Origin: Sphingopyxis sp. H050
Lineage (GTDB): Bacteria; Pseudomonadota; Alphaproteobacteria; Sphingomonadales; Sphingomonadaceae
Direction: 5' to 3'
NCBI RefSeq assembly: GCF_001468265.1
Contig: NZ_LNRZ01000004.1
Span: forward strand, 62,001 to 126,000
DNA: 64,000 nt
Position numbers and translations under genes: made by a program. Of this stretch, positions 1-64,000 are shown one piece after another (the stretch's first letter is position 1; each line of letters begins with the position of its first letter). The notes under the pieces were generated by a model. It searched no databases and was not told the DNA's origin. It worked only from the letters and a program-made list of their open reading frames with translations.

Positions 1-867
1 TCGGGCGGGCCCGACAGCATGGCATTGCTATGGTTGATGGCGACGCTGCTGCCCGGGCAGGTGCGCGCGGCGACGGTCGACCATGGTCTGCGCAAGGGCT
101 CCGACGAGGAAGCGCGCATGGTGGCGAGCTATTGCGCGCGCGAGCATATTCCGCACGTCATCCTGACGCCGCCGACGCCGATCAAGGGATCGCAGCAGGC
201 CGCGGCGCGCGCCGAGCGATATCGGCTGCTCGAGGCCTGGCGGCAGGAGGGCGAGCTTGCCCATATCCTGACCGCGCATCACGCCGACGACCAGCTCGAA
301 ACGATCGTGATGCGCCTCAACCGCAGCAGCGGCGTCGGCGGGCTCGCGGCGATCCGGGCAAAGAATCGCGCGATCCTGCGTCCGCTCCTGTCCTGGCGCC
401 GGGACGATCTCGTCAAGCTCGCGCTCGACCGCGATCTCCCCTTTGTCGACGATCCCTCGAACGACGATCATCGTTTCGACCGTGCCCGGCTGCGGCACGC
501 GCTCCAGTCGCAGACGATCCTCGACGTCGAGGCGGCGGCGAAATCGGCGGGCTGGCTTGCCGAGGCCGACGATGCGATCGATTGGGCGGTCGAGCGGCTG
601 ATCGCCGCGTGGCCCGACGCTTCGGACATCGCGGTGATCCGCGACGAAGGCTATCCCCCTGAAATCTTTCGCCGAGTGGTCGCGCAGCGCCTCTCCGCCA
701 ACGACGGCCAGCTCCGCATCCGCGGCGTCTCGCTCGACGGGGTGATCGCGGCGATGAAGGGCGGCCGCCGCGCGATGGTGGGCGCGCTGCTGATCGACGC
801 GGTGCCGGGCCTCGAGGGCACGATCTGGCGCATTTCGCCCGCGCCGCGCCGAAAAGCGGCAAAATAG
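1..867 (+). CDS. tilS: tRNA(Ile)-lysidine synthase, 5' end missing
   Basis: TilS uses ATP to attach lysine to C34 of the tRNA-Ile that carries a CAU anticodon, so that it reads AUA and is charged with Ile. It is a cytosolic enzyme. The window opens inside the gene: the first six residues, SGGPDS, are the PP-loop ATP-binding motif, which normally lies close to the N-terminus, so only a short piece is missing. A second family motif, AHHADDQLET, follows at about residue 93. The C-terminal half is the weakly conserved tRNA-binding part. The stop is a TAG. ftsH follows 88 bases later on the same strand; this tilS-ftsH order is common in proteobacteria. An in-frame ATG at base 19 is internal to the motif and is not the true start. 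Confidence 0.95.
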   Translation, partial: SGGPDSMALLWLMATLLPGQVRAATVDHGLRKGSDEEARMVASYCAREHIPHVILTPPTPIKGSQQAAARAERYRLLEAWRQEGELAHILTAHHADDQLETIVMRLNRSSGVGGLAAIRAKNRAILRPLLSWRRDDLVKLALDRDLPFVDDPSNDDHRFDRARLRHALQSQTILDVEAAAKSAGWLAEADDAIDWAVERLIAAWPDASDIAVIRDEGYPPEIFRRVVAQRLSANDGQLRIRGVSLDGVIAAMKGGRRAMVGALLIDAVPGLEGTIWRISPAPRRKAAK

Positions 868-955
868 GACAATCTGGCTCATTGTCATTTAACCCAAATA
901 TCCTACATTGTCGGGATTGATCCGCGCGATATGCGCGAAATTTGGAAAGATTCCG

Positions 956-2899
<1,944 letters not shown>

Positions 2900-2945
2900 C
2901 GCAGGATTCACGCGCCGTTCACCCGTTCGGCGCGATTTCCATCGC

Positions 2946-3338
2946 ATGCGGCACCAGCGCAGCCGATTTCTGCCAGCAATCATGGCATTAGGCGCCGGCG
3001 TCATGCTGTGCGGCATGGCGCCCGGCGATATGAGCGTCGCCGCCTTCCTCGCGCGCGCGACGTCGCTCGAACGGCTCGGCCCCCTCGCGCTCGCGACGCC
3101 CGACGCCCAGCTTTTGAAGGGTGAGGTCATCGCCGCCGGCAAACGCTACAAGGCGCGGATCGACGCCGAGCGCAAGGCGGGCCGCAAGACGACCAGCTGC
3201 CCGCCGGAAAGCGGCACGCTGACCCCCGAACAATGGATGGCGCATCTGCGCAGCTATCCGGCCGAGCGGCGCAGGTCGATTTCGGTCTATTCGGCATTCG
3301 ACGGCTTGATGCGCAAACGATACCCTTGCCCGGCGTAG
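2946..3338 (+). CDS. Small exported protein of unknown function
   Basis: Encodes 130 residues. The first 12 or so are basic, followed by a hydrophobic stretch (IMALGAGVMLCGMAP) that looks like a signal peptide or N-terminal anchor. The rest is hydrophilic and ends in a Cys-containing tail (RYPCPA); a second Cys sits in TSCPPES, so a disulphide in the periplasm is possible. No family was recognised. It lies 46 bases after ftsH on the same strand. The ATG start gives a sensible signal peptide, while upstream in-frame codons overlap ftsH and have no coding character. Confidence 0.6.
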   Translation: MRHQRSRFLPAIMALGAGVMLCGMAPGDMSVAAFLARATSLERLGPLALATPDAQLLKGEVIAAGKRYKARIDAERKAGRKTTSCPPESGTLTPEQWMAHLRSYPAERRRSISVYSAFDGLMRKRYPCPA

Positions 3339-3369
3339 GACCGCCCCGTCAGGATCAAAGGAGATGGCC

Positions 3370-3846
3370 ATGATGACACAGCTTCGCGCCGCTGCCCTGG
3401 CCCTTTCGCTGCTTGTCGTGACACAGTCCGCGTCGGCGCAGAGCGCGCTGACTTCGACCGTCGAGGTCGAACGATCCACGCCGGCAGCCGACGGCAAGCC
3501 GCCGATCACAAGCTATTCCCCGAGCGATGTTGTCGTCCCGGGCGACCGCCTCCGTTTCACCCTGACGTTCAGGAACGATGGCGCCGAGCCTGCGACGGGC
3601 GTTGCGATCAAGAATCCGATTCAGGACGGACTGATTTTCGATGGCACGCCCGATCTTGCCGGCTTCGATGTCTCCACCGACCAGGGCGCGAGCTTTGCTC
3701 CGCTGGCAACGCTGACCGTGCCGGTCGAAGGCGCAGATCGTCGCGCGGCGACCAACGCCGACGTGACGAATGTCCGCTGGGTGTGGAGCGATGCGATCGC
3801 GCCGGGACAAACCCGCACGGTCACTTTTTTCGCCAAGGTGAAATGA
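3370..3846 (+). CDS. Secreted DUF11-like repeat-domain protein
   Basis: Encodes about 158 residues: a signal peptide ending near ASA-QSALT, then one beta-sandwich domain of the DUF11/conserved-repeat kind. The typical features are VVPGDRLRFTLTFRNDG, then a 'P..GL.F' segment (NPIQDGLIF) and a closing IAPGQTRTVTFFAKV. Proteins of this kind are extracytoplasmic; their function is usually unknown. A strong GGAG lies at 3360-3363. It touches the first in-frame ATG (3364), so the ATG at 3370 or 3373 is the better start. The next gene begins 19 bases later. Confidence 0.72.
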   Translation: MMTQLRAAALALSLLVVTQSASAQSALTSTVEVERSTPAADGKPPITSYSPSDVVVPGDRLRFTLTFRNDGAEPATGVAIKNPIQDGLIFDGTPDLAGFDVSTDQGASFAPLATLTVPVEGADRRAATNADVTNVRWVWSDAIAPGQTRTVTFFAKVK

Positions 3847-3865
3847 TGCGCCCGGACGCGTGCCG

Positions 3866-4471
3866 ATGACGATCTATTGCGACGAATCGGGCGGGCTCAA
3901 CGCGGGGGCGATGACCTTCGCGGCCGCGATGCTCACGCCCGAGGCTGCTGCCGCCATCCACGCCCGCTTTCGGTCGGTCACCGGCCTGCGCGGCGAATTG
4001 AAAGGCAGCCGGATCAGCGTGACCGAGCGCGCCTATTTGCTCGAACTGTTCGACCGCGCCGGCGGCCGCGCCTGGGTTGCCGTCGCAACGCGCGACCGGC
4101 TTGCGCCGTCAGCCGATGGCAAAGCCGTCAGCGACCTGGCGCTCTATGCCGCCCTGCTCGATCTGGCCGTCAGCAGCTGGCTGCCCGAGACCGGCGGCGT
4201 CTGCACTGATGTGGTCATCGACGACGGCCGTTACGACCCCGCCATTCTCGGCCATGTCCGTGAGAGCATCCAGGCAGGTCTTGCCGGATGGGGCCGCGCT
4301 TCGCTTGCCGACAGCCGCCGGTCCGACGGCGTGCAGATCGCCGACGTCATCGCGAACAGCCTGTTCAATATCGAAATCGGCTCGCCCCGCGCGCACCGCA
4401 TTGGTACGATCCTCGATCCGCTGCTCAAGTCGCGCGCCATTCGCATCGCGGAGCTAACGCGGCTGCCTTGA
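3866..4471 (+). CDS. DUF3800-like protein (RNase H-like fold)
   Basis: Encodes 201 residues. The N-terminal YCDESGG and the C-terminal DGVQIADVIANSLF match the two conserved ends of the DUF3800 family, which is predicted to have an RNase H-like fold with acidic active-site residues (the first Asp and the Asp of the QIAD motif). The family is unassigned in function and is often found near mobile elements, but here it stands in backbone DNA. No good ribosome binding site is visible. A GTG at 3860 is an alternative start two codons upstream. It converges with rpoZ, with a hairpin terminator between them. Confidence 0.6.
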   Translation: MTIYCDESGGLNAGAMTFAAAMLTPEAAAAIHARFRSVTGLRGELKGSRISVTERAYLLELFDRAGGRAWVAVATRDRLAPSADGKAVSDLALYAALLDLAVSSWLPETGGVCTDVVIDDGRYDPAILGHVRESIQAGLAGWGRASLADSRRSDGVQIADVIANSLFNIEIGSPRAHRIGTILDPLLKSRAIRIAELTRLP

Positions 4472-4479
4472 TGCAGAAA

Positions 4480-4501
4480 GGGCCGCGGTCTCCCGCGGCC
4501 C
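4480..4501. terminator. Bidirectional hairpin between convergent genes
   Basis: A 9-bp perfect stem (GGGCCGCGG with its complement) around a TCTC loop lies between the convergent stops of the DUF3800-like gene and rpoZ. Read on the minus strand the stem is followed by CTTTCT, a modest T-tract, so it should end rpoZ transcripts better than plus-strand ones. Confidence 0.7.
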
Positions 4502-4529
4502 CTCCCCGATGATCGATTGTCGAGGCGAC

Positions 4530-4874
4530 TTATTCGAAGTCGCCACCGCCGCCAGCCGGGCTGCGCGGCGGCGCAGCAGCGGTGAGACGCAGTGCTTCGG
4601 CCGAGCGCGCGATCGAGCTGATTTCATCGGGCGTATCGTCATCGTCGACGACGACCTTTTGCAGCGTACCGACGAGCGCGTCCTGCAAATCTTTCGGGTG
4701 GACGGTCTGCTCGGCGATTTCGCGGAGCGCCACGACCGGGTTCTTGTCGCGGTCGCGATCGATGGTTAACTCCGAACCGCCCGAGATTTCGCGGGCGCGG
4801 TGCGCGGACATCAGGACCAGGTCGAAGCGGTTGGAAACTTTGTCGACGCAATCTTCGACGGTAACGCGGGCCAT
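4530..4874 (-). CDS. rpoZ: DNA-directed RNA polymerase omega subunit
   Basis: Small subunit that helps fold and assemble the beta-prime subunit of RNA polymerase. It has 114 residues. The N-terminus [20 protein letters not shown] and the following helices ([21 protein letters not shown]) are diagnostic. The C-terminal tail is acidic then Pro/Gly-rich ([19 protein letters not shown]), as in other alphaproteobacteria. AAGGA lies 7 bases before the ATG, so an in-frame ATG 13 codons upstream is rejected. It appears to be transcribed alone. Confidence 0.96.
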
Positions 4875-5007
4875 GTGAATTCCTTGTAGATAGGAGAGGC
4901 CAGCCAAAGGCATGGCGGCAAGCGCTGCGCGCTAGCAGGCGGCCGGGCGAATGTCAATCAAACCCCTGCCCTTGCAGGTCTCGCTAGCGACGGCCTATGA
5001 TCGACGT

Positions 5008-6204
5008 ATGACCGACGTCGACGTCCCCGCCGCCGAAACCGAGACCATCAAGGCGGAGGTTGCCGGGCACCGGCTGGAGGTCATCGTCGACGGCGACGAA
5101 CGGCTCGATCGCGTCCTCGCGCTGCTTGCCGGCGCAATTCGCAGCATCGACCTGATCATGTACATCTTTGAGGACGATGCCGCCGGCCGCCGCGTCCTCG
5201 ATGCGATGACGGCAGCCGCCAGGCGCGGCGTGCGCGTGCGCGCGGTGATCGACAGCTTCGGATCGGGCGACATTGCCGATGCCGTCTTCGATCCGCTGCG
5301 CGCTGAGGGCGGCACGGTGACCTTTTTCTCGCGGCGCTGGCGGTCGACCTACCTGATCCGCAATCACCAGAAGCTGTTGCTGATCGACGAAAGCATCGCG
5401 GTCACCGGCGGCTTCAACATCGCGGCGCCCTATCTGAGCCGGCAAGACGCGCATTGCTGGTTCGACCTCGCCTTTCTTGTCCGCGGCCCCTCGGTGGCGC
5501 GGATGATCGAATGGTTCGAGGAGATCCACGATTACACGCTCAACGACGACGGCAAGGTGCTGACGCTGCGCCGCCTGATCCGCGAATGGCCGGTTGATAC
5601 CGGCCCGGTCTCGTGGCTGGTCGGCGGCCCGACGCAGCGCCTGTCGCCCTGGGCGCGCGCCGTCCGCACCGATCTGGAGCATGCGCGCCAACTCGACATG
5701 GCGATCGCCTATTTCTCACCCGGCCAGGGCATGCTGCGGCGGCTGGGCCGCGTGGCGCGGCGCGGCCGCGCGCGCTTCGTTATGGCCGGCAAGTCGGACA
5801 ACGCCGCAACGATCGGCGCCTCGCGGCTGCTTTATGGCTATCTGCTACGCAAAGGGGCGACGATCTGGGAGTATCAGCCATGCAGGCTGCATATGAAACT
5901 GATCGTCATCGACGAAATCGTCTACATCGGCACCGCCAATTTCGACATGCGCAGCCTGTTCGTGAACGTCGAGTTGATGGTGCGGATCGCCGATGCGCCC
6001 TTTGCCGCGACAATGCGCGATTTCATCGCGCGGATGGCGCCCGATTGCGAGATGGTGACGAAAACGTCGCACAAGGCGCGCGCCAACTGGCTCACCCGGC
6101 TGCGCTGGACGCTCGCCTGGTTCGTTGTCGGCCTTGCTGATTACACCGTCACCCGGCGATTGAACTTCGGGCTCGGCGAAGTCGATCCCGAAACCGAGAT
6201 CTAG
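5008..6204 (+). CDS. Phospholipase D / cardiolipin synthase-like protein
   Basis: Encodes 398 residues with the two HxKxxxxD motifs of the phospholipase D superfamily: HQKLLLID near residue 120 followed by TGGFN, and HMKLIVID near 295 followed by GTANFDMRS. The two histidines form the phosphatidyl-enzyme catalytic pair. Such proteins act at the inner membrane, most often as cardiolipin synthases that join phospholipid head groups. There is no long N-terminal membrane region like that of ClsA, so it is nearer to the ClsB/short type. A C-terminal segment (LAWFVVGLADY) may associate with membrane. The ATG at 5008 is preferred to an upstream ATG at 4951. Its stop overlaps the stop of the convergent methyltransferase in the palindrome CTAG. 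Confidence 0.85.
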   Translation: MTDVDVPAAETETIKAEVAGHRLEVIVDGDERLDRVLALLAGAIRSIDLIMYIFEDDAAGRRVLDAMTAAARRGVRVRAVIDSFGSGDIADAVFDPLRAEGGTVTFFSRRWRSTYLIRNHQKLLLIDESIAVTGGFNIAAPYLSRQDAHCWFDLAFLVRGPSVARMIEWFEEIHDYTLNDDGKVLTLRRLIREWPVDTGPVSWLVGGPTQRLSPWARAVRTDLEHARQLDMAIAYFSPGQGMLRRLGRVARRGRARFVMAGKSDNAATIGASRLLYGYLLRKGATIWEYQPCRLHMKLIVIDEIVYIGTANFDMRSLFVNVELMVRIADAPFAATMRDFIARMAPDCEMVTKTSHKARANWLTRLRWTLAWFVVGLADYTVTRRLNFGLGEVDPETEI

Positions 6205-6836
6205 TCCTTCCAACCCCAAAAGAGGAAGCAAGGCGGGACGTTGACCCATTCGAACGCGTTGTCGATGCGGTTGAAATGCACCGCGAGGAAATCGCGCGCC
6301 CGGGCGCGGAACTGATAGACCAGGAATGCGCCGCCAGGGCGCAGCACCCGGTGCGTCGCGGCGGCGATCGCCGGGCCGACGCCCGCGGGCAGCGTCGAGA
6401 AGGGTAACCCCGAAAGCACATAATCCGCATGATCGAAGCCGTGCGCGCGGACAATCTCTTCGACGTCGGACGCCGATCCATGCACCGCGATAAAGCGGCT
6501 GTCGCGAATATCCTTGCGAAGATAGTCGATGAAGTCGGGGTTGGTATCGATCGCAATCAGCGTCGCGTCGCCAGCCATATTCTCCAGAATCGGGCGGCAG
6601 AAAGTGCCGACGCCCGGGCCATATTCGACGAACAGCTTGGTATTTTTCCAGTCGACCGGGCGCAGCATGTGGCGGATCAGCGTCGGCGACGACGGCACGA
6701 TCGATCCCACCATCACCGGATGCTTGATGAAGCCTTTTACGAACATACCCCAAGGTCCGAAAAAGCGCTTCAGCTTCTCGCGGGCCTTGCGGATCGGCGA
6801 GATGGTCGGTTGGGCCTGGGCCCGCGGATTGGTCAT
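6201..6836 (-). CDS. Class I SAM-dependent methyltransferase, phospholipid N-methyltransferase-like
   Basis: Encodes 211 residues. SAM-binding motif I is VEYGPGVGTF near 70-79, with an acidic residue ending strand 2 (IAIDTNPD), and a later LSGLPFSTLP segment. This pattern, together with the N-terminal KGFIKHPVMVGSIVPSS, resembles the PmtA-type phosphatidylethanolamine N-methyltransferase and rRNA-dimethyltransferase-like group. The convergent neighbour is a phospholipid-head-group enzyme, which fits a lipid role, but this is inference. The ATG (MTNPRAQ) was chosen because the longer open frame upstream runs through the divergent MFS gene. Confidence 0.75.
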   Translation of the reverse strand: MTNPRAQAQPTISPIRKAREKLKRFFGPWGMFVKGFIKHPVMVGSIVPSSPTLIRHMLRPVDWKNTKLFVEYGPGVGTFCRPILENMAGDATLIAIDTNPDFIDYLRKDIRDSRFIAVHGSASDVEEIVRAHGFDHADYVLSGLPFSTLPAGVGPAIAAATHRVLRPGGAFLVYQFRARARDFLAVHFNRIDNAFEWVNVPPCFLFWGWKD

Positions 6837-6986
6837 GATGGCTTTCGCGTTGTTGCGGTTGGCCGAATGCGTGGCAAAATCGGCGCGCCCGCGCAAGGAA
6901 AGAGTCAGTCTTGACACTGGACAGAAGCCCGCTCGCGTGTAGGGAAGCGCGGGTCGGCGGCCAGCTTCAGGGTTAAAGCGAAGGAA

Positions 6987-8288
6987 ATGGCGAAACCATC
7001 GAATTCCATTGCCGCCGATCGGATGGCCGTGCTGTTCGCGATCATGCTCGTCGCCGCAGCGGGCAATACCGCGATGCAGTCTATCCTGCCCGCAATCGGC
7101 GCCAAGCTTCACATTCCCGATGTTTGGGTCAGCCTGGCCTTCAGCTGGTCGGCGCTGCTCTGGGTGCTCACCGCGCCGCACTGGGCGCGCAAGTCGGACA
7201 AGCATGGGCGGAAGGCGTTGATGGCGCTCGGCGTCGTCGGCTTCTTTACGTCGATGGCGCTGTGTGGGCTGACGCTGTGGGCGGGGCTGGAGGGGCTGCT
7301 CGGCGCGGGCTTCACCTTCATCGTCTTCGCGATATTCCGCAGCCTTTACGGCGGCCTCGGGTCGGCGTCGCCGCCCGCGGTGCAGGCCTATGTCGCCTCG
7401 CGCACCGATCCCGAGCATCGAACGCAGGCGCTGTCGCTGGTGTCCTCGTCCTTTGGCCTCGGTACGGTGATCGGTCCCGCGATCGCGCCCTTCTTCATCC
7501 TGCCGATCGTCGGTCTTGCCGGTCCCTTGCTCGTTTTCGCGCTGATCGGGCTGGCAGTGCTCGTGATGTTGCGCTGGCGCCTGCCGAACGATACGCCGCG
7601 CTTCGCGGCGCGCGGCGCCATCGCCTCCTACCCGCTTTCGGCCGGTCCCGCCGAGCCGACCGGCGAGGAGGAGAATGATCCCGATGCGCCCGACCAGGAA
7701 CCGCTGAGCTGGCGCGACAGCCGGGTTCGCCCCTGGCTGCTCGCGGGCTTCTTCGGCGGGCAGGCGCAGGCGATGATGCTCGGCGTCATCGGCTTTCTGA
7801 TCCTCGACCGGCTCCACCTGCGCCTCCGGCCCGACGAAGGCGCCGCGATCACCGGCATCGTGCTGATGGGCGGCGCGTTCGCGACGCTGCTGGCGCAATG
7901 GGGGCTGATTCCGCTATTGAAGCTGACGCCGCGCTCCACCGTGCTCGCCGGATCGATCCTTGCCATCCTAGGCATCCTAATGACCGGCCTCGCACAGGAT
8001 TTGCACGCGATCGTCATCGGCTTCGCGACCGGCTCCTTGGGCTTCGGCCTGTTTCGTCCCGGCTTTGCGGCAGGCGCATCGCTATCGGTGCCGCGCCGCG
8101 ATCAGGGCGCGGTGGCGGGCATGACGGCCTCGATCAACGGCTCGGCGTATATTGTTTCGCCCGCGATCGGCGTGTTGCTCTACAACTGGCACCCAATGCT
8201 TGCCTACGGCCTGATGGCCGGCTTTTGCGCCTGGCTGGTGGCGTGGGGCTGGCGCGCGCTGCGGCAGGACCAGCCCCGCTCGGCCTAG
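6987..8288 (+). CDS. MFS transporter
   Basis: Encodes 433 residues with about 12 hydrophobic segments in two halves, a central hydrophilic loop (about residues 215-245, rich in Glu and Asp) and the loop 2-3 signature HWARKSDKHGRKA typical of the major facilitator superfamily. It is an inner-membrane secondary transporter; the substrate cannot be told from the sequence, but the first half resembles drug/sugar exporters. It diverges from the methyltransferase, with a 150-bp shared promoter region. Its TAG stop overlaps the stop of the CDC48-type ATPase on the other strand. Confidence 0.85.
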   Translation: MAKPSNSIAADRMAVLFAIMLVAAAGNTAMQSILPAIGAKLHIPDVWVSLAFSWSALLWVLTAPHWARKSDKHGRKALMALGVVGFFTSMALCGLTLWAGLEGLLGAGFTFIVFAIFRSLYGGLGSASPPAVQAYVASRTDPEHRTQALSLVSSSFGLGTVIGPAIAPFFILPIVGLAGPLLVFALIGLAVLVMLRWRLPNDTPRFAARGAIASYPLSAGPAEPTGEEENDPDAPDQEPLSWRDSRVRPWLLAGFFGGQAQAMMLGVIGFLILDRLHLRLRPDEGAAITGIVLMGGAFATLLAQWGLIPLLKLTPRSTVLAGSILAILGILMTGLAQDLHAIVIGFATGSLGFGLFRPGFAAGASLSVPRRDQGAVAGMTASINGSAYIVSPAIGVLLYNWHPMLAYGLMAGFCAWLVAWGWRALRQDQPRSA

Positions 8289-10615
8289 TCTTTCGTCTCG
8301 TCGTCGTGCTTGCGCTCGCGGACGGGTTTGAGCATGCCCGGCGCGAAGAAGCCGATCGGATCGACGCTCATTGCGGCCTGCTTGATCTCGCCCTGGATCT
8401 TTTCATAGTCCTTTTCCATCGCTTCGGTGACCGAGGCGCGGGTGTCCTTCAGCGCAGTCTCGAAATCGTCCATCGTCACCGTATCGCTGGCGATCGACCG
8501 CTTGAGCGCAGCAAGCCCTGCGCGGCGGGTCAGATCCTCGAGATCGGCGCCGGTGAAGCGATCGCTCCGCTCGGCAAGCACTTTCAGGTCGACGTCGCTG
8601 CCGAGCGGCATCTTGCCCGTCTGGATTTCGAGGATGCGCTGCCGCCCCTCGGCATTGGGAACCGACACATAGATCAGCTCGTCGAGCCGCCCGGGCCGCA
8701 GCAGGGCGGGATCGATCAAATTCGGGCGGTTGGTCGCGCCGATGACGACCACCGACTGCATCTCCTCGATCCCGTCCATTTCGGCGAGGATCGTGTTGAC
8801 GACGCGTTCGGTCACCTGCGGCTCGCCCGACGTGCCGCTGCCACGCGCGGGGACCAGGCTGTCGAGCTCGTCGATGAAGATGATCGTCGGCGCGACCGCC
8901 CGGGCCCGCGCGAACAGCCGTGCAATCTGTTGCTCGCTTTCGCCATACCATTTGGAGAGCAGGTCGGACGATTTGATCGAGATGAAATTGGCGTCGGATT
9001 CGCGCGCCGCCGCCTTTGCTAGCAAGGTCTTGCCGGTCCCGGGCGGGCCATAGAGCAGAAAGCCCTTGGCGGGGCGGATCCCCAACCGCCGGAAAGCCTC
9101 AGGGTTCTTCAGCGGCAGCTCGATTCCCTCGATCAGCTTGTCGCGCGCCGGGTCGAGGCCGCCGATGTCGCTCCAGCGCGTTTTCGGCGCCTGCACCATG
9201 ACTTCGCGCATCGCCGAAGGCTGCACACGCTTCAGGGCATTGTTGAAATCCTCGCGGGTCACCCGCAATTCCTCGAGCACCTCGGGCGGGATGGTCCCCT
9301 CCGCAAGGTCGAGTTTCGGCATGATCCGCCGCACCGCCTCGATCGCCGCCTCGCGGGTCAAAGCCGCCATGTCGGCGCCGACAAAGCCAAAGGTCGTGCG
9401 CGCCAGTTCGGCCAGATCGACATCGTCGGACAGCGGCATACCGCGCGTGTGGATACCCAGGATTTCGCGCCGCCCGGTCTCGTCGGGCACGCCGATCACG
9501 ATCTCGCGGTCGAAACGGCCCGGACGACGCAGCGCTTCGTCGATCGCATCGGGGCGGTTGGTGGCGGCGATCACGACCAGATTGGTGCGCGGCTCAAGGC
9601 CATCCATCAGGGTCAGCAGCTGTGCGACGAGGCGCTTCTCGGCTTCGCCCTGCACTTGGCCCCGCTTCGGCGCGATCGAATCGATCTCGTCGATGAACAG
9701 GATCGACGGCGCCGCCTTTGCGGCCTGTTCGAACACGTCGCGCAGCCGCTTTTCGGACTCGCCATAGGCGCTGCCCATGATCTCCGGTCCGTTGATCAGA
9801 AAGAATTGCGCGTCGCTTTCGTTCGCGACCGCGCGCGCGAGCCGCGTCTTGCCCGTTCCCGGCGGTCCATGCAGCAGAACGCCGCGCGGCGGATCGACGC
9901 CAAGCCGCTGGAACAGCTCGGGATAGCGCAGCGGCAGCTCGACCATCTCGCGCAGCTGGTCGATCGTTTCCCCCAGTCCGCCAAGATCGTCGTAGGTGAC
10001 GTCGGTGCGGCGCGCGTCCTGTGGCTCCTGATATTCGGGGAGCAGCTCGACTTCGGTATTTTCGTCGATCGTCACGACGCCCTTGGGATTCGCAGAGACG
10101 ACGAGCAGGCGCACCTCGGCGAGCGCATAGGCCGGCGCATTGAGCATCTGGCGAAGCTGCGGCGGCATGTCGCCCGAGGGCAGCCGCTGCTGCCCCGCGG
10201 TCGCGACCGTGTCGCCGGCGACGAGCGGGCGGCCGAAGAAACTGCGCTTCAGCGCGTTGGCCGAGCCCTGCAGCCGCAGATTTTCCTGCGCGGGCGCGAA
10301 CACGACGCGAGTGGCCGGGCGCGTCTCGACGCGGCTGAGCACGACCATGTCGCCCGCCCCCGCCCCGGCATTGGCGCGTTGCAGCCCGTCGAGGCGGATA
10401 ACCTCCAGCCCCTCGTCTTCGGCATAGGGGCCGACGACCCGCGACGCGGTCTCGCGCTTGCCGCTGATCTGGATCACATCGCCTTCAGTCACGCCAAGCG
10501 CGGCCATCGCCGAGCGCGGAATGCGGGCAATGCCGCCGCCGCTCTCTTCAGCGCGGGCATTGGCCACCTGCAGTTTGACCGTTCTTTCTTTTAGCGCTGC
10601 ATCGGCCAACGTCAT
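8285..10615 (-). CDS. CDC48/VCP-type tandem AAA ATPase
   Basis: Encodes 776 residues in the archaeal/eukaryotic CDC48 layout: an N-terminal double-psi beta-barrel region (about 10-190), then two AAA modules. D1 has Walker A GPPGTGKT at about 250 and [10 protein letters not shown]2 has Walker A GPPGTGKT near 525 and IIFIDELDS. Both modules keep the arginine-finger region ([34 protein letters not shown]). Enzymes of this type form hexamers that unfold or extract proteins. Bacterial copies are widespread in some alphaproteobacteria and actinobacteria, and their substrates are largely unknown. GGGAGA precedes the ATG. It diverges from a LysR gene, with about 150 bp between them. Confidence 0.9.
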
Positions 10616-10768
10616 TCTCCCGCAAAAAGGTCAGAATGCGGTAGATAGGATGGTCGTTCCGGATTTTCGACCCCTGCGAGGGCCACCAAATGATCGCCTC
10701 TATACCGCACTGCACAAATTTTCTGGAATGTCAGCAAGCGCCATGCCATCATCGCCGTCAAGACGATC

Positions 10769-11647
10769 ATGGCACGCCTTCCTCCCCTCAGCAGCATGGA
10801 GGCCTTTCTGGAGGTCGCCCGCCACGGCACCGTCAAGGCGGCCGCGAGCGAGCTTGGCCTGTCGATGCCCGCGCTGTCGCGCAGGATCCAGACGCTCGAA
10901 CATGCTGTCGGCCGCCCGCTCTTCGATCGCCACCATCACGGCCTGCGCCTGACCGAATCGGGCCGGGCGCTGCAGGAACAATTGTCGCCGATCCTCGACG
11001 AGCTTCGCGGCGTCATCGGGCGCATCGGCGGGCCGGACGCGTCGCTGCGCCTTCATCTCAACGTCCTGCCGCTCTTCGCCCAGCAGCGGCTGTTTCCGCG
11101 CCTGCCCGAACTGCGGCGCGAGCATCCCGAACTGCACATCGACATCGACACCATGTCGCATGCCGAAGCGCGCCTGGGCGAAGGCATCGACGCGGCGATC
11201 GCACTCGCACGCTCGATCGATCCCGCGCTCTACGCGGCGCGCCTCGACCAGGATCATGTCTTCCCGATCGCTGCGCGAACCCTCACCGACGACGGCCGCG
11301 CGATCGCGGTCCCGGAACAGCTCCAGCGGCTTCCGATCCTGCTGCATCGGGAAATGCCCGAGACCTTCACCGAGTGGAAAAAGGCGATCGGCATGCCTTA
11401 TCTCGAACCCGCAGGGATCGATTTCTTCGATTCGGGCCCGCTGATGCTCGAAGCGGCCGCGCAGGGCATCGGTGTCGCCTTCATGCACGGTCATCATTTC
11501 GACGACGCGCACGACCCGCGGCTCATCCGCCTCTTCGATTTCGATGTCGAAAGCCCGTACAGCTATTGGTTCGTCTGCCGCCCGCGCGCGCTGCGTCAGC
11601 CGGCGGTCAAGCTGTTCCACGACTGGTTGCTGGGCGCGAAGATCTGA
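10769..11647 (+). CDS. LysR-family transcriptional regulator
   Basis: Encodes 292 residues. The winged helix-turn-helix is at 5-65 (LSSMEAFLEVARHGTVKAAASELGLSMPALSRRIQTLE), followed by a linker helix and a periplasmic-binding-like effector domain. The GcvA/AmpR-like length and the repeated 'LF.RHHHGLRLTESG' segment fit this group. The target may be its own promoter or the divergent CDC48-type ATPase, as is usual for LysR genes; this is inference. A hairpin terminator follows directly. Confidence 0.88.
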   Translation: MARLPPLSSMEAFLEVARHGTVKAAASELGLSMPALSRRIQTLEHAVGRPLFDRHHHGLRLTESGRALQEQLSPILDELRGVIGRIGGPDASLRLHLNVLPLFAQQRLFPRLPELRREHPELHIDIDTMSHAEARLGEGIDAAIALARSIDPALYAARLDQDHVFPIAARTLTDDGRAIAVPEQLQRLPILLHREMPETFTEWKKAIGMPYLEPAGIDFFDSGPLMLEAAAQGIGVAFMHGHHFDDAHDPRLIRLFDFDVESPYSYWFVCRPRALRQPAVKLFHDWLLGAKI

Positions 11648-11658
11648 GCCGGGCGGTC

Positions 11659-11681
11659 GCGCGGACTGAATCCGCGCTTTT
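11659..11681 (+). terminator. Rho-independent terminator after the LysR gene
   Basis: A 7-bp stem (GCGCGGA and its complement) with a CTGAA loop is followed by TTTT. It begins about 12 bases after the LysR stop codon. Confidence 0.7.
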
Positions 11682-11748
11682 CGGGGGCTGCCGCTGCGCT
11701 CCGCACGCCGTGGCACTCAGACATCATGTCTTCGCTTTGGGTGGGAAA

Positions 11749-11823
11749 TGGTGCTGCTGGACAGGATTGAACTGTCGACCTCGTCATTACCAATGACGCG
11801 CTCTACCACTGAGCTACAGCAGC
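11749..11823 (-). tRNA. tRNA-Thr (anticodon GGT)
   Basis: On the minus strand the sequence folds as a cloverleaf: acceptor GCTGCTG/CAGCAGC, a D-arm with AGTGGTA, anticodon stem CGTCA/TGACG around the loop TTGGTAA, and T-stem GACAG/CTGTC around TTCAATC. The anticodon GGT specifies threonine. The discriminator is A and the terminal CCA is encoded. All stems pair fully. Confidence 0.97.
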
Positions 11824-11939
11824 AACCGGGGCGCCCGCAAACGCATGTTCGCCGGGCAGGCGCGGCCTATGGCGGGGCGACCTTCGCCTGTCAAGGTCGC
11901 AGGCTTGACGGGGCGCGAATTTCGCGAGATTGGGCACCG

Positions 11940-12068
11940 GTGAGCAAGCCTCCCTCCCCCGCCGACCTCGAACGCGAGCGACGCCTCGCCGAGGCGCTGC
12001 GTGAAAATCTGCGCAAGCGGAAGGCGCAAGCGCGCGAGCCAAAGACCGACACCCCGGTCAAAGTCTGA
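11940..12068 (+). CDS. Small basic protein
   Basis: Encodes 42 residues from a GTG: highly charged, with ERERRLAEALRENLRKRKAQAR predicted as a single helix. Short Arg/Lys-rich proteins with this pattern occur next to tRNA-Thr in sphingomonad genomes as I remember them; the function is unknown. No clear ribosome binding site is visible. Its 3' end overlaps the convergent DUF1905 gene by 11 bases. Confidence 0.5.
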   Translation: MSKPPSPADLERERRLAEALRENLRKRKAQAREPKTDTPVKV

Positions 12069-12372
12069 CGGTCACCGTCACGGCATCGCCCTCGGATATC
12101 CCTTCGGCCTTGCGCACCGCGGCCTTGACCGGGAGCAGCCAGCCGTCGCTTTCGCGATGCGGAAAGACCGAAGTGCTCCAGCTCGTATCGCCGATCGTCG
12201 CGCGCACCTTCGCCGATCCGAAGCCCTTGCGCCCGTCGAGCCATTGGCCGCCGATGGCGGCGAGCCGGATCCCGTCGGCGACTTCTCCCGAAATGGTGAC
12301 GAAGAACCATGCCGCAGGCGCGGTCGCCGACTGCCAGCGCCAGAGCGGCGTCGTGACGGTGAAATCCTCCAC
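12058..12372 (-). CDS. DUF1905 domain protein
   Basis: Encodes 104 residues forming one small beta-barrel domain of the DUF1905 family; the signs are APAAWFFVTISGE near 20, an RKGFGSAKVRATIG strand pair, and the closing KAEGISEGDAVTVTVRL. The family is of unknown biochemical function. It begins immediately after the stop codon of the cyclophilin gene (no intergenic bases), so the two are probably cotranscribed. Confidence 0.75.
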   Translation of the reverse strand: MEDFTVTTPLWRWQSATAPAAWFFVTISGEVADGIRLAAIGGQWLDGRKGFGSAKVRATIGDTSWSTSVFPHRESDGWLLPVKAAVRKAEGISEGDAVTVTVRL

Positions 12373-13308
12373 TTACTTCGCGGCGACGGGGCGAATGGGT
12401 ACGGGAATGTTGCAGATGTCGGCGCCGCCGGCCGGACGAATGAAGAAGGGGTCGCGGCGGTTGGCACGCGCGTCTGCATAGCGTCCGAAGCTGTTGCTGT
12501 CGGTCGAGAGATATTCGAATTTCGGCTGCTTCGCGACGGGCAGCTCGCTCGCCAGCCGGATCGACCTGATCGGGATGCGTTCGGCTTTGCTCTCATAGAA
12601 TCCCAGCGCGCCAGTTCCGCGCGGCAGGCTCGACAAATGCTCGATCCCGCTGATCACCCGGCCGACGAGCGCTATATTGCGATCGAGGTGCCGCGGCGCG
12701 TGACCGATCACGGTATAAAGCTCGGCGCCGGACCCGGTGTCCGGCGACATGTTACGGCCGACGCCGACCATGCCGTAGCAGTGCAGCGGCCAACGGCGCA
12801 CCGAATCGGGAGTACCTTCGGCCGCCACGGGCCATCCCTTTTCGAAAGAAGCATAGCGGCTGACGTCGCCGTTCGGGATCAGCAGCTTTGCAAAGCGCTG
12901 CCAGCCCGGCGCATCTCCCACTGTCACATAATCGTTCTCGGATATCGTCGCTAAGCCTTCGGGCAGCGGCTTCTTTTCGGTCGCATCGCCCCACTGGGCG
13001 ACATAATTGTCCTGCACCCGGTTGACGCTCGTCCCGTCCCACCAATGCGCGGCGGCGAGCTTGCGGATGTTGGCGATCCAGCCCTGGCTGAAAGGCGCGG
13101 GCATCAGCTGGATGACGACGCGGCGCGGCTTGCCCTTTGCATCGGGCGCAAGGTCCATGACGAGCAGGGCCGACGGCGCGATCGCGACCCAGTCGGCCGC
13201 GGGCGCCGCCGCCGCGATTTCGCCGGGCGACGGGATCGGAGCGGGCTCCTGGGCATGGACGGGAAGAAAAAGCGACGCCGCAGCCGCGGCCAGGAGCAGA
13301 TGTTTCAT
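12373..13308 (-). CDS. Secreted cyclophilin-type peptidyl-prolyl isomerase
   Basis: Encodes 311 residues. The signal peptide is MKHLLLAAAAASLFLPVHA. The cyclophilin core shows the series IQLMPAPFSQGWIANIRKL, then WWDGTSVNRV, then a QWGD segment, which match the usual 'APxxVxNF', 'YDGxxFHRV' and 'QGGD' blocks of the fold. Proteins of this type assist periplasmic protein folding. The ATG at 13308 supplies a clean signal peptide, although the same frame is open far upstream: the serine recombinase of the adjacent element reads in frame through the antisense of tRNA-Ser into this gene. Its own promoter must therefore lie in or near the tRNA gene or the 74 bases between them. Confidence 0.85.
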   Translation of the reverse strand: MKHLLLAAAAASLFLPVHAQEPAPIPSPGEIAAAAPAADWVAIAPSALLVMDLAPDAKGKPRRVVIQLMPAPFSQGWIANIRKLAAAHWWDGTSVNRVQDNYVAQWGDATEKKPLPEGLATISENDYVTVGDAPGWQRFAKLLIPNGDVSRYASFEKGWPVAAEGTPDSVRRWPLHCYGMVGVGRNMSPDTGSGAELYTVIGHAPRHLDRNIALVGRVISGIEHLSSLPRGTGALGFYESKAERIPIRSIRLASELPVAKQPKFEYLSTDSNSFGRYADARANRRDPFFIRPAGGADICNIPVPIRPVAAK

Positions 13309-15072
13309 GGGCGTCTGTCTGCCACGCCCAATCGGCTTGCGAAAGCCCTGCCAAGCGATTAGGGCGCCCGTTCCAAGCATGCGGAGCGGTGGCCGAGTGG
13401 TCGAAGGCGCTCGCCTGGAAAGTGAGTATGGGTCAAAAGCCCATCGAGGGTTCGAATCCCTCCCGCTCCGCCACTTCGGAACAACGATGGGCACTCCGCC
13501 CGCCGCCGTGGCTACGCCATTGGCGGCCAGCACGCGGAGCAGGTTGCTCTTCGATCCCATGATGCGGACCTCGCCGCGATCGACCTCGACCCGCTGCGCC
13601 AAGGCGCGAAGATGGTCGCGGCGATAGCCGCCGCCTTCCGTGCGGATGCGCCGCCGCGCCGTTGACGCGAACTTTCGCAACGTGGCCGGCGTGATGGCCT
13701 GCTGCGTCGAGTTGAGCAGGAGGGCCGAGGCCCGCTCGGCATCCGCCCGCGCCTGATCGCGAGTCGCCTTCAAGGCGACGATGCGATCCCTGAGCGCCGG
13801 ATCGTCCAAATCGGCGACGCCGCTTTCGATCGCGTCGTAGAGCCGTTTCAGGCGCAGCTCGGTCTCGGCGGATCGCCGGTTCAATTCCGCGATATGCTCG
13901 CGGCGCCGGTCGCTGCGCTCCTGTCGACGATCCAGAACCTCGGCTAGTACATCCTCCAGCCGGTCGGGATCGAGCAGCCGGTCGGCCAGATAGTTTGCGA
14001 CCAGATCGTCCAGCCGCTCCATCGAAACCGTCATGCCCTCGCAGGCGGTCGCGCCCTGCCGCGCCTTCATCGAACAGGTGTAATAGCGATAGCGCCCACC
14101 CTTCCCGGTGCGAATCGTCATCGCGCCGCCGCACTTCCCGCAATGGATCAGGCCCGTCAGCAGCGTCGGGCCACCGACGACCTGCGGATGGGCGACCTTC
14201 GGGTTGCGCGCCTTGAAATGTGCCTGCACCGCATCGAACGTGGCCTGGTCGATGATCGCCGGAACCTCGACCGCGATCACTTCCTCGGAGGGCTTCAATT
14301 CCTTGCTCTTGCCGCGCTTGTTGAACTCGTGGCGGCCGATATAGGTCGGCCGGGTCAGCATCCGATGAACCGTGCCGATGCCCCAGCGGCCGCCGTCGCG
14401 CGTGAAGATACGGCGCTCGTTGAGATGCTTGGTGATCGACTTCACGCCCATCGGGCCGGATGTGCCGTCGCCTTCCAGCGCCAGCTTGAACGCCAGCCGC
14501 ACCGTGTCGGCGTGGATCGGGTCGATCTCCAGCTTCTTCTTCATCTTCGCGCCGCGTTGCTCGGCATCGACCACGCGATATCCGATCGGCGGCAGCGAGC
14601 CGTTCCAGAAGCCTTGCCGGGCATTTTCCTTGAGCGCGCGAAGGACGTGCTTCGCATTCTCCTTCGACTGATATTCGTCGAACAGCGCCATGATCTGACG
14701 CATCATGACGTGCATCGGATCGTCGCCCATTTCCTGCGTGATCGACAACAGCTTGACGCCGTTCTTGGCGAGCTTGCGAACGTAGAACTCCAGTTCGAAG
14801 TGATCGCGGAAGAAGCGCGAGAAGCTGTGGACCACCACTACGTCGAACGACGCGGGCTTGCTGGTCCCGGCCTCGATCATGCGCTGGAACTCGGGCCGCC
14901 GGTCGTTCGTCGCCGATGCGCCGGCCTCGACGAAGGTATCGACCAGCTCCAGTCCCCGCGACAGGCAATAGGCTTCGCCCTGCTTGCGCTGATCGGGGAT
15001 CGACACGTCATGCTCGGCCTGCCGCGCCGTTGAAACGCGCAGGTAAAGGGCGGCGCGCAGCGGCACGGTCAT
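12373..15072 (-). CDS. Large serine recombinase, open reading frame fused through tRNA antisense to cyclophilin
   Basis: The recombinase part is the first 530 or so residues. The catalytic domain has YLRVSTARQ with nucleophile Ser14 and the R-x-F-x-R pattern SFSRFFRDHFE. Next come the recombinase domain (about 150-290, e.g. MGVKSITKHLNERRI) and a zinc ribbon with CGKCGG near 305 and two further Cys. A charged coiled-coil (about 380-450) completes the large-serine-recombinase layout used for integration and excision. No stop codon follows: the frame continues through the antisense of tRNA-Ser and ends at the cyclophilin stop, giving 899 codons. The element-encoded natural C-terminus was probably cut at the attachment site. 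GAGGAG precedes the ATG. Confidence 0.85.
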   Translation of the reverse strand: MTVPLRAALYLRVSTARQAEHDVSIPDQRKQGEAYCLSRGLELVDTFVEAGASATNDRRPEFQRMIEAGTSKPASFDVVVVHSFSRFFRDHFELEFYVRKLAKNGVKLLSITQEMGDDPMHVMMRQIMALFDEYQSKENAKHVLRALKENARQGFWNGSLPPIGYRVVDAEQRGAKMKKKLEIDPIHADTVRLAFKLALEGDGTSGPMGVKSITKHLNERRIFTRDGGRWGIGTVHRMLTRPTYIGRHEFNKRGKSKELKPSEEVIAVEVPAIIDQATFDAVQAHFKARNPKVAHPQVVGGPTLLTGLIHCGKCGGAMTIRTGKGGRYRYYTCSMKARQGATACEGMTVSMERLDDLVANYLADRLLDPDRLEDVLAEVLDRRQERSDRRREHIAELNRRSAETELRLKRLYDAIESGVADLDDPALRDRIVALKATRDQARADAERASALLLNSTQQAITPATLRKFASTARRRIRTEGGGYRRDHLRALAQRVEVDRGEVRIMGSKSNLLRVLAANGVATAAGGVPIVVPKWRSGRDSNPRWAFDPYSLSRRAPSTTRPPLRMLGTGALIAWQGFRKPIGRGRQTPMKHLLLAAAAASLFLPVHAQEPAPIPSPGEIAAAAPAADWVAIAPSALLVMDLAPDAKGKPRRVVIQLMPAPFSQGWIANIRKLAAAHWWDGTSVNRVQDNYVAQWGDATEKKPLPEGLATISENDYVTVGDAPGWQRFAKLLIPNGDVSRYASFEKGWPVAAEGTPDSVRRWPLHCYGMVGVGRNMSPDTGSGAELYTVIGHAPRHLDRNIALVGRVISGIEHLSSLPRGTGALGFYESKAERIPIRSIRLASELPVAKQPKFEYLSTDSNSFGRYADARANRRDPFFIRPAGGADICNIPVPIRPVAAK
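13383..13473 (+). tRNA. tRNA-Ser (anticodon GGA), element insertion target
   Basis: Class II tRNA of 91 bases with CCA: acceptor GGAGCGG/CCGCTCC, discriminator G, D-arm with GAGTGGTCGAAGGC, anticodon stem CTCGC/GTGAG around CTGGAAA, a long variable arm (TATGGGTC-AAAA-GCCCATC) and T-arm GAGGG-TTCGAAT-CCCTC. Anticodon GGA decodes UCC/UCU. The recombinase gene of the conjugative element abuts its 3' end, so this is the likely attachment locus. The gene is intact, with CCA encoded. Confidence 0.97.
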
Positions 15073-15090
15073 GGTAGCGAACTCCTCACA

Positions 15091-15345
15091 TCATTGGCAC
15101 GGCCCGAACAGCTCGTCGAAAACGTCGCCGAACCATGCCTCGAACACATCCACTTCCGCACTCGTGACCGGCACGCGCTCGGGCCAGTCGTCGGTGACGG
15201 TCCAGGTCGAAAGATCGTCCTTCGGGCTTTTCCCCGCGCAAGGACGGAGGCTGCCGACCGGCAGCGTGGCATAGTCGAACAGGTCGTCCGGGCATTCGGC
15301 CCGGCGACGATGGGGGCGACGATGGACTTTGCGGGCAAGGGCCAT
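15091..15345 (-). CDS. Conserved small hypothetical protein upstream of the recombinase
   Basis: Encodes 84 residues: an Arg-rich N-terminus (ARKVHRRPHRRRAE), then an acidic half (TSAEVDVFEAWFGDVFDELFGPCQ). No family was recognised. It lies 18 bases upstream of the recombinase on the same strand, so they are probably cotranscribed; small genes in this place in other elements sometimes help direct recombination, but nothing in the sequence shows that here. Confidence 0.55.
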   Translation of the reverse strand: MALARKVHRRPHRRRAECPDDLFDYATLPVGSLRPCAGKSPKDDLSTWTVTDDWPERVPVTSAEVDVFEAWFGDVFDELFGPCQ

Positions 15346-15460
15346 CCCGACAGGCTGCTTCGCGCTCGCGCCTCATGCAAAGCCTCTGTCGCGGCGAAGC
15401 GCAGATAGGGGCGAAGGGCGGCGCGCTGCATCGTAGCGTTCGATGCGGCCGGCCTCATCG

Positions 15461-15754
15461 TCAGTCGTCCGACTCGAAGCTGCGCTCCTCGCGGCAATGC
15501 CACAGGCGCAGGATGAAGATCGTCGCATCCGCAATCTCGTAGCGCAGCTCGTAATTGCCGACGATGATGCGCCGAACCTCGCGCGGCTCGTAGGCGTCCA
15601 GCTTCTCGCCGATCCGGGGATAGTCGAGCAGCCGATCCGGCGCGCGCGAGAGCTGCTGCACGACCCGCGCCGCCGCCTCCGGGGCAACCGGACGCAGATG
15701 CTCGTGCAGCCGCACCAAATCCGAGGACGCCTTGCCGGTCCACTTGATCCTCAT
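15461..15754 (-). CDS. ParE/RelE-superfamily toxin
   Basis: Encodes 97 residues with the ParE/RelE fold pattern: IKWTGKASSDLVRLHEHL at the N-terminus, ARVVQQLSRAPDRLLDYPRIGEKL in the middle and the strand pair REVRRIIVGNYELRYEI with a conserved Arg-rich turn, ending ILRLWHCREERSFE. Members poison DNA gyrase (ParE) or cut mRNA on the ribosome (RelE). It overlaps the antitoxin gene by 4 bases (ATGA), the usual order with antitoxin first. In this element its role is most likely stabilisation. Confidence 0.85.
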   Translation of the reverse strand: MRIKWTGKASSDLVRLHEHLRPVAPEAAARVVQQLSRAPDRLLDYPRIGEKLDAYEPREVRRIIVGNYELRYEIADATIFILRLWHCREERSFESDD

Positions 15755-16026
15755 GCCGAAGGCGGCGGCAGCGGGGTGTCAGTGCCGAGGCTGTCCGCCC
15801 AAGCGCGCACGGCCTGATGGTCGATCACGCGCCCGGCATCGACATCTTCCATTGCTTCGAGCGTCATGCGGTGACGCTCCTCCTCCTGATCAACCCAGGC
15901 GGCGAGCGCCTGTTTCATCACCCAGCCACGCGAGCGTTCGAGCCGCGAGGCCATTGCTTCAACCTTCTCCGCGAGGTGCAGCGGGACGTGTGCGGTCAAC
16001 ACTTTTGTCTCAGTCGCCATGTTCAT
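15751..16026 (-). CDS. Ribbon-helix-helix (CopG/ParD-like) antitoxin
   Basis: Encodes about 91 residues. The N-terminal ribbon-helix-helix (KVLTAHVPLHLAEKVEAMASRLERSRGWVMKQALAAWV) binds DNA as a dimer, and the C-terminal acidic/Pro-rich tail (GTDTPLPPPSA) should wrap the toxin. Start codons at 16029 (GTG), 16026 and 16020 (both ATG) are all in frame; I prefer 16026 because an AGG lies 4-5 bases upstream. A dyad operator overlapping a promoter lies about 16 bases upstream of the start. Confidence 0.82.
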   Translation of the reverse strand: MNMATETKVLTAHVPLHLAEKVEAMASRLERSRGWVMKQALAAWVDQEEERHRMTLEAMEDVDAGRVIDHQAVRAWADSLGTDTPLPPPSA

Positions 16027-16029
16027 CAC

Positions 16030-16483
16030 CTGCTATCAACCCGATTAAAATATAATCGAAATAGGCTGGAAAAGCAAGGTCAGCAGAATGGCTTGGCGCC
16101 TCCCTACGGGACCGCCGCTCTATCTCCGCTGCGCTCCGACCGAGCCCCTGACGGGTCTCGTCCCTGCCGGGTGACGATCAGCATGGCGGGGTGGCGCTGC
16201 TGCGCCGTTCGGCAATCCGCTGCGCGGATTGTTGTCTTTCCGATCTGCGGAGATCGAGCCAGGGCTGCGCCAGCCCGATCGCATCTGGTCGTTTCTCTCC
16301 CCGTCGATGGGGTGGGCGACGCTTCCCTTTAGGCCCGCCGCGCCGGGCCGCAACGCGCTGTTGGCGCGTCCTCCACTGCGTTCCGGTCCTGCGGATGCTG
16401 CCCGGCTCCGCCAGCGGGCCAACGGCAAGCTTCTTCGCCGCCCACCCCATTCCGGGGTGAGTGTGGTTTTTAGGAGAAGTGTG
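16030..16483. other. Intergenic region between antitoxin and ParB-like gene
   Basis: These 454 bases contain the toxin-antitoxin promoter at the left. A hairpin at 16213-16231 (CAATCCGC-TGC-GCGGATTG) lies in the middle. The plus-strand ribosome binding site of the ParB-like gene (AGGAG at 16472-16476) is at the right. An open frame from 16229 reaches the ParB-like gene but lacks a ribosome binding site and coding character. No other gene is visible. Confidence 0.6.
16042..16058 (-). promoter_or_regulatory. Dyad operator overlapping the toxin-antitoxin promoter
   Basis: The arms CGATTA and TAATCG are perfect complements with a 5-base AT spacer, in an AT-rich island. Read on the minus strand the centre holds TATATT, a good -10 hexamer, with the antitoxin start about 16 bases downstream of the dyad. 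RHH antitoxins commonly repress their own promoter through such palindromes. Confidence 0.5.
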
Positions 16484-18538
16484 ATGAACGCTGTTACCGA
16501 AATCCTAGCCGCCGAGCCTGTGTCGGGCGTCGAGATTTTCGTGCCGCTCGCCAAGCTCAAGAAGTCCCCGCGCAATGCCCGCAAGGTGCCGCATGGGGAA
16601 GCCGCTATCGAGGCGCTGGCCGCTTCGATCCAGCACAAGGGGCTGATCCAGAACCTTGTCGTAGAGCCGGAAACCAAGGAGGACGGGACGCCGACCGGCA
16701 ACTATCTCGTTACCGCTGGTGAAGGCCGCAGGCTGGCGATGTTGCTGCGCGCCAAGCGCAAGCAGATCAAGAAGTCGGAAGTCGTGCGCTGCTGGCTCGA
16801 TACCGCCAACGATCCGTCCGAAATCAGTCTGGACGAGAACGTGACCCGGACCCCTATGCACCCCGCCGACCAGTTCGAGCGGTTCCGCGAACTGTCCGAA
16901 AGCAAGGGCTATGGCGTGGAAGAAATCGGCGCGCGGTTTGGCGTGTCGGCTGGCGTGGTGAAGCAGCGGCTTCGCCTTGGCGCTGTCTCGCCCAAGCTGT
17001 TGCAGGTCTATCGGGAGGACGGTCTTACGCTGGATCAGCTTATGGCCTTCGCTATCACCGAGGACCATGACCGGCAGGAGCAGGTTTTCGCCAACCTGCA
17101 TCACAACCGCGAACCGTGGATCATCCGGCGCGACATGACCGCAAGCAATGTCGTGGCAGAGGACCGGCGCGCGATATTCGTCGGAGCCGAAGCTTACGCG
17201 GAAGCGGGCGGCAACATCATCCGCGACCTGTTCAGCGAGGATCGTGGCGGGTTCTTCGAGGATGCGGGTTTGCTCGATACGCTCGCCGTCGAGAAATTGC
17301 GCGAAGTTGCCGAGCGCGTTCAGGCCGAGGGCTGGAAATGGGCCGAGGCGCATATCGACTATCCCCACGCCCACGGGATGCGGCGCTTCTATCCGCAGAC
17401 CGTCGCCCTGTCCGACGAGGAGGAGGCGCGGGTCGATGAGGCATGGGCCGAGTACGACCAGATCGTCGACGGCTATGACTCGCTGGATGAAATGCCCGAG
17501 GATTTGGCGGCGAAAGCCCGTGCGCTGGACGCCGAAATGGACGCCCTGTCCGCCAAGCGTTCCGCCTACGACCCCAATGTGATCGCCAATGGCGGTGCGT
17601 TCGTCGTACTTCAACATGACGGCACGGTCAGGGTCGAGCGCGGTTTCGTGCGGGCCGAGGACGAGGCGTTGGCGGACCCCCAGCCGGAGCCGGAAGAAGG
17701 CGATGCGACCGAGCCGCAGATGGGCGACGACGAGCAGCCGGAGGACGGCGACGAGGACGTGCAGGATGCCGACGAGGACGAAGACCCGGGCAAGCCGATT
17801 TCCGACAGCCTCACCCGTGACCTGTCCGCCTATCGGACGCTGGCGCTTCGCGTGGCGCTGGCCGAGCAGCCCGATATGGCCCTGATCGCGCTGACCCACA
17901 CGCTGACCGCGCAACTTTTCTACAGCTATGCGGAGGCCGGTTGCCTTGAGGTTCGTCCGACCGTGACCCCCTTGGGGAGCCATGCGGACGGGATCGAGGA
18001 CACGCCATTGGCGGCACGGGCGAGCGAGCAGCACGAGGCATGGGCCGAGCGGATGCCGCGCGACGTGGCGGACCTGTGGGGCTTCATCGTCGGGCTGGAC
18101 GAGGCGAAGCGGATTGCGTTGCTGGCGCATTGCGCGGCTCGCACCGTCAACGCTCTGCGGTTGCCGTGGGACCGCAAGCCCCGGTCGCTGCAAACGGCGG
18201 ACAGGCTGGCGGACGCGCTGGCGCTGGACGTGGCGAAGGACTGGACGCCGACCGTGGACAGCTACCTTGGCCGCGTCACCAAGGCGCATATCGTGGACGC
18301 TGTGACCGAAGGCGTGTCCGAGGACGCCGCTCGCCGCATCGCGGACATGAAGAAGCCGGACATGGCGCAAGCCGCCGAGCAGCTTCTTTCCGGGACCGGC
18401 TGGCTTCCTGCCGTGCTGCGGACGCCCGAACCGGAGGGAGCGGACCCCGCGCCTGCGGAGCCGGAGGACGCGGATAGCGTGGAGCAGCCGCCCGAAGTGG
18501 AGGACAGCGAAGCATCCTTTGCTGTCGCCGCCGAATAG
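16484..18538 (+). CDS. ParB/KorB-like DNA-binding protein
   Basis: Encodes 684 residues. The N-terminal ParB/Srx domain (about 20-120) has VPLAKLKKSPRNARK and TAGEGRRLAMLLRAKRK; it is followed by the HTH (about 140-180, EEIGARFGVSAGVVKQRLRLG). The centre (about 400-430) is acidic (EPEEGDATEP, EDGDEDVQDADEDED), and the C-terminal half is helical without a recognised domain. ParB-like proteins of this length are typical of plasmids and conjugative elements and may serve in partition or as global repressors (KorB); no partner ParA gene is visible here. AGGAG is 7 bases upstream of the ATG. Two strong hairpins follow. Confidence 0.82.
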   Translation: MNAVTEILAAEPVSGVEIFVPLAKLKKSPRNARKVPHGEAAIEALAASIQHKGLIQNLVVEPETKEDGTPTGNYLVTAGEGRRLAMLLRAKRKQIKKSEVVRCWLDTANDPSEISLDENVTRTPMHPADQFERFRELSESKGYGVEEIGARFGVSAGVVKQRLRLGAVSPKLLQVYREDGLTLDQLMAFAITEDHDRQEQVFANLHHNREPWIIRRDMTASNVVAEDRRAIFVGAEAYAEAGGNIIRDLFSEDRGGFFEDAGLLDTLAVEKLREVAERVQAEGWKWAEAHIDYPHAHGMRRFYPQTVALSDEEEARVDEAWAEYDQIVDGYDSLDEMPEDLAAKARALDAEMDALSAKRSAYDPNVIANGGAFVVLQHDGTVRVERGFVRAEDEALADPQPEPEEGDATEPQMGDDEQPEDGDEDVQDADEDEDPGKPISDSLTRDLSAYRTLALRVALAEQPDMALIALTHTLTAQLFYSYAEAGCLEVRPTVTPLGSHADGIEDTPLAARASEQHEAWAERMPRDVADLWGFIVGLDEAKRIALLAHCAARTVNALRLPWDRKPRSLQTADRLADALALDVAKDWTPTVDSYLGRVTKAHIVDAVTEGVSEDAARRIADMKKPDMAQAAEQLLSGTGWLPAVLRTPEPEGADPAPAEPEDADSVEQPPEVEDSEASFAVAAE

Positions 18539-18547
18539 CGGCACGGG

Positions 18548-18581
18548 GCCGGGACCGCGCGAGCGGTCCCGGCTTCTTTTT
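18548..18581 (+). terminator. Strong rho-independent terminator
   Basis: An 11-bp stem (GCCGGGACCGC and its complement) with the loop GCGA is followed by TTCTTTTT. It begins 10 bases after the stop of the ParB-like gene. Confidence 0.9.
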
Positions 18582-18598
18582 GTGACCGGCGAAAAATC

Positions 18599-18629
18599 GC
18601 GGCCGCGCCCGTTGGGGCGCGGCCGCTTT
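18599..18629 (+). terminator. Second hairpin, tandem to the terminator
   Basis: A 12-bp perfect stem (GCGGCCGCGCCC and its complement) with the loop GTTG is followed by TTTCCC. It lies 18 bases after the first terminator and probably acts as a backup or a 3'-end stabiliser. Confidence 0.55.
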
Positions 18630-18638
18630 CCCATTGCA

Positions 18639-19206
18639 CAGGCGCCCCGCTCCGAGGACGCGGGGCGGCGTGCTGATAGCGGATCGACCGTTGCATTTCT
18701 GGAGGTGGGTTCGTCGAGTAAAGTTGCAGACCCACGCGGCGGGACCGCTCGGCGACTATGATGCGGGCGATGAGCGACGGTCTATGCCAGCCTCGCGCGG
18801 GATCTCGGCGAACACATAGGGAGCGTCAGCGGCGTTCGCTCTCCTGTAGTCTTTGCGAAGGATTACTTGCGAGGTGAGCCTGGCGCGGTCCAGCAAAGAA
18901 GCGAATGCCCTCCGACTGACGATGCCCATCATAGCCACGGCGTAGAATTTCCGGCTCGGCGACAACCGCGCGGCCTCTCGATTGGCTTGATCTAACCGGG
19001 GCCGGCTTCGCCTTGATCGGCCTGGCGCAACGGCGCCGCGCGGCTTTTTTCCGCCGCCTTCGGCTTTGCATCGCGAAACAAAAAAGCCGCGCGTCGCCAT
19101 CCTCCGCTGTGCTTCGGCCGCAAGCGGTGCGCGTCCGATCATCCCCGCTTCACCGATCGCCATCGAGGCCGCGGCGGTCGTGGCCCGAAGCAAAAGGAAC
19201 TTCGAC
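18639..19206. other. Region without a recognised gene, with a long inverted repeat
   Basis: No supported coding sequence is visible. The inverted repeat 19037-19050 / 19080-19093 (arms CGCGCGGCTTTTTT and complement) has a 29-base loop. The poly-T arm makes it resemble a transcription attenuator or a terminator read from either side. A ribosome binding site AAGGA (19193-19198) for the DUF736 gene lies at the end. Confidence 0.5.
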
Positions 19207-19506
19207 ATGGCCACCATCGGCACCTTCACCCAGGCGGGCAACGGCTCCTTCAGCGGAACCATCAAGACGCTCACCCTCAACGCAAAGGCCACCCTCCGTC
19301 CGATCGAGAAGGAGAGCGATAAGGCCCCCGATTTTCGTCTCGTGGTCGGCACGGTCGAGTGCGGCGCGGGATGGAAGAAGACCAGCCGCGAGAACCGCGA
19401 CTACATCTCGGTCAAGCTGGACGATCCGACCTTCGCGGCTCCGATCTACGCCACTCTGGTCGAAACCGAGACCCCCGGCGAATACGCTCTCATCTGGTCG
19501 CGCTGA
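19207..19506 (+). CDS. DUF736 protein (copy 1)
   Basis: Encodes 99 residues forming one DUF736 domain: [21 protein letters not shown], then [33 protein letters not shown] and the closing [16 protein letters not shown]. The family is common in plasmids and conjugative elements of alphaproteobacteria and is of unknown function; a second, diverged copy lies downstream in this element. AAGGA lies 8 bases before the ATG. Confidence 0.85.
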
Positions 19507-19515
19507 CCTCGACAC

Positions 19516-19544
19516 GGCGCCCCGCTCCCTCTGAGCGGGGCGCC
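19516..19544 (+). terminator. Hairpin after DUF736
   Basis: A perfect 12-bp stem (GGCGCCCCGCTC and its complement) with the loop CCTCT. The tail TTCGTGTG is only weakly T-rich, so it may work by stabilising the RNA end rather than as a strong terminator. Confidence 0.6.
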
Positions 19545-19793
19545 TTCGTGTGTTGGTTCGCCAGTTCATAATATGGACGGGCCATCGGCCCGGCATGTTG
19601 TGAGGTGCTTGGGGCGCCGCCCCCAGCGCCCTTCGGAGCGGCTTCCGCCCAGCTTCCTTCACGCGCGAGCGCGTTCCGTGCAGCCGGTTCCCCGCGAAGC
19701 CGCCCACTCCGGTTGCACCCCCGGTCTCGCCGACGGGCAGGGTTTCAGCGCGGCGTTCCGCTGCGCGGAAACCCAAGCCCAAGGAGTTCAGCC

Positions 19794-20633
19794 ATGTGTC
19801 ATCAGCTTGCCACCCGGTTCGGCCGCAACGCCCATCAGATCAGCGGCCGTGAGGCGCTCGACAACGAGGCGCTGTATCGGCACGTGCCGTCCATCTTCGC
19901 CCGCGAGGCGCACGACAGCCGTTCGGAGCGCTATGTCTATGTTCCGACCATCGACATCGTGGAGGGGCTGCGCCGGGAAGGATGGTTCCCTTTCTTCGCG
20001 GTTCAGTCGGTTCCGCGCGACGGCAGCCGCCACGGCCACGCCAAGCACATGCTGCGCCTGCGCCGGGACGACGGTATCGGCAAGCCCGAGGCGGCCGAAG
20101 TCATCATCGTCAACAGCCATGACGGGACCAGCGCCTATCAGATGTTCGCCGGGATGCTGCGGTTCGTCTGCACCAATAGCATGATCGCGGGCGAGCGGTT
20201 CGAGGAGGTCCGCGTGCCGCACAAGGGCAACATCCAGCACGATATAATCGAGGGTGTTTACACCGTGGCGGAGGACTTCCCCCGGCTGATCGACGCCAGC
20301 GAGACCATGAAGGAGGTTCGGCTTTCCGAGGAAGAGCGCCGCTTACTCGGCGAGGTCAGCCTGGTCGCGCGCTACGGAGAGGACGAAAGCCCGTTGCGGC
20401 CCGAGCAGATCATCGAGCCGCGCCGCCGCGAGGACATGGGTGACAGCCTGTGGACCACGTTCAACGTCATTCAGGAGAATGTCGTTCGGGGCGGATTACA
20501 GGGCCGCAAGCGCAATGCCGAGGGCCGTATCCGCCGCAGCCAGACCCGCGCCATCAACGGCATCGACCAGAACGTGACGCTCAATCGCGCGCTTTGGACA
20601 CTGGCCGAAGGGATGCAGCGCCTCAAAGCCTAA
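19794..20633 (+). CDS. DUF932 protein
   Basis: Encodes 279 residues matching the DUF932 family of plasmid, phage and conjugative element proteins. Signs are RYVYVPTIDIVEGLRREGWFPF, then RHGHAKHMLRLRR, a SHDGTSAYQMFAGMLRFVCTNSM core and a C-terminal NVIQENVVRGGL. The biochemical role is unknown; the family co-occurs with conjugative transfer genes. AAGGAG lies 7 bases upstream of the ATG. Four tandem GC-rich palindromes follow its stop. Confidence 0.82.
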   Translation: MCHQLATRFGRNAHQISGREALDNEALYRHVPSIFAREAHDSRSERYVYVPTIDIVEGLRREGWFPFFAVQSVPRDGSRHGHAKHMLRLRRDDGIGKPEAAEVIIVNSHDGTSAYQMFAGMLRFVCTNSMIAGERFEEVRVPHKGNIQHDIIEGVYTVAEDFPRLIDASETMKEVRLSEEERRLLGEVSLVARYGEDESPLRPEQIIEPRRREDMGDSLWTTFNVIQENVVRGGLQGRKRNAEGRIRRSQTRAINGIDQNVTLNRALWTLAEGMQRLKA

Positions 20634-20641
20634 CTATCGCC

Positions 20642-20772
20642 GCCGCAGGGCCGAGCTCGGCCCTGCGGCTTCGCCATTTCCGCGCCGATCCGCTGCGGCG
20701 GATCGGCGGCGGCCGCGCGTCCCCAAGGTCCGCGCGGCCGCAAAGGTTCGCTCGCCGGGCTGCCGCCCGGCT
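20642..20772. repeat. Run of four tandem GC-rich palindromes
   Basis: Directly after DUF932 come: a perfect 28-bp palindrome (20642-20669; half-site GCCGCAGGGCCGAG); then a 10-bp stem 20684-20693/20698-20707 with a 4-base loop; then a 10-bp stem 20710-20719/20731-20740; then a 7-bp stem near 20755-20761/20766-20772. All could form stable hairpins. The first may end DUF932 transcripts; the others are unexplained. Confidence 0.6.
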
Positions 20773-21149
20773 CGCTTTGGGTAGTCATTTCGGCAGTGCT
20801 GTTCTATGAAGTCCTCGGGCCGCTACGCGGCGGCCTGGGGTGTGGAAACCCCGGATTAACCGGTTCGGCGCCGGCCGTGACGGCGTCGCGATCCTTGACC
20901 ATGCGGTCGGGGAGCCTGCGACGTATGTCCAGGTGCCTCGGTGCTAAAGGTCGTAGGAACCGAGTTAATCCGGTTTTCCAACTCCCCGATCACGGGTTCA
21001 GGAGCTGTTTGCGGGGGCGCACCGCAAATCAGCAGCCCTGTGAATTGTCGAGGCATTGCAGATTCCGCGCGCAGTCATGCAGAACGAGCGCATCGAAAAT
21101 GCTCCGACATTGGCTTATTGGTTAACGCGGGCGGGAAGTCGGGGGCATC
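20773..21149. other. Intergenic region upstream of the QseM-like gene
   Basis: No supported gene. GGATTAACCGG near 20853 and GTTAATCCGG near 20964 look like partly matching sites about 110 bases apart. Two short candidate frames have no ribosome binding site. The right end should hold the promoter of the DUF2285 gene; its SD is probably the GGGGG just before 21150. Confidence 0.4.
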
Positions 21150-21422
21150 ATGGTCAAGATGGGATTCGATGAATGCGCGCCTGATTCGCAGCAGCTCACC
21201 AGCTATGACGAGGGTCATTTGGCGGACTATCTGCGCTTGTTAGATGCTAACGCAGATGGAACCGATTGGCGCGAGGCAGCGGGACTGATTTTCGGCATCG
21301 ACGCCGCCGTGGAGCCGGATCGTGCGAAGACGATGCATGACACTCATCTAGCTCGCGCGCGGTGGATAACAGAGGTGGGATATGCTCATCTGCTCGGCTG
21401 TCAGCCCCCGCTAAACCGTTAA
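21150..21422 (+). CDS. DUF2285 protein, QseM-like antiactivator
   Basis: Encodes 90 residues. The core YDEGHLADYLRLLDANADGTDWREAAGLIFGID followed by KTMHDTHLARARWITEVGYAHLL matches small DUF2285 proteins. In the Mesorhizobium symbiosis island ICEMlSymR7A, the antiactivator QseM belongs to this family and binds both TraR and FseA to block excision and transfer. The gene is 147 bases upstream of the fseA-like gene, with a palindromic site between them. Naming it QseM-like is an inference from family and context. No luxI/traR pair is visible in the window, so the upstream quorum-sensing input is missing or lies elsewhere. Confidence 0.6.
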   Translation: MVKMGFDECAPDSQQLTSYDEGHLADYLRLLDANADGTDWREAAGLIFGIDAAVEPDRAKTMHDTHLARARWITEVGYAHLLGCQPPLNR

Positions 21423-21426
21423 AATT

Positions 21427-21449
21427 GAACTCCAATTTGGATCGAGTTC
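21427..21449. promoter_or_regulatory. Inverted repeat upstream of fseA, candidate operator
   Basis: GAACTC and GAGTTC form a dyad with an 11-base spacer, 5 bases after the QseM-like stop and about 120 bases before the fseA-like start. A regulator of the fseA promoter could bind here; it does not resemble a TraR tra box. Confidence 0.25.
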
Positions 21450-21569
21450 GGTTGTTATGGTCCCGCCCGCGCGACATGGTTGTGCGCGATCTTCGCTCTA
21501 TCCTGTAGGTAAGGCGGCGACGATGTTGCGTTCTCCGAAATCCGCGCAGAGCGCGGCGGGGAGGATGCA

Positions 21570-22353
21570 ATGCCGACGCCACCTGGGCGTCGCCAGCGGC
21601 GCGCCGGCGGACTGTCCGACGCCCTCGGGCGCGCCGATTTAGCAGCTGAGTTCCTACGCCGAAACCGCACCTATCGCGCCGAACACACGCAGATGCAGCA
21701 GCGCATCGCGAGCGGCGCCGTCGCGAAGAACGCCGCCGAGACGGCGTTCGCGCGGCGCTGGGGGTTGTCCTTTCGCCACGGCGCCGGATGAGCTTTTAGA
21801 GTCGGTCATCTGGCGCCCGGAGCTGACCGCCGTCACGGTCATTCTCGACGCCGCGCCGGAGGGATTTGAGACCGCCGCCCCGGTCCCTCCGCGCGCGCTG
21901 GGCGCGCTGCTCGCCGACCTGGCCGGGATCGACGGCCGCCATGTCGTCGTCGCCGACGCGGCCGGCGAGCATCGGCTGTGGCTGCGCGATCCTGCACCGG
22001 GCAAGCCGCTCGCCGCGATCATTCCGCTCGACAAGGACTTCATCACCCGGATCGCGAGCCTGCTGCGCTTTCACCGGCGTCTGCTCGGCCGGACAGCCGG
22101 GCCGCTGCCGCGCGGCTGGCCGCTGACGGCCTATCGGCTCGCACGGCTCGACCTGATGCTCCGCGCGATAGACCTCCGTCAGAACGGCGCAACCTACCGC
22201 GAAATCGCGACAGCGCTGGGACGCGATGACGCTGCCCGTCTTTCCGCGAGCGACTGGAAAATGTCGGCCTCGCGGTCATTCGTCGTGCGCCTGGTCCGCG
22301 ACGGCATCGCCATGATGAATGGCGACTATCGCAAGCTGCTCCGCATTCGTTGA
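21570..22353 (+). CDS. fseA: FseA-like excision activator, two frames joined by a +1 frameshift
   Basis: The N-terminal frame (73 codons, stop at 21789-21791) carries a DUF6499-type domain: RADLAAEFLRRNRTYRAEH and RRWGLSF. The C-terminal frame, shifted +1, carries a DUF2285 domain: ESVIWRPELTAVTVIL, then LTAYRLARLDLMLRAIDLR and ATYREIATALG. In ICEMlSymR7A the products of msi172 and msi171 are fused by +1 slippage of tRNA-Phe from UUU to UUC to make FseA, the activator of rdfS. Here frame 0 has UCC UUU C at 21768-21774, and shifting at UUU-C reads S-F-A-T-A-P-D-E without a gap. The C-terminal frame lacks ATG, GTG and TTG starts for about 355 bases, so it can hardly be translated by itself. The fused protein would have about 260 residues. 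GGGGAGG precedes the ATG. Confidence 0.82.
21771..21774 (+). promoter_or_regulatory. Programmed +1 ribosomal frameshift site
   Basis: Frame-0 codon TTT is followed by C, so tRNA-Phe can slip one base forward from UUU to UUC; the next frame-0 codon is CGC. The frame-0 stop (TGA) is five codons further on. This matches the mechanism reported for FseA of ICEMlSymR7A. Confidence 0.75.
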
Positions 22354-22459
22354 TCGTCCTAAACGGCCCCTCGAAATTGGATTATAGGACTTTCACGCAA
22401 TATAAGGTCGCGCAGTTTCCGGCGCGGCGGCGTTGCGGCAGCAAAGTAACGACCTAACA

Positions 22460-22741
22460 TCAAGAACGAGCATTGAGAGCGGTGGCTATTAGGGGCAGGT
22501 AGCGACTAACTTGATCGCGGTCGCTTTGCTTCTCTTTGGCGCTGAGATCATGGTAGTCCGTCGCCGCTTGCCGATCCCATCGTTCCACCAGTTCGGCAGG
22601 CAAGACGAGCGAGCCGTCTGCTTGCCTGACGCCCTTTGAATGCATGTATCGCTGCCAATGTGACCAGCGCTCATGCTCGATCGCAGCCAGTTCGTCCATG
22701 AGACCGTACAAGACGGCATCGACGTCGATCGGATCGCCCAT
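22460..22741 (-). CDS. RyR-domain-like small protein, third gene of the TIR-caspase operon
   Basis: Encodes 93 residues. The pattern IEHERWSHWQRYMHSKG, then ELVERWDRQ, then LSAKEKQSDRDQVSRYLPLI resembles the small RyR-type domain ('EHERW...K..DR..V') seen in phages and in bacterial conflict systems, where it is predicted to bind nucleotide-derived ligands. It starts only 3 bases after the caspase-like stop, so the genes are translationally coupled. Possible roles include ligand sensing, buffering or regulation of the protease; none is shown. Two other frames overlap it but have no coding character. Confidence 0.55.
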   Translation of the reverse strand: MGDPIDVDAVLYGLMDELAAIEHERWSHWQRYMHSKGVRQADGSLVLPAELVERWDRQAATDYHDLSAKEKQSDRDQVSRYLPLIATALNARS

Positions 22742-22744
22742 CGG

Positions 22745-23734
22745 TTAGATGAGCCCGTCAGCGACAAGCTGCCGATAATGCTGTCCGAGAACCGTCAACT
22801 CGCAGGACTTGCTGTTCATCGCTGCGTGCCACATGTGGGCTTCCCCGACCGGACGAACCAAATTTACCTTCACATAGCGCTGTAACACCGCAAAGACCGC
22901 GTTCTTTTGGGGGTCTGGTGGCGGTAGATTTGGGTCAGCCTTCTGTTCCTCCGTGCGTTCCGGCTCGTAGCTGGGATCTAGGGGAAAATCATAGTCCGGG
23001 CGGGGGAAATATGTCGCCAGCACTTGCAAATCCGCAAGCGGGATCGGTGCTGCAGCCTTACGCAATGACACGAAGGTCTTCACATTGGTCTTGAACATAG
23101 GGCGTTGTGCCCAAGGGCCAAGAGATTGATCGATATGCGCATAGACGCTGCCGGGCGTTACGTCGCCAAGTAGATTTGCAGCCGCACCGCCGAGTGCATC
23201 GACGAATAGGCTCGTGAAGACACCGGCCCCACCTCCGGGAACTTCCATCGCATATTGCTCTGCGGTTGAAGCCGTCAGAATGGTCATGCCTTCCTTCACT
23301 TCGGCAATCATCTGCTCCGGCCGCGTGCCTGCAACGCCACTGTGGCAACTATCGAGAATGACGATCTTGTTCTTTGCGGGAGACTTCCCTGCGAGAGTCA
23401 TCAACTCGGAGAGCGAGAGACCATCGTCGCCAGACTTGCATTCCGTGCCACACAGAAAACCGCCAGTATCTTCAATGTAGCCATGACCGGCAAAATAGAA
23501 GAGCGCGATTTCCGAATCGTCAGCAAATAGTTCTCTAACCGCGTCCTTGAGCCGCCCCTTTTCGACTCGATCCGTCGCGCTGGTTCCAGTCAGCAACATC
23601 GGCGTGGCGAAATTGACAGTGCCGTCGGCATGCCGTTCGAGCACGCTTTTCACCGAGTGAGCGTCATTTACGCAACCACTCAGGCCGCCAATGTGGTCGT
23701 AGTGGTCGATACCGACAATGAGAGCCTTACGCAC
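22745..23734 (-). CDS. Caspase-like (C14) protease, type IV Thoeris-like effector
   Basis: Encodes 329 residues from a GTG. The caspase/metacaspase fold is clear: [22 protein letters not shown] at the N-terminus, the catalytic His in FYFAGHGY near residue 85 and the catalytic Cys in [10 protein letters not shown] near 128. The C-terminal third is Pro-rich then carries a compact tail ([18 protein letters not shown]) that could be a ligand- or partner-binding module. In type IV Thoeris, a TIR protein makes the signal N7-cADPR upon phage infection and a caspase-like protease responds by degrading cellular proteins. The TIR-like gene ends 12 bases upstream, and the SD (GAGGTG) overlaps its stop region. 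Confidence 0.8.
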
Positions 23735-23746
23735 AAATGCACCTCA

Positions 23747-24118
23747 TCAAAGCGAGTCGATGAAGCCGCTGATATTCGTGTCGCTCCAGACGTACGTGGT
23801 CACGCCCGCCAGACTGGTCCGGTCATTGGAGTAGGCGTAGATGCCTCGAATAGGCTTACCCTCTTCCTGAGCGCACTGAATCTCCCATTTTTGGCCGCTC
23901 GAAGTCAGCGAGTTTTTGCTTACGAGGACGATCACACCGTCTGAACGACGGATGCGAGTGCGCACCTTCGTCTTCCAATCATTGTCGTAAGCCTGCTTCA
24001 CCGACATGTCGATGAACTCATACGGAGCGCGGGGATGAAGCGACTGCCCCTTCAAGAAATCCCGCTGGCGTTCGTCTTCGATTGCGAACGCGATGAACAC
24101 CACTTTCTTGTCAGCCAT
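23747..24118 (-). CDS. TIR-like protein (ThsB/MTH538 type)
   Basis: Encodes 123 residues. The N-terminal strand KKVVFIAFAIEDE, the YEFIDMSVKQAYDNDW segment and the RSDGVIVLVSKNSLTSS segment, followed by KWEIQCAQEEGKPI with the likely catalytic Glu of KWEI, match the TIR-like family of Thoeris ThsB. Such enzymes turn NAD+ into cyclic ADP-ribose isomers when phage is sensed. I chose the ATG at 24118 (MADKKVV); two more in-frame ATGs upstream would add 16 and 25 residues. It is the first gene of the operon and faces away from rdfS. Confidence 0.78.
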   Translation of the reverse strand: MADKKVVFIAFAIEDERQRDFLKGQSLHPRAPYEFIDMSVKQAYDNDWKTKVRTRIRRSDGVIVLVSKNSLTSSGQKWEIQCAQEEGKPIRGIYAYSNDRTSLAGVTTYVWSDTNISGFIDSL

Positions 24119-24333
24119 CTCTGCCCCCAAGTGATTCTGGATAAGCCAGTAAACCTGTGATTGCATATAGCGGCTGGGACGCAAGGAAGACATAGTTCAT
24201 TCCGCTTCCGGCTGAGGCCGATCGCCCTCGCGGGGTGGTCGCGTCCGTGCAGCCGCACATCTTCATACCCCACCCGGCCGCCTCAGTTCTGACAATTACG
24301 CCTCCTGCCGCCACCGCCCGCAGGAGCAGTCAC
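24119..24333. other. Divergent promoter region between the TIR operon and rdfS
   Basis: Should hold the promoter of the immune operon on the minus strand and the FseA-dependent promoter of rdfS on the plus strand. It includes CTGACA near 24285 as a possible -35 for rdfS, and the SD hairpin at its right end. Confidence 0.4.
24302..24326 (+). promoter_or_regulatory. Hairpin hiding the rdfS ribosome binding site
   Basis: CTCCTGC (24302-24308) pairs perfectly with GCAGGAG (24320-24326) across an 11-base loop. The second arm contains the AGGAG that serves the rdfS start 7 bases later. The mRNA should fold so that initiation is reduced. Confidence 0.55.
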
Positions 24334-24600
24334 TTGTCCGATACGCCTCCCAATCTGCCGCCCCGCTTCCTGCGCACGCCGGAAGCCGCGCGGTTTCTCG
24401 GCCTCTCCGGCCGGACCCTCGAAAAGCACCGCTATTTCGGGACCGGCCCTGCCTACCGCCGGATCGGCGGGCGGGTGGTCTATTCGGTCGATGACCTGCG
24501 CGCCTGGGCCGACATCGGCATCAAGCACTCGACCTCCGATCCGGGGCAGGACGACCTCATGCCGCGTGCGGATTCGGCCATCGCTCGGAGCCGGCGATGA
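24334..24600 (+). CDS. rdfS: RdfS-like excisionase / MerR-type helix-turn-helix protein
   Basis: Encodes 88 residues from TTG. The helix-turn-helix LRTPEAARFLGLSGRTLEKHRYFGTGPAYRRIGGRVVYSVDDLRAW is the AlpA/Xis-type winged helix with the usual wing residues. RdfS of ICEMlSymR7A is a recombination directionality factor of this type, is activated by FseA and leads into traF, and the order here (rdfS, DUF2840, traF) is the same. Use of TTG and the sequestered SD should keep the level low. In this element the integrase is a serine recombinase, so RdfS may be a transcriptional switch for transfer genes rather than, or as well as, an excisionase. Its stop overlaps the next ATG. Confidence 0.7.
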   Translation: MSDTPPNLPPRFLRTPEAARFLGLSGRTLEKHRYFGTGPAYRRIGGRVVYSVDDLRAWADIGIKHSTSDPGQDDLMPRADSAIARSRR

Positions 24601-25103
24601 CCGTCCCACCGTCGCCCATGCGCCACCGCCAGCCGTCCGATGACGGCATGACCCGCGTTGAACTGACCTGGATCGAGAAGCGGATCGAGCACTGGATCAG
24701 GTTCGGCCGCGTCGCGGTGGACGAAATCGTTGATCGCCGCCGCCGCATCGTCCAGTTCCGTCCCGGCGCGATCTTCGCGTTCGTCCGATGGGCGGCGAAC
24801 GACTACGGCACGGTCAGCTCGCGCATTGACATCGTGCGCGCGGTCGGCGCGAACGAGCCGTTCACGACGCTCCCGTTCGTGCGGCCGGGCGGCGACATCC
24901 TGCTCAAGATCGAAGGCTGGCCCAAGGTCAGCCAAGTGCTCGCCGCGATCGACGCTACCGAGGCGGCCGGCGTCGATCCATGCGACGCCGCGCCCGATCA
25001 CTGGCGGCATGTCGCCAACCGGATCGCGGCCGGACAGCAGCCGCGCCCCTACACGATTGAGCGTCATCGCGCCTGGCTTAAGCGCCGGGAGATCGAAGGA
25101 TGA
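24597..25103 (+). CDS. DUF2840 protein
   Basis: Encodes 168 residues. The features RIEHWIRFGRVAVDEIVDRRRRIVQFRPGAIFAFVRWAANDYGTVSSRI fit the DUF2840 family found between the excisionase and traF of conjugative elements. The function is unknown. It overlaps rdfS by 4 bases (ATGA) and traF by 4 bases, so all three are translationally linked. Confidence 0.82.
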   Translation: MTVPPSPMRHRQPSDDGMTRVELTWIEKRIEHWIRFGRVAVDEIVDRRRRIVQFRPGAIFAFVRWAANDYGTVSSRIDIVRAVGANEPFTTLPFVRPGGDILLKIEGWPKVSQVLAAIDATEAAGVDPCDAAPDHWRHVANRIAAGQQPRPYTIERHRAWLKRREIEG

Positions 25104-25645
25104 CGCGCCGTGGATGGGCCATTGCGACAGCATCCGCCGCGTCGCTGTTCGCCGCGTCGTTCCTCGCCGTGGCGGTGTTCGACCCGTTCCCGCGCGTCGT
25201 CTGGAACGCCAGCGCCAGCGCGCCGATCGGACTATACCGGATCGAGCCGCTGCCCGATCCGCCGCACGGTGCATTGGTCGCCGTGAAGCCGCCACCAGCG
25301 CTGGCGCGATGGCTGGCGGAGCGCGGCTATCTCGGCGAGCGTGTGCCGCTGTTGAAGCATGTCGCGGCGCGGCCGGGACAGATCGTGTGCCGCATCGACG
25401 CGGTGGTAAGCGTCGATGGGCGGCCCGTCGTCGTCGCCCAGCAGCGTGACGGCCGGGGCCGCACGCTGCCGGTCTGGCAAGGCTGCCGCACGCTGCGCGC
25501 CGGTGAGCTGCTGATGCTCAACCCCGACCACGCCGACAGCATGGACGGCCGCTATTTCGGGCCGCTGCCGGCCTCGACGGTGCTCGGCCGCGCCACGCCG
25601 ATCCTCACCCGCAACACGCCCGACGCGCCGCTCACCTGGCGCTGA
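25100..25645 (+). CDS. traF: Conjugal signal peptidase TraF (S26)
   Basis: Encodes 181 residues: one N-terminal membrane segment (about 5-30), then the S26 catalytic core with the nucleophile Ser in NASASAPIGLYR near 40 and the catalytic Lys in VPLLKHVAARPG near 85, ending with the MDGRYFGPLP box. TraF processes and cyclises the pilin (TrbC) of RP4-type pili at the inner membrane; the trbC gene lies further down in the same element. Confidence 0.9.
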   Translation: MTRRGWAIATASAASLFAASFLAVAVFDPFPRVVWNASASAPIGLYRIEPLPDPPHGALVAVKPPPALARWLAERGYLGERVPLLKHVAARPGQIVCRIDAVVSVDGRPVVVAQQRDGRGRTLPVWQGCRTLRAGELLMLNPDHADSMDGRYFGPLPASTVLGRATPILTRNTPDAPLTWR

Positions 25646-25681
25646 CCCGCTTTCCCGCCCGCCAACCCAAAGGAGATTCCC

Positions 25682-26017
25682 ATGCAGATCGGCAGCTTCT
25701 TCCGCACCGCCAAAGGCTACGAAGGCATCATCGAGACGGCGACGCTCGACATCCGTATCTCGATCGTTCCGGCCGAGCAGAGCGACGCCGACAAGGCGCC
25801 GGACTGGCGCGTCCATCGCGGCGATGACGGCGAAGGCCCGGAGATCGGCGCCGGCTGGAATGAGACCGGCGAACGCGCCGGGGATTACGTCTCGCTGCGC
25901 ATCGACGACCCCGCCTTCGCGCAGCCGCTTCGCGCCGCGCTGTTCCAGAGCACCGCCGACAAGTCGGCTTGGTCGCTGCGCTGGAACCGTCAGCCGAAGT
26001 CGCGCGAGCAGGATTGA
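25682..26017 (+). CDS. DUF736 protein (copy 2)
   Basis: Encodes 111 residues with the DUF736 layout: IGSFFRTAKGYEGIIETATLDI, DKAPDWRVHRG, GAGWNETGERAGDYVSLRIDDP and a C-terminal SAWSLRWNR. It is clearly diverged from copy 1 (longer tail with SREQD), so the pair is probably not a recent duplication. AAAGGAG lies 6 bases before the ATG. Confidence 0.85.
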   Translation: MQIGSFFRTAKGYEGIIETATLDIRISIVPAEQSDADKAPDWRVHRGDDGEGPEIGAGWNETGERAGDYVSLRIDDPAFAQPLRAALFQSTADKSAWSLRWNRQPKSREQD

Positions 26018-26021
26018 TCCG

Positions 26022-26933
26022 GTGCGCTTCCCCATAATCCCTTTGTTCGCGGGAAAACCGTCTCATCCCTCCGTCCCGCTCGGTCGCAGGCCGGCCGGCG
26101 CGCGCAGCGAAGGTCAAGGGCGGCCAAAGGCCGGCGCTCCGCGCGCACCCTTGAGCGTAGCGAGCACGCTGGCAGGCTGGCGGCGGAGTGGAGTGGGATC
26201 GGCAGTGGCGCCTGCCGTCATGCTGCTGTCCGGCGGCGTCGCGTCTGTCCCGGCGGTGGCGCAGGAAGTGCCGGCGGCGCGATCGGCGGCCGTCCATCCC
26301 TATGCCGGTCATGTCGCCGGGGCCGCGCGGCGGTTCGGCATCCCGGAAGCGTGGATATGGGCGGTGATGCGCGTCGAGAGCGGCGGCAATGCCCGCGCCG
26401 TATCGCGCGCCGGGGCGATGGGCTTGATGCAGATCATGCCCGCGACCTGGGCGGGGCTTCGCACCCGCTACGGCCTCGGCTCCGATCCGTTCGACGTGCG
26501 CGATAACATCATGGCGGGCGCGGCCTATCTGCGCGAGATGCACGACCGCTACGGCAACGCCAGCGCTATGCTGGCGGCCTATAATGCGGGACCGGGCCGC
26601 TACGACGACTTCGTGTCGCGCGGCCGTCCGCTGCCGCCCGAGACGGTCGGCTATCTGGCCCAGCTCGCGCCGATCACGGGCGCATCGAGCGCGGTGGAGG
26701 CGGCGACCACTGCTACGCCTGATCCGTTCGCATGGCGTCGTGCAGCGCTGTTCGTCCGCACCGCTAGCGCCGCTTCGGAAGCTGTCGTCGGGCAGTCGGA
26801 CGGAGAAGAAGCCGCGTCCGAGCTGCCAACCGACCGGCCGACATCTGGCGGCGTTCGCGCTGCCGATCCGTCCGCCAATGAGCCGCGCGAAACGCTGTTC
26901 GTGTCCCGCGCCCGCGCGGGCCGACCGCAATGA
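26022..26933 (+). CDS. Lytic transglycosylase, conjugation-associated (VirB1-like)
   Basis: Encodes 303 residues from GTG. After an N-terminal export segment (VGSAVAPAVMLLSGGVASVPAVA, about 65-87), the soluble transglycosylase domain has RVESGGNARAVSRAGAMGLMQ with catalytic Glu in RVES, then PATW, then the AYNAGPG motif. Such enzymes cut peptidoglycan locally so that the mating channel can cross the periplasm. The start is uncertain: GTG at 26022 was picked because AGGA lies 9 bases upstream, but an N-terminus near the signal peptide is also possible. The C-terminal 75 residues have no recognised domain. Confidence 0.78.
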   Translation: MRFPIIPLFAGKPSHPSVPLGRRPAGARSEGQGRPKAGAPRAPLSVASTLAGWRRSGVGSAVAPAVMLLSGGVASVPAVAQEVPAARSAAVHPYAGHVAGAARRFGIPEAWIWAVMRVESGGNARAVSRAGAMGLMQIMPATWAGLRTRYGLGSDPFDVRDNIMAGAAYLREMHDRYGNASAMLAAYNAGPGRYDDFVSRGRPLPPETVGYLAQLAPITGASSAVEAATTATPDPFAWRRAALFVRTASAASEAVVGQSDGEEAASELPTDRPTSGGVRAADPSANEPRETLFVSRARAGRPQ

Positions 26934-27171
26934 TCGGCCTGTCGCCCCCCTCATCCGTCCGAAGCAGTAAGGGGGCTGGGGAGGAGGAAAACGGCAGGGA
27001 CAGACGAGGGCAAGATATAAGCCGCACCCCGTGTCGTCGAAAAGCCAAGGCTTTTCCGTGGCTTCACGCGGGGGCGTCGGTCGGCACGCGTGCCGCGCGG
27101 AAGGAAAAAGGCAGCAATATCAATGCGCCGAACGGCACCAAGGGCCGTTTTCGGCGGAAAGCGCCCCGGCC
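26934..27171. other. Intergenic region before the relaxase, candidate oriT
   Basis: These 238 bases separate the transglycosylase and relaxase genes. They contain two structures: a perfect 8-bp hairpin GAAAAGCC/GGCTTTTC at 27039-27056 with a 2-base loop, and the 12-bp palindrome GGCACGCGTGCC at 27083-27094. Origins of transfer commonly sit just upstream of the relaxase gene and have such inverted repeats. No nic site can be named by eye. Confidence 0.35.
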
Positions 27172-28929
27172 GTGAGCGAGGACAGCGAGTTCTGCGTCCG
27201 GCCGGGCAAGGCCAAGCGTAGCAAGGCGCAGGGGCGCAATGCGCGCGGTCTGGTGGCTGAGGTGCTGCGCGTCGCGGCGATCCACAGCAGCGGCAGGCGC
27301 ACCGGGGGCGGGCCGCGCCGTGGCGGCCAGTCGAGTTTCGGCCGGGGCCGCACGGCGTTCGCGCGCAGTCGCCTGTTCGGCTCGGGCCGGCGAGTGATGG
27401 TCAAGATGCTGCCCGTCACCACGCGCAGTCGAGGCGGGCGGCGCATGGCGCCGCTGTCCGCGCACGTCGCCTATCTAAAGCGCGAGGGCGTGACCCGCGA
27501 TGGCTCGCCGACCCGGATGTTCGACGCGGCCGGCGACAACGCAGACGATCGCGCCTTCACTGACCGTTGCAAGGACGATCGTCATCACTTCCGCATCATT
27601 GTATCGCCAGAGGATGCGGCCGAGCTGACGGACCTGCGCGAATACACGCGCGACCTCATGCGCCAAATGGAGACGGACCTGGGCACGCGGCTCGATTGGG
27701 TCGCGGTCGATCATTGGAACACCGACAATCCGCACGTCCATCTGCTTGTGCGCGGGCAGACCGACCAGGGTGCCGATCTCGTCATCTCCCGCGACTACAT
27801 CAGCCACAATCTCCGGTCGCGCGCGCAAGACTTGGCTTTCGCCGAGCTGGGGCCGAAACCCGAACATGAGGTGCAGCGCGCGCTCGACCGCGAGGTGACG
27901 GCAGAACGCTGGACCCGGCTCGATGCCGAGATCCAGCGTTCTGCCGACGAGCTGGGCGTGATCGACCTGCGCGCCGAGCGGCCCGGCCCGGACGATCCGC
28001 GCCTCCGCCGGTTGATGGTCGGCAGGTTGCAGCATCTGGAAACGATGGGCCTCACTGCCGAGGGCGAGCCCGGCCAATGGGCCGTCGCCGAGGGCGCGCA
28101 GGCGAAGCTCCGCGAGTTGGGCGCGCGCGGCGACATCATCCGCACGATCGGCGCGGCGCTCAAGGACCGCGGGCAGGACCGGTCGCTCGACAGCTACGCG
28201 GTCCTCAGCGGCGCGCCCGACAAGCCGATCGCCGGCCGGTTGATCGACAAGGGGTTGCACGACGAGCTGACCGGCACGGCCTATGCGGTGATCGACGGCA
28301 CAGACGGCCGCACGCATCATGTTCGGCTCCCCGGCATCGAGGCGCTAGAGCATAGCCCGGCGATCGGCGGTATCGTCGAGCTGCGCGCAATCGGCAAGCC
28401 CGGTGAGCCGAAACCGACCCTGATCCTTGCCACGCGGTCGGACCTCGACCTCACCGCGCAGATCAAGGCGCCCGGCGCGACGTGGCTCGACCATCGGCTG
28501 ATCGAGCGCGGCGCGAGCGTCGCGGACAGAGGGTTCGGCGCCGAGGCGCGCCGCGCGATGGACGCGCGCACCGATCATCTTGTCCGCGAAGGACTGGCGC
28601 GCCGCTACGGCGAGCGGACCGTGTTCGAGCGCGGACTGATCGACACGCTGCGCCGCCGCGAGCTGGACGCCGTTGGCGCGAAGATCGCCAGCGAAACCGG
28701 GCTGGCCTATCGGCCGACGCAGGCCGGCGAGAAGATCGCCGGTGTCGTGCGGCAGCGTCTCGTGCTCGCCTCCGGCCGCTTCGCCATGATCGACGACGGT
28801 CTCGGCTTCCGCCTCGTGCCCTGGGCCAGCGCCCTCGAACAGCAGCTTGGCCGACAAGTCGCGGGCGTGATCCGCGATGGCGGCGGCCTCGACCTCGCGC
28901 TGGGCCGCAAACGCGGCCTCGGTCTGTAA
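27172..28929 (+). CDS. Relaxase with DUF3363 domain
   Basis: Encodes 585 residues from GTG. A basic N-terminus (KAKRSKAQGRNARG, SSFGRGRTAFARSRLFG) precedes a VirD2-like relaxase domain with the metal-binding HVH in WNTDNPHVHLLVRG near residue 190. The C-terminal half (about 250-580) matches the DUF3363 extension. This two-part protein is the usual relaxase of tripartite and trb-type conjugative elements and nicks the DNA at oriT, staying bound to it through transfer. The ribosome binding site is weak. The TraG gene follows after 19 bases. Confidence 0.82.
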   Translation: MSEDSEFCVRPGKAKRSKAQGRNARGLVAEVLRVAAIHSSGRRTGGGPRRGGQSSFGRGRTAFARSRLFGSGRRVMVKMLPVTTRSRGGRRMAPLSAHVAYLKREGVTRDGSPTRMFDAAGDNADDRAFTDRCKDDRHHFRIIVSPEDAAELTDLREYTRDLMRQMETDLGTRLDWVAVDHWNTDNPHVHLLVRGQTDQGADLVISRDYISHNLRSRAQDLAFAELGPKPEHEVQRALDREVTAERWTRLDAEIQRSADELGVIDLRAERPGPDDPRLRRLMVGRLQHLETMGLTAEGEPGQWAVAEGAQAKLRELGARGDIIRTIGAALKDRGQDRSLDSYAVLSGAPDKPIAGRLIDKGLHDELTGTAYAVIDGTDGRTHHVRLPGIEALEHSPAIGGIVELRAIGKPGEPKPTLILATRSDLDLTAQIKAPGATWLDHRLIERGASVADRGFGAEARRAMDARTDHLVREGLARRYGERTVFERGLIDTLRRRELDAVGAKIASETGLAYRPTQAGEKIAGVVRQRLVLASGRFAMIDDGLGFRLVPWASALEQQLGRQVAGVIRDGGGLDLALGRKRGLGL

Positions 28930-28948
28930 CCCCGAAAAGGAGTCCTCA

Positions 28949-30922
28949 ATGTCCGCCACCAAGATTCTTTGGGGCCAGGTCTTCGCCGTCTTCCTGATCG
29001 TGCTCGCCGGGGTGTGGGGTGCGACGCAGTGGACGGCCGCCGCGCTCGCCTATCAGCCCGAGCTGGGGCCGCCCTGGTTCGCTGCGTTCGGCTGGCGCGT
29101 CTATCCGCCCCCGGCCTTCTTCTGGTGGTGGTTCTCGTTCGACGCCTATGCGCCCGCGATCTTCCAGACCGGCGCCTTCATCGCCGCGTCGGGCGGCTTC
29201 GTGTCGATCGCGGTCGCGATCGGCATGTCGGTGTGGCGGGCGCGCGAATTAAAGAACGCCGAGACCTATGGCTCGGCTCGCTGGGCGACCGAGCGGGAGG
29301 TGCGCGCAGCCGGGTTGCTAGGGCCGAACGGCGTGGTGCTTGGCAAGCTCGCCGCCGATTATCTGCGCCACGACGGTCCCGAGCATGTGCTGTGCTTCGC
29401 GCCCACGCGCAGCGGCAAGGGCGTCGGCCTTGTCGTGCCGTCACTGCTGACCTGGCCGGCCTCGGCGATCGTGCATGACATTAAGGGGGAGAACTGGACG
29501 CTGACCGCCGGCTTTCGATCGCGCCACGGCCGGGTGCTGCTGTTCGATCCGACCAACGCGGCGTCCGCTGCCTACAACCCGCTGCTGGAGGTGCGGCGCG
29601 GCCAGTGGGAGGTGCGCGACGTGCAGAATGTCGCCGACGTGCTGGTCGATCCCGAAGGCAGCCTCGAGCGTCGGAACCACTGGGAGAAGACCTCGCACTC
29701 GCTGCTGGTCGGCGCGATCCTCCATGTCCTCTATGCCGAGCCGGACAAGACCTTGGCGGGCGTCGCCGGGTTCCTGTCCGATCCCGGTCGCACGATCGAG
29801 CAGACTCTGGCCGCGATGATGGCGACGCCGCACCTGGGCAAAGCCGGCGTGCATCCTGTCGTTGCTTCCGCCGCGCGCGAGCTGCTGAACAAGTCCGACA
29901 ACGAGCGATCGGGCGTGCTCAGCACGGCGATGTCGTTCCTTGGCCTGTATCGCGATCCCGTCGTCGCGCAGGTCACGCGCGCTTGCCAATGGCGCATATC
30001 GGATCTGGTCGAGGGCGATCGGCCGGCAACGCTCTATCTGGTCGTGCCGCCCAGCGACATATCCCGCACCAAGCCGCTGATCCGCCTCATCCTCAACCAG
30101 ATCGGGCGCCGGCTGACCGAGGAGCTGACCCCGAAGGGCAACCGGCATCGGGTGTTGCTGATGCTCGACGAGTTTCCCGCGCTCGGCCGGCTCGACTTCT
30201 TCGAATCCGCCCTGGCGTTCATGGCCGGCTATGGACTCAAGGCGTTCCTCATCGCGCAGTCTCTCAACCAGATCGAAAAGGCTTACGGCCCGAACAACGC
30301 GATCCTCGACAACTGCCATGTCCGCGTGAGCTTCGCCACGAACGACGAGCGGACCGCCAAGCGTGTGTCGGACGCCCTCGGCACCGCGACCGAGATGCGG
30401 GCGATGAAGAACTATGCCGGGCACCGGCTGTCGCCGTGGCTGGGGCACTTGATGGTGTCGCGGTCGGAGACCGCCCGCCAGCTCCTCACGCCGGGTGAGG
30501 TGATGCAGCTCCCGCCCGACGACGAGATCGTGATGGTGGCGGGCGTCCACCCGATCCGCGCGAAGAAGGCGCGCTACTATCAGGACCGGCGGCTGTCCGA
30601 GCGGATCATGGCGGCGCCGGCGTCCGTGGCTGCCACGATCCGTCCCGACGATTGGACCGGGCGGCAGGCGGCCGCCGATCCAAAGCAGGTCGCGCGGATT
30701 GTCCGCGATGCGGAAGACGCGGCCAATGCCGGTCTGCGCCGGGAGCCCGAACTGCCCGAGCATGTCGCCATCGCGCCCGAAACGGCAGCACCGCCAGCCC
30801 AGGAGTTCGCCATCGTCGATGACGAACGGGACGACGCGGCGCGGCAGGCGGCCGTGCGGCGCCGGATGCAGGGACTTGCGCGGCAAGCGTCGCTCGACCC
30901 CGGCGACGGCATCGAGCTGTAG
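28949..30922 (+). CDS. traG: Conjugal transfer coupling protein TraG (VirD4-like)
   Basis: Encodes 657 residues. There are two N-terminal membrane regions (about 7-28 and 63-95), then the TraG/VirD4 ATPase: Walker A-like FAPTRSGKGVG near 152 and Walker B LLMLDEFPALG near 405. It also has the family motifs WEKTSHSLLVGAILHV and RVSFATNDERTAKRVS. It links the relaxase-DNA complex to the mating channel at the inner membrane. The C-terminal tail is acidic. AAAAGGAG lies upstream of the ATG. Confidence 0.93.
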   Translation: MSATKILWGQVFAVFLIVLAGVWGATQWTAAALAYQPELGPPWFAAFGWRVYPPPAFFWWWFSFDAYAPAIFQTGAFIAASGGFVSIAVAIGMSVWRARELKNAETYGSARWATEREVRAAGLLGPNGVVLGKLAADYLRHDGPEHVLCFAPTRSGKGVGLVVPSLLTWPASAIVHDIKGENWTLTAGFRSRHGRVLLFDPTNAASAAYNPLLEVRRGQWEVRDVQNVADVLVDPEGSLERRNHWEKTSHSLLVGAILHVLYAEPDKTLAGVAGFLSDPGRTIEQTLAAMMATPHLGKAGVHPVVASAARELLNKSDNERSGVLSTAMSFLGLYRDPVVAQVTRACQWRISDLVEGDRPATLYLVVPPSDISRTKPLIRLILNQIGRRLTEELTPKGNRHRVLLMLDEFPALGRLDFFESALAFMAGYGLKAFLIAQSLNQIEKAYGPNNAILDNCHVRVSFATNDERTAKRVSDALGTATEMRAMKNYAGHRLSPWLGHLMVSRSETARQLLTPGEVMQLPPDDEIVMVAGVHPIRAKKARYYQDRRLSERIMAAPASVAATIRPDDWTGRQAAADPKQVARIVRDAEDAANAGLRREPELPEHVAIAPETAAPPAQEFAIVDDERDDAARQAAVRRRMQGLARQASLDPGDGIEL

Positions 30923-30931
30923 GAGGCGATC

Positions 30932-31360
30932 ATGCGGACCCGGCTCAACGTCTATTTCCCGCCCGCGCTCGCCAAACAGGTTGACGAGCTGGCGATCCGG
31001 CGACGCATATCACGCTCGGCGATCGTGGAGGCGGCGGTGGCGTCCTACCTGTCGCCGGACGGCACCGACCGGATGGAGGCGGCGTTCGCGCGCCGGCTCG
31101 ATCGCCTGTCGCGGCAGGTGCAGCGGCTGGAGCGCAATACCGGACTGAGCACCGAGGCACTGAGCCTGTTCGTCCGTTTCTGGCTGTCCGTGACCCCGCC
31201 GCTGCCCGACGAAGATCAGGCAGCGGCGCAGGTCAAAGGTCGTAAACGCTACGAGGGTTTTATCGAGACGCTTGGTCGGCGCTTCGCCAGCGGCAAGACC
31301 CTCATGGACGAAATACCGGAGGATGTCTGGCCGCGGTCAACATCGCCCGAGTCGGAGTAG
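30932..31360 (+). CDS. Ribbon-helix-helix (CopG-like) protein
   Basis: Encodes 142 residues. The N-terminal RHH (TRLNVYFPPALAKQVDELAIRRRISRSAIVEAAVASYL) binds DNA; a basic coiled segment (AFARRLDRLSRQVQRLERN) and the C-terminal FVRFWLSVTPPLPDEDQ block follow. Genes like this are a constant element between traG and trbB in many alphaproteobacterial elements; it may regulate transfer or help the relaxosome. It starts 9 bases after traG. Confidence 0.8.
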   Translation: MRTRLNVYFPPALAKQVDELAIRRRISRSAIVEAAVASYLSPDGTDRMEAAFARRLDRLSRQVQRLERNTGLSTEALSLFVRFWLSVTPPLPDEDQAAAQVKGRKRYEGFIETLGRRFASGKTLMDEIPEDVWPRSTSPESE

Positions 31361-31533
31361 CAGAAGCGCGCCGACCTTGATGTAGTCTGCAAGAGACTTC
31401 GCCTCCGGCACCGTATCTACCGCCCCCTCTACTACGCCGATAACTAGCTGTTGCGACGCGAGCATTGCTGCGTCTCTTGATGTGCCCCTGACGCCGGGCG
31501 GCGGTTCGCCCGGCCCAATCGAGGGGCCAGTCG

Positions 31534-32520
31534 TTGACCGTCCAGCCAATCCGATCCGAGGCGAAATCACGCGGCGCGCGGATGCTGCGCACGGCGCTGG
31601 GACCGTCGATCACAGCCTGGCTCGACGACCCCGCCGTCATCGAGGTGATGCTGAACCCGGACGGCCGACTTTGGCTCGATCGGCTCGGCGAGGGGATTAG
31701 CGATACCGGCGAGATGCTGTCCGCCGCAGACGGCGAACGCATCGTCCGGCTGGTCGCGCACCATGTCGGTGTCGAGGGTCATGCTCGCAGCCCCCGCGTC
31801 TCGGCCGAACTGCCCGAGGGGGGCGAACGGTTCGAGGGATTGCTGCCACCCGTCGTCGCGGCGCCGGCCTTCGCTATACGCAAGCCCGCCGTCGCCGTAT
31901 TCACGCTCGACGATTACGCACGCGCCGGGATCATGTCGGCAGTTGAGGCCGAGGCGTTGCGCCACGGCGTCGAGACCCGCGCCAATATTCTCGTCGCTGG
32001 TGGGACCGGCGCGGGCAAGACAACGCTGGTCAACGCGCTGCTCGCCGAGGTGGCAAAGACCGCCGATCGCATCGTCCTGATCGAAGACACGCGCGAACTG
32101 CAATGCGCCGCGCCCAACCTCGTCGCCATGCGCACCAAGGATGGCGTGGTGTCTCTCGCCGAGCTGGTCCGCTCATCACTGCGCCTGCGTCCCGACCGCA
32201 TCCCGATCGGCGAGGTGCGCGGTGCCGAGGCGCTCGACCTCATCAAGGCGTGGGGCACCGGCCATCCCGGCGGGGTCGGCACGATCCACGCCGGCACCGG
32301 GCTAGGCGCGCTGCGCCGCATGGAGCAGCTCATCCAGGAGGCCGTCGTCACGGTCCCGCGCGCGCTGATCGCCGAGACGATCGACCTGATCGCCGTGCTG
32401 GTGCGCGACGCGCACGGGCGTCGGCTGACCGAGCTGGCCCGCGTTGAAGGGCTCGATCCCACGACCGGCGATTACCGCCTCGCATCCCTTTCCACCACCC
32501 AATCGGGAGACCTGCCATGA
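31534..32520 (+). CDS. trbB: Conjugal transfer ATPase TrbB
   Basis: Encodes 328 residues from TTG, with GAGGGG 8 bases upstream. The VirB11-type secretion ATPase shows Walker [10 protein letters not shown] near 156, the Asp box [10 protein letters not shown], Walker B-like [12 protein letters not shown] and the His box GGVGTIHAG. It forms a hexamer on the cytoplasmic face and powers pilus assembly. A gap of 173 bases separates it from the RHH gene, which is large for this operon; the rest of the trb genes overlap or almost touch. It overlaps trbC by 4 bases. Confidence 0.92.
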
Positions 32521-32849
32521 TCCATGCCATTCGGCATGGCGCACGCCGCGCCATGCTTACCACCACCGCCGGCGTGGTCGCGCTGACCTTCGCCGTTCCG
32601 GCCCGTGCCGGTGGATCGTCGATGCCCTGGGAAGCGCCGCTCCAGTCGATCCTCGAAAGCATCGAGGGGCCGGTGGCGAAGATCGTGGCGGTCATCATCA
32701 TCATCGTGACCGGCCTGACTTTGGCGTTCGGCGACACCAGCGGCGGGTTCCGCCGGCTGATCCAGATCGTGTTCGGCCTGTCGATCGCGTTCGCAGCCAG
32801 CTCCTTCTTCCTGAGCTTCTTCAGCTTCGGCGGCGGGGCGCTGGTCTGA
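32517..32849 (+). CDS. trbC: Pilin precursor TrbC
   Basis: Encodes 110 residues: an N-terminal signal with a hydrophobic core ending PARAG, then a short periplasmic segment and two membrane helices (VAKIVAVIIIIVTGLTLAFG and LIQIVFGLSIAFAASSFFLSFF). This is the VirB2/TrbC pilin layout; the mature pilin is expected to be processed by TraF. The ATG overlaps trbB by 4 bases, and its stop overlaps the trbD ATG. Confidence 0.9.
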   Translation: MIHAIRHGARRAMLTTTAGVVALTFAVPARAGGSSMPWEAPLQSILESIEGPVAKIVAVIIIIVTGLTLAFGDTSGGFRRLIQIVFGLSIAFAASSFFLSFFSFGGGALV

Positions 32850-33121
32850 TGCTCGACGTGGCCGAACCGATCGCGGGTTTCCATGCTCCCGTTCACCGGG
32901 CGCTGACCGAGCCGATACTGCTCGGCGGTGCCCCGCGGGCGCTCGCCATCGTCAACGGAACGCTGGCGGGCGCGATCGGCCTCGGCCTGCGGCTGTGGAT
33001 CGCAGGCCTGGTCATCTGGGCCATCGGCCACGGGCTGTCCGTCTGGGCCGCCCGCCGCGACCCGCAATTCGTGGACGTGGCCCGCCGCCACCTCCGCTTG
33101 CCTGTTTGGATGCGGCCATGA
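32849..33121 (+). CDS. trbD: Conjugal transfer protein TrbD
   Basis: Encodes 90 residues, the VirB3-like small inner membrane protein. It has the FHAPVHRALTEPILLGGAPR N-terminus, then two hydrophobic stretches (LAIVNGTLAGAIGLGL, LWIAGLVIWAIGHGLSVWA) and the DPQFVDVARRHLRLP tail. It starts at the ATGA overlapping the trbC stop and overlaps trbE. Confidence 0.88.
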   Translation: MLDVAEPIAGFHAPVHRALTEPILLGGAPRALAIVNGTLAGAIGLGLRLWIAGLVIWAIGHGLSVWAARRDPQFVDVARRHLRLPVWMRP

Positions 33122-35607
33122 TGAGCTTGCGCGAATATCGTAGCAAAGCTGCAAACCTGCCAGACTTCCTGCCCTGGGCCGCGCTGGTCGGCGAAGGGGT
33201 CGTGTTGAACAAGGACGGCTCGTTCCAGCGCACTGCGAGGTTTCGCGGCCCCGATCTCGACAGCGCGACGCCGGCCGAGCTGGTCGCCACGACTGCGCGA
33301 TTGAACAATTCGCTGCGTCGGCTTGGCTCAGGCTGGGCGATCTTCGTTGAGGCGCAGCGCACGCCTGCGCTCGACTATCCGGAAGGCCACTTTCCCGATC
33401 CTGTGTCGTCGCTGGTCGAGTTCGAGCGCCGCGAACAATTCCGCGAGGAAGGCGCACACTTCGAGAGCCGCTATTTCCTGACGCTGCTGTGGATGCCGCC
33501 CGCAGAGGAAGCGGCGCGCGCCGAAGGCTGGCTTTACGAGGGCCGGGCCACGACCGGCGTCGATCCGTGGGAACTGCTCAAGGGCTTTACCGATCGCAGC
33601 GACCGCGTCCTCAATCTGGTCGAGGGATTCGTGCCCGAGGTCCGCTGGCTCAATGACGCCGAGACGCTGACCTACCTGCACAGCACGGTCTCGACCCGCC
33701 GCCAGCGCGTGCGCGTGCCGGAAACGCCGATGCACCTCGACGCCCTCTTGGCGGACGAGCCGCTGACCGGCGGGCTGGAACCGCGCCTGGGCGACCATCA
33801 CCTCCGCACGCTCACCATCGTCGGCTTTCCGAGCGTGACGTTCCCCGGCTTGCTCGACGAGCTGAACCGGCTCGCCTTCGAGTATCGCTGGGCGACGCGG
33901 GCGATCATGCTCGACAAGACCGACGCGACCAAGCTGCTGAGCCGCATCCGCCGCCAGTGGTTCGCCAAGCGCAAGAGCGTCGTGGCGATCTTGAAGGAGG
34001 TGATGACCAACGAGGCGTCGGTCCTGATGGACAGCGACGCCTCGAACAAGGCCGCCGACGCCGACACCGCCCTGCAGGAACTGGGTGCCGATTATGCCGG
34101 CATGGCCTACGTCACCGCCACGGTGACGGTGTGGGACCGCGATCCCGCCATCGCCGCCGAGAAGCTGCGGCTGGTCGAGAAGGTCATCCAGGGCCGCGAC
34201 TTCACCGTCATTCCCGAGGGCATGAACGCGATCGAGGCGTGGCTGGGAAGCCTGCCCGGCCACATCTACGCCAATGTCCGCCAGCCCCCGATCTCCACCA
34301 TCAATCTCGCCCACCTGATCCCCCTGTCAGCAGTATGGGCGGGGCCGGAACGGGACGAGCATTTCGGTGCGCCCCCCTTGCTCTATGGCAAGACCGAAGG
34401 CTCGACTCCGTTCCGGTTTTCCCTTCACGTCGGCGACGTCGGCCACACGCTGATCGTCGGCCCGACCGGCGCCGGCAAGTCGGTGCTGCTCGCGCTGATG
34501 GCGATGCAGTTCCGCCGCTACGAGAACGGCCAGGTCTTCGCCTTCGACTTCGGCGGCAGCATCCGCGCCGCCGCGATCGGCATGGGCGGCGATTGGCAGG
34601 ACTTGGGCGGGATGCTCGCCGACGAGGCGGGTGACGGCGTGCAGCTCCAGCCTCTCGCCCGGATCGACGATCCGTCCGAGCGTGCGTGGGCGGCGGAATG
34701 GCTCGCGGCGATCCTCGTCTCCGAAGGCGTCGCGGTCGATCCGCAGGCGAAAGAGCATTTGTGGTCGGCGCTCGGGTCGCTTGCCAGTGCGCCCGCGCCG
34801 GAACGCACGCTGACCGGGCTGGCCGTGCTGCTCCAGAGCCAGCAGCTCAAGCAGGCGCTCGCTTCCTATTGCCTCGGCGGGCCGTGGGGTCGGCTGCTCG
34901 ACGCAGAGGTCGAGCGTCTCGGCGAGGCGTCTGTCCAGGTGTTCGAGACCGAGGGCTTGGTTGGCGCCGGATCGGCCGCCGCTGTCCTGTCCTATCTGTT
35001 CCACCGGATCGAAGGCCGGCTGAACGGCTCGCCGACGCTCATCATCATCGACGAGGGTTGGCTAGTTCTCGACAGCCCGCAGTTCGCCGCGCAACTCCGC
35101 GAATGGCTGAAAACGCTGCGCAAGAAGAACGCCAGCGTTGTGTTCGCCACGCAGAGCCTCGCCGATATTGAAACCTCGAACATCGCGCCGGCCATCATCG
35201 AAAGCTGCCCGACGCGCATCTTCCTGCCGAACGAGCGCGCGGCCGAGCCGCAGATCGCTGCCATCTACGAGCGGTTCGGGCTCAACGCCCGACAGATCGA
35301 AATCCTCAGCCGGGCGACGCCCAAGCGCGACTATTACTGCCAGTCGCGGCGCGGCAACCGGCTGTTTGAGCTGGGGCTTGGCGAGGTCGCGCTGGCCTTC
35401 GCCGCCGCTTCTTCCAAGACCGATCAGCTCCGCATCACCGAACTCGTCGAGACACACGGTCGCGAGCACTTCGCCGCCGAGTGGTTGCGCCATCGCGGCT
35501 TGGCCTGGGCGGTCGATCTCCTTCCCGACCCCCAACCTGATCCGCTGGCCGGTCGCCGGGAAGATGCCGGCCAGCTTCCCCTTGCCTTGAAGGACATGAC
35601 CCCATGA
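33118..35607 (+). CDS. trbE: Conjugal transfer ATPase TrbE (VirB4-like)
   Basis: Encodes 829 residues. The N-terminal CagE/TrbE region is followed by the ATPase: Walker A GPTGAGKS near 450, and Walker B LIIIDEGW near 642. The motif FAFDFGGSIRAAAI and the C-terminal FLPNERAAEP and TPKRDYYCQSRRG are family marks. It is the main energy component of the mating channel at the inner membrane and interacts with TrbB and TrbC. It overlaps trbD by 4 bases, and trbJ by 4 bases. Confidence 0.95.
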   Translation: MMSLREYRSKAANLPDFLPWAALVGEGVVLNKDGSFQRTARFRGPDLDSATPAELVATTARLNNSLRRLGSGWAIFVEAQRTPALDYPEGHFPDPVSSLVEFERREQFREEGAHFESRYFLTLLWMPPAEEAARAEGWLYEGRATTGVDPWELLKGFTDRSDRVLNLVEGFVPEVRWLNDAETLTYLHSTVSTRRQRVRVPETPMHLDALLADEPLTGGLEPRLGDHHLRTLTIVGFPSVTFPGLLDELNRLAFEYRWATRAIMLDKTDATKLLSRIRRQWFAKRKSVVAILKEVMTNEASVLMDSDASNKAADADTALQELGADYAGMAYVTATVTVWDRDPAIAAEKLRLVEKVIQGRDFTVIPEGMNAIEAWLGSLPGHIYANVRQPPISTINLAHLIPLSAVWAGPERDEHFGAPPLLYGKTEGSTPFRFSLHVGDVGHTLIVGPTGAGKSVLLALMAMQFRRYENGQVFAFDFGGSIRAAAIGMGGDWQDLGGMLADEAGDGVQLQPLARIDDPSERAWAAEWLAAILVSEGVAVDPQAKEHLWSALGSLASAPAPERTLTGLAVLLQSQQLKQALASYCLGGPWGRLLDAEVERLGEASVQVFETEGLVGAGSAAAVLSYLFHRIEGRLNGSPTLIIIDEGWLVLDSPQFAAQLREWLKTLRKKNASVVFATQSLADIETSNIAPAIIESCPTRIFLPNERAAEPQIAAIYERFGLNARQIEILSRATPKRDYYCQSRRGNRLFELGLGEVALAFAAASSKTDQLRITELVETHGREHFAAEWLRHRGLAWAVDLLPDPQPDPLAGRREDAGQLPLALKDMTP

Positions 35608-36362
35608 AGCCCAATATCCTGCGCCGCGCCATGCTGGCCGGCGCCATCGCCACGTCGAGCATGATCGGCATCACCGCCGCCACGCCGGCGCACGCTCAGT
35701 TCGGCGGGATCGTCTATGACCCGACCAATTACGCGCAGAACGTGCTGACGGCCGCGCGGTCGCTCCAGCAGATCAACAACCAGATCCAGCAAATCCAGCA
35801 GCAGGCGACCAGCCTCATCAACGAGGCGCGCAATCTGGCGTCGCTGCCGTTCAACTCGCTCCAGCAGTTGCAGCAGCAGGTGCAGCGCACCCAGCAGCTT
35901 CTCGGCGAAGCCCAGCGCATCGCCTACGACGTGCAGAACGTCCAACAGGTCTTCAACGGCCGCTACAAGGGCGCGGCGCTCACCGGCACCCACGCGCAGA
36001 TGGTCGCTAACGCCAATGCGCGCTGGGAGGATAGCGTCGGCGCGTTCGAGGATGCGCTGCGTGTGCAGGCTGGCGTCGTCGGCAATATCGACGGCGCGCG
36101 GACGACGATGGACGGCGTGGTCACGTCTAGTCAGTCGGCGACCGGCGCGCTCCAAGCCGCGCAGGCGGGCAACCAGCTTCTCGCGCTGCAATCGCAGCAG
36201 CTCGCGGACCTGACGGCGCTGCTCGCCGCGCAGGGCCGGGCGCAGGCGCTGGATTCGGCGCGCAACGCGGCCGTTGAAGCCGAGAGCCGCGAACGTCTGC
36301 GCCGCTTCCTGACGCGGTCCACCGGCTATCAGCCGGGCAACGCCCGCATGTTCCACGACTAA
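35604..36362 (+). CDS. trbJ: Conjugal transfer protein TrbJ (VirB5-like)
   Basis: Encodes 252 residues: signal peptide ending AHA-QFGG, then FGGIVYDPTNYAQNVLTAARSLQQINNQ and a long Gln-rich helical region (IQQIQQQATS, SLQQLQQQVQRTQQLL) forming a coiled coil, as in VirB5. It is a minor pilus component exported to the periplasm. The next gene, trbK-alt, starts 5 bases after the stop. Confidence 0.9.
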   Translation: MKPNILRRAMLAGAIATSSMIGITAATPAHAQFGGIVYDPTNYAQNVLTAARSLQQINNQIQQIQQQATSLINEARNLASLPFNSLQQLQQQVQRTQQLLGEAQRIAYDVQNVQQVFNGRYKGAALTGTHAQMVANANARWEDSVGAFEDALRVQAGVVGNIDGARTTMDGVVTSSQSATGALQAAQAGNQLLALQSQQLADLTALLAAQGRAQALDSARNAAVEAESRERLRRFLTRSTGYQPGNARMFHD

Positions 36363-36367
36363 CGCCC

Positions 36368-36670
36368 GTGGACAGCAAGCTCCTCGCGCGCATCGGCGCG
36401 GTCATCTTCGTCGCCATCGCCATCACCATGACGGCGATCGAGATGAGCCGTGCGCCAGAGCCACCGCGCGCGGGGCCGGCGGCCGTCGCCGAGACATCGG
36501 CGACGGACCCGCTGCTGATCGAGCTGCGCCGCTGCCAGTCGATCGGCGCGGCCGGGGCGAGTGACCCGGATTGCCTGCGTGCCTGGGCCGAGAACCGTCG
36601 CCGGTTCCTCGCGCCCGGTGCGCTTCCCGCTGCCCGCATCGCCGATGGCGCGACCCCACAGGAGAACTGA
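36368..36670 (+). CDS. trbK: TrbK-alt, putative entry-exclusion lipoprotein-type membrane protein
   Basis: Encodes 100 residues from GTG. There is one N-terminal membrane segment (IGAVIFVAIAITMTAIEM), a Pro/Ala-rich stretch and a C-terminal region with two Cys (RRCQSIGA, PDCLRAWAENRRRF), like the alternative TrbK found in this position in trb clusters. TrbK limits repeat transfer into cells that already carry the element. It starts 5 bases after trbJ and is followed by trbL after one base. Confidence 0.8.
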   Translation: MDSKLLARIGAVIFVAIAITMTAIEMSRAPEPPRAGPAAVAETSATDPLLIELRRCQSIGAAGASDPDCLRAWAENRRRFLAPGALPAARIADGATPQEN

Positions 36671-36671
36671 C

Positions 36672-37982
36672 ATGGGCGGCACCGGCGTCGTCGATCGCTT
36701 TCTGGATGTCTTCACCCGCTACATCGACAGTGGGTTCGGCCTGCTCGGCGGCGAAGTGGCGTTCATCGCCACCACCCTGATCGTCATCGACGTGACCCTG
36801 GCCGCCCTGTTCTGGACGTGGGGAGAGGGCGACGACATCATTGCGCGCCTTGTCAAGAAGACGCTGTTCGTCGGCGTCTTCGCCTACATCATCGGCAACT
36901 GGAACAGCCTGGCACGCATCGTCTTCGAGAGTTTCGCCGGGCTCGGCCTCAAAGCGTCGGGCACCGGCTTTACGGCGGCCGAACTGCTCCAGCCGGGCCG
37001 CGTCGCGCAGGTTGGCTTGGAAGCGGGCCAGCCTATTCTCGAATCCATCTCCGACCTTATGGGCTGGGTCGCGTTCTTCGAGAACTTCATCCAGATCGCG
37101 GTGCTGCTGATCGCCTGGCTGCTGGTCATCCTCGCCTTCTTCATTCTGGCGATCCAGCTTTTCGTGACGCTGATCGAGTTCAAGCTGGCGACGCTCGCCG
37201 GATTCGTGCTCATCCCGTTCGGCCTGTTTGGCAAGACCGCGTTCATGGCCGAGCGCGTGCTGGGGCTGGTGATCTCGTCAGGCATTAAGGTGCTGGTGCT
37301 CGCCGTCATCGTCGGCATCGGTTCGACCCTGTTCGACGAGTTCCGCGCCGGCTTCGGCGGCGCGCAGCCCAGCATCGAGGACGCGCTGGCCGTCGCGCTC
37401 GCCTCGCTGTGCCTTCTCGGCCTTGGCATCTTCGGCCCGTCGATCGCCAATGGCATTGTCTCCGGCGGCCCGGCGCTTGGCGCAGGGGCCGCAGCGGGGA
37501 CCGTGCTCGCGGCCGGCGGTGCGCTGGCCGGTGGCGCCGCTGCGGCCCGGCTCGGCGTCGGCGCTGCGGTGGGCGCGGCCGGTGGCGCCGCGCGAGGCGC
37601 CGCCTTCACGTCCGGGGCCGCAAACAGCGCCTATGCGCTTGGTTCGGCTGGCAAGTCCGGCGCGGCCGCAGTCGCTGGCGGCGCAGGCGGCGTCGGACAA
37701 GCCGCCGTCGGCGCAGCCATGTCGCCGCTGCGCAAGGCGGCAGCCTCGCTCAAGGATAGCTACCGTTCCGGCGGACGTGCCGCCGTCACCGCGACCGGCG
37801 GGACCATTTCGGGCGGCAGCTCCACGCCGTCGCCGGACGCACCGGCCGGCGCGCCCGCCTGGGCGTCCGCGATGAAGAACCGCCAGACCATGACCCACGG
37901 CGCGACCATCGCTGCCCACACGCTGCGCTCCGGCGATGGCGGCGGCAGCGGCGCGTCCGTCGACACCAGCCAGAAGGATTGA
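36672..37982 (+). CDS. trbL: Conjugal transfer protein TrbL (VirB6-like)
   Basis: Encodes 436 residues. About six hydrophobic helices occupy residues 25-280 (for example FIATTLIVIDVTLAALFW, IAVLLIAWLLVILAFFILAIQLF, LVLAVIVGIGSTLF), followed by an Ala/Gly-rich tail (GGPALGAGAAAGTVLAAGG onward) that ends polar. This is the polytopic inner-membrane channel component. The low-complexity tail is normal for TrbL. Confidence 0.93.
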   Translation: MGGTGVVDRFLDVFTRYIDSGFGLLGGEVAFIATTLIVIDVTLAALFWTWGEGDDIIARLVKKTLFVGVFAYIIGNWNSLARIVFESFAGLGLKASGTGFTAAELLQPGRVAQVGLEAGQPILESISDLMGWVAFFENFIQIAVLLIAWLLVILAFFILAIQLFVTLIEFKLATLAGFVLIPFGLFGKTAFMAERVLGLVISSGIKVLVLAVIVGIGSTLFDEFRAGFGGAQPSIEDALAVALASLCLLGLGIFGPSIANGIVSGGPALGAGAAAGTVLAAGGALAGGAAAARLGVGAAVGAAGGAARGAAFTSGAANSAYALGSAGKSGAAAVAGGAGGVGQAAVGAAMSPLRKAAASLKDSYRSGGRAAVTATGGTISGGSSTPSPDAPAGAPAWASAMKNRQTMTHGATIAAHTLRSGDGGGSGASVDTSQKD

Positions 37983-37985
37983 CCC

Positions 37986-38669
37986 ATGTTCAAGCGACCG
38001 AGCATCCGCTACGGCCAGACGCCCGCGCCGACCACCCCTTATCAGCGCGCGGCGCAGGCATGGGACGACCGCATGGGCTCGGCGCGCGTGCAGGCGAAGA
38101 ACTGGCGGCTCGCCTTCTTCGGGACGCTGTCCCTCTCAGGCGTTCTGGCCGGCGGTCTGGTCTGGCAATCGACGCGCGGCCATATCGTCCCCTGGGTCGT
38201 GCAGGTCGATCGGCTCGGCGAGGCCCAAGCGGTCGCGCCGGCCGAGGCCGGCTACCGTCCCACCGACCCGCAGGTCGCGTTCCATCTCGCCCGCTTCATC
38301 GAGCAGGTCCGCGCGATACCGGCCGATCCGGTCATCGTCCGTCAGAACTGGCTTCGAGCATACGATTTCACCACCGATCGCGGCGCGCTCGCGCTCAACG
38401 ATTACGCGAGGGCCAACGACCCGTTCGCCAATGTCGGTCGGGGGCAGGTCGCGGTGGAAGTGTCGAGCGTCATCCGCGCCTCACCCGACAGCTTCCGCGT
38501 CGCCTGGATCGAGCGCCATTATCAGGACGGCAGCCTTGCCGCCACCGAACGCTGGTCGGCGATCCTCACCATCGTCGTGCAGCCGCCGCGCACCCCCGAC
38601 GCCCTGCGCAAGAATCCGCTCGGCGTCTTCGTCAACGCCCTCAATTGGTCGAAGGAGCTGTCGCAATGA
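37986..38669 (+). CDS. trbF: Conjugal transfer protein TrbF (VirB8-like)
   Basis: Encodes 227 residues. A cytoplasmic N-terminus leads into a single membrane helix (AFFGTLSLSGVLAGGLVW), and the periplasmic VirB8-like domain follows (TDPQVAFHLARFIEQVR, VIVRQNWLRAYDFTT, NPLGVFVNALNWSKEL). The start is 3 bases after the trbL stop. Its TGA overlaps the trbG ATG. Confidence 0.93.
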   Translation: MFKRPSIRYGQTPAPTTPYQRAAQAWDDRMGSARVQAKNWRLAFFGTLSLSGVLAGGLVWQSTRGHIVPWVVQVDRLGEAQAVAPAEAGYRPTDPQVAFHLARFIEQVRAIPADPVIVRQNWLRAYDFTTDRGALALNDYARANDPFANVGRGQVAVEVSSVIRASPDSFRVAWIERHYQDGSLAATERWSAILTIVVQPPRTPDALRKNPLGVFVNALNWSKELSQ

Positions 38670-39682
38670 CCGGCATACTCATCCGCCGCGTGGCCACGGC
38701 CGCGCTCTTCGTCTCCGCATCCGCGCTCGCCGGCTGCGCCACCACGTCGGCCAGGCCGCCCGTGATCGCGTTGGACGATCCGCCCCCGGCGATCGCCGCG
38801 ACGCCCGCGGCCGAGCCGCCCCGCGCGGTCGAGATCGTCACGATCCCCGAGCCGTTGCCGCTCCCCGGTCAATTGAAGCCGGTGACGGAGCGCGCGCGAC
38901 CGCCGGAGCCCGCCGATCCGCGCCGCCGTGTCGGCGACGCCAACGATGCCGCGCGCGTCCAGCCGGTGCGCGACGGCTTCCTCAACGCCATCCAGCAATA
39001 CCCGTGGACCGAAGGCGCGCTCTATCAGGTCTATACCGCGCCCGGTCAGGTGACAGACATCGCCTTGCAGCAAGGCGAGCAGCTTGTCGGGCCGGGGCCG
39101 GTCGCGGCGGGCGACACGGTGCGGTGGATCATCGGCGATACGGTGAGCGGCAGCGGAGCAGCTGCCCGCGTGCATATCTTGGTAAAGCCCACCCGACCCG
39201 ACCTCGCCACCAACCTCATTATCAATACGGATCGGCGCACCTACCATCTGGAGCTGCGCGCCACCCCCGTGACCTACATGGCGTCAGTGTCCTGGACCTA
39301 TCCGCACGACCAGCTCATCGCCTTGCAAGGCCGCAACGCGGCTGCTGCTGCGGCTGCACCGGTAGCGACCGGCGTGGACGTGGCGGCGCTCAACTTCCGC
39401 TATCGCATCGACGGCGATAGAGCGCCGTGGCGTCCGGCCCGCGCGTTCGACGACGGAAGGCAGGTCTTCATCGAGTTTCCCGCCGGGATCTCGCAGGGCG
39501 AGATGCCACCGCTTTTCGTGACCGGCGTGGCCGGCGACGCCGAGCTGGTCAATTACCGCGTGCAAAGCCGCTACATGGTGGTCGATCGCCTGTTCGCTGC
39601 CGCCGAGCTGCGCCTGGGCGACCGGCGCACCGAGCAGCGTGTCCGCATCGTGCGGGACGATGGACGGAGGGGGCGGCCGTGA
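38666..39682 (+). CDS. trbG: Conjugal transfer protein TrbG (VirB9-like)
   Basis: Encodes 338 residues: signal peptide with the lipobox ALAGC near 25, then a Pro-rich linker and the VirB9 domain (LNAIQQYPWTEGALYQVYTAPGQVTDIAL, GDTVRWIIGDT, TNLIINTDRRTYHLELRA). It forms the outer-membrane part of the channel with TrbI. It overlaps trbI at GTGA. Confidence 0.93.
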   Translation: MTGILIRRVATAALFVSASALAGCATTSARPPVIALDDPPPAIAATPAAEPPRAVEIVTIPEPLPLPGQLKPVTERARPPEPADPRRRVGDANDAARVQPVRDGFLNAIQQYPWTEGALYQVYTAPGQVTDIALQQGEQLVGPGPVAAGDTVRWIIGDTVSGSGAAARVHILVKPTRPDLATNLIINTDRRTYHLELRATPVTYMASVSWTYPHDQLIALQGRNAAAAAAAPVATGVDVAALNFRYRIDGDRAPWRPARAFDDGRQVFIEFPAGISQGEMPPLFVTGVAGDAELVNYRVQSRYMVVDRLFAAAELRLGDRRTEQRVRIVRDDGRRGRP

Positions 39683-40905
39683 CCGACAGCCACGATCCGT
39701 CCGTCGAGGATCGGCCCGCCGCACAGTCGGCCCGCCCTGATCCGGCGGCGTTCCAGCTTCGCGGCGATCCGCCCCGCGTCATGCGGCTTTCCCGTAAAGC
39801 GCTCGCCGTCGTCGGCGTCGCCGCCGGCCTCGGCATAGGTGGTTCGCTGATCTATGCGCTACGACCGCCGAGCGATCGGGCCGCGCAGGAACTCTACAAC
39901 ACCGATAGCCGCGCCACGGCCGAGACTATCACGTCGGGGCCCCGCGACTATGCCCAAGCGCCCCGGCTCGGCCCGCCGCTGCCCGGCGACCTCGGCCGAC
40001 CGATCGTATCGGCACAGCAGCGCGGCGAGGATGTCACCGTGCCGCCGGTCGGCGCGCAGCCAGGTCCGCCCGATCCGCGCGCTCAGGCGGCGGAGGCGGC
40101 TCGGCAGCGTGCCGCTCAGGAGCGCGACGCGGCCCGCACCAGCTCGGTCTTCCTCGGCGGCAGCGGAAGCGCCGCATCACCGGACACCCCGGTTACGCCG
40201 GTTCTCGCAGCGCCGACTCCAGCGCCTGCGGCGACGGGCGATGCGTCGGCGCAAAGCGATCAAGCGGGAAGGCGCACCTTCATGGCGCAGGCGCCGAACC
40301 AGCGCACGGTCAGTGTCGAGAGGCTGACCACGCCGTCATCACCCAACATCGTGCAGGCCGGCAGCTTGATACCGGCTGCCCTCATCACCGGCATCCGCTC
40401 CGACCTTCCCGGCCAGATCACCGCGCAGGTAACGGCCAACGTCTATGACAGCCCTACGGGGCGCATCCTCCTCATCCCGCAGGGCGCGCGGCTGATTGGC
40501 GAGTATGACAGTGAGGTCGCCGCGGGTCAGACACGCGTGCTGCTGGCCTGGGACCGGCTCATCCTGCCGGACGGACGTTCGATCGTTCTCGAGCGCCAGC
40601 CCGGCACCGATGGCGCAGGGTTTGCGGGCCTACAGGACCGCGTCAACCAGCATTGGGGCAATCTCCTGAAGGCGGCGGCCGTTTCGACGCTTTTGGGGGT
40701 CGGTGCTGAGCTGGGCGCAGACAGCGAGGACGACCTGACCCGCGCACTGCGACGCGGCTCGCAGGACACCATCAACCAGACCGGCCAGCAGATCGTGCGT
40801 CGGCAGCTCAATGTGCCGCCCACGCTCACCATCCGGCCGGGGCATCCGCTGCGCGTGGTGCTGACCCGCGACTTGGTGCTCGAACCCATCGGAGTAACGC
40901 GATGA
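39679..40905 (+). CDS. trbI: Conjugal transfer protein TrbI (VirB10-like)
   Basis: Encodes 408 residues from GTG. A short cytoplasmic part, a membrane helix (LAVVGVAAGLGIGGSLIYAL), a Pro-rich periplasmic linker and the VirB10 C-terminal domain (QAGSLIPAALITGIRSDLPGQI, RILLIPQGARLIGEYDSEV, NVPPTLTIRPGHPLRVVLTRD) fit the family. It spans both membranes and senses ATPase activity. It overlaps the DUF2274 gene by 4 bases. Confidence 0.94.
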   Translation: MTDSHDPSVEDRPAAQSARPDPAAFQLRGDPPRVMRLSRKALAVVGVAAGLGIGGSLIYALRPPSDRAAQELYNTDSRATAETITSGPRDYAQAPRLGPPLPGDLGRPIVSAQQRGEDVTVPPVGAQPGPPDPRAQAAEAARQRAAQERDAARTSSVFLGGSGSAASPDTPVTPVLAAPTPAPAATGDASAQSDQAGRRTFMAQAPNQRTVSVERLTTPSSPNIVQAGSLIPAALITGIRSDLPGQITAQVTANVYDSPTGRILLIPQGARLIGEYDSEVAAGQTRVLLAWDRLILPDGRSIVLERQPGTDGAGFAGLQDRVNQHWGNLLKAAAVSTLLGVGAELGADSEDDLTRALRRGSQDTINQTGQQIVRRQLNVPPTLTIRPGHPLRVVLTRDLVLEPIGVTR

Positions 40906-41126
40906 CGAAGTTGAAGCTCGGGCCGCTGGCCGACGATCGCCCCGTCAAGCTCACGGTGGAGTTGCCTGCCGCTGTTCACCGCGATCTCACGGCCTACGCC
41001 GCCGCGCTTGCGGCCGAGACCGGCGGGGATGCTATCGTTCCTGAGAAGCTCGTCTCGCCAATGCTGGCGAAGTTCATGGCGAGCGACCGAGGATTCTCGC
41101 GGCGACGGGATACCTCGAAGAGCTGA
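40902..41126 (+). CDS. DUF2274 protein
   Basis: Encodes 74 residues; the DUF2274 family marks are KLKLGPLADDRPVKLTVELPAAVHRDLTAYA and a PMLAKFMASDRGF tail, with an RHH-like look. It is usually the last gene of this trb cluster and overlaps trbI by 4 bases. Its function is unknown. Confidence 0.85.
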   Translation: MTKLKLGPLADDRPVKLTVELPAAVHRDLTAYAAALAAETGGDAIVPEKLVSPMLAKFMASDRGFSRRRDTSKS

Positions 41127-41140
41127 CCGCCTCGCTGCCA

Positions 41141-41449
41141 TCAGTTACCCAGGAAGCGTCGGCGGCGATCCTGAGCATCCACCTTGATGATCGCTTCTTC
41201 GGCCGTGGCGCATTCGCCGCCACGGACCGAGCCGTCACGACATCCGGCCACCAACTGTCGAGCCTCGTCGATATGAGCGACGAAATACTGTGTGCCGCGT
41301 GCGTCGTCCGATGCCTTGGCCACCGCTGCCCCGGTGGCGGTAATCCTCGCTTGAGGGATCGGCGCAATCAGCGGTCGTAAGGCAAAGCCTCCCGCAAAAC
41401 CGATGGCCAAGTTGACTAACACGATAATGATTGTCTTGCTGTGAGACAT
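41141..41449 (-). CDS. Small membrane-anchored protein, possible exclusion protein
   Basis: Encodes 102 residues: an N-terminal helix (IIIVLVNLAIGFAGGFALRPLI) and a soluble C-terminal region with two Cys (VAGCRDGSVRGGECATAEEAI). The layout resembles small TrbK/EexN-like exclusion proteins (one anchor plus a C-terminal Cys pair). It lies antisense, 14 bases from the end of the trb operon, so it is a possible second or alternative exclusion gene; no family can be named. Confidence 0.5.
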   Translation of the reverse strand: MSHSKTIIIVLVNLAIGFAGGFALRPLIAPIPQARITATGAAVAKASDDARGTQYFVAHIDEARQLVAGCRDGSVRGGECATAEEAIIKVDAQDRRRRFLGN

Positions 41450-41479
41450 AGTAGATATCTCCAGAAAATTCTGTGTAAA

Positions 41480-42403
41480 TTACTGTATTTTTGTCGAGAA
41501 ATCAAAGGTTAGCGCGTAGCGACTCTTGATGAATCCGAGGAAACGGTGAATAGTCGGATTGATATTGTCTTCGCACCAATAGGCGGAAAAGCCAGTTAGT
41601 GCCGGCCCTTGTTCCCCGTGTATTGGCCGATACACAACATCAGGGTACAGTGCGCCGGTCGAACCTTCGCAAACGATGCTCACGCCAGAGCTAACGCCTA
41701 GCATGCTCAACACAGTCTCTCGGCTCGACCGCAATACTCGAATATCGGGCTTACTGCCGGACAACGCCAGACGGCCAAGCAGCATATCGCGAATAGCTGG
41801 GCCAGGGTCGGTGATTGGTAATAGGAAGCGCTCTTCCCGAAGATCAGTCCAGTGCACGACATCTTGGTTCGCGAGTGGATGCGACTCGGGTAATGCAACG
41901 AGCATTCGCTCGCTCCACACCGGTTCGCAGCGAAATCCGTTCTGCCCCGCAACGCCCATCAAGATTGCGATGTCAATTTCTCCAGTATTCAGTCCGGCCA
42001 GAAGTAGACTTCTGTCGGATTCAACGCACTCCACATCAACATCCGGGTGAGTTTCGATCCAATTCAATATCGTTGCACGCAAATTGCCGGCAGAAACGGA
42101 ACTGTTGTGTCCGATCATCAGGCCACCAGCACGGCCCTGACCTGCTGCACGCATCATTTTTACCAACTTATCGGCTGTGTCTACCATCGGCTTAGCGCTG
42201 CGGATGAAGGTGCTTCCAGCCAGCGTTGTTGTGACACCTGAACGCGAGCGCTCAAAAATAGACATGCCGATAGAGTGTTCCAGCTTCAGGATAGCCCGGC
42301 TCAGAGTCGATTGCTCGACATCTAGGGCACGTGCCGCACGATAGAAGGAACCGTGATCTGCTGCCGCGATAGCGTAGCGAAGTTGCCGGATATTGAACGG
42401 CAA
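41480..42403 (-). CDS. LysR-family transcriptional regulator of the efflux operon
   Basis: Encodes 307 residues from TTG, with no strong SD. HTH: IRQLRYAIAAADHGSFYRAARALDVEQSTLSRAILKLE; the effector domain follows (DIAILMGVAG, MLVALPESHPLA). The start lies 1 base after the SMR stop, so it is the last gene of the operon. The DNA here is noticeably more AT-rich than the transfer genes, as expected of acquired cargo. It probably controls the efflux cassette, with TetR at the other end of the operon. Confidence 0.85.
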   Translation of the reverse strand: MPFNIRQLRYAIAAADHGSFYRAARALDVEQSTLSRAILKLEHSIGMSIFERSRSGVTTTLAGSTFIRSAKPMVDTADKLVKMMRAAGQGRAGGLMIGHNSSVSAGNLRATILNWIETHPDVDVECVESDRSLLLAGLNTGEIDIAILMGVAGQNGFRCEPVWSERMLVALPESHPLANQDVVHWTDLREERFLLPITDPGPAIRDMLLGRLALSGSKPDIRVLRSSRETVLSMLGVSSGVSIVCEGSTGALYPDVVYRPIHGEQGPALTGFSAYWCEDNINPTIHRFLGFIKSRYALTFDFSTKIQ

Positions 42404-42404
42404 A

Positions 42405-42746
42405 TTAATGCCCGGACGAGGTTGAGAAGACCTGCATAACGACCACGCCTGAAACGATCAGGCCGATGCCAATGATCGCGGCCACATCCAAAGCCTGGCG
42501 GAGCACAACAACCCCCACGATGGCAGTGAGAACGATGCCGCATCCAGCCCAAATTGCATATGTTATGCCAAGAGGGATAACGCGGAGCGCTTGCGTCAAA
42601 CAGTAAAATGACATCCCAAAGAATAATGCCATCAAAAGTGTCGGAATTGGCCGAGTAAACTGCTCAGATTTTGCCATGAAAGTCGAGCCGGTCACTTCGC
42701 ATATAATAGCAGCCGTCAACGCAGCATAGGGAAAGAAAGGATGCAT
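42405..42746 (-). CDS. SMR-family multidrug efflux protein
   Basis: Encodes 113 residues with four membrane helices, the EmrE/QacE layout. The conserved Glu in helix 1 is in IICEVTGSTFMAKSEQF and the signature follows in helix 4 (LIVSGVVVMQVFS). Such pumps work as dimers and exchange cations or quaternary ammonium compounds for protons. It is 70 bases downstream of the outer membrane factor. A tripartite RND pump and an SMR pump together suggest broad resistance. Confidence 0.9.
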   Translation of the reverse strand: MHPFFPYAALTAAIICEVTGSTFMAKSEQFTRPIPTLLMALFFGMSFYCLTQALRVIPLGITYAIWAGCGIVLTAIVGVVVLRQALDVAAIIGIGLIVSGVVVMQVFSTSSGH

Positions 42747-42816
42747 TTTTAGTTCCCTTATTAAATGACGTCGTTGAATGATGGTTCATTGCACCACGGG
42801 ATTTTGATTATTGAAC

Positions 42817-44217
42817 TTAAGGGCGGATGTCGCGCCAGCCTGCTCCCAACGCGAGCTGCGCGGCTATCCAGCCTTGCGTTTTCTGAACTCGCCGGGCCAA
42901 GGCGGTCGACTTTGCATCCAGTGCTTCGACTTGCGCGCCCAACCGTGCACGAGCAGAAATCTGACCCGCATTTTCCCGAACTGTCGCCAATTCAGCGCTT
43001 TGCTCGGCAGAGCGCGCGGCAATTTCTGCCTCATTGGCGGCCCACCGACTTGAGTTCCAAGCCTCCAAGGCGCTATCGGACTCTTCGAGTGCGGCCAGAA
43101 CCACGGCCTGCCACTGTGCAAGCGCGGCTTCCGATCTAGCATCAGCAGATTTCACCCGGCGTAGTAGCCGGGGCATATCAAACAAACCCCAGATCAGGCT
43201 CGGCCCAACCGCAAATCCTACGGCGCCATCATCGCCGAGCCGGTCAGGCCGAGCTGAAAGCGCGATATTTCCGGCTAGCGAAATACGTGGATAGAGATCT
43301 GTGACCGCAATACGCGCTTGTGCCACAGTGCCAGCAAGCCGCTGCTCGGCTGCGCCGACATCGGGTCGTCGGCGCAGCATGGCTGCCGGATCGCCGGCAT
43401 CAAGCACGCTGGGAGCGATGGGTAGACTGCCTGGCGCCAGATTGGGGTCAGGCACGCGCCCGCCAAGGATCGACAGACGTCGTGCGCTATTGCGGCGTGA
43501 AGCGACAAGGTCAGGTAACTGACCTCGCGCCAGGGCAAGCGCACTAGTTGCCGCCTCGCGATCTATGCGTGAAGCGGCACCGAGCGCTTCCGCTTTATCG
43601 ACACTCAGTGAAATTGCCTCCAGCGCGGCGATGCGCTTCTGCACCAGCAGCTCTTGCTCGGCAGCGTAGCGATTCTCCACATAAGCGCGGACAACCGACG
43701 CCGCTACCGCAGCCTCTGTCTGCCGGCGCAGCCATAGAGCTTCACCTTCCTGAGCGCGTGCTGCTGCGAGGTTCGCGGAGATGCGTCCAAACAGATCGAC
43801 TTCCCACCCGAGCGTGACTCCGACATTTGCCAGATTCTGGTCCGGATAGCGATCAGGCGCCCCCGGAAATGGGGGCTGGGCTAATCCCGCAACGCGCCTG
43901 CTGGAGACGCCAGCTTCAACCGATCCACCTGGCAGAGCGCTGGCCTTCGCTTCGCCAACCAGTGCCTGAGCCGCTTTGAGGTTTGCGGCAGCGGCGGCGA
44001 GATCGGCATTGCGCGCCAACGCATCGCTGACCAATGTATCGAGCACCGGGTCATTAAATGCCCGCCACCAGTCCAGAACGACCGGCTGGGCACTCTGTCC
44101 TTCTGCAATCACCGTCCAGGTCGGCATCACCGGGGGAACTGGTGTTCGCTCAGAGAGACTGACACAACCGCTTAGCGCGAGCGCAGCCGAAGCGAGTAAG
44201 ACAACTTGCGATCTCAT
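42817..44217 (-). CDS. RND efflux outer membrane factor (OprM/NodT-like)
   Basis: Encodes 466 residues. The lipoprotein signal ALALSGC leads into two outer-membrane-efflux repeats: the segments LVSDALARNADLAAAAANLKAAQ and LRRRPDVGAAEQRLAGTVAQARIAVTDLYPRISLAGN are characteristic. It forms the outer-membrane channel for the RND pump. ATG start at 44217, overlapping the RND stop by 4 bases. Confidence 0.92.
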   Translation of the reverse strand: MRSQVVLLASAALALSGCVSLSERTPVPPVMPTWTVIAEGQSAQPVVLDWWRAFNDPVLDTLVSDALARNADLAAAAANLKAAQALVGEAKASALPGGSVEAGVSSRRVAGLAQPPFPGAPDRYPDQNLANVGVTLGWEVDLFGRISANLAAARAQEGEALWLRRQTEAAVAASVVRAYVENRYAAEQELLVQKRIAALEAISLSVDKAEALGAASRIDREAATSALALARGQLPDLVASRRNSARRLSILGGRVPDPNLAPGSLPIAPSVLDAGDPAAMLRRRPDVGAAEQRLAGTVAQARIAVTDLYPRISLAGNIALSARPDRLGDDGAVGFAVGPSLIWGLFDMPRLLRRVKSADARSEAALAQWQAVVLAALEESDSALEAWNSSRWAANEAEIAARSAEQSAELATVRENAGQISARARLGAQVEALDAKSTALARRVQKTQGWIAAQLALGAGWRDIRP

Positions 44218-47200
44218 GACAAAGCCTCCTGAGGCGGGGCAGAACGGGTTCGCAAAGCCGGCAGGCGGTGGAACAACAGCGAATAGAGCGCCGGGATCAG
44301 GACCAAAGTGATAAGCGTGCCGAGCGCCAGGCCTCCGATCATCGCGGCTGCCATCGGTCGCCAAAGATCGCCGCCGAAGGCGAACAGCGGCAGAAGACCG
44401 ACAATGCAGGTAAGCTTGGTCATGATGATCGGGCGCAAACGGACCTCCGCTGCACGGACGATGGCATCGACATGACCGGCACCGTTGGCCCGCTCCTCGA
44501 CTACTCGTTCGAGCAGTAGAACCGCATTGTTGACGATGATTCCAGCCAGCGCCAGCAGACCGAGCGTGGCGGTGTAGTTCATCTCCTGACGGGCGAGGAA
44601 CAGACCCAAGGTCGCCCCAATGATGACGAATGGGATCGAGGCCATGACGATCATCGTCTTCCTGACGCTACCAAACTGCCACAGGAACAGTCCGGCCATG
44701 CCGAAGAGTGCTATCGGCAAATACTGGATCAGGCCGCCATTGGCTTCGGCAGATTCTTCGATCTCACCCCCCGGGATCACCGAATGCCCGGCTGGCAGGT
44801 CGAGGCTGGCGACCGCGTCGGCGACCTTGCTGGTCAGTGCCTGGGCCGTCAGAGTGGGGTGGCGCGCACTAACCATAATCGTGGGGTATTGATTGCGGCG
44901 ATTTAAAACGCTGTCCTGATCGGCCAGGCGCACTGTCGCGATATCGCCAAGCGTAACGCCCGGCTTGACCAGCGTCGCCGAGATTGCGTCGGGCGAAAGG
45001 CGCAGCGTCGCATCGGCGCGCAATACGACCGGGGTCGTGAGTTCGCCACGGGTCAATGTGGTGACCGTTACCCCCGAGTAAGCCGCTTGCAGGGCACGCG
45101 CCGTGTCGGCCGGCGTGACGCTGGCGGCTTCCGCGCGTGCGCGATCGATATCTACGACAAGGCGCGGGATCACCGTTTCAGCATCATCTCGGACGTCGAG
45201 CGTCCCCGGCACTGTACGCAGTGCCGATTTGAGCTTCTCGGCAGCCTTGCTCAATGTGTCGCGATCGGGCCCTGTAAGAATGAACACCGCCTTGCCGGCT
45301 TCCGACATCCCCAGGGAAAAGCGCTTGGGCTCGATACGCGCCTGCGGAAAACGGGTGGTGAGATCGTCGCGCAGTTCGCGCACGACAGCATCGCTATCAG
45401 CGCCCTTGGCAAGATTGACGACGGCGTAGGCGCGGTTGCCAGCCGGCAGAGGCGGGTTGAGGCCAAGAATGAACCGCGGTCCACCGTCGCCGACATAAAC
45501 CACGTTGCTGACGACTTCCGGATGCGCCTTCCGATCGCTTATCCTTGCCGAGATTTCCTGAGCCACCCTCAGGCTTTCCCGAGTGGCGCCTCCGGGGGCG
45601 ATCTCAATCGGAATCTGTACCTGGGCACGGTCAGACGGACCCAGCAGCCCTTGAGGCAGGAGGCCATTGAGGACGGTCGCCCCTGCGAGGAGCGCAACCA
45701 TTGCGACAGCTACAGTTGCTGGACGGCCGACAATGATTAGTACTTTGCGCCCGTACCAGCGCCTGAGCCGCCCGATCCAGTCGTCCTTCTCATGCTCCTC
45801 GTGAGGGGCTTTGATGTACATCTTGCAGAGTAGTGCCACGACCGTCAGGGCGAGAAACAACGACAGGAGTAATGTGACGCCGAGAACAATAGCGAGGCTG
45901 CGCATGTATTCGGCAGTTTCACTCGACCCGGCCACCAGCGGGGTAAAGGCCAGGATGATAGCCAGAGACGAAACCAGCAGCGGCGCGGCCATAGTCTTGC
46001 CCGCATGGATAGCAGCGGATTCGGCGGCTTCGCCATCTCCAATACGTCGCTGATAATCCTCGACTACCACGATGGCATTGTCGACGAAGATACCAAGCGC
46101 GATGATGATGGCGGCGATTGAGATCTGGTGCAGTTCGATCCCAAGCACGCTCATCACCAGAAGAGTGCCGAGGACCGTTAGCGGCACAATCACACTGGTG
46201 ACCAATCCAGCACGCCAACCGAGAAACACGACGACGACACCCATGACGATGACGACCGTCTCCGCGAAAATCTTGCCGACCTTCTGCAGATTGTGGCCCA
46301 CGACCTCCGCCTGATCGGTGATCGGGGAAAGGGTCATCCCGATCGGGAGGTCTGCTTGTGCGGAGGCGACTCCCGCGCGGAGCGCGTCAGCGAAATCGAC
46401 GACGTTCAGGCCCGTGCGCATCGAGACGCCGAGTACGATCGCCGGTTTGCCGTCGAAAACGGCAGCAGCCGTCGGAGGGTCCTGGGGGCGTTGTTCGATC
46501 TTGGCGATCGTGGAAAGCGGGACGGAACCTCCGCCTGGAAGGGCGACGGGTACAGCCCCGACCGCAGAGGCTGTCTTGAGCTGACCGGAGGCATCAAGCA
46601 TCAGAGTGCGTCCGGACACATCGAGCTCGCCGGCCGACACCACCATGTTCCGATCACCGATCGCCTTGGCGACGGCTTCCAGGCTGATGCCAGCCGCAGC
46701 GAGGCGCGCTGGCAATATTTCAATGTAAATTTGTTCTTCACGCACACCGTGAAGCGAGACCTGCTCAACGCCGGTCACGCCTTGCAACCGCAATCGTGCC
46801 GCGCGCGCAGCTTCCTGTAGCTGACCCTGGCTGTAACTTTCGCCAGTAAGCGCAAGGGTCATAACTGATACCCGGCCCCAGGAATCGTTGAGGACTGGGC
46901 CGATCGTGCCTGCCGGGAAGAGCGCTGCGGCCTCCTGGCTTCGAGCGCGCAAGGTCTGCCAGACCTGGTTTACGCGCTGAGGACTGACATTGCTGTGAAG
47001 CGCAATGGTCATGATCACCACGCCAGGGCGCAGAGTCGTTTCCATTTTTTTGACTTCGGCAACGGTTCGCACACGCTCTTCGAGCGGCTTGGCCACTAGG
47101 CTCTCCAGACGCTCAGGTGTTGCGCCCGGAAGATAGGCTTCAATTGTGGCAGCCCGAAACGGGACGGTCGGCTCCTCGGTGGCGGGGAATCCGATCAGGA

Positions 47201-47282
47201 TCACCAAGCCTGCGATGAGCAAGGCGACGGCGCCGGTCAGAGTGAAGCGTGACCGCTTCATGGCGATTTCAGTGAGGGACAT
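44214..47282 (-). CDS. RND efflux permease
   Basis: Encodes about 1022 residues of the resistance-nodulation-division family (AcrB/CusA-like shape, nearest the hydrophobe exporters). There are 12 membrane helices and large periplasmic loops; the motif GIFVDNAIVVVEDYQRR in TM4 and its repeat near TM10 (IIVNNAVLLLERVVEERANG) are present. ATG at 47282 is preferred because AGG lies about 7 bases upstream; an in-frame TTG at 47300 would make it 1028 residues and overlap the adaptor gene. The substrate is unknown. Confidence 0.9.
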   Translation of the reverse strand: MSLTEIAMKRSRFTLTGAVALLIAGLVILIGFPATEEPTVPFRAATIEAYLPGATPERLESLVAKPLEERVRTVAEVKKMETTLRPGVVIMTIALHSNVSPQRVNQVWQTLRARSQEAAALFPAGTIGPVLNDSWGRVSVMTLALTGESYSQGQLQEAARAARLRLQGVTGVEQVSLHGVREEQIYIEILPARLAAAGISLEAVAKAIGDRNMVVSAGELDVSGRTLMLDASGQLKTASAVGAVPVALPGGGSVPLSTIAKIEQRPQDPPTAAAVFDGKPAIVLGVSMRTGLNVVDFADALRAGVASAQADLPIGMTLSPITDQAEVVGHNLQKVGKIFAETVVIVMGVVVVFLGWRAGLVTSVIVPLTVLGTLLVMSVLGIELHQISIAAIIIALGIFVDNAIVVVEDYQRRIGDGEAAESAAIHAGKTMAAPLLVSSLAIILAFTPLVAGSSETAEYMRSLAIVLGVTLLLSLFLALTVVALLCKMYIKAPHEEHEKDDWIGRLRRWYGRKVLIIVGRPATVAVAMVALLAGATVLNGLLPQGLLGPSDRAQVQIPIEIAPGGATRESLRVAQEISARISDRKAHPEVVSNVVYVGDGGPRFILGLNPPLPAGNRAYAVVNLAKGADSDAVVRELRDDLTTRFPQARIEPKRFSLGMSEAGKAVFILTGPDRDTLSKAAEKLKSALRTVPGTLDVRDDAETVIPRLVVDIDRARAEAASVTPADTARALQAAYSGVTVTTLTRGELTTPVVLRADATLRLSPDAISATLVKPGVTLGDIATVRLADQDSVLNRRNQYPTIMVSARHPTLTAQALTSKVADAVASLDLPAGHSVIPGGEIEESAEANGGLIQYLPIALFGMAGLFLWQFGSVRKTMIVMASIPFVIIGATLGLFLARQEMNYTATLGLLALAGIIVNNAVLLLERVVEERANGAGHVDAIVRAAEVRLRPIIMTKLTCIVGLLPLFAFGGDLWRPMAAAMIGGLALGTLITLVLIPALYSLLFHRLPALRTRSAPPQEALS

Positions 47283-47296
47283 GATGCCTACCGCGT

Positions 47297-48415
47297 TCAA
47301 GGCGTGAAGGTGAGCGGGCGAACACGTTCGCCAGCCTTGATGAGTTCAGCGCCAGTGGCAATGACGCGCTGGCCAGGAGATAACCGTCCCCGCACCAGCG
47401 CGCCCGCAGAGGAGACGCTGATGATCTGAACCGGTTCTGCCGTCGTTCGACCGTCCTGACCGACAACGACAACCCGGCGGGCACCGGAGCGGTCAGCGAT
47501 GACGGCCGACAAAGGCAGCATCAAATCGCCGTTGGTGGCTCCTCCGGCTGGCAAGCGAACTTCGACGGCCGCTCCGGGTGCTGCGGTGCCTGAAACGATG
47601 GTGAACCGCGCTGTCTGTGCATCCACACCGGCAGATCGCGGAGAAAGGCCGGACAATCGAGCTTGCCCGCCCGAACCACCGATATTGAAACGCACGATCG
47701 TTCCGATGCGTAGCTGTTCGGCCGTCGCGCTGGAGACCGAAGCAACGATCTCGCGTTCACCCGCACCTTCCAGCGAGAACACGGGGGCCCCAGCCGGAAG
47801 TATGGCGCCAAGCTCGCCTTGACGAGCCGTAATCACCCCGGCCACGGGCGCGCGTAATTGGGTTTTTGCCAAGGCACGGGCATTCAGCGCAGCTTGGTCG
47901 GAGGTAGCCCGCTGCTGTGCTTCCGCACGGCTGACGTTTGTCCTTGCGGCATCAAGATCCTGCCGCGCCGCCGCGCCAGCCTCAACAAGCCCTTCAAGAC
48001 GTTTTGCCTCACGGCGGGCAGCATCCAGATCAACATTCGCGGCCTGCATCTGCGCTCGGGACTGGGACGCCTGAAGTCGGAATGGCTCCGCGTCGAATTC
48101 TGCAAGAATTTGACCCTGCGCGACCCTATCGCCGATGTTTGCTCTTAGCCGAACAAGCCGCCCAGGATTCTCGGGGGCAATATCATAAGACCCCAATGAT
48201 CGGACGATGCCAGTGATCTGGGTGTCGCTTGAACTAGCTTGCTGCACCGTCGCCGTGAGAGCCGTCCTGAGCGGCGCAGGTTCTGGCTGGGATGATCCAC
48301 ACCCGGCGAGTTGCCCTGATGCCAGCACAACTGACCCTATCATCAGCCAGCGGCGAACTGATATAACTGAGGCCTTACTAATATATGGCACGCAATCTAT
48401 GGCCGTGTTTGACAT
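47297..48415 (-). CDS. RND efflux periplasmic adaptor
   Basis: Encodes 372 residues of the membrane fusion protein family. Lipobox LAGC (residue near 39) after MIGSVVLASGQLAGCGSS; then the biotinyl-lipoyl segments (GRLVRLRANIGDRVAQGQILAEFDAEPF and LRAPVAGVITARQGELGAILPAG) flanking a helical hairpin rich in Ala/Arg. The true start may be M25, giving a signal of normal length. The TetR gene ends 17 bases upstream, so the pump operon begins with its regulator. Confidence 0.9.
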   Translation of the reverse strand: MSNTAIDCVPYISKASVISVRRWLMIGSVVLASGQLAGCGSSQPEPAPLRTALTATVQQASSSDTQITGIVRSLGSYDIAPENPGRLVRLRANIGDRVAQGQILAEFDAEPFRLQASQSRAQMQAANVDLDAARREAKRLEGLVEAGAAARQDLDAARTNVSRAEAQQRATSDQAALNARALAKTQLRAPVAGVITARQGELGAILPAGAPVFSLEGAGEREIVASVSSATAEQLRIGTIVRFNIGGSGGQARLSGLSPRSAGVDAQTARFTIVSGTAAPGAAVEVRLPAGGATNGDLMLPLSAVIADRSGARRVVVVGQDGRTTAEPVQIISVSSAGALVRGRLSPGQRVIATGAELIKAGERVRPLTFTP

Positions 48416-48432
48416 GTGTTAGTCCTTAGAAA

Positions 48433-49056
48433 TCAGATTGGTACGGCGGCGCGGCGCATCATATCGACGCAAGCAGTCACTAACTGAGCGCGAGCGTAAC
48501 CGGGTAAACAAATGCGCCCGAACAGCCCATCCATTATACAGTTAAATGCGATCGTTAGCTCATACGGATCGACTGAACTTGCGATCTGGCCTTTTGCTTG
48601 TGCCAAAGTGACGGCTCGAACCATCGCCGTGGTAAAACGCTGGTCGCAGGAGATCGCAATCTCAGCAATTTCCGGTTTGCGGCTCGCTTCAGCTATAATT
48701 TCTAGCCGAAGGCGCGACATGGCTTGCTGCCGTTCGTCCTGCATAGCCAAGAGGAGTATGCTTTCAGCACCATCAAAAAAGTTCTCACTGGCCATCAGAA
48801 CTTCGATGAGGCCAACGCTTTCGGCGAGATCTAACTCGATCAGAGCTAGAATGAGATCGTCTTTGCTCGGAAAATACTGATAGAGGCCGGCAACACTTAT
48901 CTCGGCTTCAGCACTGATCTCCGCGGCGGTCGTAAGGTGAAACCCTTTCCGCGCAAAGCATCGATGCGCAGCCTCCAGAATCTGTGAGCGACGCTTAGCA
49001 CGTGCCTGAGGATCGGCCGGTCGGCCACGGCGTGCAGCGATATTCGATTTGGACAT
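48433..49056 (-). CDS. TetR-family repressor of the efflux operon
   Basis: Encodes 207 residues. HTH in SQILEAAHRCFARKGFHLTTAAEISAEAEISVAGLYQYFPSKDDLILAL, then a helical ligand domain. It is the first gene of the pump operon and probably represses it and the divergent dehydrogenase. ATG at 49056 is preferred because the upstream frame overlaps the divergent promoter. GACATT (49052-49057) and AATGTC (49084-49089) make a 6-bp dyad between the two genes. Confidence 0.88.
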   Translation of the reverse strand: MSKSNIAARRGRPADPQARAKRRSQILEAAHRCFARKGFHLTTAAEISAEAEISVAGLYQYFPSKDDLILALIELDLAESVGLIEVLMASENFFDGAESILLLAMQDERQQAMSRLRLEIIAEASRKPEIAEIAISCDQRFTTAMVRAVTLAQAKGQIASSVDPYELTIAFNCIMDGLFGRICLPGYARAQLVTACVDMMRRAAVPI

Positions 49057-49105
49057 TCGATTTATGTGAGCTATCACTAACCTAATGTCAATCTGGAGAT
49101 CGTTT

Positions 49106-50413
49106 ATGAATGTCGACAGGCGGCGCAGAAGGATCGTTGTGGTGGGTGGTGGAGTAGCAGGGGTCGAAATTGCCACCTCGCTCGGACGCCGGTCGAAGAA
49201 CGATCAGAGTATGCCGGCTGTCATATTGGTCGATCGTGATTCCGCCCATATCTGGAAGCCGATGCTTCACACGATCGCGGCAGGTACACGTGATATATCT
49301 CAACAGCAGACGCCTTATCTCGCACAAGCCCGAGATGCTGGCTTCGAATATCAGCCTGGCGAGATGTGCAGTCTCAATCGGGCCAATCGCACGATAGGCC
49401 TCGCTCCGCTCCATGCTCCAGATGGTCGGTTGCTCGTTCCTGCAAGGGAAATCGCCTACGACACTCTCGTCATATCGGTTGGAAGCGAGGCCAATGACTT
49501 CGGAACACCTGGTGTACAGGAATATTGCTTCAAAATTGATTCCCGCTTGCAGGCTGACGCATTCAACCGTGAAGTCCGTATTCGGATGCTGCAATCCGTC
49601 GCGCAGGAACAGGACTTATCCATCGCAATAGTAGGCGGTGGCGCGACCGGCGTCGAACTCGCGGCCGAACTAATGCAACTCACGCAGATCGCGGAGGCCT
49701 ACGGCGCCCCAGCACTATCATCCCGGATCAGGATCACCCTGATCGAGAGTGGGCCACGCTTGTTGCCGGCCTTTCCAGACGACATCTCGCAGGCAACGGA
49801 GGAGAGGCTTGAGAGTATCGGCATCAGGGTGATGACTAACTCTAAGGTCAGTGCGGCAACGACGGAAGGCTTCGAGCTTGACGATGGCCCAACGGTCACC
49901 GCGTCTCTCAAAGTATGGGCTGCCGGCGTGAAAGCGCCCGCTTTTCTGACCAATCTCGATGGACTCGAGAGCACCCGAGGCAACCAACTTGTCGTGCTGC
50001 CGTCACTGCAGACGACACAGGACCCAAACATTTTTTCACTCGGAGATTGCTCAAGCCTTACCTTGTCCCAAGGGGAACGTCCCCTGCCGCCAACGGCGCA
50101 GGTCGCCCACCAGCAGGCGCAGCATTTGATTCGTCATCTTCCCGCCGTCATCTCGCGTGGAAAGCGGCCGCCTGATTTTAACTATCGGGATTTCGGTTCT
50201 CTCGTATCGCTTGCCGAATATGATGCTTTTGGCTCACTCGGAAAATACGGATTATTCAAGGGAACGACGATAAGAGGAAGACTGGCCCAGTTGAGCCATG
50301 CAATGCTGTACCGCAGCCATCAGGCACGGTTGTACGGTTTTTGGCGCGGAAGTCTTGTCTGGATGGTGGATCGTCTCAACATGCGGCTGCGCTCGGCGAT
50401 CCGCCTCGATTGA
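49106..50413 (+). CDS. NDH-2-like NADH:quinone dehydrogenase (FAD/NAD-binding)
   Basis: Encodes 435 residues. Two dinucleotide-binding motifs are present: VVVGGGVAGVEIAT near 12 (FAD) and IAIVGGGATGVELAAEL near 180 (NADH). The second FAD motif is NIFSLGDCSS near 315. The family feeds electrons from NADH to quinone without pumping protons. The C-terminal region (LYGFWRGSLVWMVDR) is amphipathic, as in membrane-attached NDH-2. GGAG precedes the ATG by 7 bases. The gene is divergent from the TetR/RND operon, which points to a link between efflux, redox and quinone balance. Confidence 0.82.
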   Translation: MNVDRRRRRIVVVGGGVAGVEIATSLGRRSKNDQSMPAVILVDRDSAHIWKPMLHTIAAGTRDISQQQTPYLAQARDAGFEYQPGEMCSLNRANRTIGLAPLHAPDGRLLVPAREIAYDTLVISVGSEANDFGTPGVQEYCFKIDSRLQADAFNREVRIRMLQSVAQEQDLSIAIVGGGATGVELAAELMQLTQIAEAYGAPALSSRIRITLIESGPRLLPAFPDDISQATEERLESIGIRVMTNSKVSAATTEGFELDDGPTVTASLKVWAAGVKAPAFLTNLDGLESTRGNQLVVLPSLQTTQDPNIFSLGDCSSLTLSQGERPLPPTAQVAHQQAQHLIRHLPAVISRGKRPPDFNYRDFGSLVSLAEYDAFGSLGKYGLFKGTTIRGRLAQLSHAMLYRSHQARLYGFWRGSLVWMVDRLNMRLRSAIRLD

Positions 50414-50652
50414 TCTTCTGGCGGCTTAGTTCGGTAAATGCATGACCGTCTCAAATACTCCGTGCCGAGTAGCGCAATGAGTTTGTCGGCATCCGCCGAT
50501 GTCACTTGAACTGGATTGCAGCCAGGAGACGCGCCCTGCGGTAAATCACCGAGATCTATGCCAGCGCGTGTCGGTCGCGACGATGTACCCAGCGACACCA
50601 CGGCCGCGTTGTAAGCAACCCGCTTTCCATATTTCGCCGGAGGCATGGCGAC

Positions 50653-51207
50653 ATGACGATAGAATCTCACGATCTAACGGCCAGGCAAGAATTCACGCTC
50701 GACCTTGCAGCAGCGGGCAAATGTTATCGCCGAAAGAACCGGCCCGCTAATCGCCGCCGGCAGAAGATTGTCCGCTTCGTTGGACGTGAGGGCGACGTCG
50801 AGACCTTTACGGTCCAGCAGACGTTCCCGGTCGTTGGTAGTCTGAACTCCGATCTTCCATCAGATCGCCAAATCGAAGCTGTGGAGCAGTTTTTCAGACA
50901 CCGCCCAGAGACACGTTGGCAAGCTCACACCATGCTGAGCGCGCGCGATTACGGATTGGAGCTTTCAAGCCGCTATCCGTTTACCGCCATTCGACGGATG
51001 GTGATCGGTGTCAGCGTCGCAGCGTTCATACTTAGCGACCGGGCGCTCCGCGACAATGTGCGCCGATGGTGTGAAGATCGCTATCAAGAATCGTGCCCCG
51101 GCATCAGCTCGGGAATAGCAAATCATGCTCCTCATCGAATAGCGAGCCGGTTCGCCGAAAAGCTCGTGATGGATATGCGTGGTGCAGGCTCGGAGGTATT
51201 CGGCTAA
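50653..51207 (+). CDS. Hypothetical protein upstream of Sir2-HerA
   Basis: Encodes 184 residues of no recognised family. It is hydrophilic with a weak hydrophobic run (MVIGVSVAAFILSDR). GGAGG lies 9 bases before the ATG. It ends 38 bases before sir2 on the same strand, so it may be cotranscribed with that gene and could be a third component of the defence system; that is inference only. Confidence 0.5.
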   Translation: MTIESHDLTARQEFTLDLAAAGKCYRRKNRPANRRRQKIVRFVGREGDVETFTVQQTFPVVGSLNSDLPSDRQIEAVEQFFRHRPETRWQAHTMLSARDYGLELSSRYPFTAIRRMVIGVSVAAFILSDRALRDNVRRWCEDRYQESCPGISSGIANHAPHRIASRFAEKLVMDMRGAGSEVFG

Positions 51208-51245
51208 GGCCAGTCACGATCGCGGGGACTGACTGGGGGAATATT

Positions 51246-52643
51246 ATGACGACCGTGCCGCCGGCACCTATCGAATATCAGCTCATTGGCCTCGCTGAAG
51301 ACGGCGGCATCGGGAACCTACTGGCGGGTCTCGATCAGAAGCAGGGGCGTGTCCGCCTTCAAGCGCTCATATCCGAATGGCTACGAATGGAGAATCTCGT
51401 CGTTCTGACGGGATCGGGCACGTCGGTTTCCGTCGGCGGTAAGACGATGGCCAATCTCGAAACGGCTGTATTCGCCACGATCCAGGCGCTGCCCGACATC
51501 CCCGCCTCGGTCGCTGCTATCATCGAAGCCCGCAAGAACGCTGTCCTTCTCGCCGCCTTCGACGATGATGACCCGATCGGTTTCGAGGCATGGCTTTCGT
51601 TCGTCGCCAATGCTCTGGTCGTCGCGGAGTCTACGGGCGGACCATTTTCCGCCGTGACGTGGCCCAGTACGCCGGCGCCCAGCGTCGCCGATCTGCGTTG
51701 GCTCGTCGATCGCCTTCGCATGGCGATTTTCGCCGAGTGCGCGCTTTCGCTCCCTGATACGGGGCTGGCCGCGTCCGCTGATGGCATCGTGCCGCATCTT
51801 GCATTTCTATCCAAACTCGTGGCTCGCGATAGCAACCTCGGACGCACCCATCTCTTCACGCTCAATTACGACACGCTTTTCGAGCAGGCATTGGAGCTGC
51901 TCGGCGTCCAGTATTTTGACGGTTTCACCGGCCGCGCAGCCGGCCGGTTCGACCCTTCCGTTTATGGTTTGGACATCTACTATCCGGGCGAGGTGGCGGA
52001 GGGCCGTGTACGGCGCTTCGACAAGTTCCTGCATTTCTACAAGCTCCACGGCTCGATCCACTGGTTCGAGCAGGGCACCGAGATGCGCGCGCGTCATCCT
52101 GATCTGACCCCTTTTCAGACCTACGCCGCCATGACGGCCGAGCAGAAAGCCGCGTCGCTTCTGTCTCTGGTCGGAGGGACGCCTTCGGTCGGGATTCTAC
52201 CGACCGCGAACAAATTCGCTCAGACGCTTGCGATGCCCTACGCTCACCTCTTCCGGTCCTTTCAGGTGCGGCTCGGCATCCCCCAGACCTTCCTCCTCGT
52301 GCTGGGCTATGGCTTCGGCGACGATCATGTCAGCCGGATCATCGAGAATGCGCTCATGAATCCGTCGCTTGTGATGCTGGTAGTCGAACCAAATCCGAAC
52401 AGTCCGGTGATCGCACGCATCCGGCGATACAAGGATCTCGGTAAGCGCGCCTTCGTCCTATGTCCGACGACGGATGCCTTCTCAGCAACACCATTCAAGC
52501 TCGCGACCTTCGACGACTTTGCGCGAACGGTGATGCCCGACGTGCAGTGGCTCGACGACTTCCTTCGCTTGCGCCGCTTCGAAAAGCAGATCGCTTCGTC
52601 CGCAACATCAGCCGGAGCGGACACGGAGGGCGCGGATGGATAA
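51246..52643 (+). CDS. SIR2-like NAD-hydrolysing defence protein
   Basis: Encodes 465 residues. The NAD-binding fold begins with VVLTGSGTSVS near 52, followed by FTLNYDTLFE near 203 (the invariant Asn) and LHGSIHW near 267 (catalytic His 268). These are the residues of SIR2 NADases that deplete NAD+ in phage-infected cells. GGGGGA lies upstream of the ATG. It overlaps herA by 8 bases, so the pair matches the Sir2-HerA anti-phage system, where HerA and Sir2 form a large complex. Confidence 0.88.
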   Translation: MTTVPPAPIEYQLIGLAEDGGIGNLLAGLDQKQGRVRLQALISEWLRMENLVVLTGSGTSVSVGGKTMANLETAVFATIQALPDIPASVAAIIEARKNAVLLAAFDDDDPIGFEAWLSFVANALVVAESTGGPFSAVTWPSTPAPSVADLRWLVDRLRMAIFAECALSLPDTGLAASADGIVPHLAFLSKLVARDSNLGRTHLFTLNYDTLFEQALELLGVQYFDGFTGRAAGRFDPSVYGLDIYYPGEVAEGRVRRFDKFLHFYKLHGSIHWFEQGTEMRARHPDLTPFQTYAAMTAEQKAASLLSLVGGTPSVGILPTANKFAQTLAMPYAHLFRSFQVRLGIPQTFLLVLGYGFGDDHVSRIIENALMNPSLVMLVVEPNPNSPVIARIRRYKDLGKRAFVLCPTTDAFSATPFKLATFDDFARTVMPDVQWLDDFLRLRRFEKQIASSATSAGADTEGADG

Positions 52644-54630
52644 TCCGCGCCTCGTCGGGCACATCGTGTCGGTTCAAGGCTTCCGAGTGAAGGTCGAATT
52701 GCTGCCCGAAACTCGGTCGGCGTTACGCGCCACGCTAGACGGCGTGCAGGCGGCCATCGCAATCAACGCCTATCTGACCTTCTCGCTCGGTGCGGGGGAA
52801 ACGGTCATCGGCATCATCACCGATCTGGAAGCTCGCGAGACCTTCGATCCCGGTAGCGGGGACGATCTAAACCTCGAACTGATGAAACCACGCCGCGTTG
52901 CCAGCGTACAGCTGCTGGGCACGATCGAGCACAAGGACGAGGAGCCTACCTTCAGTCCAGGCATCTCGGTGCTGCCAACACTCGACACTCCCGCGGAGAT
53001 CGGATCGCCGGACATCCTTCGCGCGGTGTTCGAGATACCACCGCGGCGCAACAAGCCAGAGGACTATGACGCGAAGGATTTCGATTGCGATCTGAAGATC
53101 GGATTCCCGACCGGCCAAGACCGCAACGTCGTGCGGGCCTCCTATAACGACCTGTTCTCGCGGCCGCTCGCGATCGTGGGCAATACCGGCTCGGGCAAAT
53201 CCTTCTCGGTGTCGAGCCTGATCCAGAAGGCGATGGCTGCGCTCGATGGCGCGGCCGAGGAGCCGCACGTCTTCATCCTCGACATCAATGGCGAGTATGC
53301 CAAGGCCTTCCCGACGGCTGAAGCGGCGCAACGCTTGCCGGATCGCATCTACCTCAATGGCAAGGAGTTCAGCCTTCCGCTCTGGTTTCTGAACGCCGAA
53401 GAAATCTGTGCGTGGCTGAGCGCGTCGGAGCAAACGCAGGAGCCCGTGCTGAAAGACTGGTGGGCGATTGCCAAGGGCGGCAGTGCCACCGCCGCCGCCA
53501 GCATGGGAGCGTTTCAGAATGGCATGAGCGCGCTCGACCAGCTCTTGAGCGAACTGACGAAGATCAAGAAGAAGGCAGCCGGCTCCTATTGCGATGCCGT
53601 GGTCGGCCACCTCGCCGATACAGACATTGATACAGACCCGTTCGCTGGCCTGTTTACCGCTCATAGGTCAGCTAACGATTTCAACACCGAGGTCATGAAC
53701 AATCAGGCCGCCATAGCTGCGGAGGCGGAGAAGCTGAAAGACGCGATTCGCGCCAAGATCGTCGGTGGTAGCGGCACGGCGGAGGCCGGTGCACGCACTG
53801 CGGACTCTCCGTTGCCGATCGCCCGCGCAACCCTGACCGATCCATCGCTTATCAATCGGGCCGTATCCAAGGAGGATACGTTTCGCGTCGATGCCCACCT
53901 GACGACGTTGAAGCTGCGGCTGAAAACCCGCCTCGACGACAAGCGATGGCGCGCCTTCCTCAACTATGAGGAGACCGATACGAAGATCGAGAAGCTGTCC
54001 TCATGGTTCGCACGCTTCGGGCTTGGTGCTGCAACGGGACCGAAAGTCTCGGTGCTCGACCTGTCAATGTTGAGCAACGAGGTTCTTCCCTATGCTTGCG
54101 CGGTGATCGGGCGGGTGTTGCTGGAGGCGCGTGAGCGCCTGCCCGCAGCCTCGCGCTATAAGCATCCGTGGGTGCTTGTTCTCGAAGAGGCGCACAACTA
54201 TGCCCGCCCGGCCCGCTCAGACGAGGATCGCGGTCATCGCCTAGCGCGGTTGACATACGAGCGCATCGCCAAAGAGGGGCGCAAATTCGGCCTTTCACTC
54301 ATCATCGCCAGCCAGCGGCCGAGCGAGATCAGCCAGACGATCATCAGCCAGTGCGCCAACTTTATCAGCCATCGCCTACAAAATCCTGACGATATCGACC
54401 ATTTCCGGCGCATCATTCCAATGCAGGCGAGACGGCTGCTCGATCAGGTGACTATCCTGTCGTCAGGCGAGGCAATCGTATTCGGTAGCGCCTTTCATAT
54501 TCCGACGCGGGTTCAATTCGACCGGCCTCAACCCGGCCCTTATAGTCAGACGGCCGCGCCCTATCATGAGTGGCGCAAGGAACAGAATCCGTTCCCGCTG
54601 TCGCAGGTCATCGATGCGTGGGGTGCCTGA
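52636..54630 (+). CDS. HerA-like ATPase of the Sir2-HerA defence system
   Basis: Encodes 664 residues. The HerA-barrel N-terminus (GHIVSVQGFRVKVELL) leads into a DUF87/FtsK-like ATPase: Walker A GNTGSGKS near 181 and Walker B VLVLEEAHN near 513. The arginine-finger region SQRPSEISQTIISQCANFI and the C-terminal AIVFGSAFHIPTRVQFDRPQPG are typical of HerA. It acts as a hexameric motor with Sir2. Confidence 0.9.
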   Translation: MDNPRLVGHIVSVQGFRVKVELLPETRSALRATLDGVQAAIAINAYLTFSLGAGETVIGIITDLEARETFDPGSGDDLNLELMKPRRVASVQLLGTIEHKDEEPTFSPGISVLPTLDTPAEIGSPDILRAVFEIPPRRNKPEDYDAKDFDCDLKIGFPTGQDRNVVRASYNDLFSRPLAIVGNTGSGKSFSVSSLIQKAMAALDGAAEEPHVFILDINGEYAKAFPTAEAAQRLPDRIYLNGKEFSLPLWFLNAEEICAWLSASEQTQEPVLKDWWAIAKGGSATAAASMGAFQNGMSALDQLLSELTKIKKKAAGSYCDAVVGHLADTDIDTDPFAGLFTAHRSANDFNTEVMNNQAAIAAEAEKLKDAIRAKIVGGSGTAEAGARTADSPLPIARATLTDPSLINRAVSKEDTFRVDAHLTTLKLRLKTRLDDKRWRAFLNYEETDTKIEKLSSWFARFGLGAATGPKVSVLDLSMLSNEVLPYACAVIGRVLLEARERLPAASRYKHPWVLVLEEAHNYARPARSDEDRGHRLARLTYERIAKEGRKFGLSLIIASQRPSEISQTIISQCANFISHRLQNPDDIDHFRRIIPMQARRLLDQVTILSSGEAIVFGSAFHIPTRVQFDRPQPGPYSQTAAPYHEWRKEQNPFPLSQVIDAWGA

Positions 54631-54910
54631 CGCGCAGGTTTCGCCAGCCCTGCTCATGGCATTGTGCAGCGGCTCATTTCAAAACACTAGAAATGGGGAC
54701 CACCTAGGCGAACAGGCCGCTGCCCTCTACGGCGACAATCGGCGGAGAAAGACGCTACACGGTGGCCCAATCATAGTGCGATAGCGTAGGTATAGTGCCC
54801 ATCCTCATCGGGCGTGGCCCGCCATTCCAATGACAATTCGATCAGATCGCGCGCGGCAGCGATCGGCGGCGGCGACAACGTCCGACGGCGCGCGAATGGG
54901 CGGGCGGGCC
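54631..54910. other. Right-hand junction region of the element
   Basis: Between the herA stop and the end of the GGDEF-EAL gene there is no supported gene. No copy of the tRNA-Ser 3' end was found. An 83-codon frame on the minus strand (54771-55022) overlaps the GGDEF-EAL gene and its real part is uncertain. Confidence 0.5.
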
Positions 54911-57223
54911 TCAGGCTCTCAGCCGCCGGGCGTCCGTGTCGCCGGCCATATCCGCGATAAAGGAATGGACTGCATGGGCGTCGATAGGCTTGCTCAGCAG
55001 ATAGCCCTGAATCTGATGACATCCTTCCTTTCGCAGGATTTCCGCCTGCTCCTGGTCCTCGACGCCCTCAGCCAGCGTTTCCATGCCCAGTGCGTCGGCA
55101 AGCGTCGTGATCGCGCGGATCATGGCATTCGCGTTGCCGCCCTGCGACAGATCGCGAACGAAACTCTGGTCGATCTTGAGCTTGTCGAAGGGGAAGGATC
55201 GCAAGTAGCTGAGCGACGAATAGCCGGTGCCGAAATCGTCGAGCGCGATGCGGACGCCCAGCGCGCGCAGGCTGTGCAAGGCTTCGAGCGTCTTGTCGAC
55301 GTTCGAGATGAAGATGCTCTCGGTGATCTCCAGCTCGAGCCGGTTGGCGGATAGGCCCGATGAAGCCAGCGCCGACAGCACGATCGTGGCGAGGTTCGGG
55401 CTCTGGAATTGCCGGGGCGAGATATTGACCGCGACCGACAGGTCGTCGGGCCACGACGCCGCCTGTCGGCACGCCTCGCGGATCACCCATTCGCCGATCT
55501 GAACGATCAGCCCTGTTTCTTCGGCAAGCGGGACGAAATCGACCGGGCTGATCATGCCATCGGCATGCGGCCAGCGGATCAGCGCCTCGAAGGCTTTCAG
55601 CCGTTCTTCGTGCATGCTGTACAGCGGCTGGAAATAAAGCTCGAATCCGCCGTCGCGAATGGCGAGGCGCAGGTCGAGTTCCATCTGGCGCCGGTGCCGC
55701 GCCTGCTCGTCGAGCGACTGTTCGAAGAAATGATAGGTCGCCTTTCCGTCGCGCTTCGCACGATAGAGCGCCAGGTCGGCGTTCTTCATCAAGGTGGTGC
55801 CGTCGATGCCGTCGCCTGGCGCGACCGCAATGCCCATGCTGGCCGACGCATCTGCCTGTTGCCCGTCGATCATGACCGGACGGCCGAAACAATTTTGGAG
55901 CCGGTCGGCGAGCGCAGCAAGATTTTCGTTCGCGGGCAGATCGCCGATCAGGATGGCAAATTCGTCACCGCCCAGCCGCGCGACGATCGCCCCGCCCAAC
56001 ACGCTGTGCAGATGCGCCGCGACATTGCGGAGCAACGCGTCGCCGGCCGGATGCCCCAGCGTGTCGTTGACGACCTTGAAATCGTCCAGATCGACATAAA
56101 CGACCATCAGCTGCGTACCGTCGCGCCGTCGGGCCAGCGCCTGGTCCAGCTGTTCGACGAACAGCTTGCGGTTGGGCAGGTTGGTGAGGCCGTCGTGGAG
56201 CGCCACATGCGTGATCTGGCGCTCGCGTTCTTCGATGGCGGCGACCATGGCGTTGAAGCTGGCGCCAAGGCGGCCGATCTCGTCGTCCGACGTGACCTCC
56301 ACCTTGGCATCCTTGCCCTCGCTCAGCAGCCGCGTCGCGTCGTCGAGCGCGCTCAATGGGCGCGTGATCGTCCGCGCGACGCGCCAGCTAAGGATGAGGA
56401 CCAGCGACAGGCCGGCGGCCGCCAGTGCGGCAAGCAACAGTTGCAGGCCCGAATATTCGTCGAGCGCCTTGCTGAGCGAGTGATTGAGGACGAGCCGGGG
56501 ACGGACCCCCTGCTGCAGCGCGGGCAGCGCCGTCACATGATGCAGGATACGCTCGCTGTCGTCGCTTTCGACCACTTGGCCAAGCGGCGCATCCGTCAGC
56601 CGGGCGGGCAGCCGCGCTGCGCGCAGGACGCGCGCATCGATGTCGACCGCCGCCAATTTACTCAGCCGCTGCATCTCTCCGGCGTCCAGCGGCTGCGCGA
56701 GGACAAGCCAGCCGATCGTGTCGGGCACCTCGATCGGGGACGCCGCCGCCAGCGCCAGCTTGTTGCCGATCTGGATGATGCCGTGATCCCGCCCGCTATC
56801 GAGTGCGTCCCACAATTCGGTGGCCGGCGGCAGCGCGTCTTCCGAGGAGCCAACGACGCTGCCATCGAGCCCGACGACAAACGCAGCGGCGCTGCGCGAG
56901 CGTTGGCGCAGGCTGACAAGCGCGCTTTCGATCGTCGGTTCGTTCTCGGTCGCCACCGCCTCGCGAAATCCGAAGTCGCGCGACAGCACATCGGCCGACC
57001 CGCGCATCTGCTGCGCGCGAAGCTGGATGATCTCGTCAAACACGCGCGCATTGGCGGCCAGGTCGCGCGAGGCGCTGTCCTCGCCGAAGCGCGCAATGCC
57101 GTTGCCGGCCAGCAAGAGTACCGCGGCAAGGATCGCGGCGAACAGCGTCGCATAGACCACGGCGATCCGCAGCTTCAGCGACCGGAAGCGAAATCTCGCT
57201 GGCAAGGCGGCGATCCGGATCAT
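54911..57223 (-). CDS. Membrane sensor with GGDEF and EAL domains
   Basis: Encodes 770 residues. A helix near 20-40 and another near 270-290 bracket a large periplasmic sensor domain (about 45-265). A HAMP-like region follows, then GGDEF (VARLGGDEFAIL near 415-425, canonical) and EAL (FEALIRW near 544, canonical). The latter retains LAEGVED. Both catalytic signatures are intact, so it can in principle make or break c-di-GMP. It overlaps the cupredoxin gene by 4 bases, so the two are cotranscribed. Confidence 0.9.
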   Translation of the reverse strand: MIRIAALPARFRFRSLKLRIAVVYATLFAAILAAVLLLAGNGIARFGEDSASRDLAANARVFDEIIQLRAQQMRGSADVLSRDFGFREAVATENEPTIESALVSLRQRSRSAAAFVVGLDGSVVGSSEDALPPATELWDALDSGRDHGIIQIGNKLALAAASPIEVPDTIGWLVLAQPLDAGEMQRLSKLAAVDIDARVLRAARLPARLTDAPLGQVVESDDSERILHHVTALPALQQGVRPRLVLNHSLSKALDEYSGLQLLLAALAAAGLSLVLILSWRVARTITRPLSALDDATRLLSEGKDAKVEVTSDDEIGRLGASFNAMVAAIEERERQITHVALHDGLTNLPNRKLFVEQLDQALARRRDGTQLMVVYVDLDDFKVVNDTLGHPAGDALLRNVAAHLHSVLGGAIVARLGGDEFAILIGDLPANENLAALADRLQNCFGRPVMIDGQQADASASMGIAVAPGDGIDGTTLMKNADLALYRAKRDGKATYHFFEQSLDEQARHRRQMELDLRLAIRDGGFELYFQPLYSMHEERLKAFEALIRWPHADGMISPVDFVPLAEETGLIVQIGEWVIREACRQAASWPDDLSVAVNISPRQFQSPNLATIVLSALASSGLSANRLELEITESIFISNVDKTLEALHSLRALGVRIALDDFGTGYSSLSYLRSFPFDKLKIDQSFVRDLSQGGNANAMIRAITTLADALGMETLAEGVEDQEQAEILRKEGCHQIQGYLLSKPIDAHAVHSFIADMAGDTDARRLRA

Positions 57224-57837
57224 CGCAGTTTCAGCGCAATTTTCTGATTGAGTGGGCCCGCGCCCACTGCAAGCGCGCGCTTGAGCTCGCCGCCCGGCGT
57301 TCGAGCGCGCGGATGCCAGACGGTCAGCTGATAGCCGCCCGCCGCCATGCCCGTCAGGCGGACGAGGCCATTTTGGTCGGTTTTGCCGGCAAATGGCGTG
57401 TCGACGACGCGAATATAGCCCCGCATTTGATCGTGGATGTTGCAGCCGAGCGCGACCGTGCCGGTGACCGGAAAGCTTTGCGTGCGCGACTGGTCGCGGC
57501 CGTAGAGATCGATTTCGAACCGCGCCGGCTTCGAGAAACTGTAAACGCTGTGCCGCACGCTATCCAGATTGGGAAAGGCGACCGCAGTCCCCTTGGCGAC
57601 GACCAGCGTCCCGGGCACGAATGCGACATTTTTCTGGGCCATGGCTGGTTTCCAGCCAAAGCGGATCGCGCCGCCGCGCCAGCCGCCGTTGGGCGTGAGT
57701 TCGACCACGGCGTCGCGCACGGGCACGCCGCTTTCGTCAACGATCTGCACCTGCACGGCCGCCGGGGCGGCCGCCCGGGAGGCAGCCAGCGGCACGGCCA
57801 ACGCGAACGCGGTCACAATGAGAATTGGTCCCCTCAT
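57220..57837 (-). CDS. Secreted cupredoxin (blue-copper-like) protein
   Basis: Encodes 205 residues. Signal peptide ending SRAAAP, then an Ig-like stretch and a cupredoxin domain with the type 1 copper ligands: His in SVRHSVYSF, Cys and His in LGCNIHDQM, and Met in the same loop. A C-terminal carboxypeptidase-regulatory-like beta-sandwich follows (GLVRLTGMAAGGYQLTVWHP). It is annotated in related genomes as methylamine-utilisation protein, but no such pathway is near. It starts the operon with the GGDEF-EAL sensor. Confidence 0.8.
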   Translation of the reverse strand: MRGPILIVTAFALAVPLAASRAAAPAAVQVQIVDESGVPVRDAVVELTPNGGWRGGAIRFGWKPAMAQKNVAFVPGTLVVAKGTAVAFPNLDSVRHSVYSFSKPARFEIDLYGRDQSRTQSFPVTGTVALGCNIHDQMRGYIRVVDTPFAGKTDQNGLVRLTGMAAGGYQLTVWHPRARTPGGELKRALAVGAGPLNQKIALKLR

Positions 57838-57929
57838 GCTGTCCGGCTACGGGACAGAAATTAACAATCCCTCAAGTTTTCAAAGGTGTGGTTAACGCAA
57901 TTCTCACCTTTCGCTGCGATTGTGCCGTT

Positions 57930-58817
57930 ATGGACCAACCGCTTCTTCGCTTTTCGATGGCGCTTCCGCTCCTCTTCGCCTGTGTCTCGACGCCGGCGCA
58001 TGCCGAAGACACGCCGGTGATCGACGGCGGCAAGCTGCTGCTGACCAATGGCGTGTCAACGATCGAAGGCACCAGCGGCGGCGGCGTCGCCACCTGGGCC
58101 ACGATCGCCGGCAGAGAAACCGATCGCGGCATCGGCTTTTCGGGGCATGTCACACTTATCGAGCTTCCCGACTATGGCTGGCAGAGCCATGGTTTCGCCG
58201 TCGGCATCGCGAACCGCCTCGAGCTCAGTTACGCGCGGCAGAATTTCGATACGCGCGACGTCGGCACCGCGCTGGGTCTTGGTAAGGGCTATACGCTGAA
58301 CCAGGATGTTTTCGGCGCCAAGCTGCTCCTGGTGGGCGACGTCGTCTATGGCGACCCGCTGCTTCCCCAGATCAGCGTCGGGGTCGAGCATAAGCGCAAC
58401 CGCGACACGCCGGTCGCGCTGGCAGTCGGCGCGGCGCAAGGCCGCGGCACCGATGTGACGCTCAGCGCCACCAAGCTGTTCCTGTCGCACAGCGTGCTGG
58501 TCAACGCGACCGCGCGGCTGACCAAGGCAAACCAGACCGGTCTGCTCGGTTTCGGAACCGCAGGCAACGACAAGCATTCGCTGCAGTTCGAAGGGTCGGT
58601 CGCCTATCAACTGTCGCGCCGCGCGGTAATCGGCGGCGAATATCGCACCAAGCCCGACAATCTGGCGATCGCGCGCGAGGATGATTGGTGGGATCTGTTT
58701 GCAGCCTATGCACTGACAAGAAATCTTACCGTCACCGCGGCCTATGTCGATCTCGGCTCGATCGCCACCTTCGACAAGCAGCGCGGCGGATTCCTGTCCG
58801 CTCAGCTCACCTTTTAA
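57930..58817 (+). CDS. DUF3034 family outer-membrane-type protein
   Basis: Encodes 295 residues with a signal peptide (MALPLLFACVSTPAHA) and a series of alternating beta strands (DGGKLLLTNGVSTIEGTSGGG, GFAVGIANRLELSYARQNF, HSVLVNATARLTKANQTG, ending GGFLSAQLTF) that suggests a beta-barrel. The DUF3034 family is unassigned. An alternative start M at 57957 would give a shorter signal. It diverges from the cupredoxin gene by 92 bases. Confidence 0.8.
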   Translation: MDQPLLRFSMALPLLFACVSTPAHAEDTPVIDGGKLLLTNGVSTIEGTSGGGVATWATIAGRETDRGIGFSGHVTLIELPDYGWQSHGFAVGIANRLELSYARQNFDTRDVGTALGLGKGYTLNQDVFGAKLLLVGDVVYGDPLLPQISVGVEHKRNRDTPVALAVGAAQGRGTDVTLSATKLFLSHSVLVNATARLTKANQTGLLGFGTAGNDKHSLQFEGSVAYQLSRRAVIGGEYRTKPDNLAIAREDDWWDLFAAYALTRNLTVTAAYVDLGSIATFDKQRGGFLSAQLTF

Positions 58818-58827
58818 GGGGTTCGCC

Positions 58828-59352
58828 ATGTTCCTGATCGCCGCCGCCCTGCTCCTGCAACCCGCCGTCGAGCCGCCCACCGATTGGGACAAGGAGTTCG
58901 GCGTCGAGGAGAAGCAGCGCGATCCGGTCACCGGCGAGCTGCCGGTCGATCCCTATGTCCAGGACAATCGCAACGCCGGCACGACGCCCTTTACGGGCAC
59001 CGCGATGGCCGAGGCTTTCGGCGGACAGGACGGGATCCGCCGCATCGCCAGCCGCACCGTCGAATTGTCGGAGGCCGATCCGCGCATCGCCGCCATCTTC
59101 GTGTCGCACGACATGGTCCGCCTGAAGCGCACCCTGTTCGAGCAATTCTGCTACATCCTGAATGCCGGGTGCGACTACAGCGGCCGCGACATGGCGGCGT
59201 CGCACAAGGATTTGGGCATTCGGATGCGCGACATGAACGCGCTGGTGGAAAATCTGCAAACCGCGATGCGTGAAGAGAAGATCGCTTTCGCCGCGCAGAA
59301 CCGGTTCCTGAGCAAGCTGGCGCCGATGTCGGGTGATGTTATCCGGCGCTAA
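58828..59352 (+). CDS. Exported group 1 truncated haemoglobin
   Basis: Encodes 174 residues. A hydrophobic N-terminus (MFLIAAALLLQPA) looks like a signal peptide, and the truncated globin domain occupies about residues 60-170 with FGGQDGIRRIASRTVE, then the proximal His in SHKDLGI near 131. Truncated globins bind O2 or NO; an exported form would act in the periplasm. The TolC-type island begins beyond the tRNA-Leu remnant downstream. AAGGGG lies upstream. Confidence 0.8.
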   Translation: MFLIAAALLLQPAVEPPTDWDKEFGVEEKQRDPVTGELPVDPYVQDNRNAGTTPFTGTAMAEAFGGQDGIRRIASRTVELSEADPRIAAIFVSHDMVRLKRTLFEQFCYILNAGCDYSGRDMAASHKDLGIRMRDMNALVENLQTAMREEKIAFAAQNRFLSKLAPMSGDVIRR

Positions 59353-59378
59353 GAGCCCGCCAGACGCCGGTTATCAGA

Positions 59379-59432
59379 TGGTGCCCCTGGCCGGACTCGA
59401 ACCAGCACTCCTTGCGGAACTCGATTTTGAGT
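59379..59432 (-). tRNA. Orphan 3' half of tRNA-Leu(CAA), attachment-site remnant
   Basis: On the minus strand the sequence ends with T-stem GCTGG-TTCGAGT-CCGGC, acceptor CAGGGGC, discriminator A and CCA, and begins with the anticodon loop CTCAAAA and stem TCGAG. The 5' half (expected acceptor GCCCCTG and D-arm) is absent: the bases before the loop, GGCCC, do not pair with TCGAG. This is the typical duplicate left by an element that inserted into a tRNA gene, so it is not a functional tRNA. Confidence 0.82.
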
Positions 59433-59665
59433 GGGCCGAGACTATGTTAAGTGTTTGTTATTGAACGATATTTTGAAATTTTTTCAATTTTTGTGTAAGG
59501 TTTTGTGTAAGTGTGTAAGACTTGTGTAAGGCTTTCCGACAAAAAATCGGACGCGCCTGACGCTGTGGTTTTCCCTTCGCAGACTTGGATTCCGCTGTCC
59601 AGAAGCAACGGTGGGTTTCGGCATTCCTGATCGCAGCTATGACAGCCCGTTTGCCGATTTGAAGA
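59433..59665. repeat. AT-rich stretch with four TGTGTAAG repeats
   Basis: Copies of TGTGTAAG lie at 59492, 59504, 59512 and 59523 in the plus direction. Just before them TTGAAA and TTTCAA form an inverted repeat (59473-59478 / 59482-59487). The block is next to the tRNA remnant, where a tyrosine integrase would have arm-type binding sites. No gene is visible. Confidence 0.6.
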
Positions 59666-60319
59666 TCATCGATTTGCCCGGATCGCGCTGAATATCGAAA
59701 TCCTACCTGTAGGCGTGTCCAACCCCCACACAGCGTCGAGCGGCTTACCGCAAATTCGCATCAACTCTCGCTCCATAAATCCATCGGCATTGGGCTGAGT
59801 GTTGGTCCGCCCGTCGGCGGATTGGACGATCTTGAACGCCTGCCGCATCAGCCAGCTTCGCTGCTCGGCATAGTCCGCAACCAGCACCAGCCCGCCAAGC
59901 TTAGTCGCCTTGAACATCGCCGCAAGACCGGCGCGCTTTTCCTCAATCGGGACTTGGTGGAAGACGAGACTGGAGACAACCTTGTCGAACTGACCGAAGT
60001 TGGCCGCATCGTGTGCGAAGCCCGGCAGCCACTCAATCTCCACCCCGGCAGCTTGCGCCTTGGCCGCGGCTATGCTGCGCGCCTCGGGATCGGGATCGAT
60101 GCCGACGATCCGCGCATTTGGCTCCGACTGCTTGACCCGGATCGCGAACGAACCGGTGCCGCACCCGACATCGAGGATGCATTCGCCCGGTTGGGGCGCG
60201 AGTGCTTCGAGCAGTTTGGCCCGCCATGTCGCCTCGCGGGTCAATAGAGCGAGCAGGCGGTCGTAGGCGCTGGTCGGCAAGAACCGTCCGGCGGCGGGGG
60301 TGAATTGCGTTTCAGGCAA
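59666..60319 (-). CDS. Class I SAM-dependent methyltransferase in the metal island
   Basis: Encodes 217 residues from TTG. The SAM motif is ILDVGCGTGSF, then IGIDPDPEA, with SLVFHQVPIEEKRAGL and LVLVADYAEQ further on; this is the UbiE/Coq5-like group. It overlaps the PepSY gene by 8 bases and is the last gene of the operon. The substrate is unknown. The region upstream of the TTG in this frame belongs to the PepSY gene in another frame. Confidence 0.78.
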   Translation of the reverse strand: MPETQFTPAAGRFLPTSAYDRLLALLTREATWRAKLLEALAPQPGECILDVGCGTGSFAIRVKQSEPNARIVGIDPDPEARSIAAAKAQAAGVEIEWLPGFAHDAANFGQFDKVVSSLVFHQVPIEEKRAGLAAMFKATKLGGLVLVADYAEQRSWLMRQAFKIVQSADGRTNTQPNADGFMERELMRICGKPLDAVWGLDTPTGRISIFSAIRANR

Positions 60320-61034
60320 CGCGCCGCGCCCTTCGGAAAGGCCAGCGCATGAACAGCAGGACCGTCCCGGCAATCCCCAGCGCCAACCCGCCGATTGCGA
60401 AAGCCAGAAGCCACCAGGTGTTGAAATCCTCGTGGTTCTTCCAGTCCATGATGTGCAGGCTCCAGAAGAAGTCGTAGAGCCGCCACGTCCCGGTGCGGAC
60501 GGCGGTAATCTTGCCGGTTTCCGCCGCGACGAAGACGCTTGTGCGGTCGGGATCGGCGAAGGCGATGCGCCATGCTGGCAGCGCGCCGCGATATTCGGGA
60601 CTTTCGGCAGAAACGCGGCTTGGCTGCGATGCGGGCTTGTCAGCGCTCTTCCAGGCAGATCGGGCAATCCGGGTCGCTTGGACAGCATCGACCGGAGACA
60701 AGGCCGCGCCGGTGCGGGCATCGAACAGGCGCACCCCCTTCCCGGTCGTAACCTCCGCAATCGGCCGCCCGTCGAGCATTCGCCAGGCAATCGCCTCGAC
60801 CGGCGCGTCGGCTTGGGCAAGCAACCTTGCCGGGGCGATCATCGGCGTGCCGGGCGGAATGGTGGCGACTGCCTCGCGGTCCACCAAATGCTCGCCGCGC
60901 ACCTTGTCGATCGGCAGGAAGCTCATCAATGTGCCGCTGGCGAACCAGATCAGAAGCTGCGCGCCAATGACCAGCGCCAGCCACTTGTGGATACGGCTTG
61001 CAGCAAGGTGAAGGCGTGTGCGGTGTTGTATCAC
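60312..61034 (-). CDS. PepSY-domain membrane protein
   Basis: Encodes 240 residues: an N-terminal membrane helix (WLALVIGAQLLIWFASGTLMSFL) and a periplasmic PepSY region including YRGALPAWRIAFADPDRTSVFV. A C-terminal helix (WWLLAFAIGGLALGIAGTVLLFMRW) follows. Such proteins are common beside multicopper oxidases and iron-siderophore reductases, where they may pass electrons or aid metal handling. It starts in the ATGA overlap with the oxidase gene. Confidence 0.8.
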   Translation of the reverse strand: MIQHRTRLHLAASRIHKWLALVIGAQLLIWFASGTLMSFLPIDKVRGEHLVDREAVATIPPGTPMIAPARLLAQADAPVEAIAWRMLDGRPIAEVTTGKGVRLFDARTGAALSPVDAVQATRIARSAWKSADKPASQPSRVSAESPEYRGALPAWRIAFADPDRTSVFVAAETGKITAVRTGTWRLYDFFWSLHIMDWKNHEDFNTWWLLAFAIGGLALGIAGTVLLFMRWPFRRARRVA

Positions 61035-62395
61035 GCCCCACGCCTGACTGGTGCGCCGAAATCGGCTTTATCGCTCACGCGGTGCGCCACCGTGCCCGGC
61101 GGATGACGATACCAGCCGGGGTCGCCGAAATCACCCGGCGCAATATTGTCGCGCACCTTCACGACGGTGAACATGCCACCCATCTCCATATTGCCGAACT
61201 GGCCCTTGCCCTGCATCATCGGTGCCGTATTGACCGGCCCCTGATGTCCGCCATCGGTATGTTCCTGATGTTCGGCCATGCCGTTCTTCATCATCGGCAG
61301 AAAGCCGGGTGATATCTTGCGGATGCGCGCGTCCACGCCCGATTGGTCGACGCCGGTCTGGTTAGGGATGCCATGTCCCATCGCGTTCATCGTATGGTGC
61401 GCCATATGGCAATGGAAGGCCCAGTCGCCCGCCACGGCGGTAAACTCGATGTCACGCATCTGCCCGACGCCGACGATTTCGGTCACTTCGCGCCGCCAGC
61501 GTTCGCGCGGCCAACGGCCGCCATCCGACCCGGTGACATCGAACTGGACGCCGTGAAGGTGAATGGGATGGTTCCACATTGACAGGTTGCCGATGCGGAT
61601 GCGCACCCGGTCGCCCGTGCGCGCAACCAACGGCTCGATCGCCGGGAACATCTTGGAATTGAACGTCCACTGGTCGAACTCGACCATGATCGACGGGTCG
61701 GGCCGCCACGTTCCGGGCTTGAGCGCCCAATTGTGGAGAAGGAGGGCGAAATCACGGTCCACGGCCTCGCGGACGCGCGGATGGATGATGAACAGTCCCA
61801 TCATCCCATAAGCCATCTGGGTCATTTCGTCGGCATGGGGATGATACATATGCGTGCCGTGCTGGCGCAGTGTGAATTCATACGCATAGGTTTCCCCAGG
61901 GCGAATATGCGGCTGGGTCATGCCGCCCACACCGTCCATGCCCGAGGGCAGGATCAAACCGTGCCAGTGGACCGAGGTATGTTCGCCGAGCCGGTTCGTC
62001 ACCAGAATCCGCACCCGGTCGCCCTCGACCGCTTCGATTGTCGGCCCCGGCGTTGAGCCATTATAGCCCCAGCATTTGGCTTTCGATCCCGGCGAGAATT
62101 CATGGTCGACCTCCTCGGCGACAAGGTGGAACTCTTTTACGCCGCCGACCATCCGCCACGGCAGGCTCCAGCCGTTAAGTGTGCGGACGCGACCAAAACC
62201 GCCAGTGCGAGGGGCTGACGGTGCTGCCATTTCAGGTGTCGCTATATTGGTCGAAGGCTCCGAAGGGGGCGGCATTGGCATGTCCGACATCCCCTCCATC
62301 TGGTGCTTATGTTCTTGCGCGGCGGCAGCACCGGAGACCGTAGCGCCGACAATAACGGCGGCTGCCCCTTTTATGATCTCGCGGCGGGTCGTCAT
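61031..62395 (-). CDS. Multicopper oxidase (CopA-like), Tat-exported
   Basis: Encodes 454 residues. A Tat signal (RREIIKGAAAV) and a Met/His-rich segment (HKHQMEGMSDMPMPPP) come first. The cupredoxin domains hold the copper motifs HWHG near 143, HPH near 183, HPIHLHG near 287 and HCHMAHHTM near 328. In the CopA group these oxidise Cu(I) to the less toxic Cu(II) in the periplasm. Length is shorter than the classic CopA of about 600. It overlaps the TolC-like gene at ATGA. Confidence 0.9.
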   Translation of the reverse strand: MTTRREIIKGAAAVIVGATVSGAAAAQEHKHQMEGMSDMPMPPPSEPSTNIATPEMAAPSAPRTGGFGRVRTLNGWSLPWRMVGGVKEFHLVAEEVDHEFSPGSKAKCWGYNGSTPGPTIEAVEGDRVRILVTNRLGEHTSVHWHGLILPSGMDGVGGMTQPHIRPGETYAYEFTLRQHGTHMYHPHADEMTQMAYGMMGLFIIHPRVREAVDRDFALLLHNWALKPGTWRPDPSIMVEFDQWTFNSKMFPAIEPLVARTGDRVRIRIGNLSMWNHPIHLHGVQFDVTGSDGGRWPRERWRREVTEIVGVGQMRDIEFTAVAGDWAFHCHMAHHTMNAMGHGIPNQTGVDQSGVDARIRKISPGFLPMMKNGMAEHQEHTDGGHQGPVNTAPMMQGKGQFGNMEMGGMFTVVKVRDNIAPGDFGDPGWYRHPPGTVAHRVSDKADFGAPVRRGA

Positions 62396-64000
62396 TTCGG
62401 GTCTCCATGATGTTCGTGTCCGGACGGCTCCAGCTCAGGGGGCGTTGGCGGCAACGCGGCGTCGGGATTATGATGCGGGGGGGATTCTGTGGGAGGTGTC
62501 GAAGGGCTGCCGGGTTGATGCTCGTGCGTATCCGCTGCAGCTTCGCCGGGCATGGCATGGCCTTCGTGCCCCGTTGGCGCAGACGATGCCGCGCCACCAT
62601 GATGTTGATGGCCCGACGTTGTCGCTGCGCCGGGCGGTTTCAGATAGTCGCTGGGCGAGAGCGTGTTCTGCGTTGCCGTAGATTCGCTCGGCAACCGGCT
62701 GCCGACCAGCCGCGCCAGGTCTACGCGCGCCAGCCAATAGTCGCGGACCGCTTCGAGAAGTCCCTGATAGGCCTCATATTGCTGCGCGCGCGCCTGCAAG
62801 ACCTCGAACTGGCCGATCAGCGCGAAATTTTGTTCGAGCTGGCTCTGCCGCGCGACCGTTTCACGTTCGGGCACCAGTGCCTCGCGGTAAATTTTGACGA
62901 CCTCACTCAGCACGGCAACGCGCTCGGCGGCGAGCGGCACTCCGTTGACAGTCTGAAGATCGAGCATTGCCAGTTTCGCCTTGGCCAGCCGCAGCTGCCC
63001 CAGGGCACGCGCGCGGCGCGCGCCCTGCTGATTGAAGATTGGCACCTCCACATCGATAGTCGGCCCCCGGATCACCGACCCGTCGATCTCTCGCTCGCGG
63101 TCATAGCCGATTGTGGTCGAACCGAGCAGTCCGAAAACACTCGCGACCCCTTTGGCACCCGCCGCGACTTTCACCCCTTCGCGCGCCGCGAGCAACTCAA
63201 GGCTGTTGGCGCTTGCAATTTGCTGGAGCTGTTGCGGATCGTCTTCTTGCTCCAGCGGCAGCGGCAGCGTGGCCGCCCCCGTCCAATTGGTCTCATCGCC
63301 CGAAAGCCCGAGCAAAGTGTTGAGTTCCAGTCGCGCCAACCGCGCCTCGACCTTGGCGTGGGCGGCGGCAATTCGCGCATCGCTTGCCGCCGCCTTTTCG
63401 CGGTTGAGCTGAAGTTCGGTGATGTTGCCGGCATCGTAAAAGCGTTGTGCGAGGTCGGCGGATGCGCCGAGCGCTTCCGCGACCGCCGCGCGCATCTCGG
63501 CCACCTGTGCCGCGCCGATATCGCGATACCACGCAGCTTCGACGTCCAGCGAAACGCCAAGGATGGCCGCCGCCGTCTCATAGCGCGCCCGCTGGTAATC
63601 TACGCGCGCCAGCCGGGCCTTGGCGGGCAGTGTGAGCAGGTCGATGAGCGGCTGCGCAATACCGATGACGAACTGCGAGCCCGGCCCCCCGGCCAGCGCC
63701 AGCGATGAGGCGCCTACGCGCGGATTGCCGATCTCGACAGCATCCAGCACATCGGCGCGCGCCAGCCCAAGATTGCCATAGACAAGTTGCAGTTTGGGGC
63801 TTTTGAGCATCGCTATCCGGATCGCAGTCTCCCGATCCAGCGGGTTCGCCAATAGCGCGCTCACCGTCTCATTGGACGCCGCCGCTCCATTTTCATCCCA
63901 CTGCAAGCCGGGCGCGCCGCGATCTGTAAGAAGCTGCTCGACAGCAATACGATCACGCTGCGGATCTATCGTCGCGCACCCTGACAGCACGACACCCAAA
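62392..64000 (-). CDS. TolC-family outer membrane lipoprotein, 5' end cut by the window
   Basis: At least 536 codons, with the start beyond the window end. The lipobox LSGCATI is at the N-terminal limit, so only a short signal peptide is missing. Two outer-membrane-efflux repeats follow (EVPIFNQQGARRARALGQLRLAKAKLAMLDLQTVNG is a typical block). The last 80 residues are unusual: rich in His, Pro, Glu (SGHQHHGG, THEHQPG, EHHGDPK), a metal-binding tail. It is the first gene of the resistance operon as seen here. A TTG at 63999 is in frame but is internal to the signal peptide. Confidence 0.88.
   Translation of the reverse strand, partial: LGVVLSGCATIDPQRDRIAVEQLLTDRGAPGLQWDENGAAASNETVSALLANPLDRETAIRIAMLKSPKLQLVYGNLGLARADVLDAVEIGNPRVGASSLALAGGPGSQFVIGIAQPLIDLLTLPAKARLARVDYQRARYETAAAILGVSLDVEAAWYRDIGAAQVAEMRAAVAEALGASADLAQRFYDAGNITELQLNREKAAASDARIAAAHAKVEARLARLELNTLLGLSGDETNWTGAATLPLPLEQEDDPQQLQQIASANSLELLAAREGVKVAAGAKGVASVFGLLGSTTIGYDREREIDGSVIRGPTIDVEVPIFNQQGARRARALGQLRLAKAKLAMLDLQTVNGVPLAAERVAVLSEVVKIYREALVPERETVARQSQLEQNFALIGQFEVLQARAQQYEAYQGLLEAVRDYWLARVDLARLVGSRLPSESTATQNTLSPSDYLKPPGAATTSGHQHHGGAASSAPTGHEGHAMPGEAAADTHEHQPGSPSTPPTESPPHHNPDAALPPTPPELEPSGHEHHGDPK

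Follow-up and report, generated by a model that had tools for sequence, protein, structure and literature searches.

A RyR-like gene as candidate third component of a type IV Thoeris-like TIR–caspase operon, with lone relatives in phages

In a 64,000-nucleotide stretch of the genome of Sphingopyxis sp. H050 (contig NZ_LNRZ01000004.1, positions 62,001 to 126,000; here called the window), genes for a TIR-domain protein and a caspase-like protease are followed by a small gene encoding a RyR-like protein, and we asked whether this third gene belongs to the TIR–caspase system and what it might do there. The first two genes recall type IV Thoeris, for which a 2025 study by Rousset et al. is said to be the source. 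According to PMC12847820, type IV Thoeris comprises a TIR protein and a caspase-like protease, with N7-cADPR as the signal. As to RyR proteins, a 2026 preprint (PMC13232231) describes RyDEP as a phage RyR enzyme destroying cyclic-ADPR signals, in which an H75/D117 dyad together with W78 binds and cleaves 2'/3'cADPR, with W78 bracing the adenine and H100 contacting the phosphate, and it describes two RyDEP homologues as acting as sponges.

The operon and its site of insertion

The genes of the operon, in order of their coordinates, are as follows.

22460..22741, minus strand: RyR-like small protein, proposed signal binder or eraser (93 aa; H23, W26, W29, W55, D74)
22745..23734, minus strand: caspase-like protease (329 aa, GTG start; H84/C130, motifs AGHG and DSCHSG)
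23747..24118, minus strand: TIR-domain protein (ThsB-like), putative signal synthase (123 aa; ThsB_TIR match, E79)

The three open reading frames lie back to back, exactly where a first-pass annotation of this DNA had placed them, with 12 bases between the TIR and caspase genes and 3 between the caspase and RyR-like genes, and they are not chance reading frames, since they are conserved across several phyla. Called from 24118, the TIR gene has 124 codons including the stop; a longer version would start from an ATG at 24193, and the alignment of its relatives begins at 24118.

The TIR protein matched ThsB_TIR of Pfam (E=1.2e-8; 35.7 bits, cut-off 21.2) and the ThsB model of PADLOC (1.4e-8). The caspase-like protein matched Peptidase_C14 of Pfam (E=1.6e-17; 64.4 bits, cut-off 21.4) and also the PADLOC caspase model; with the EACC1-associated caspase model of NCBIfam it scored 96.3 bits, below the cut-off of 140. 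Residue E79 of the TIR protein, which we take to be the NAD-cleaving glutamate, was invariant in all 73 alignment rows, counted as the window row and 72 of the 73 listed relatives. The His/Cys dyad of the protease was likewise conserved and a structure model displayed a caspase fold; the C-terminal part (about 230–329) is conserved too, its fold being tentative. The TIR gene adjoins the caspase gene in the window, and of the 80 related loci 74 had a TIR gene upstream of the caspase. Because protein families, catalytic residues, caspase-fold model and operon conservation all agree, a type IV Thoeris-like core is supported for this pair at the level of sequence and model, in keeping with the first-pass annotation, which had recognized a ThsB-like TIR gene and a protease with both motifs and had called them the core of type IV Thoeris. 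The window shares with the published system the adjoining TIR and caspase-like genes, the TIR glutamate and the caspase His and Cys, and differs from it in the added RyR-like gene; this likeness is judged from families and gene layout, with the signal and the activity being predicted.

The operon lies between two genes that we presume to be fseA and rdfS.

21570..22353, plus strand: fseA-like excision activator, as two open reading frames in different frames (21570–21791 with PF20109; the second, ending at 22353, with DUF7012 and RovC_DNA-bd)
22356..24231, no strand assigned: inserted cassette of ~1.88 kb, at which the alignment to three relatives breaks
24334..24600, plus strand: rdfS-like HTH_17 gene, with its upstream 24232–24333 kept and aligning with relatives

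In those three relatives (G025, G217 and G198) the fseA–rdfS spacing was about 115–135 bases, and the alignment to the window broke at ~22355 and resumed at ~24232. The cassette had a GC content of 0.558, against 0.677 and 0.700 for the flanks. At eight further loci, from seven genomes, rdfS followed within ~225 bases of fseA and the cassette was not found, so that all 11 other fseA loci examined had nothing inserted at this position. The alignment break, the absence elsewhere and the low GC thus identify the cassette as an insertion, which splits fseA from rdfS and left the ~100 bases upstream of rdfS intact. The earlier placement of the operon between these two genes was thereby borne out; the further idea that it occupies the centre of the excision switch was not, since the other 11 loci are empty there, which makes the cassette look like a one-off landing, and nothing points to a functional link with excision.

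Two other features of the window may be mentioned here. At 12373–15072 on the minus strand, a serine recombinase open reading frame continues in the same frame into a tail of cyclophilin type, and a tRNA-Ser lies on the opposite strand (13383–13473); the element may have its integration junction here. At 51225–54630 on the plus strand, a SIR2-like gene overlaps a HerA/DUF87 ATPase gene, and the two look like a second anti-phage pair.

Linkage of the RyR-like gene to the caspase gene

Genome contigs were scanned with the caspase alignment, and the best 80 of at least 486 confirmed relatives were kept. In 46 of these 80 nearest loci a RyR-like gene lay directly behind the caspase gene, with 34 having none adjacent. 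The loci are near relatives and not independent, with identical caspases in L029–L032 and likewise in L036 and L037, one contig (L035) 100% identical to window positions 16784–23512, and two contigs (L094 and L102) stopping <300 bases past the caspase. The gap between caspase and RyR-like genes was at most 20 bases in 45 of the 46 cases, with a median of 1 and with overlap in 19, the start codons being chosen by a rule that preferred an ATG close to the caspase stop. In a tree of 93 caspases, presence of the RyR-like gene required 9 changes as compared to 29.5 in shuffles (0/500 as low). One clade of 49 rows (support 100/99), spanning Pseudomonadota, Actinomycetota and Acidobacteriota, carried it in 45, with the bootstrap not fully settled and with L021 and L022 scored as positive despite a different gene order; two of its four members without the RyR-like gene (L054 and L061) also had no TIR gene. 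Within this one clade, the RyR-like gene is part of the TIR–caspase system. The first-pass annotation had stated that its reading would fall if the third gene were nearly always absent from homologous loci, and that gene instead proved common, although not universal.

Pairwise distances over 48 loci correlated for caspase and RyR-like proteins at r 0.67 (0/2000 permutations as high), for caspase and TIR at 0.59, and for RyR-like and TIR at 0.40. This tracking of the caspase, together with the close packing of the operon, where start codons abut or overlap the gene before, and the two loci (L072 and L089) where the RyR-like gene was kept beside a caspase gene with no upstream TIR gene found, would fit the main rival to an eraser or sponge, namely a positive partner that promotes protease activation by binding either the signal or the caspase, as a co-receptor or delivery subunit. 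We consider such a partner unlikely, as 34 of the 80 close caspases do without it and as phages, described below, carry the RyR-like protein alone, although anything that promotes the death of the host should presumably be harmful to them.

Several loci departed from the common layout. Five of them (L023, L028, L066, L068 and L091) are type IV-like loci in which the RyR-like gene is absent and the caspase gene is followed by another TIR gene, and two (L055 and L077) have a second TIR–caspase pair on the other strand near a TIR–caspase–RyR operon.

A search starting instead from the RyR-like protein is free of the choice of nearest caspases. Among plasmids, 21 records matched and all 21 were caspase-linked, with the RyR-like gene directly behind the caspase in 18 and in the same cluster but in a different order in L021 and L022; in the remaining one, from Sphingobium cloacae (L017, 4783–5267), only the final 65 residues of the caspase were left, close to an IS1380 element, and the RyR-like gene was whole. 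Raising the limit to E 5 added only three further records, with E-values between 2 and 4. L021 has the order TIR, caspase, S8 peptidase, unknown gene, TIR and RyR (4610–9228), and L022 has two TIR genes divergent from RyR, caspase and metallophosphoesterase genes (3357–7383). Within the window's order, the RyR-like protein was found in at least 3 of 396 genomes, all with TIR–caspase–RyR and the window's own genome included, and within its class in at least 1 of 385, again the window's own; both rates are lower bounds with only part of the candidates scored, and a genome of the same genus with the triad (G024, at L003) was absent from the order-search matches, being either not drawn or missed.

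Of the matching plasmid records, 11 of 21 were typed as conjugative, and the window's copy also lies on a conjugative element. Could the RyR-like gene then be a device of mobile elements that blunts the resident Thoeris of a new host, its linkage to TIR and caspase being mere packaging? The RyDEP family does act against the signals of other cells, according to PMC13232231. An independent anti-Thoeris gene should also turn up by itself, and every plasmid copy was tied to a caspase, one of them a remnant, for which reason we regard this explanation as very improbable.

The RyR-like family and its lone copies in phages

For the RyR-like protein of the window, RyR was the sole Pfam match (E=0.028; 15.1 bits, under the curated cut-off of 27.4). 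Eight of nine further members, one of the nine being from phage Ma-LMM01, scored 12.3 to 23.3 bits and the ninth (L070) gave no match, so that all 10 lay under the cut-off. RyR was nevertheless the best Pfam family for eight of the 10, ranking only fourth for L029. No PADLOC model matched, the NCBIfam matches were two weak ones to sugar transaminases, far under cut-off, and family members are mostly annotated as 'hypothetical protein'. In an hhalign comparison of the family with a profile of seven bacterial RyR members and RyDEP, the probability was 94.2 with an E-value of 1.1e-7 (90.6 and 1.5e-7 in global mode), these E-values being for one comparison and not database-wide. Shared motif order and profile similarity link the family, by predicted remote homology, to the RyR domains of PF02026, found in animal ryanodine receptor repeats and bacterial RyR proteins.

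Residues H23 and W26 were present in all 57 host and all 23 phage rows of the alignment, and D74 in 57/57 and 22/23. By motif alignment, these three correspond to H75, W78 and D117 of RyDEP. The RyR-like family has in common with RyDEP and the phage RyR sponges the H-x-x-W and Y/F-x-x-L-x3-E-x3-D motifs, which include the His and Asp that are catalytic in RyDEP. The RyR-like protein differs in being shorter and under the Pfam cut-off, in having R57 at the position of RyDEP H100 (R or K in 39/56 rows, others in the rest), and in belonging to a family found both within a bacterial defence operon and in phages; RyDEP Q54 could not be aligned. The same conservation bears on a further alternative, in which the RyR-like protein senses an infection cue or bridges the TIR protein to a phage protein, its pocket serving another nucleotide. 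Sensors often vary, and the accessory genes of these operons do vary (a second TIR gene; the S8 peptidase in L021). The residues matching the RyDEP ligand pocket are however among the most conserved of the family, with variation among phage copies instead seen in loop 42–52, and we hold a sensor or bridge to be quite unlikely.

A scan of IMG/VR gave 26 RyR-like loci, of which 25 had no caspase or TIR gene of these families in the available contig DNA, with the upstream side not visible in L122 and L126, which start <260 bases before the RyR gene, nor in L147, for which the near-copy L146 covers it; in L124, all three genes were found together. L135–L137 duplicate one another in both layout and RyR-like protein, and L128 and L129 have identical RyR-like proteins. 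When 20 proteins out of 19 of these loci were compared with PHROGs, terminase, tail sheath, portal and major head or endolysin genes were recognized in five loci: terminase in L122 and L146, tail sheath in L123, endolysin in L127, and portal and major head protein in L125, with the portal gene directly behind RyR. Less telling were matches to exonuclease (L138), GroEL (L139 and L140), helicase (L142) and HNH endonuclease (L131), and nine proteins had no PHROGs match (L126, L128, L130, L132, L133, L135, L141, L144 and L145); a phage origin is hence not confirmed for every IMG/VR contig. Named phages with the RyR-like protein were Microcystis phages Ma-LMM01 (where it is gp44) and MaMV and their kin, with weaker matches in Moorella phage MTATph1 and in one 'Bacteriophage sp.' (MW202753). 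As separate observations, viral contig L128 holds two RyR-like copies ~4.6 kb apart, and an unverified 'Bacteriophage sp.' record (L111, MT835687) holds a whole TIR–caspase–RyR operon and is probably a bacterial or plasmid piece.

A proposed role for the RyR-like protein

The RyR-like gene is linked to the operon in bacteria and occurs alone in phages, and both facts fit a protein that deals with the TIR signal; the phage copies are best read as inhibitors, since an inhibitor makes sense in a phage and an activator would not. This suggests, on the grounds of sequence, that members of the RyR-like family bind or break down the alarm signal made by the system itself. We give about an even chance to the window holding a type IV Thoeris-like abortive-infection operon with such a built-in binder or eraser as its third component. 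Upon phage infection, the TIR protein would make from NAD+ a signal of the cyclic ADP-ribose type, which in the published system is N7-cADPR. This signal would switch on the protease and lead to degradation of cell proteins. The RyR-like protein, its start codon abutting or overlapping the caspase stop, would bind the signal in a pocket of H23, W26 and D74 and either hold it as a sponge or hydrolyse it, thereby setting an activation threshold and clearing stray signal; phages would deploy a lone family member as counter-defence. The identity of the signal, its binding and the role of a brake are what we infer here. Ring nucleases of type III CRISPR erase the signal inside a nucleotide-signalling defence system; the idea of a signal eraser is common to both, with an unrelated protein and a different signal, and the parallel is one of analogy. 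The residues fit sponge and hydrolase alike, as both share them according to PMC13232231. The first-pass annotation had guessed that the third gene handles the signal, and that guess has gained from this preprint as well as from the conserved His, Trp and Asp, the linkage and the lone phage copies, and it continues to be a prediction.

Neither TIR–caspase systems nor the inhibition of signals by phage RyR proteins is new. Judged by titles and the beginnings of abstracts, the papers matched in text searches of a limited library included none on a host-encoded RyR gene in TIR–caspase operons, and these searches found no account of a divergent RyR-like family both conserved in such operons and alone in phages. 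Going by its title, Chen 2026 reportedly concerns a phage sponge against TIR–caspase signalling, and the phage half may thus already have been published, for the RyR-like or another family. To our knowledge, a built-in signal terminator would be the first in any Thoeris system.

Somewhat short of an even chance, and hence put forward tentatively, is the wider reading of a large type IV Thoeris clade with a dedicated RyR-like eraser or sponge, whose as yet unnamed family also serves as phage counter-defence against TIR–caspase immunity. If true, one small fold would be both a brake in the host and a weapon in the phage, and the nucleotide handling of ryanodine-receptor-type domains would be found at work within bacterial defence itself. 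Named candidates for such counter-defence are the Microcystis phages Ma-LMM01 and MaMV, and with the conserved third gene one can ask directly whether defence systems come with an off switch of their own.
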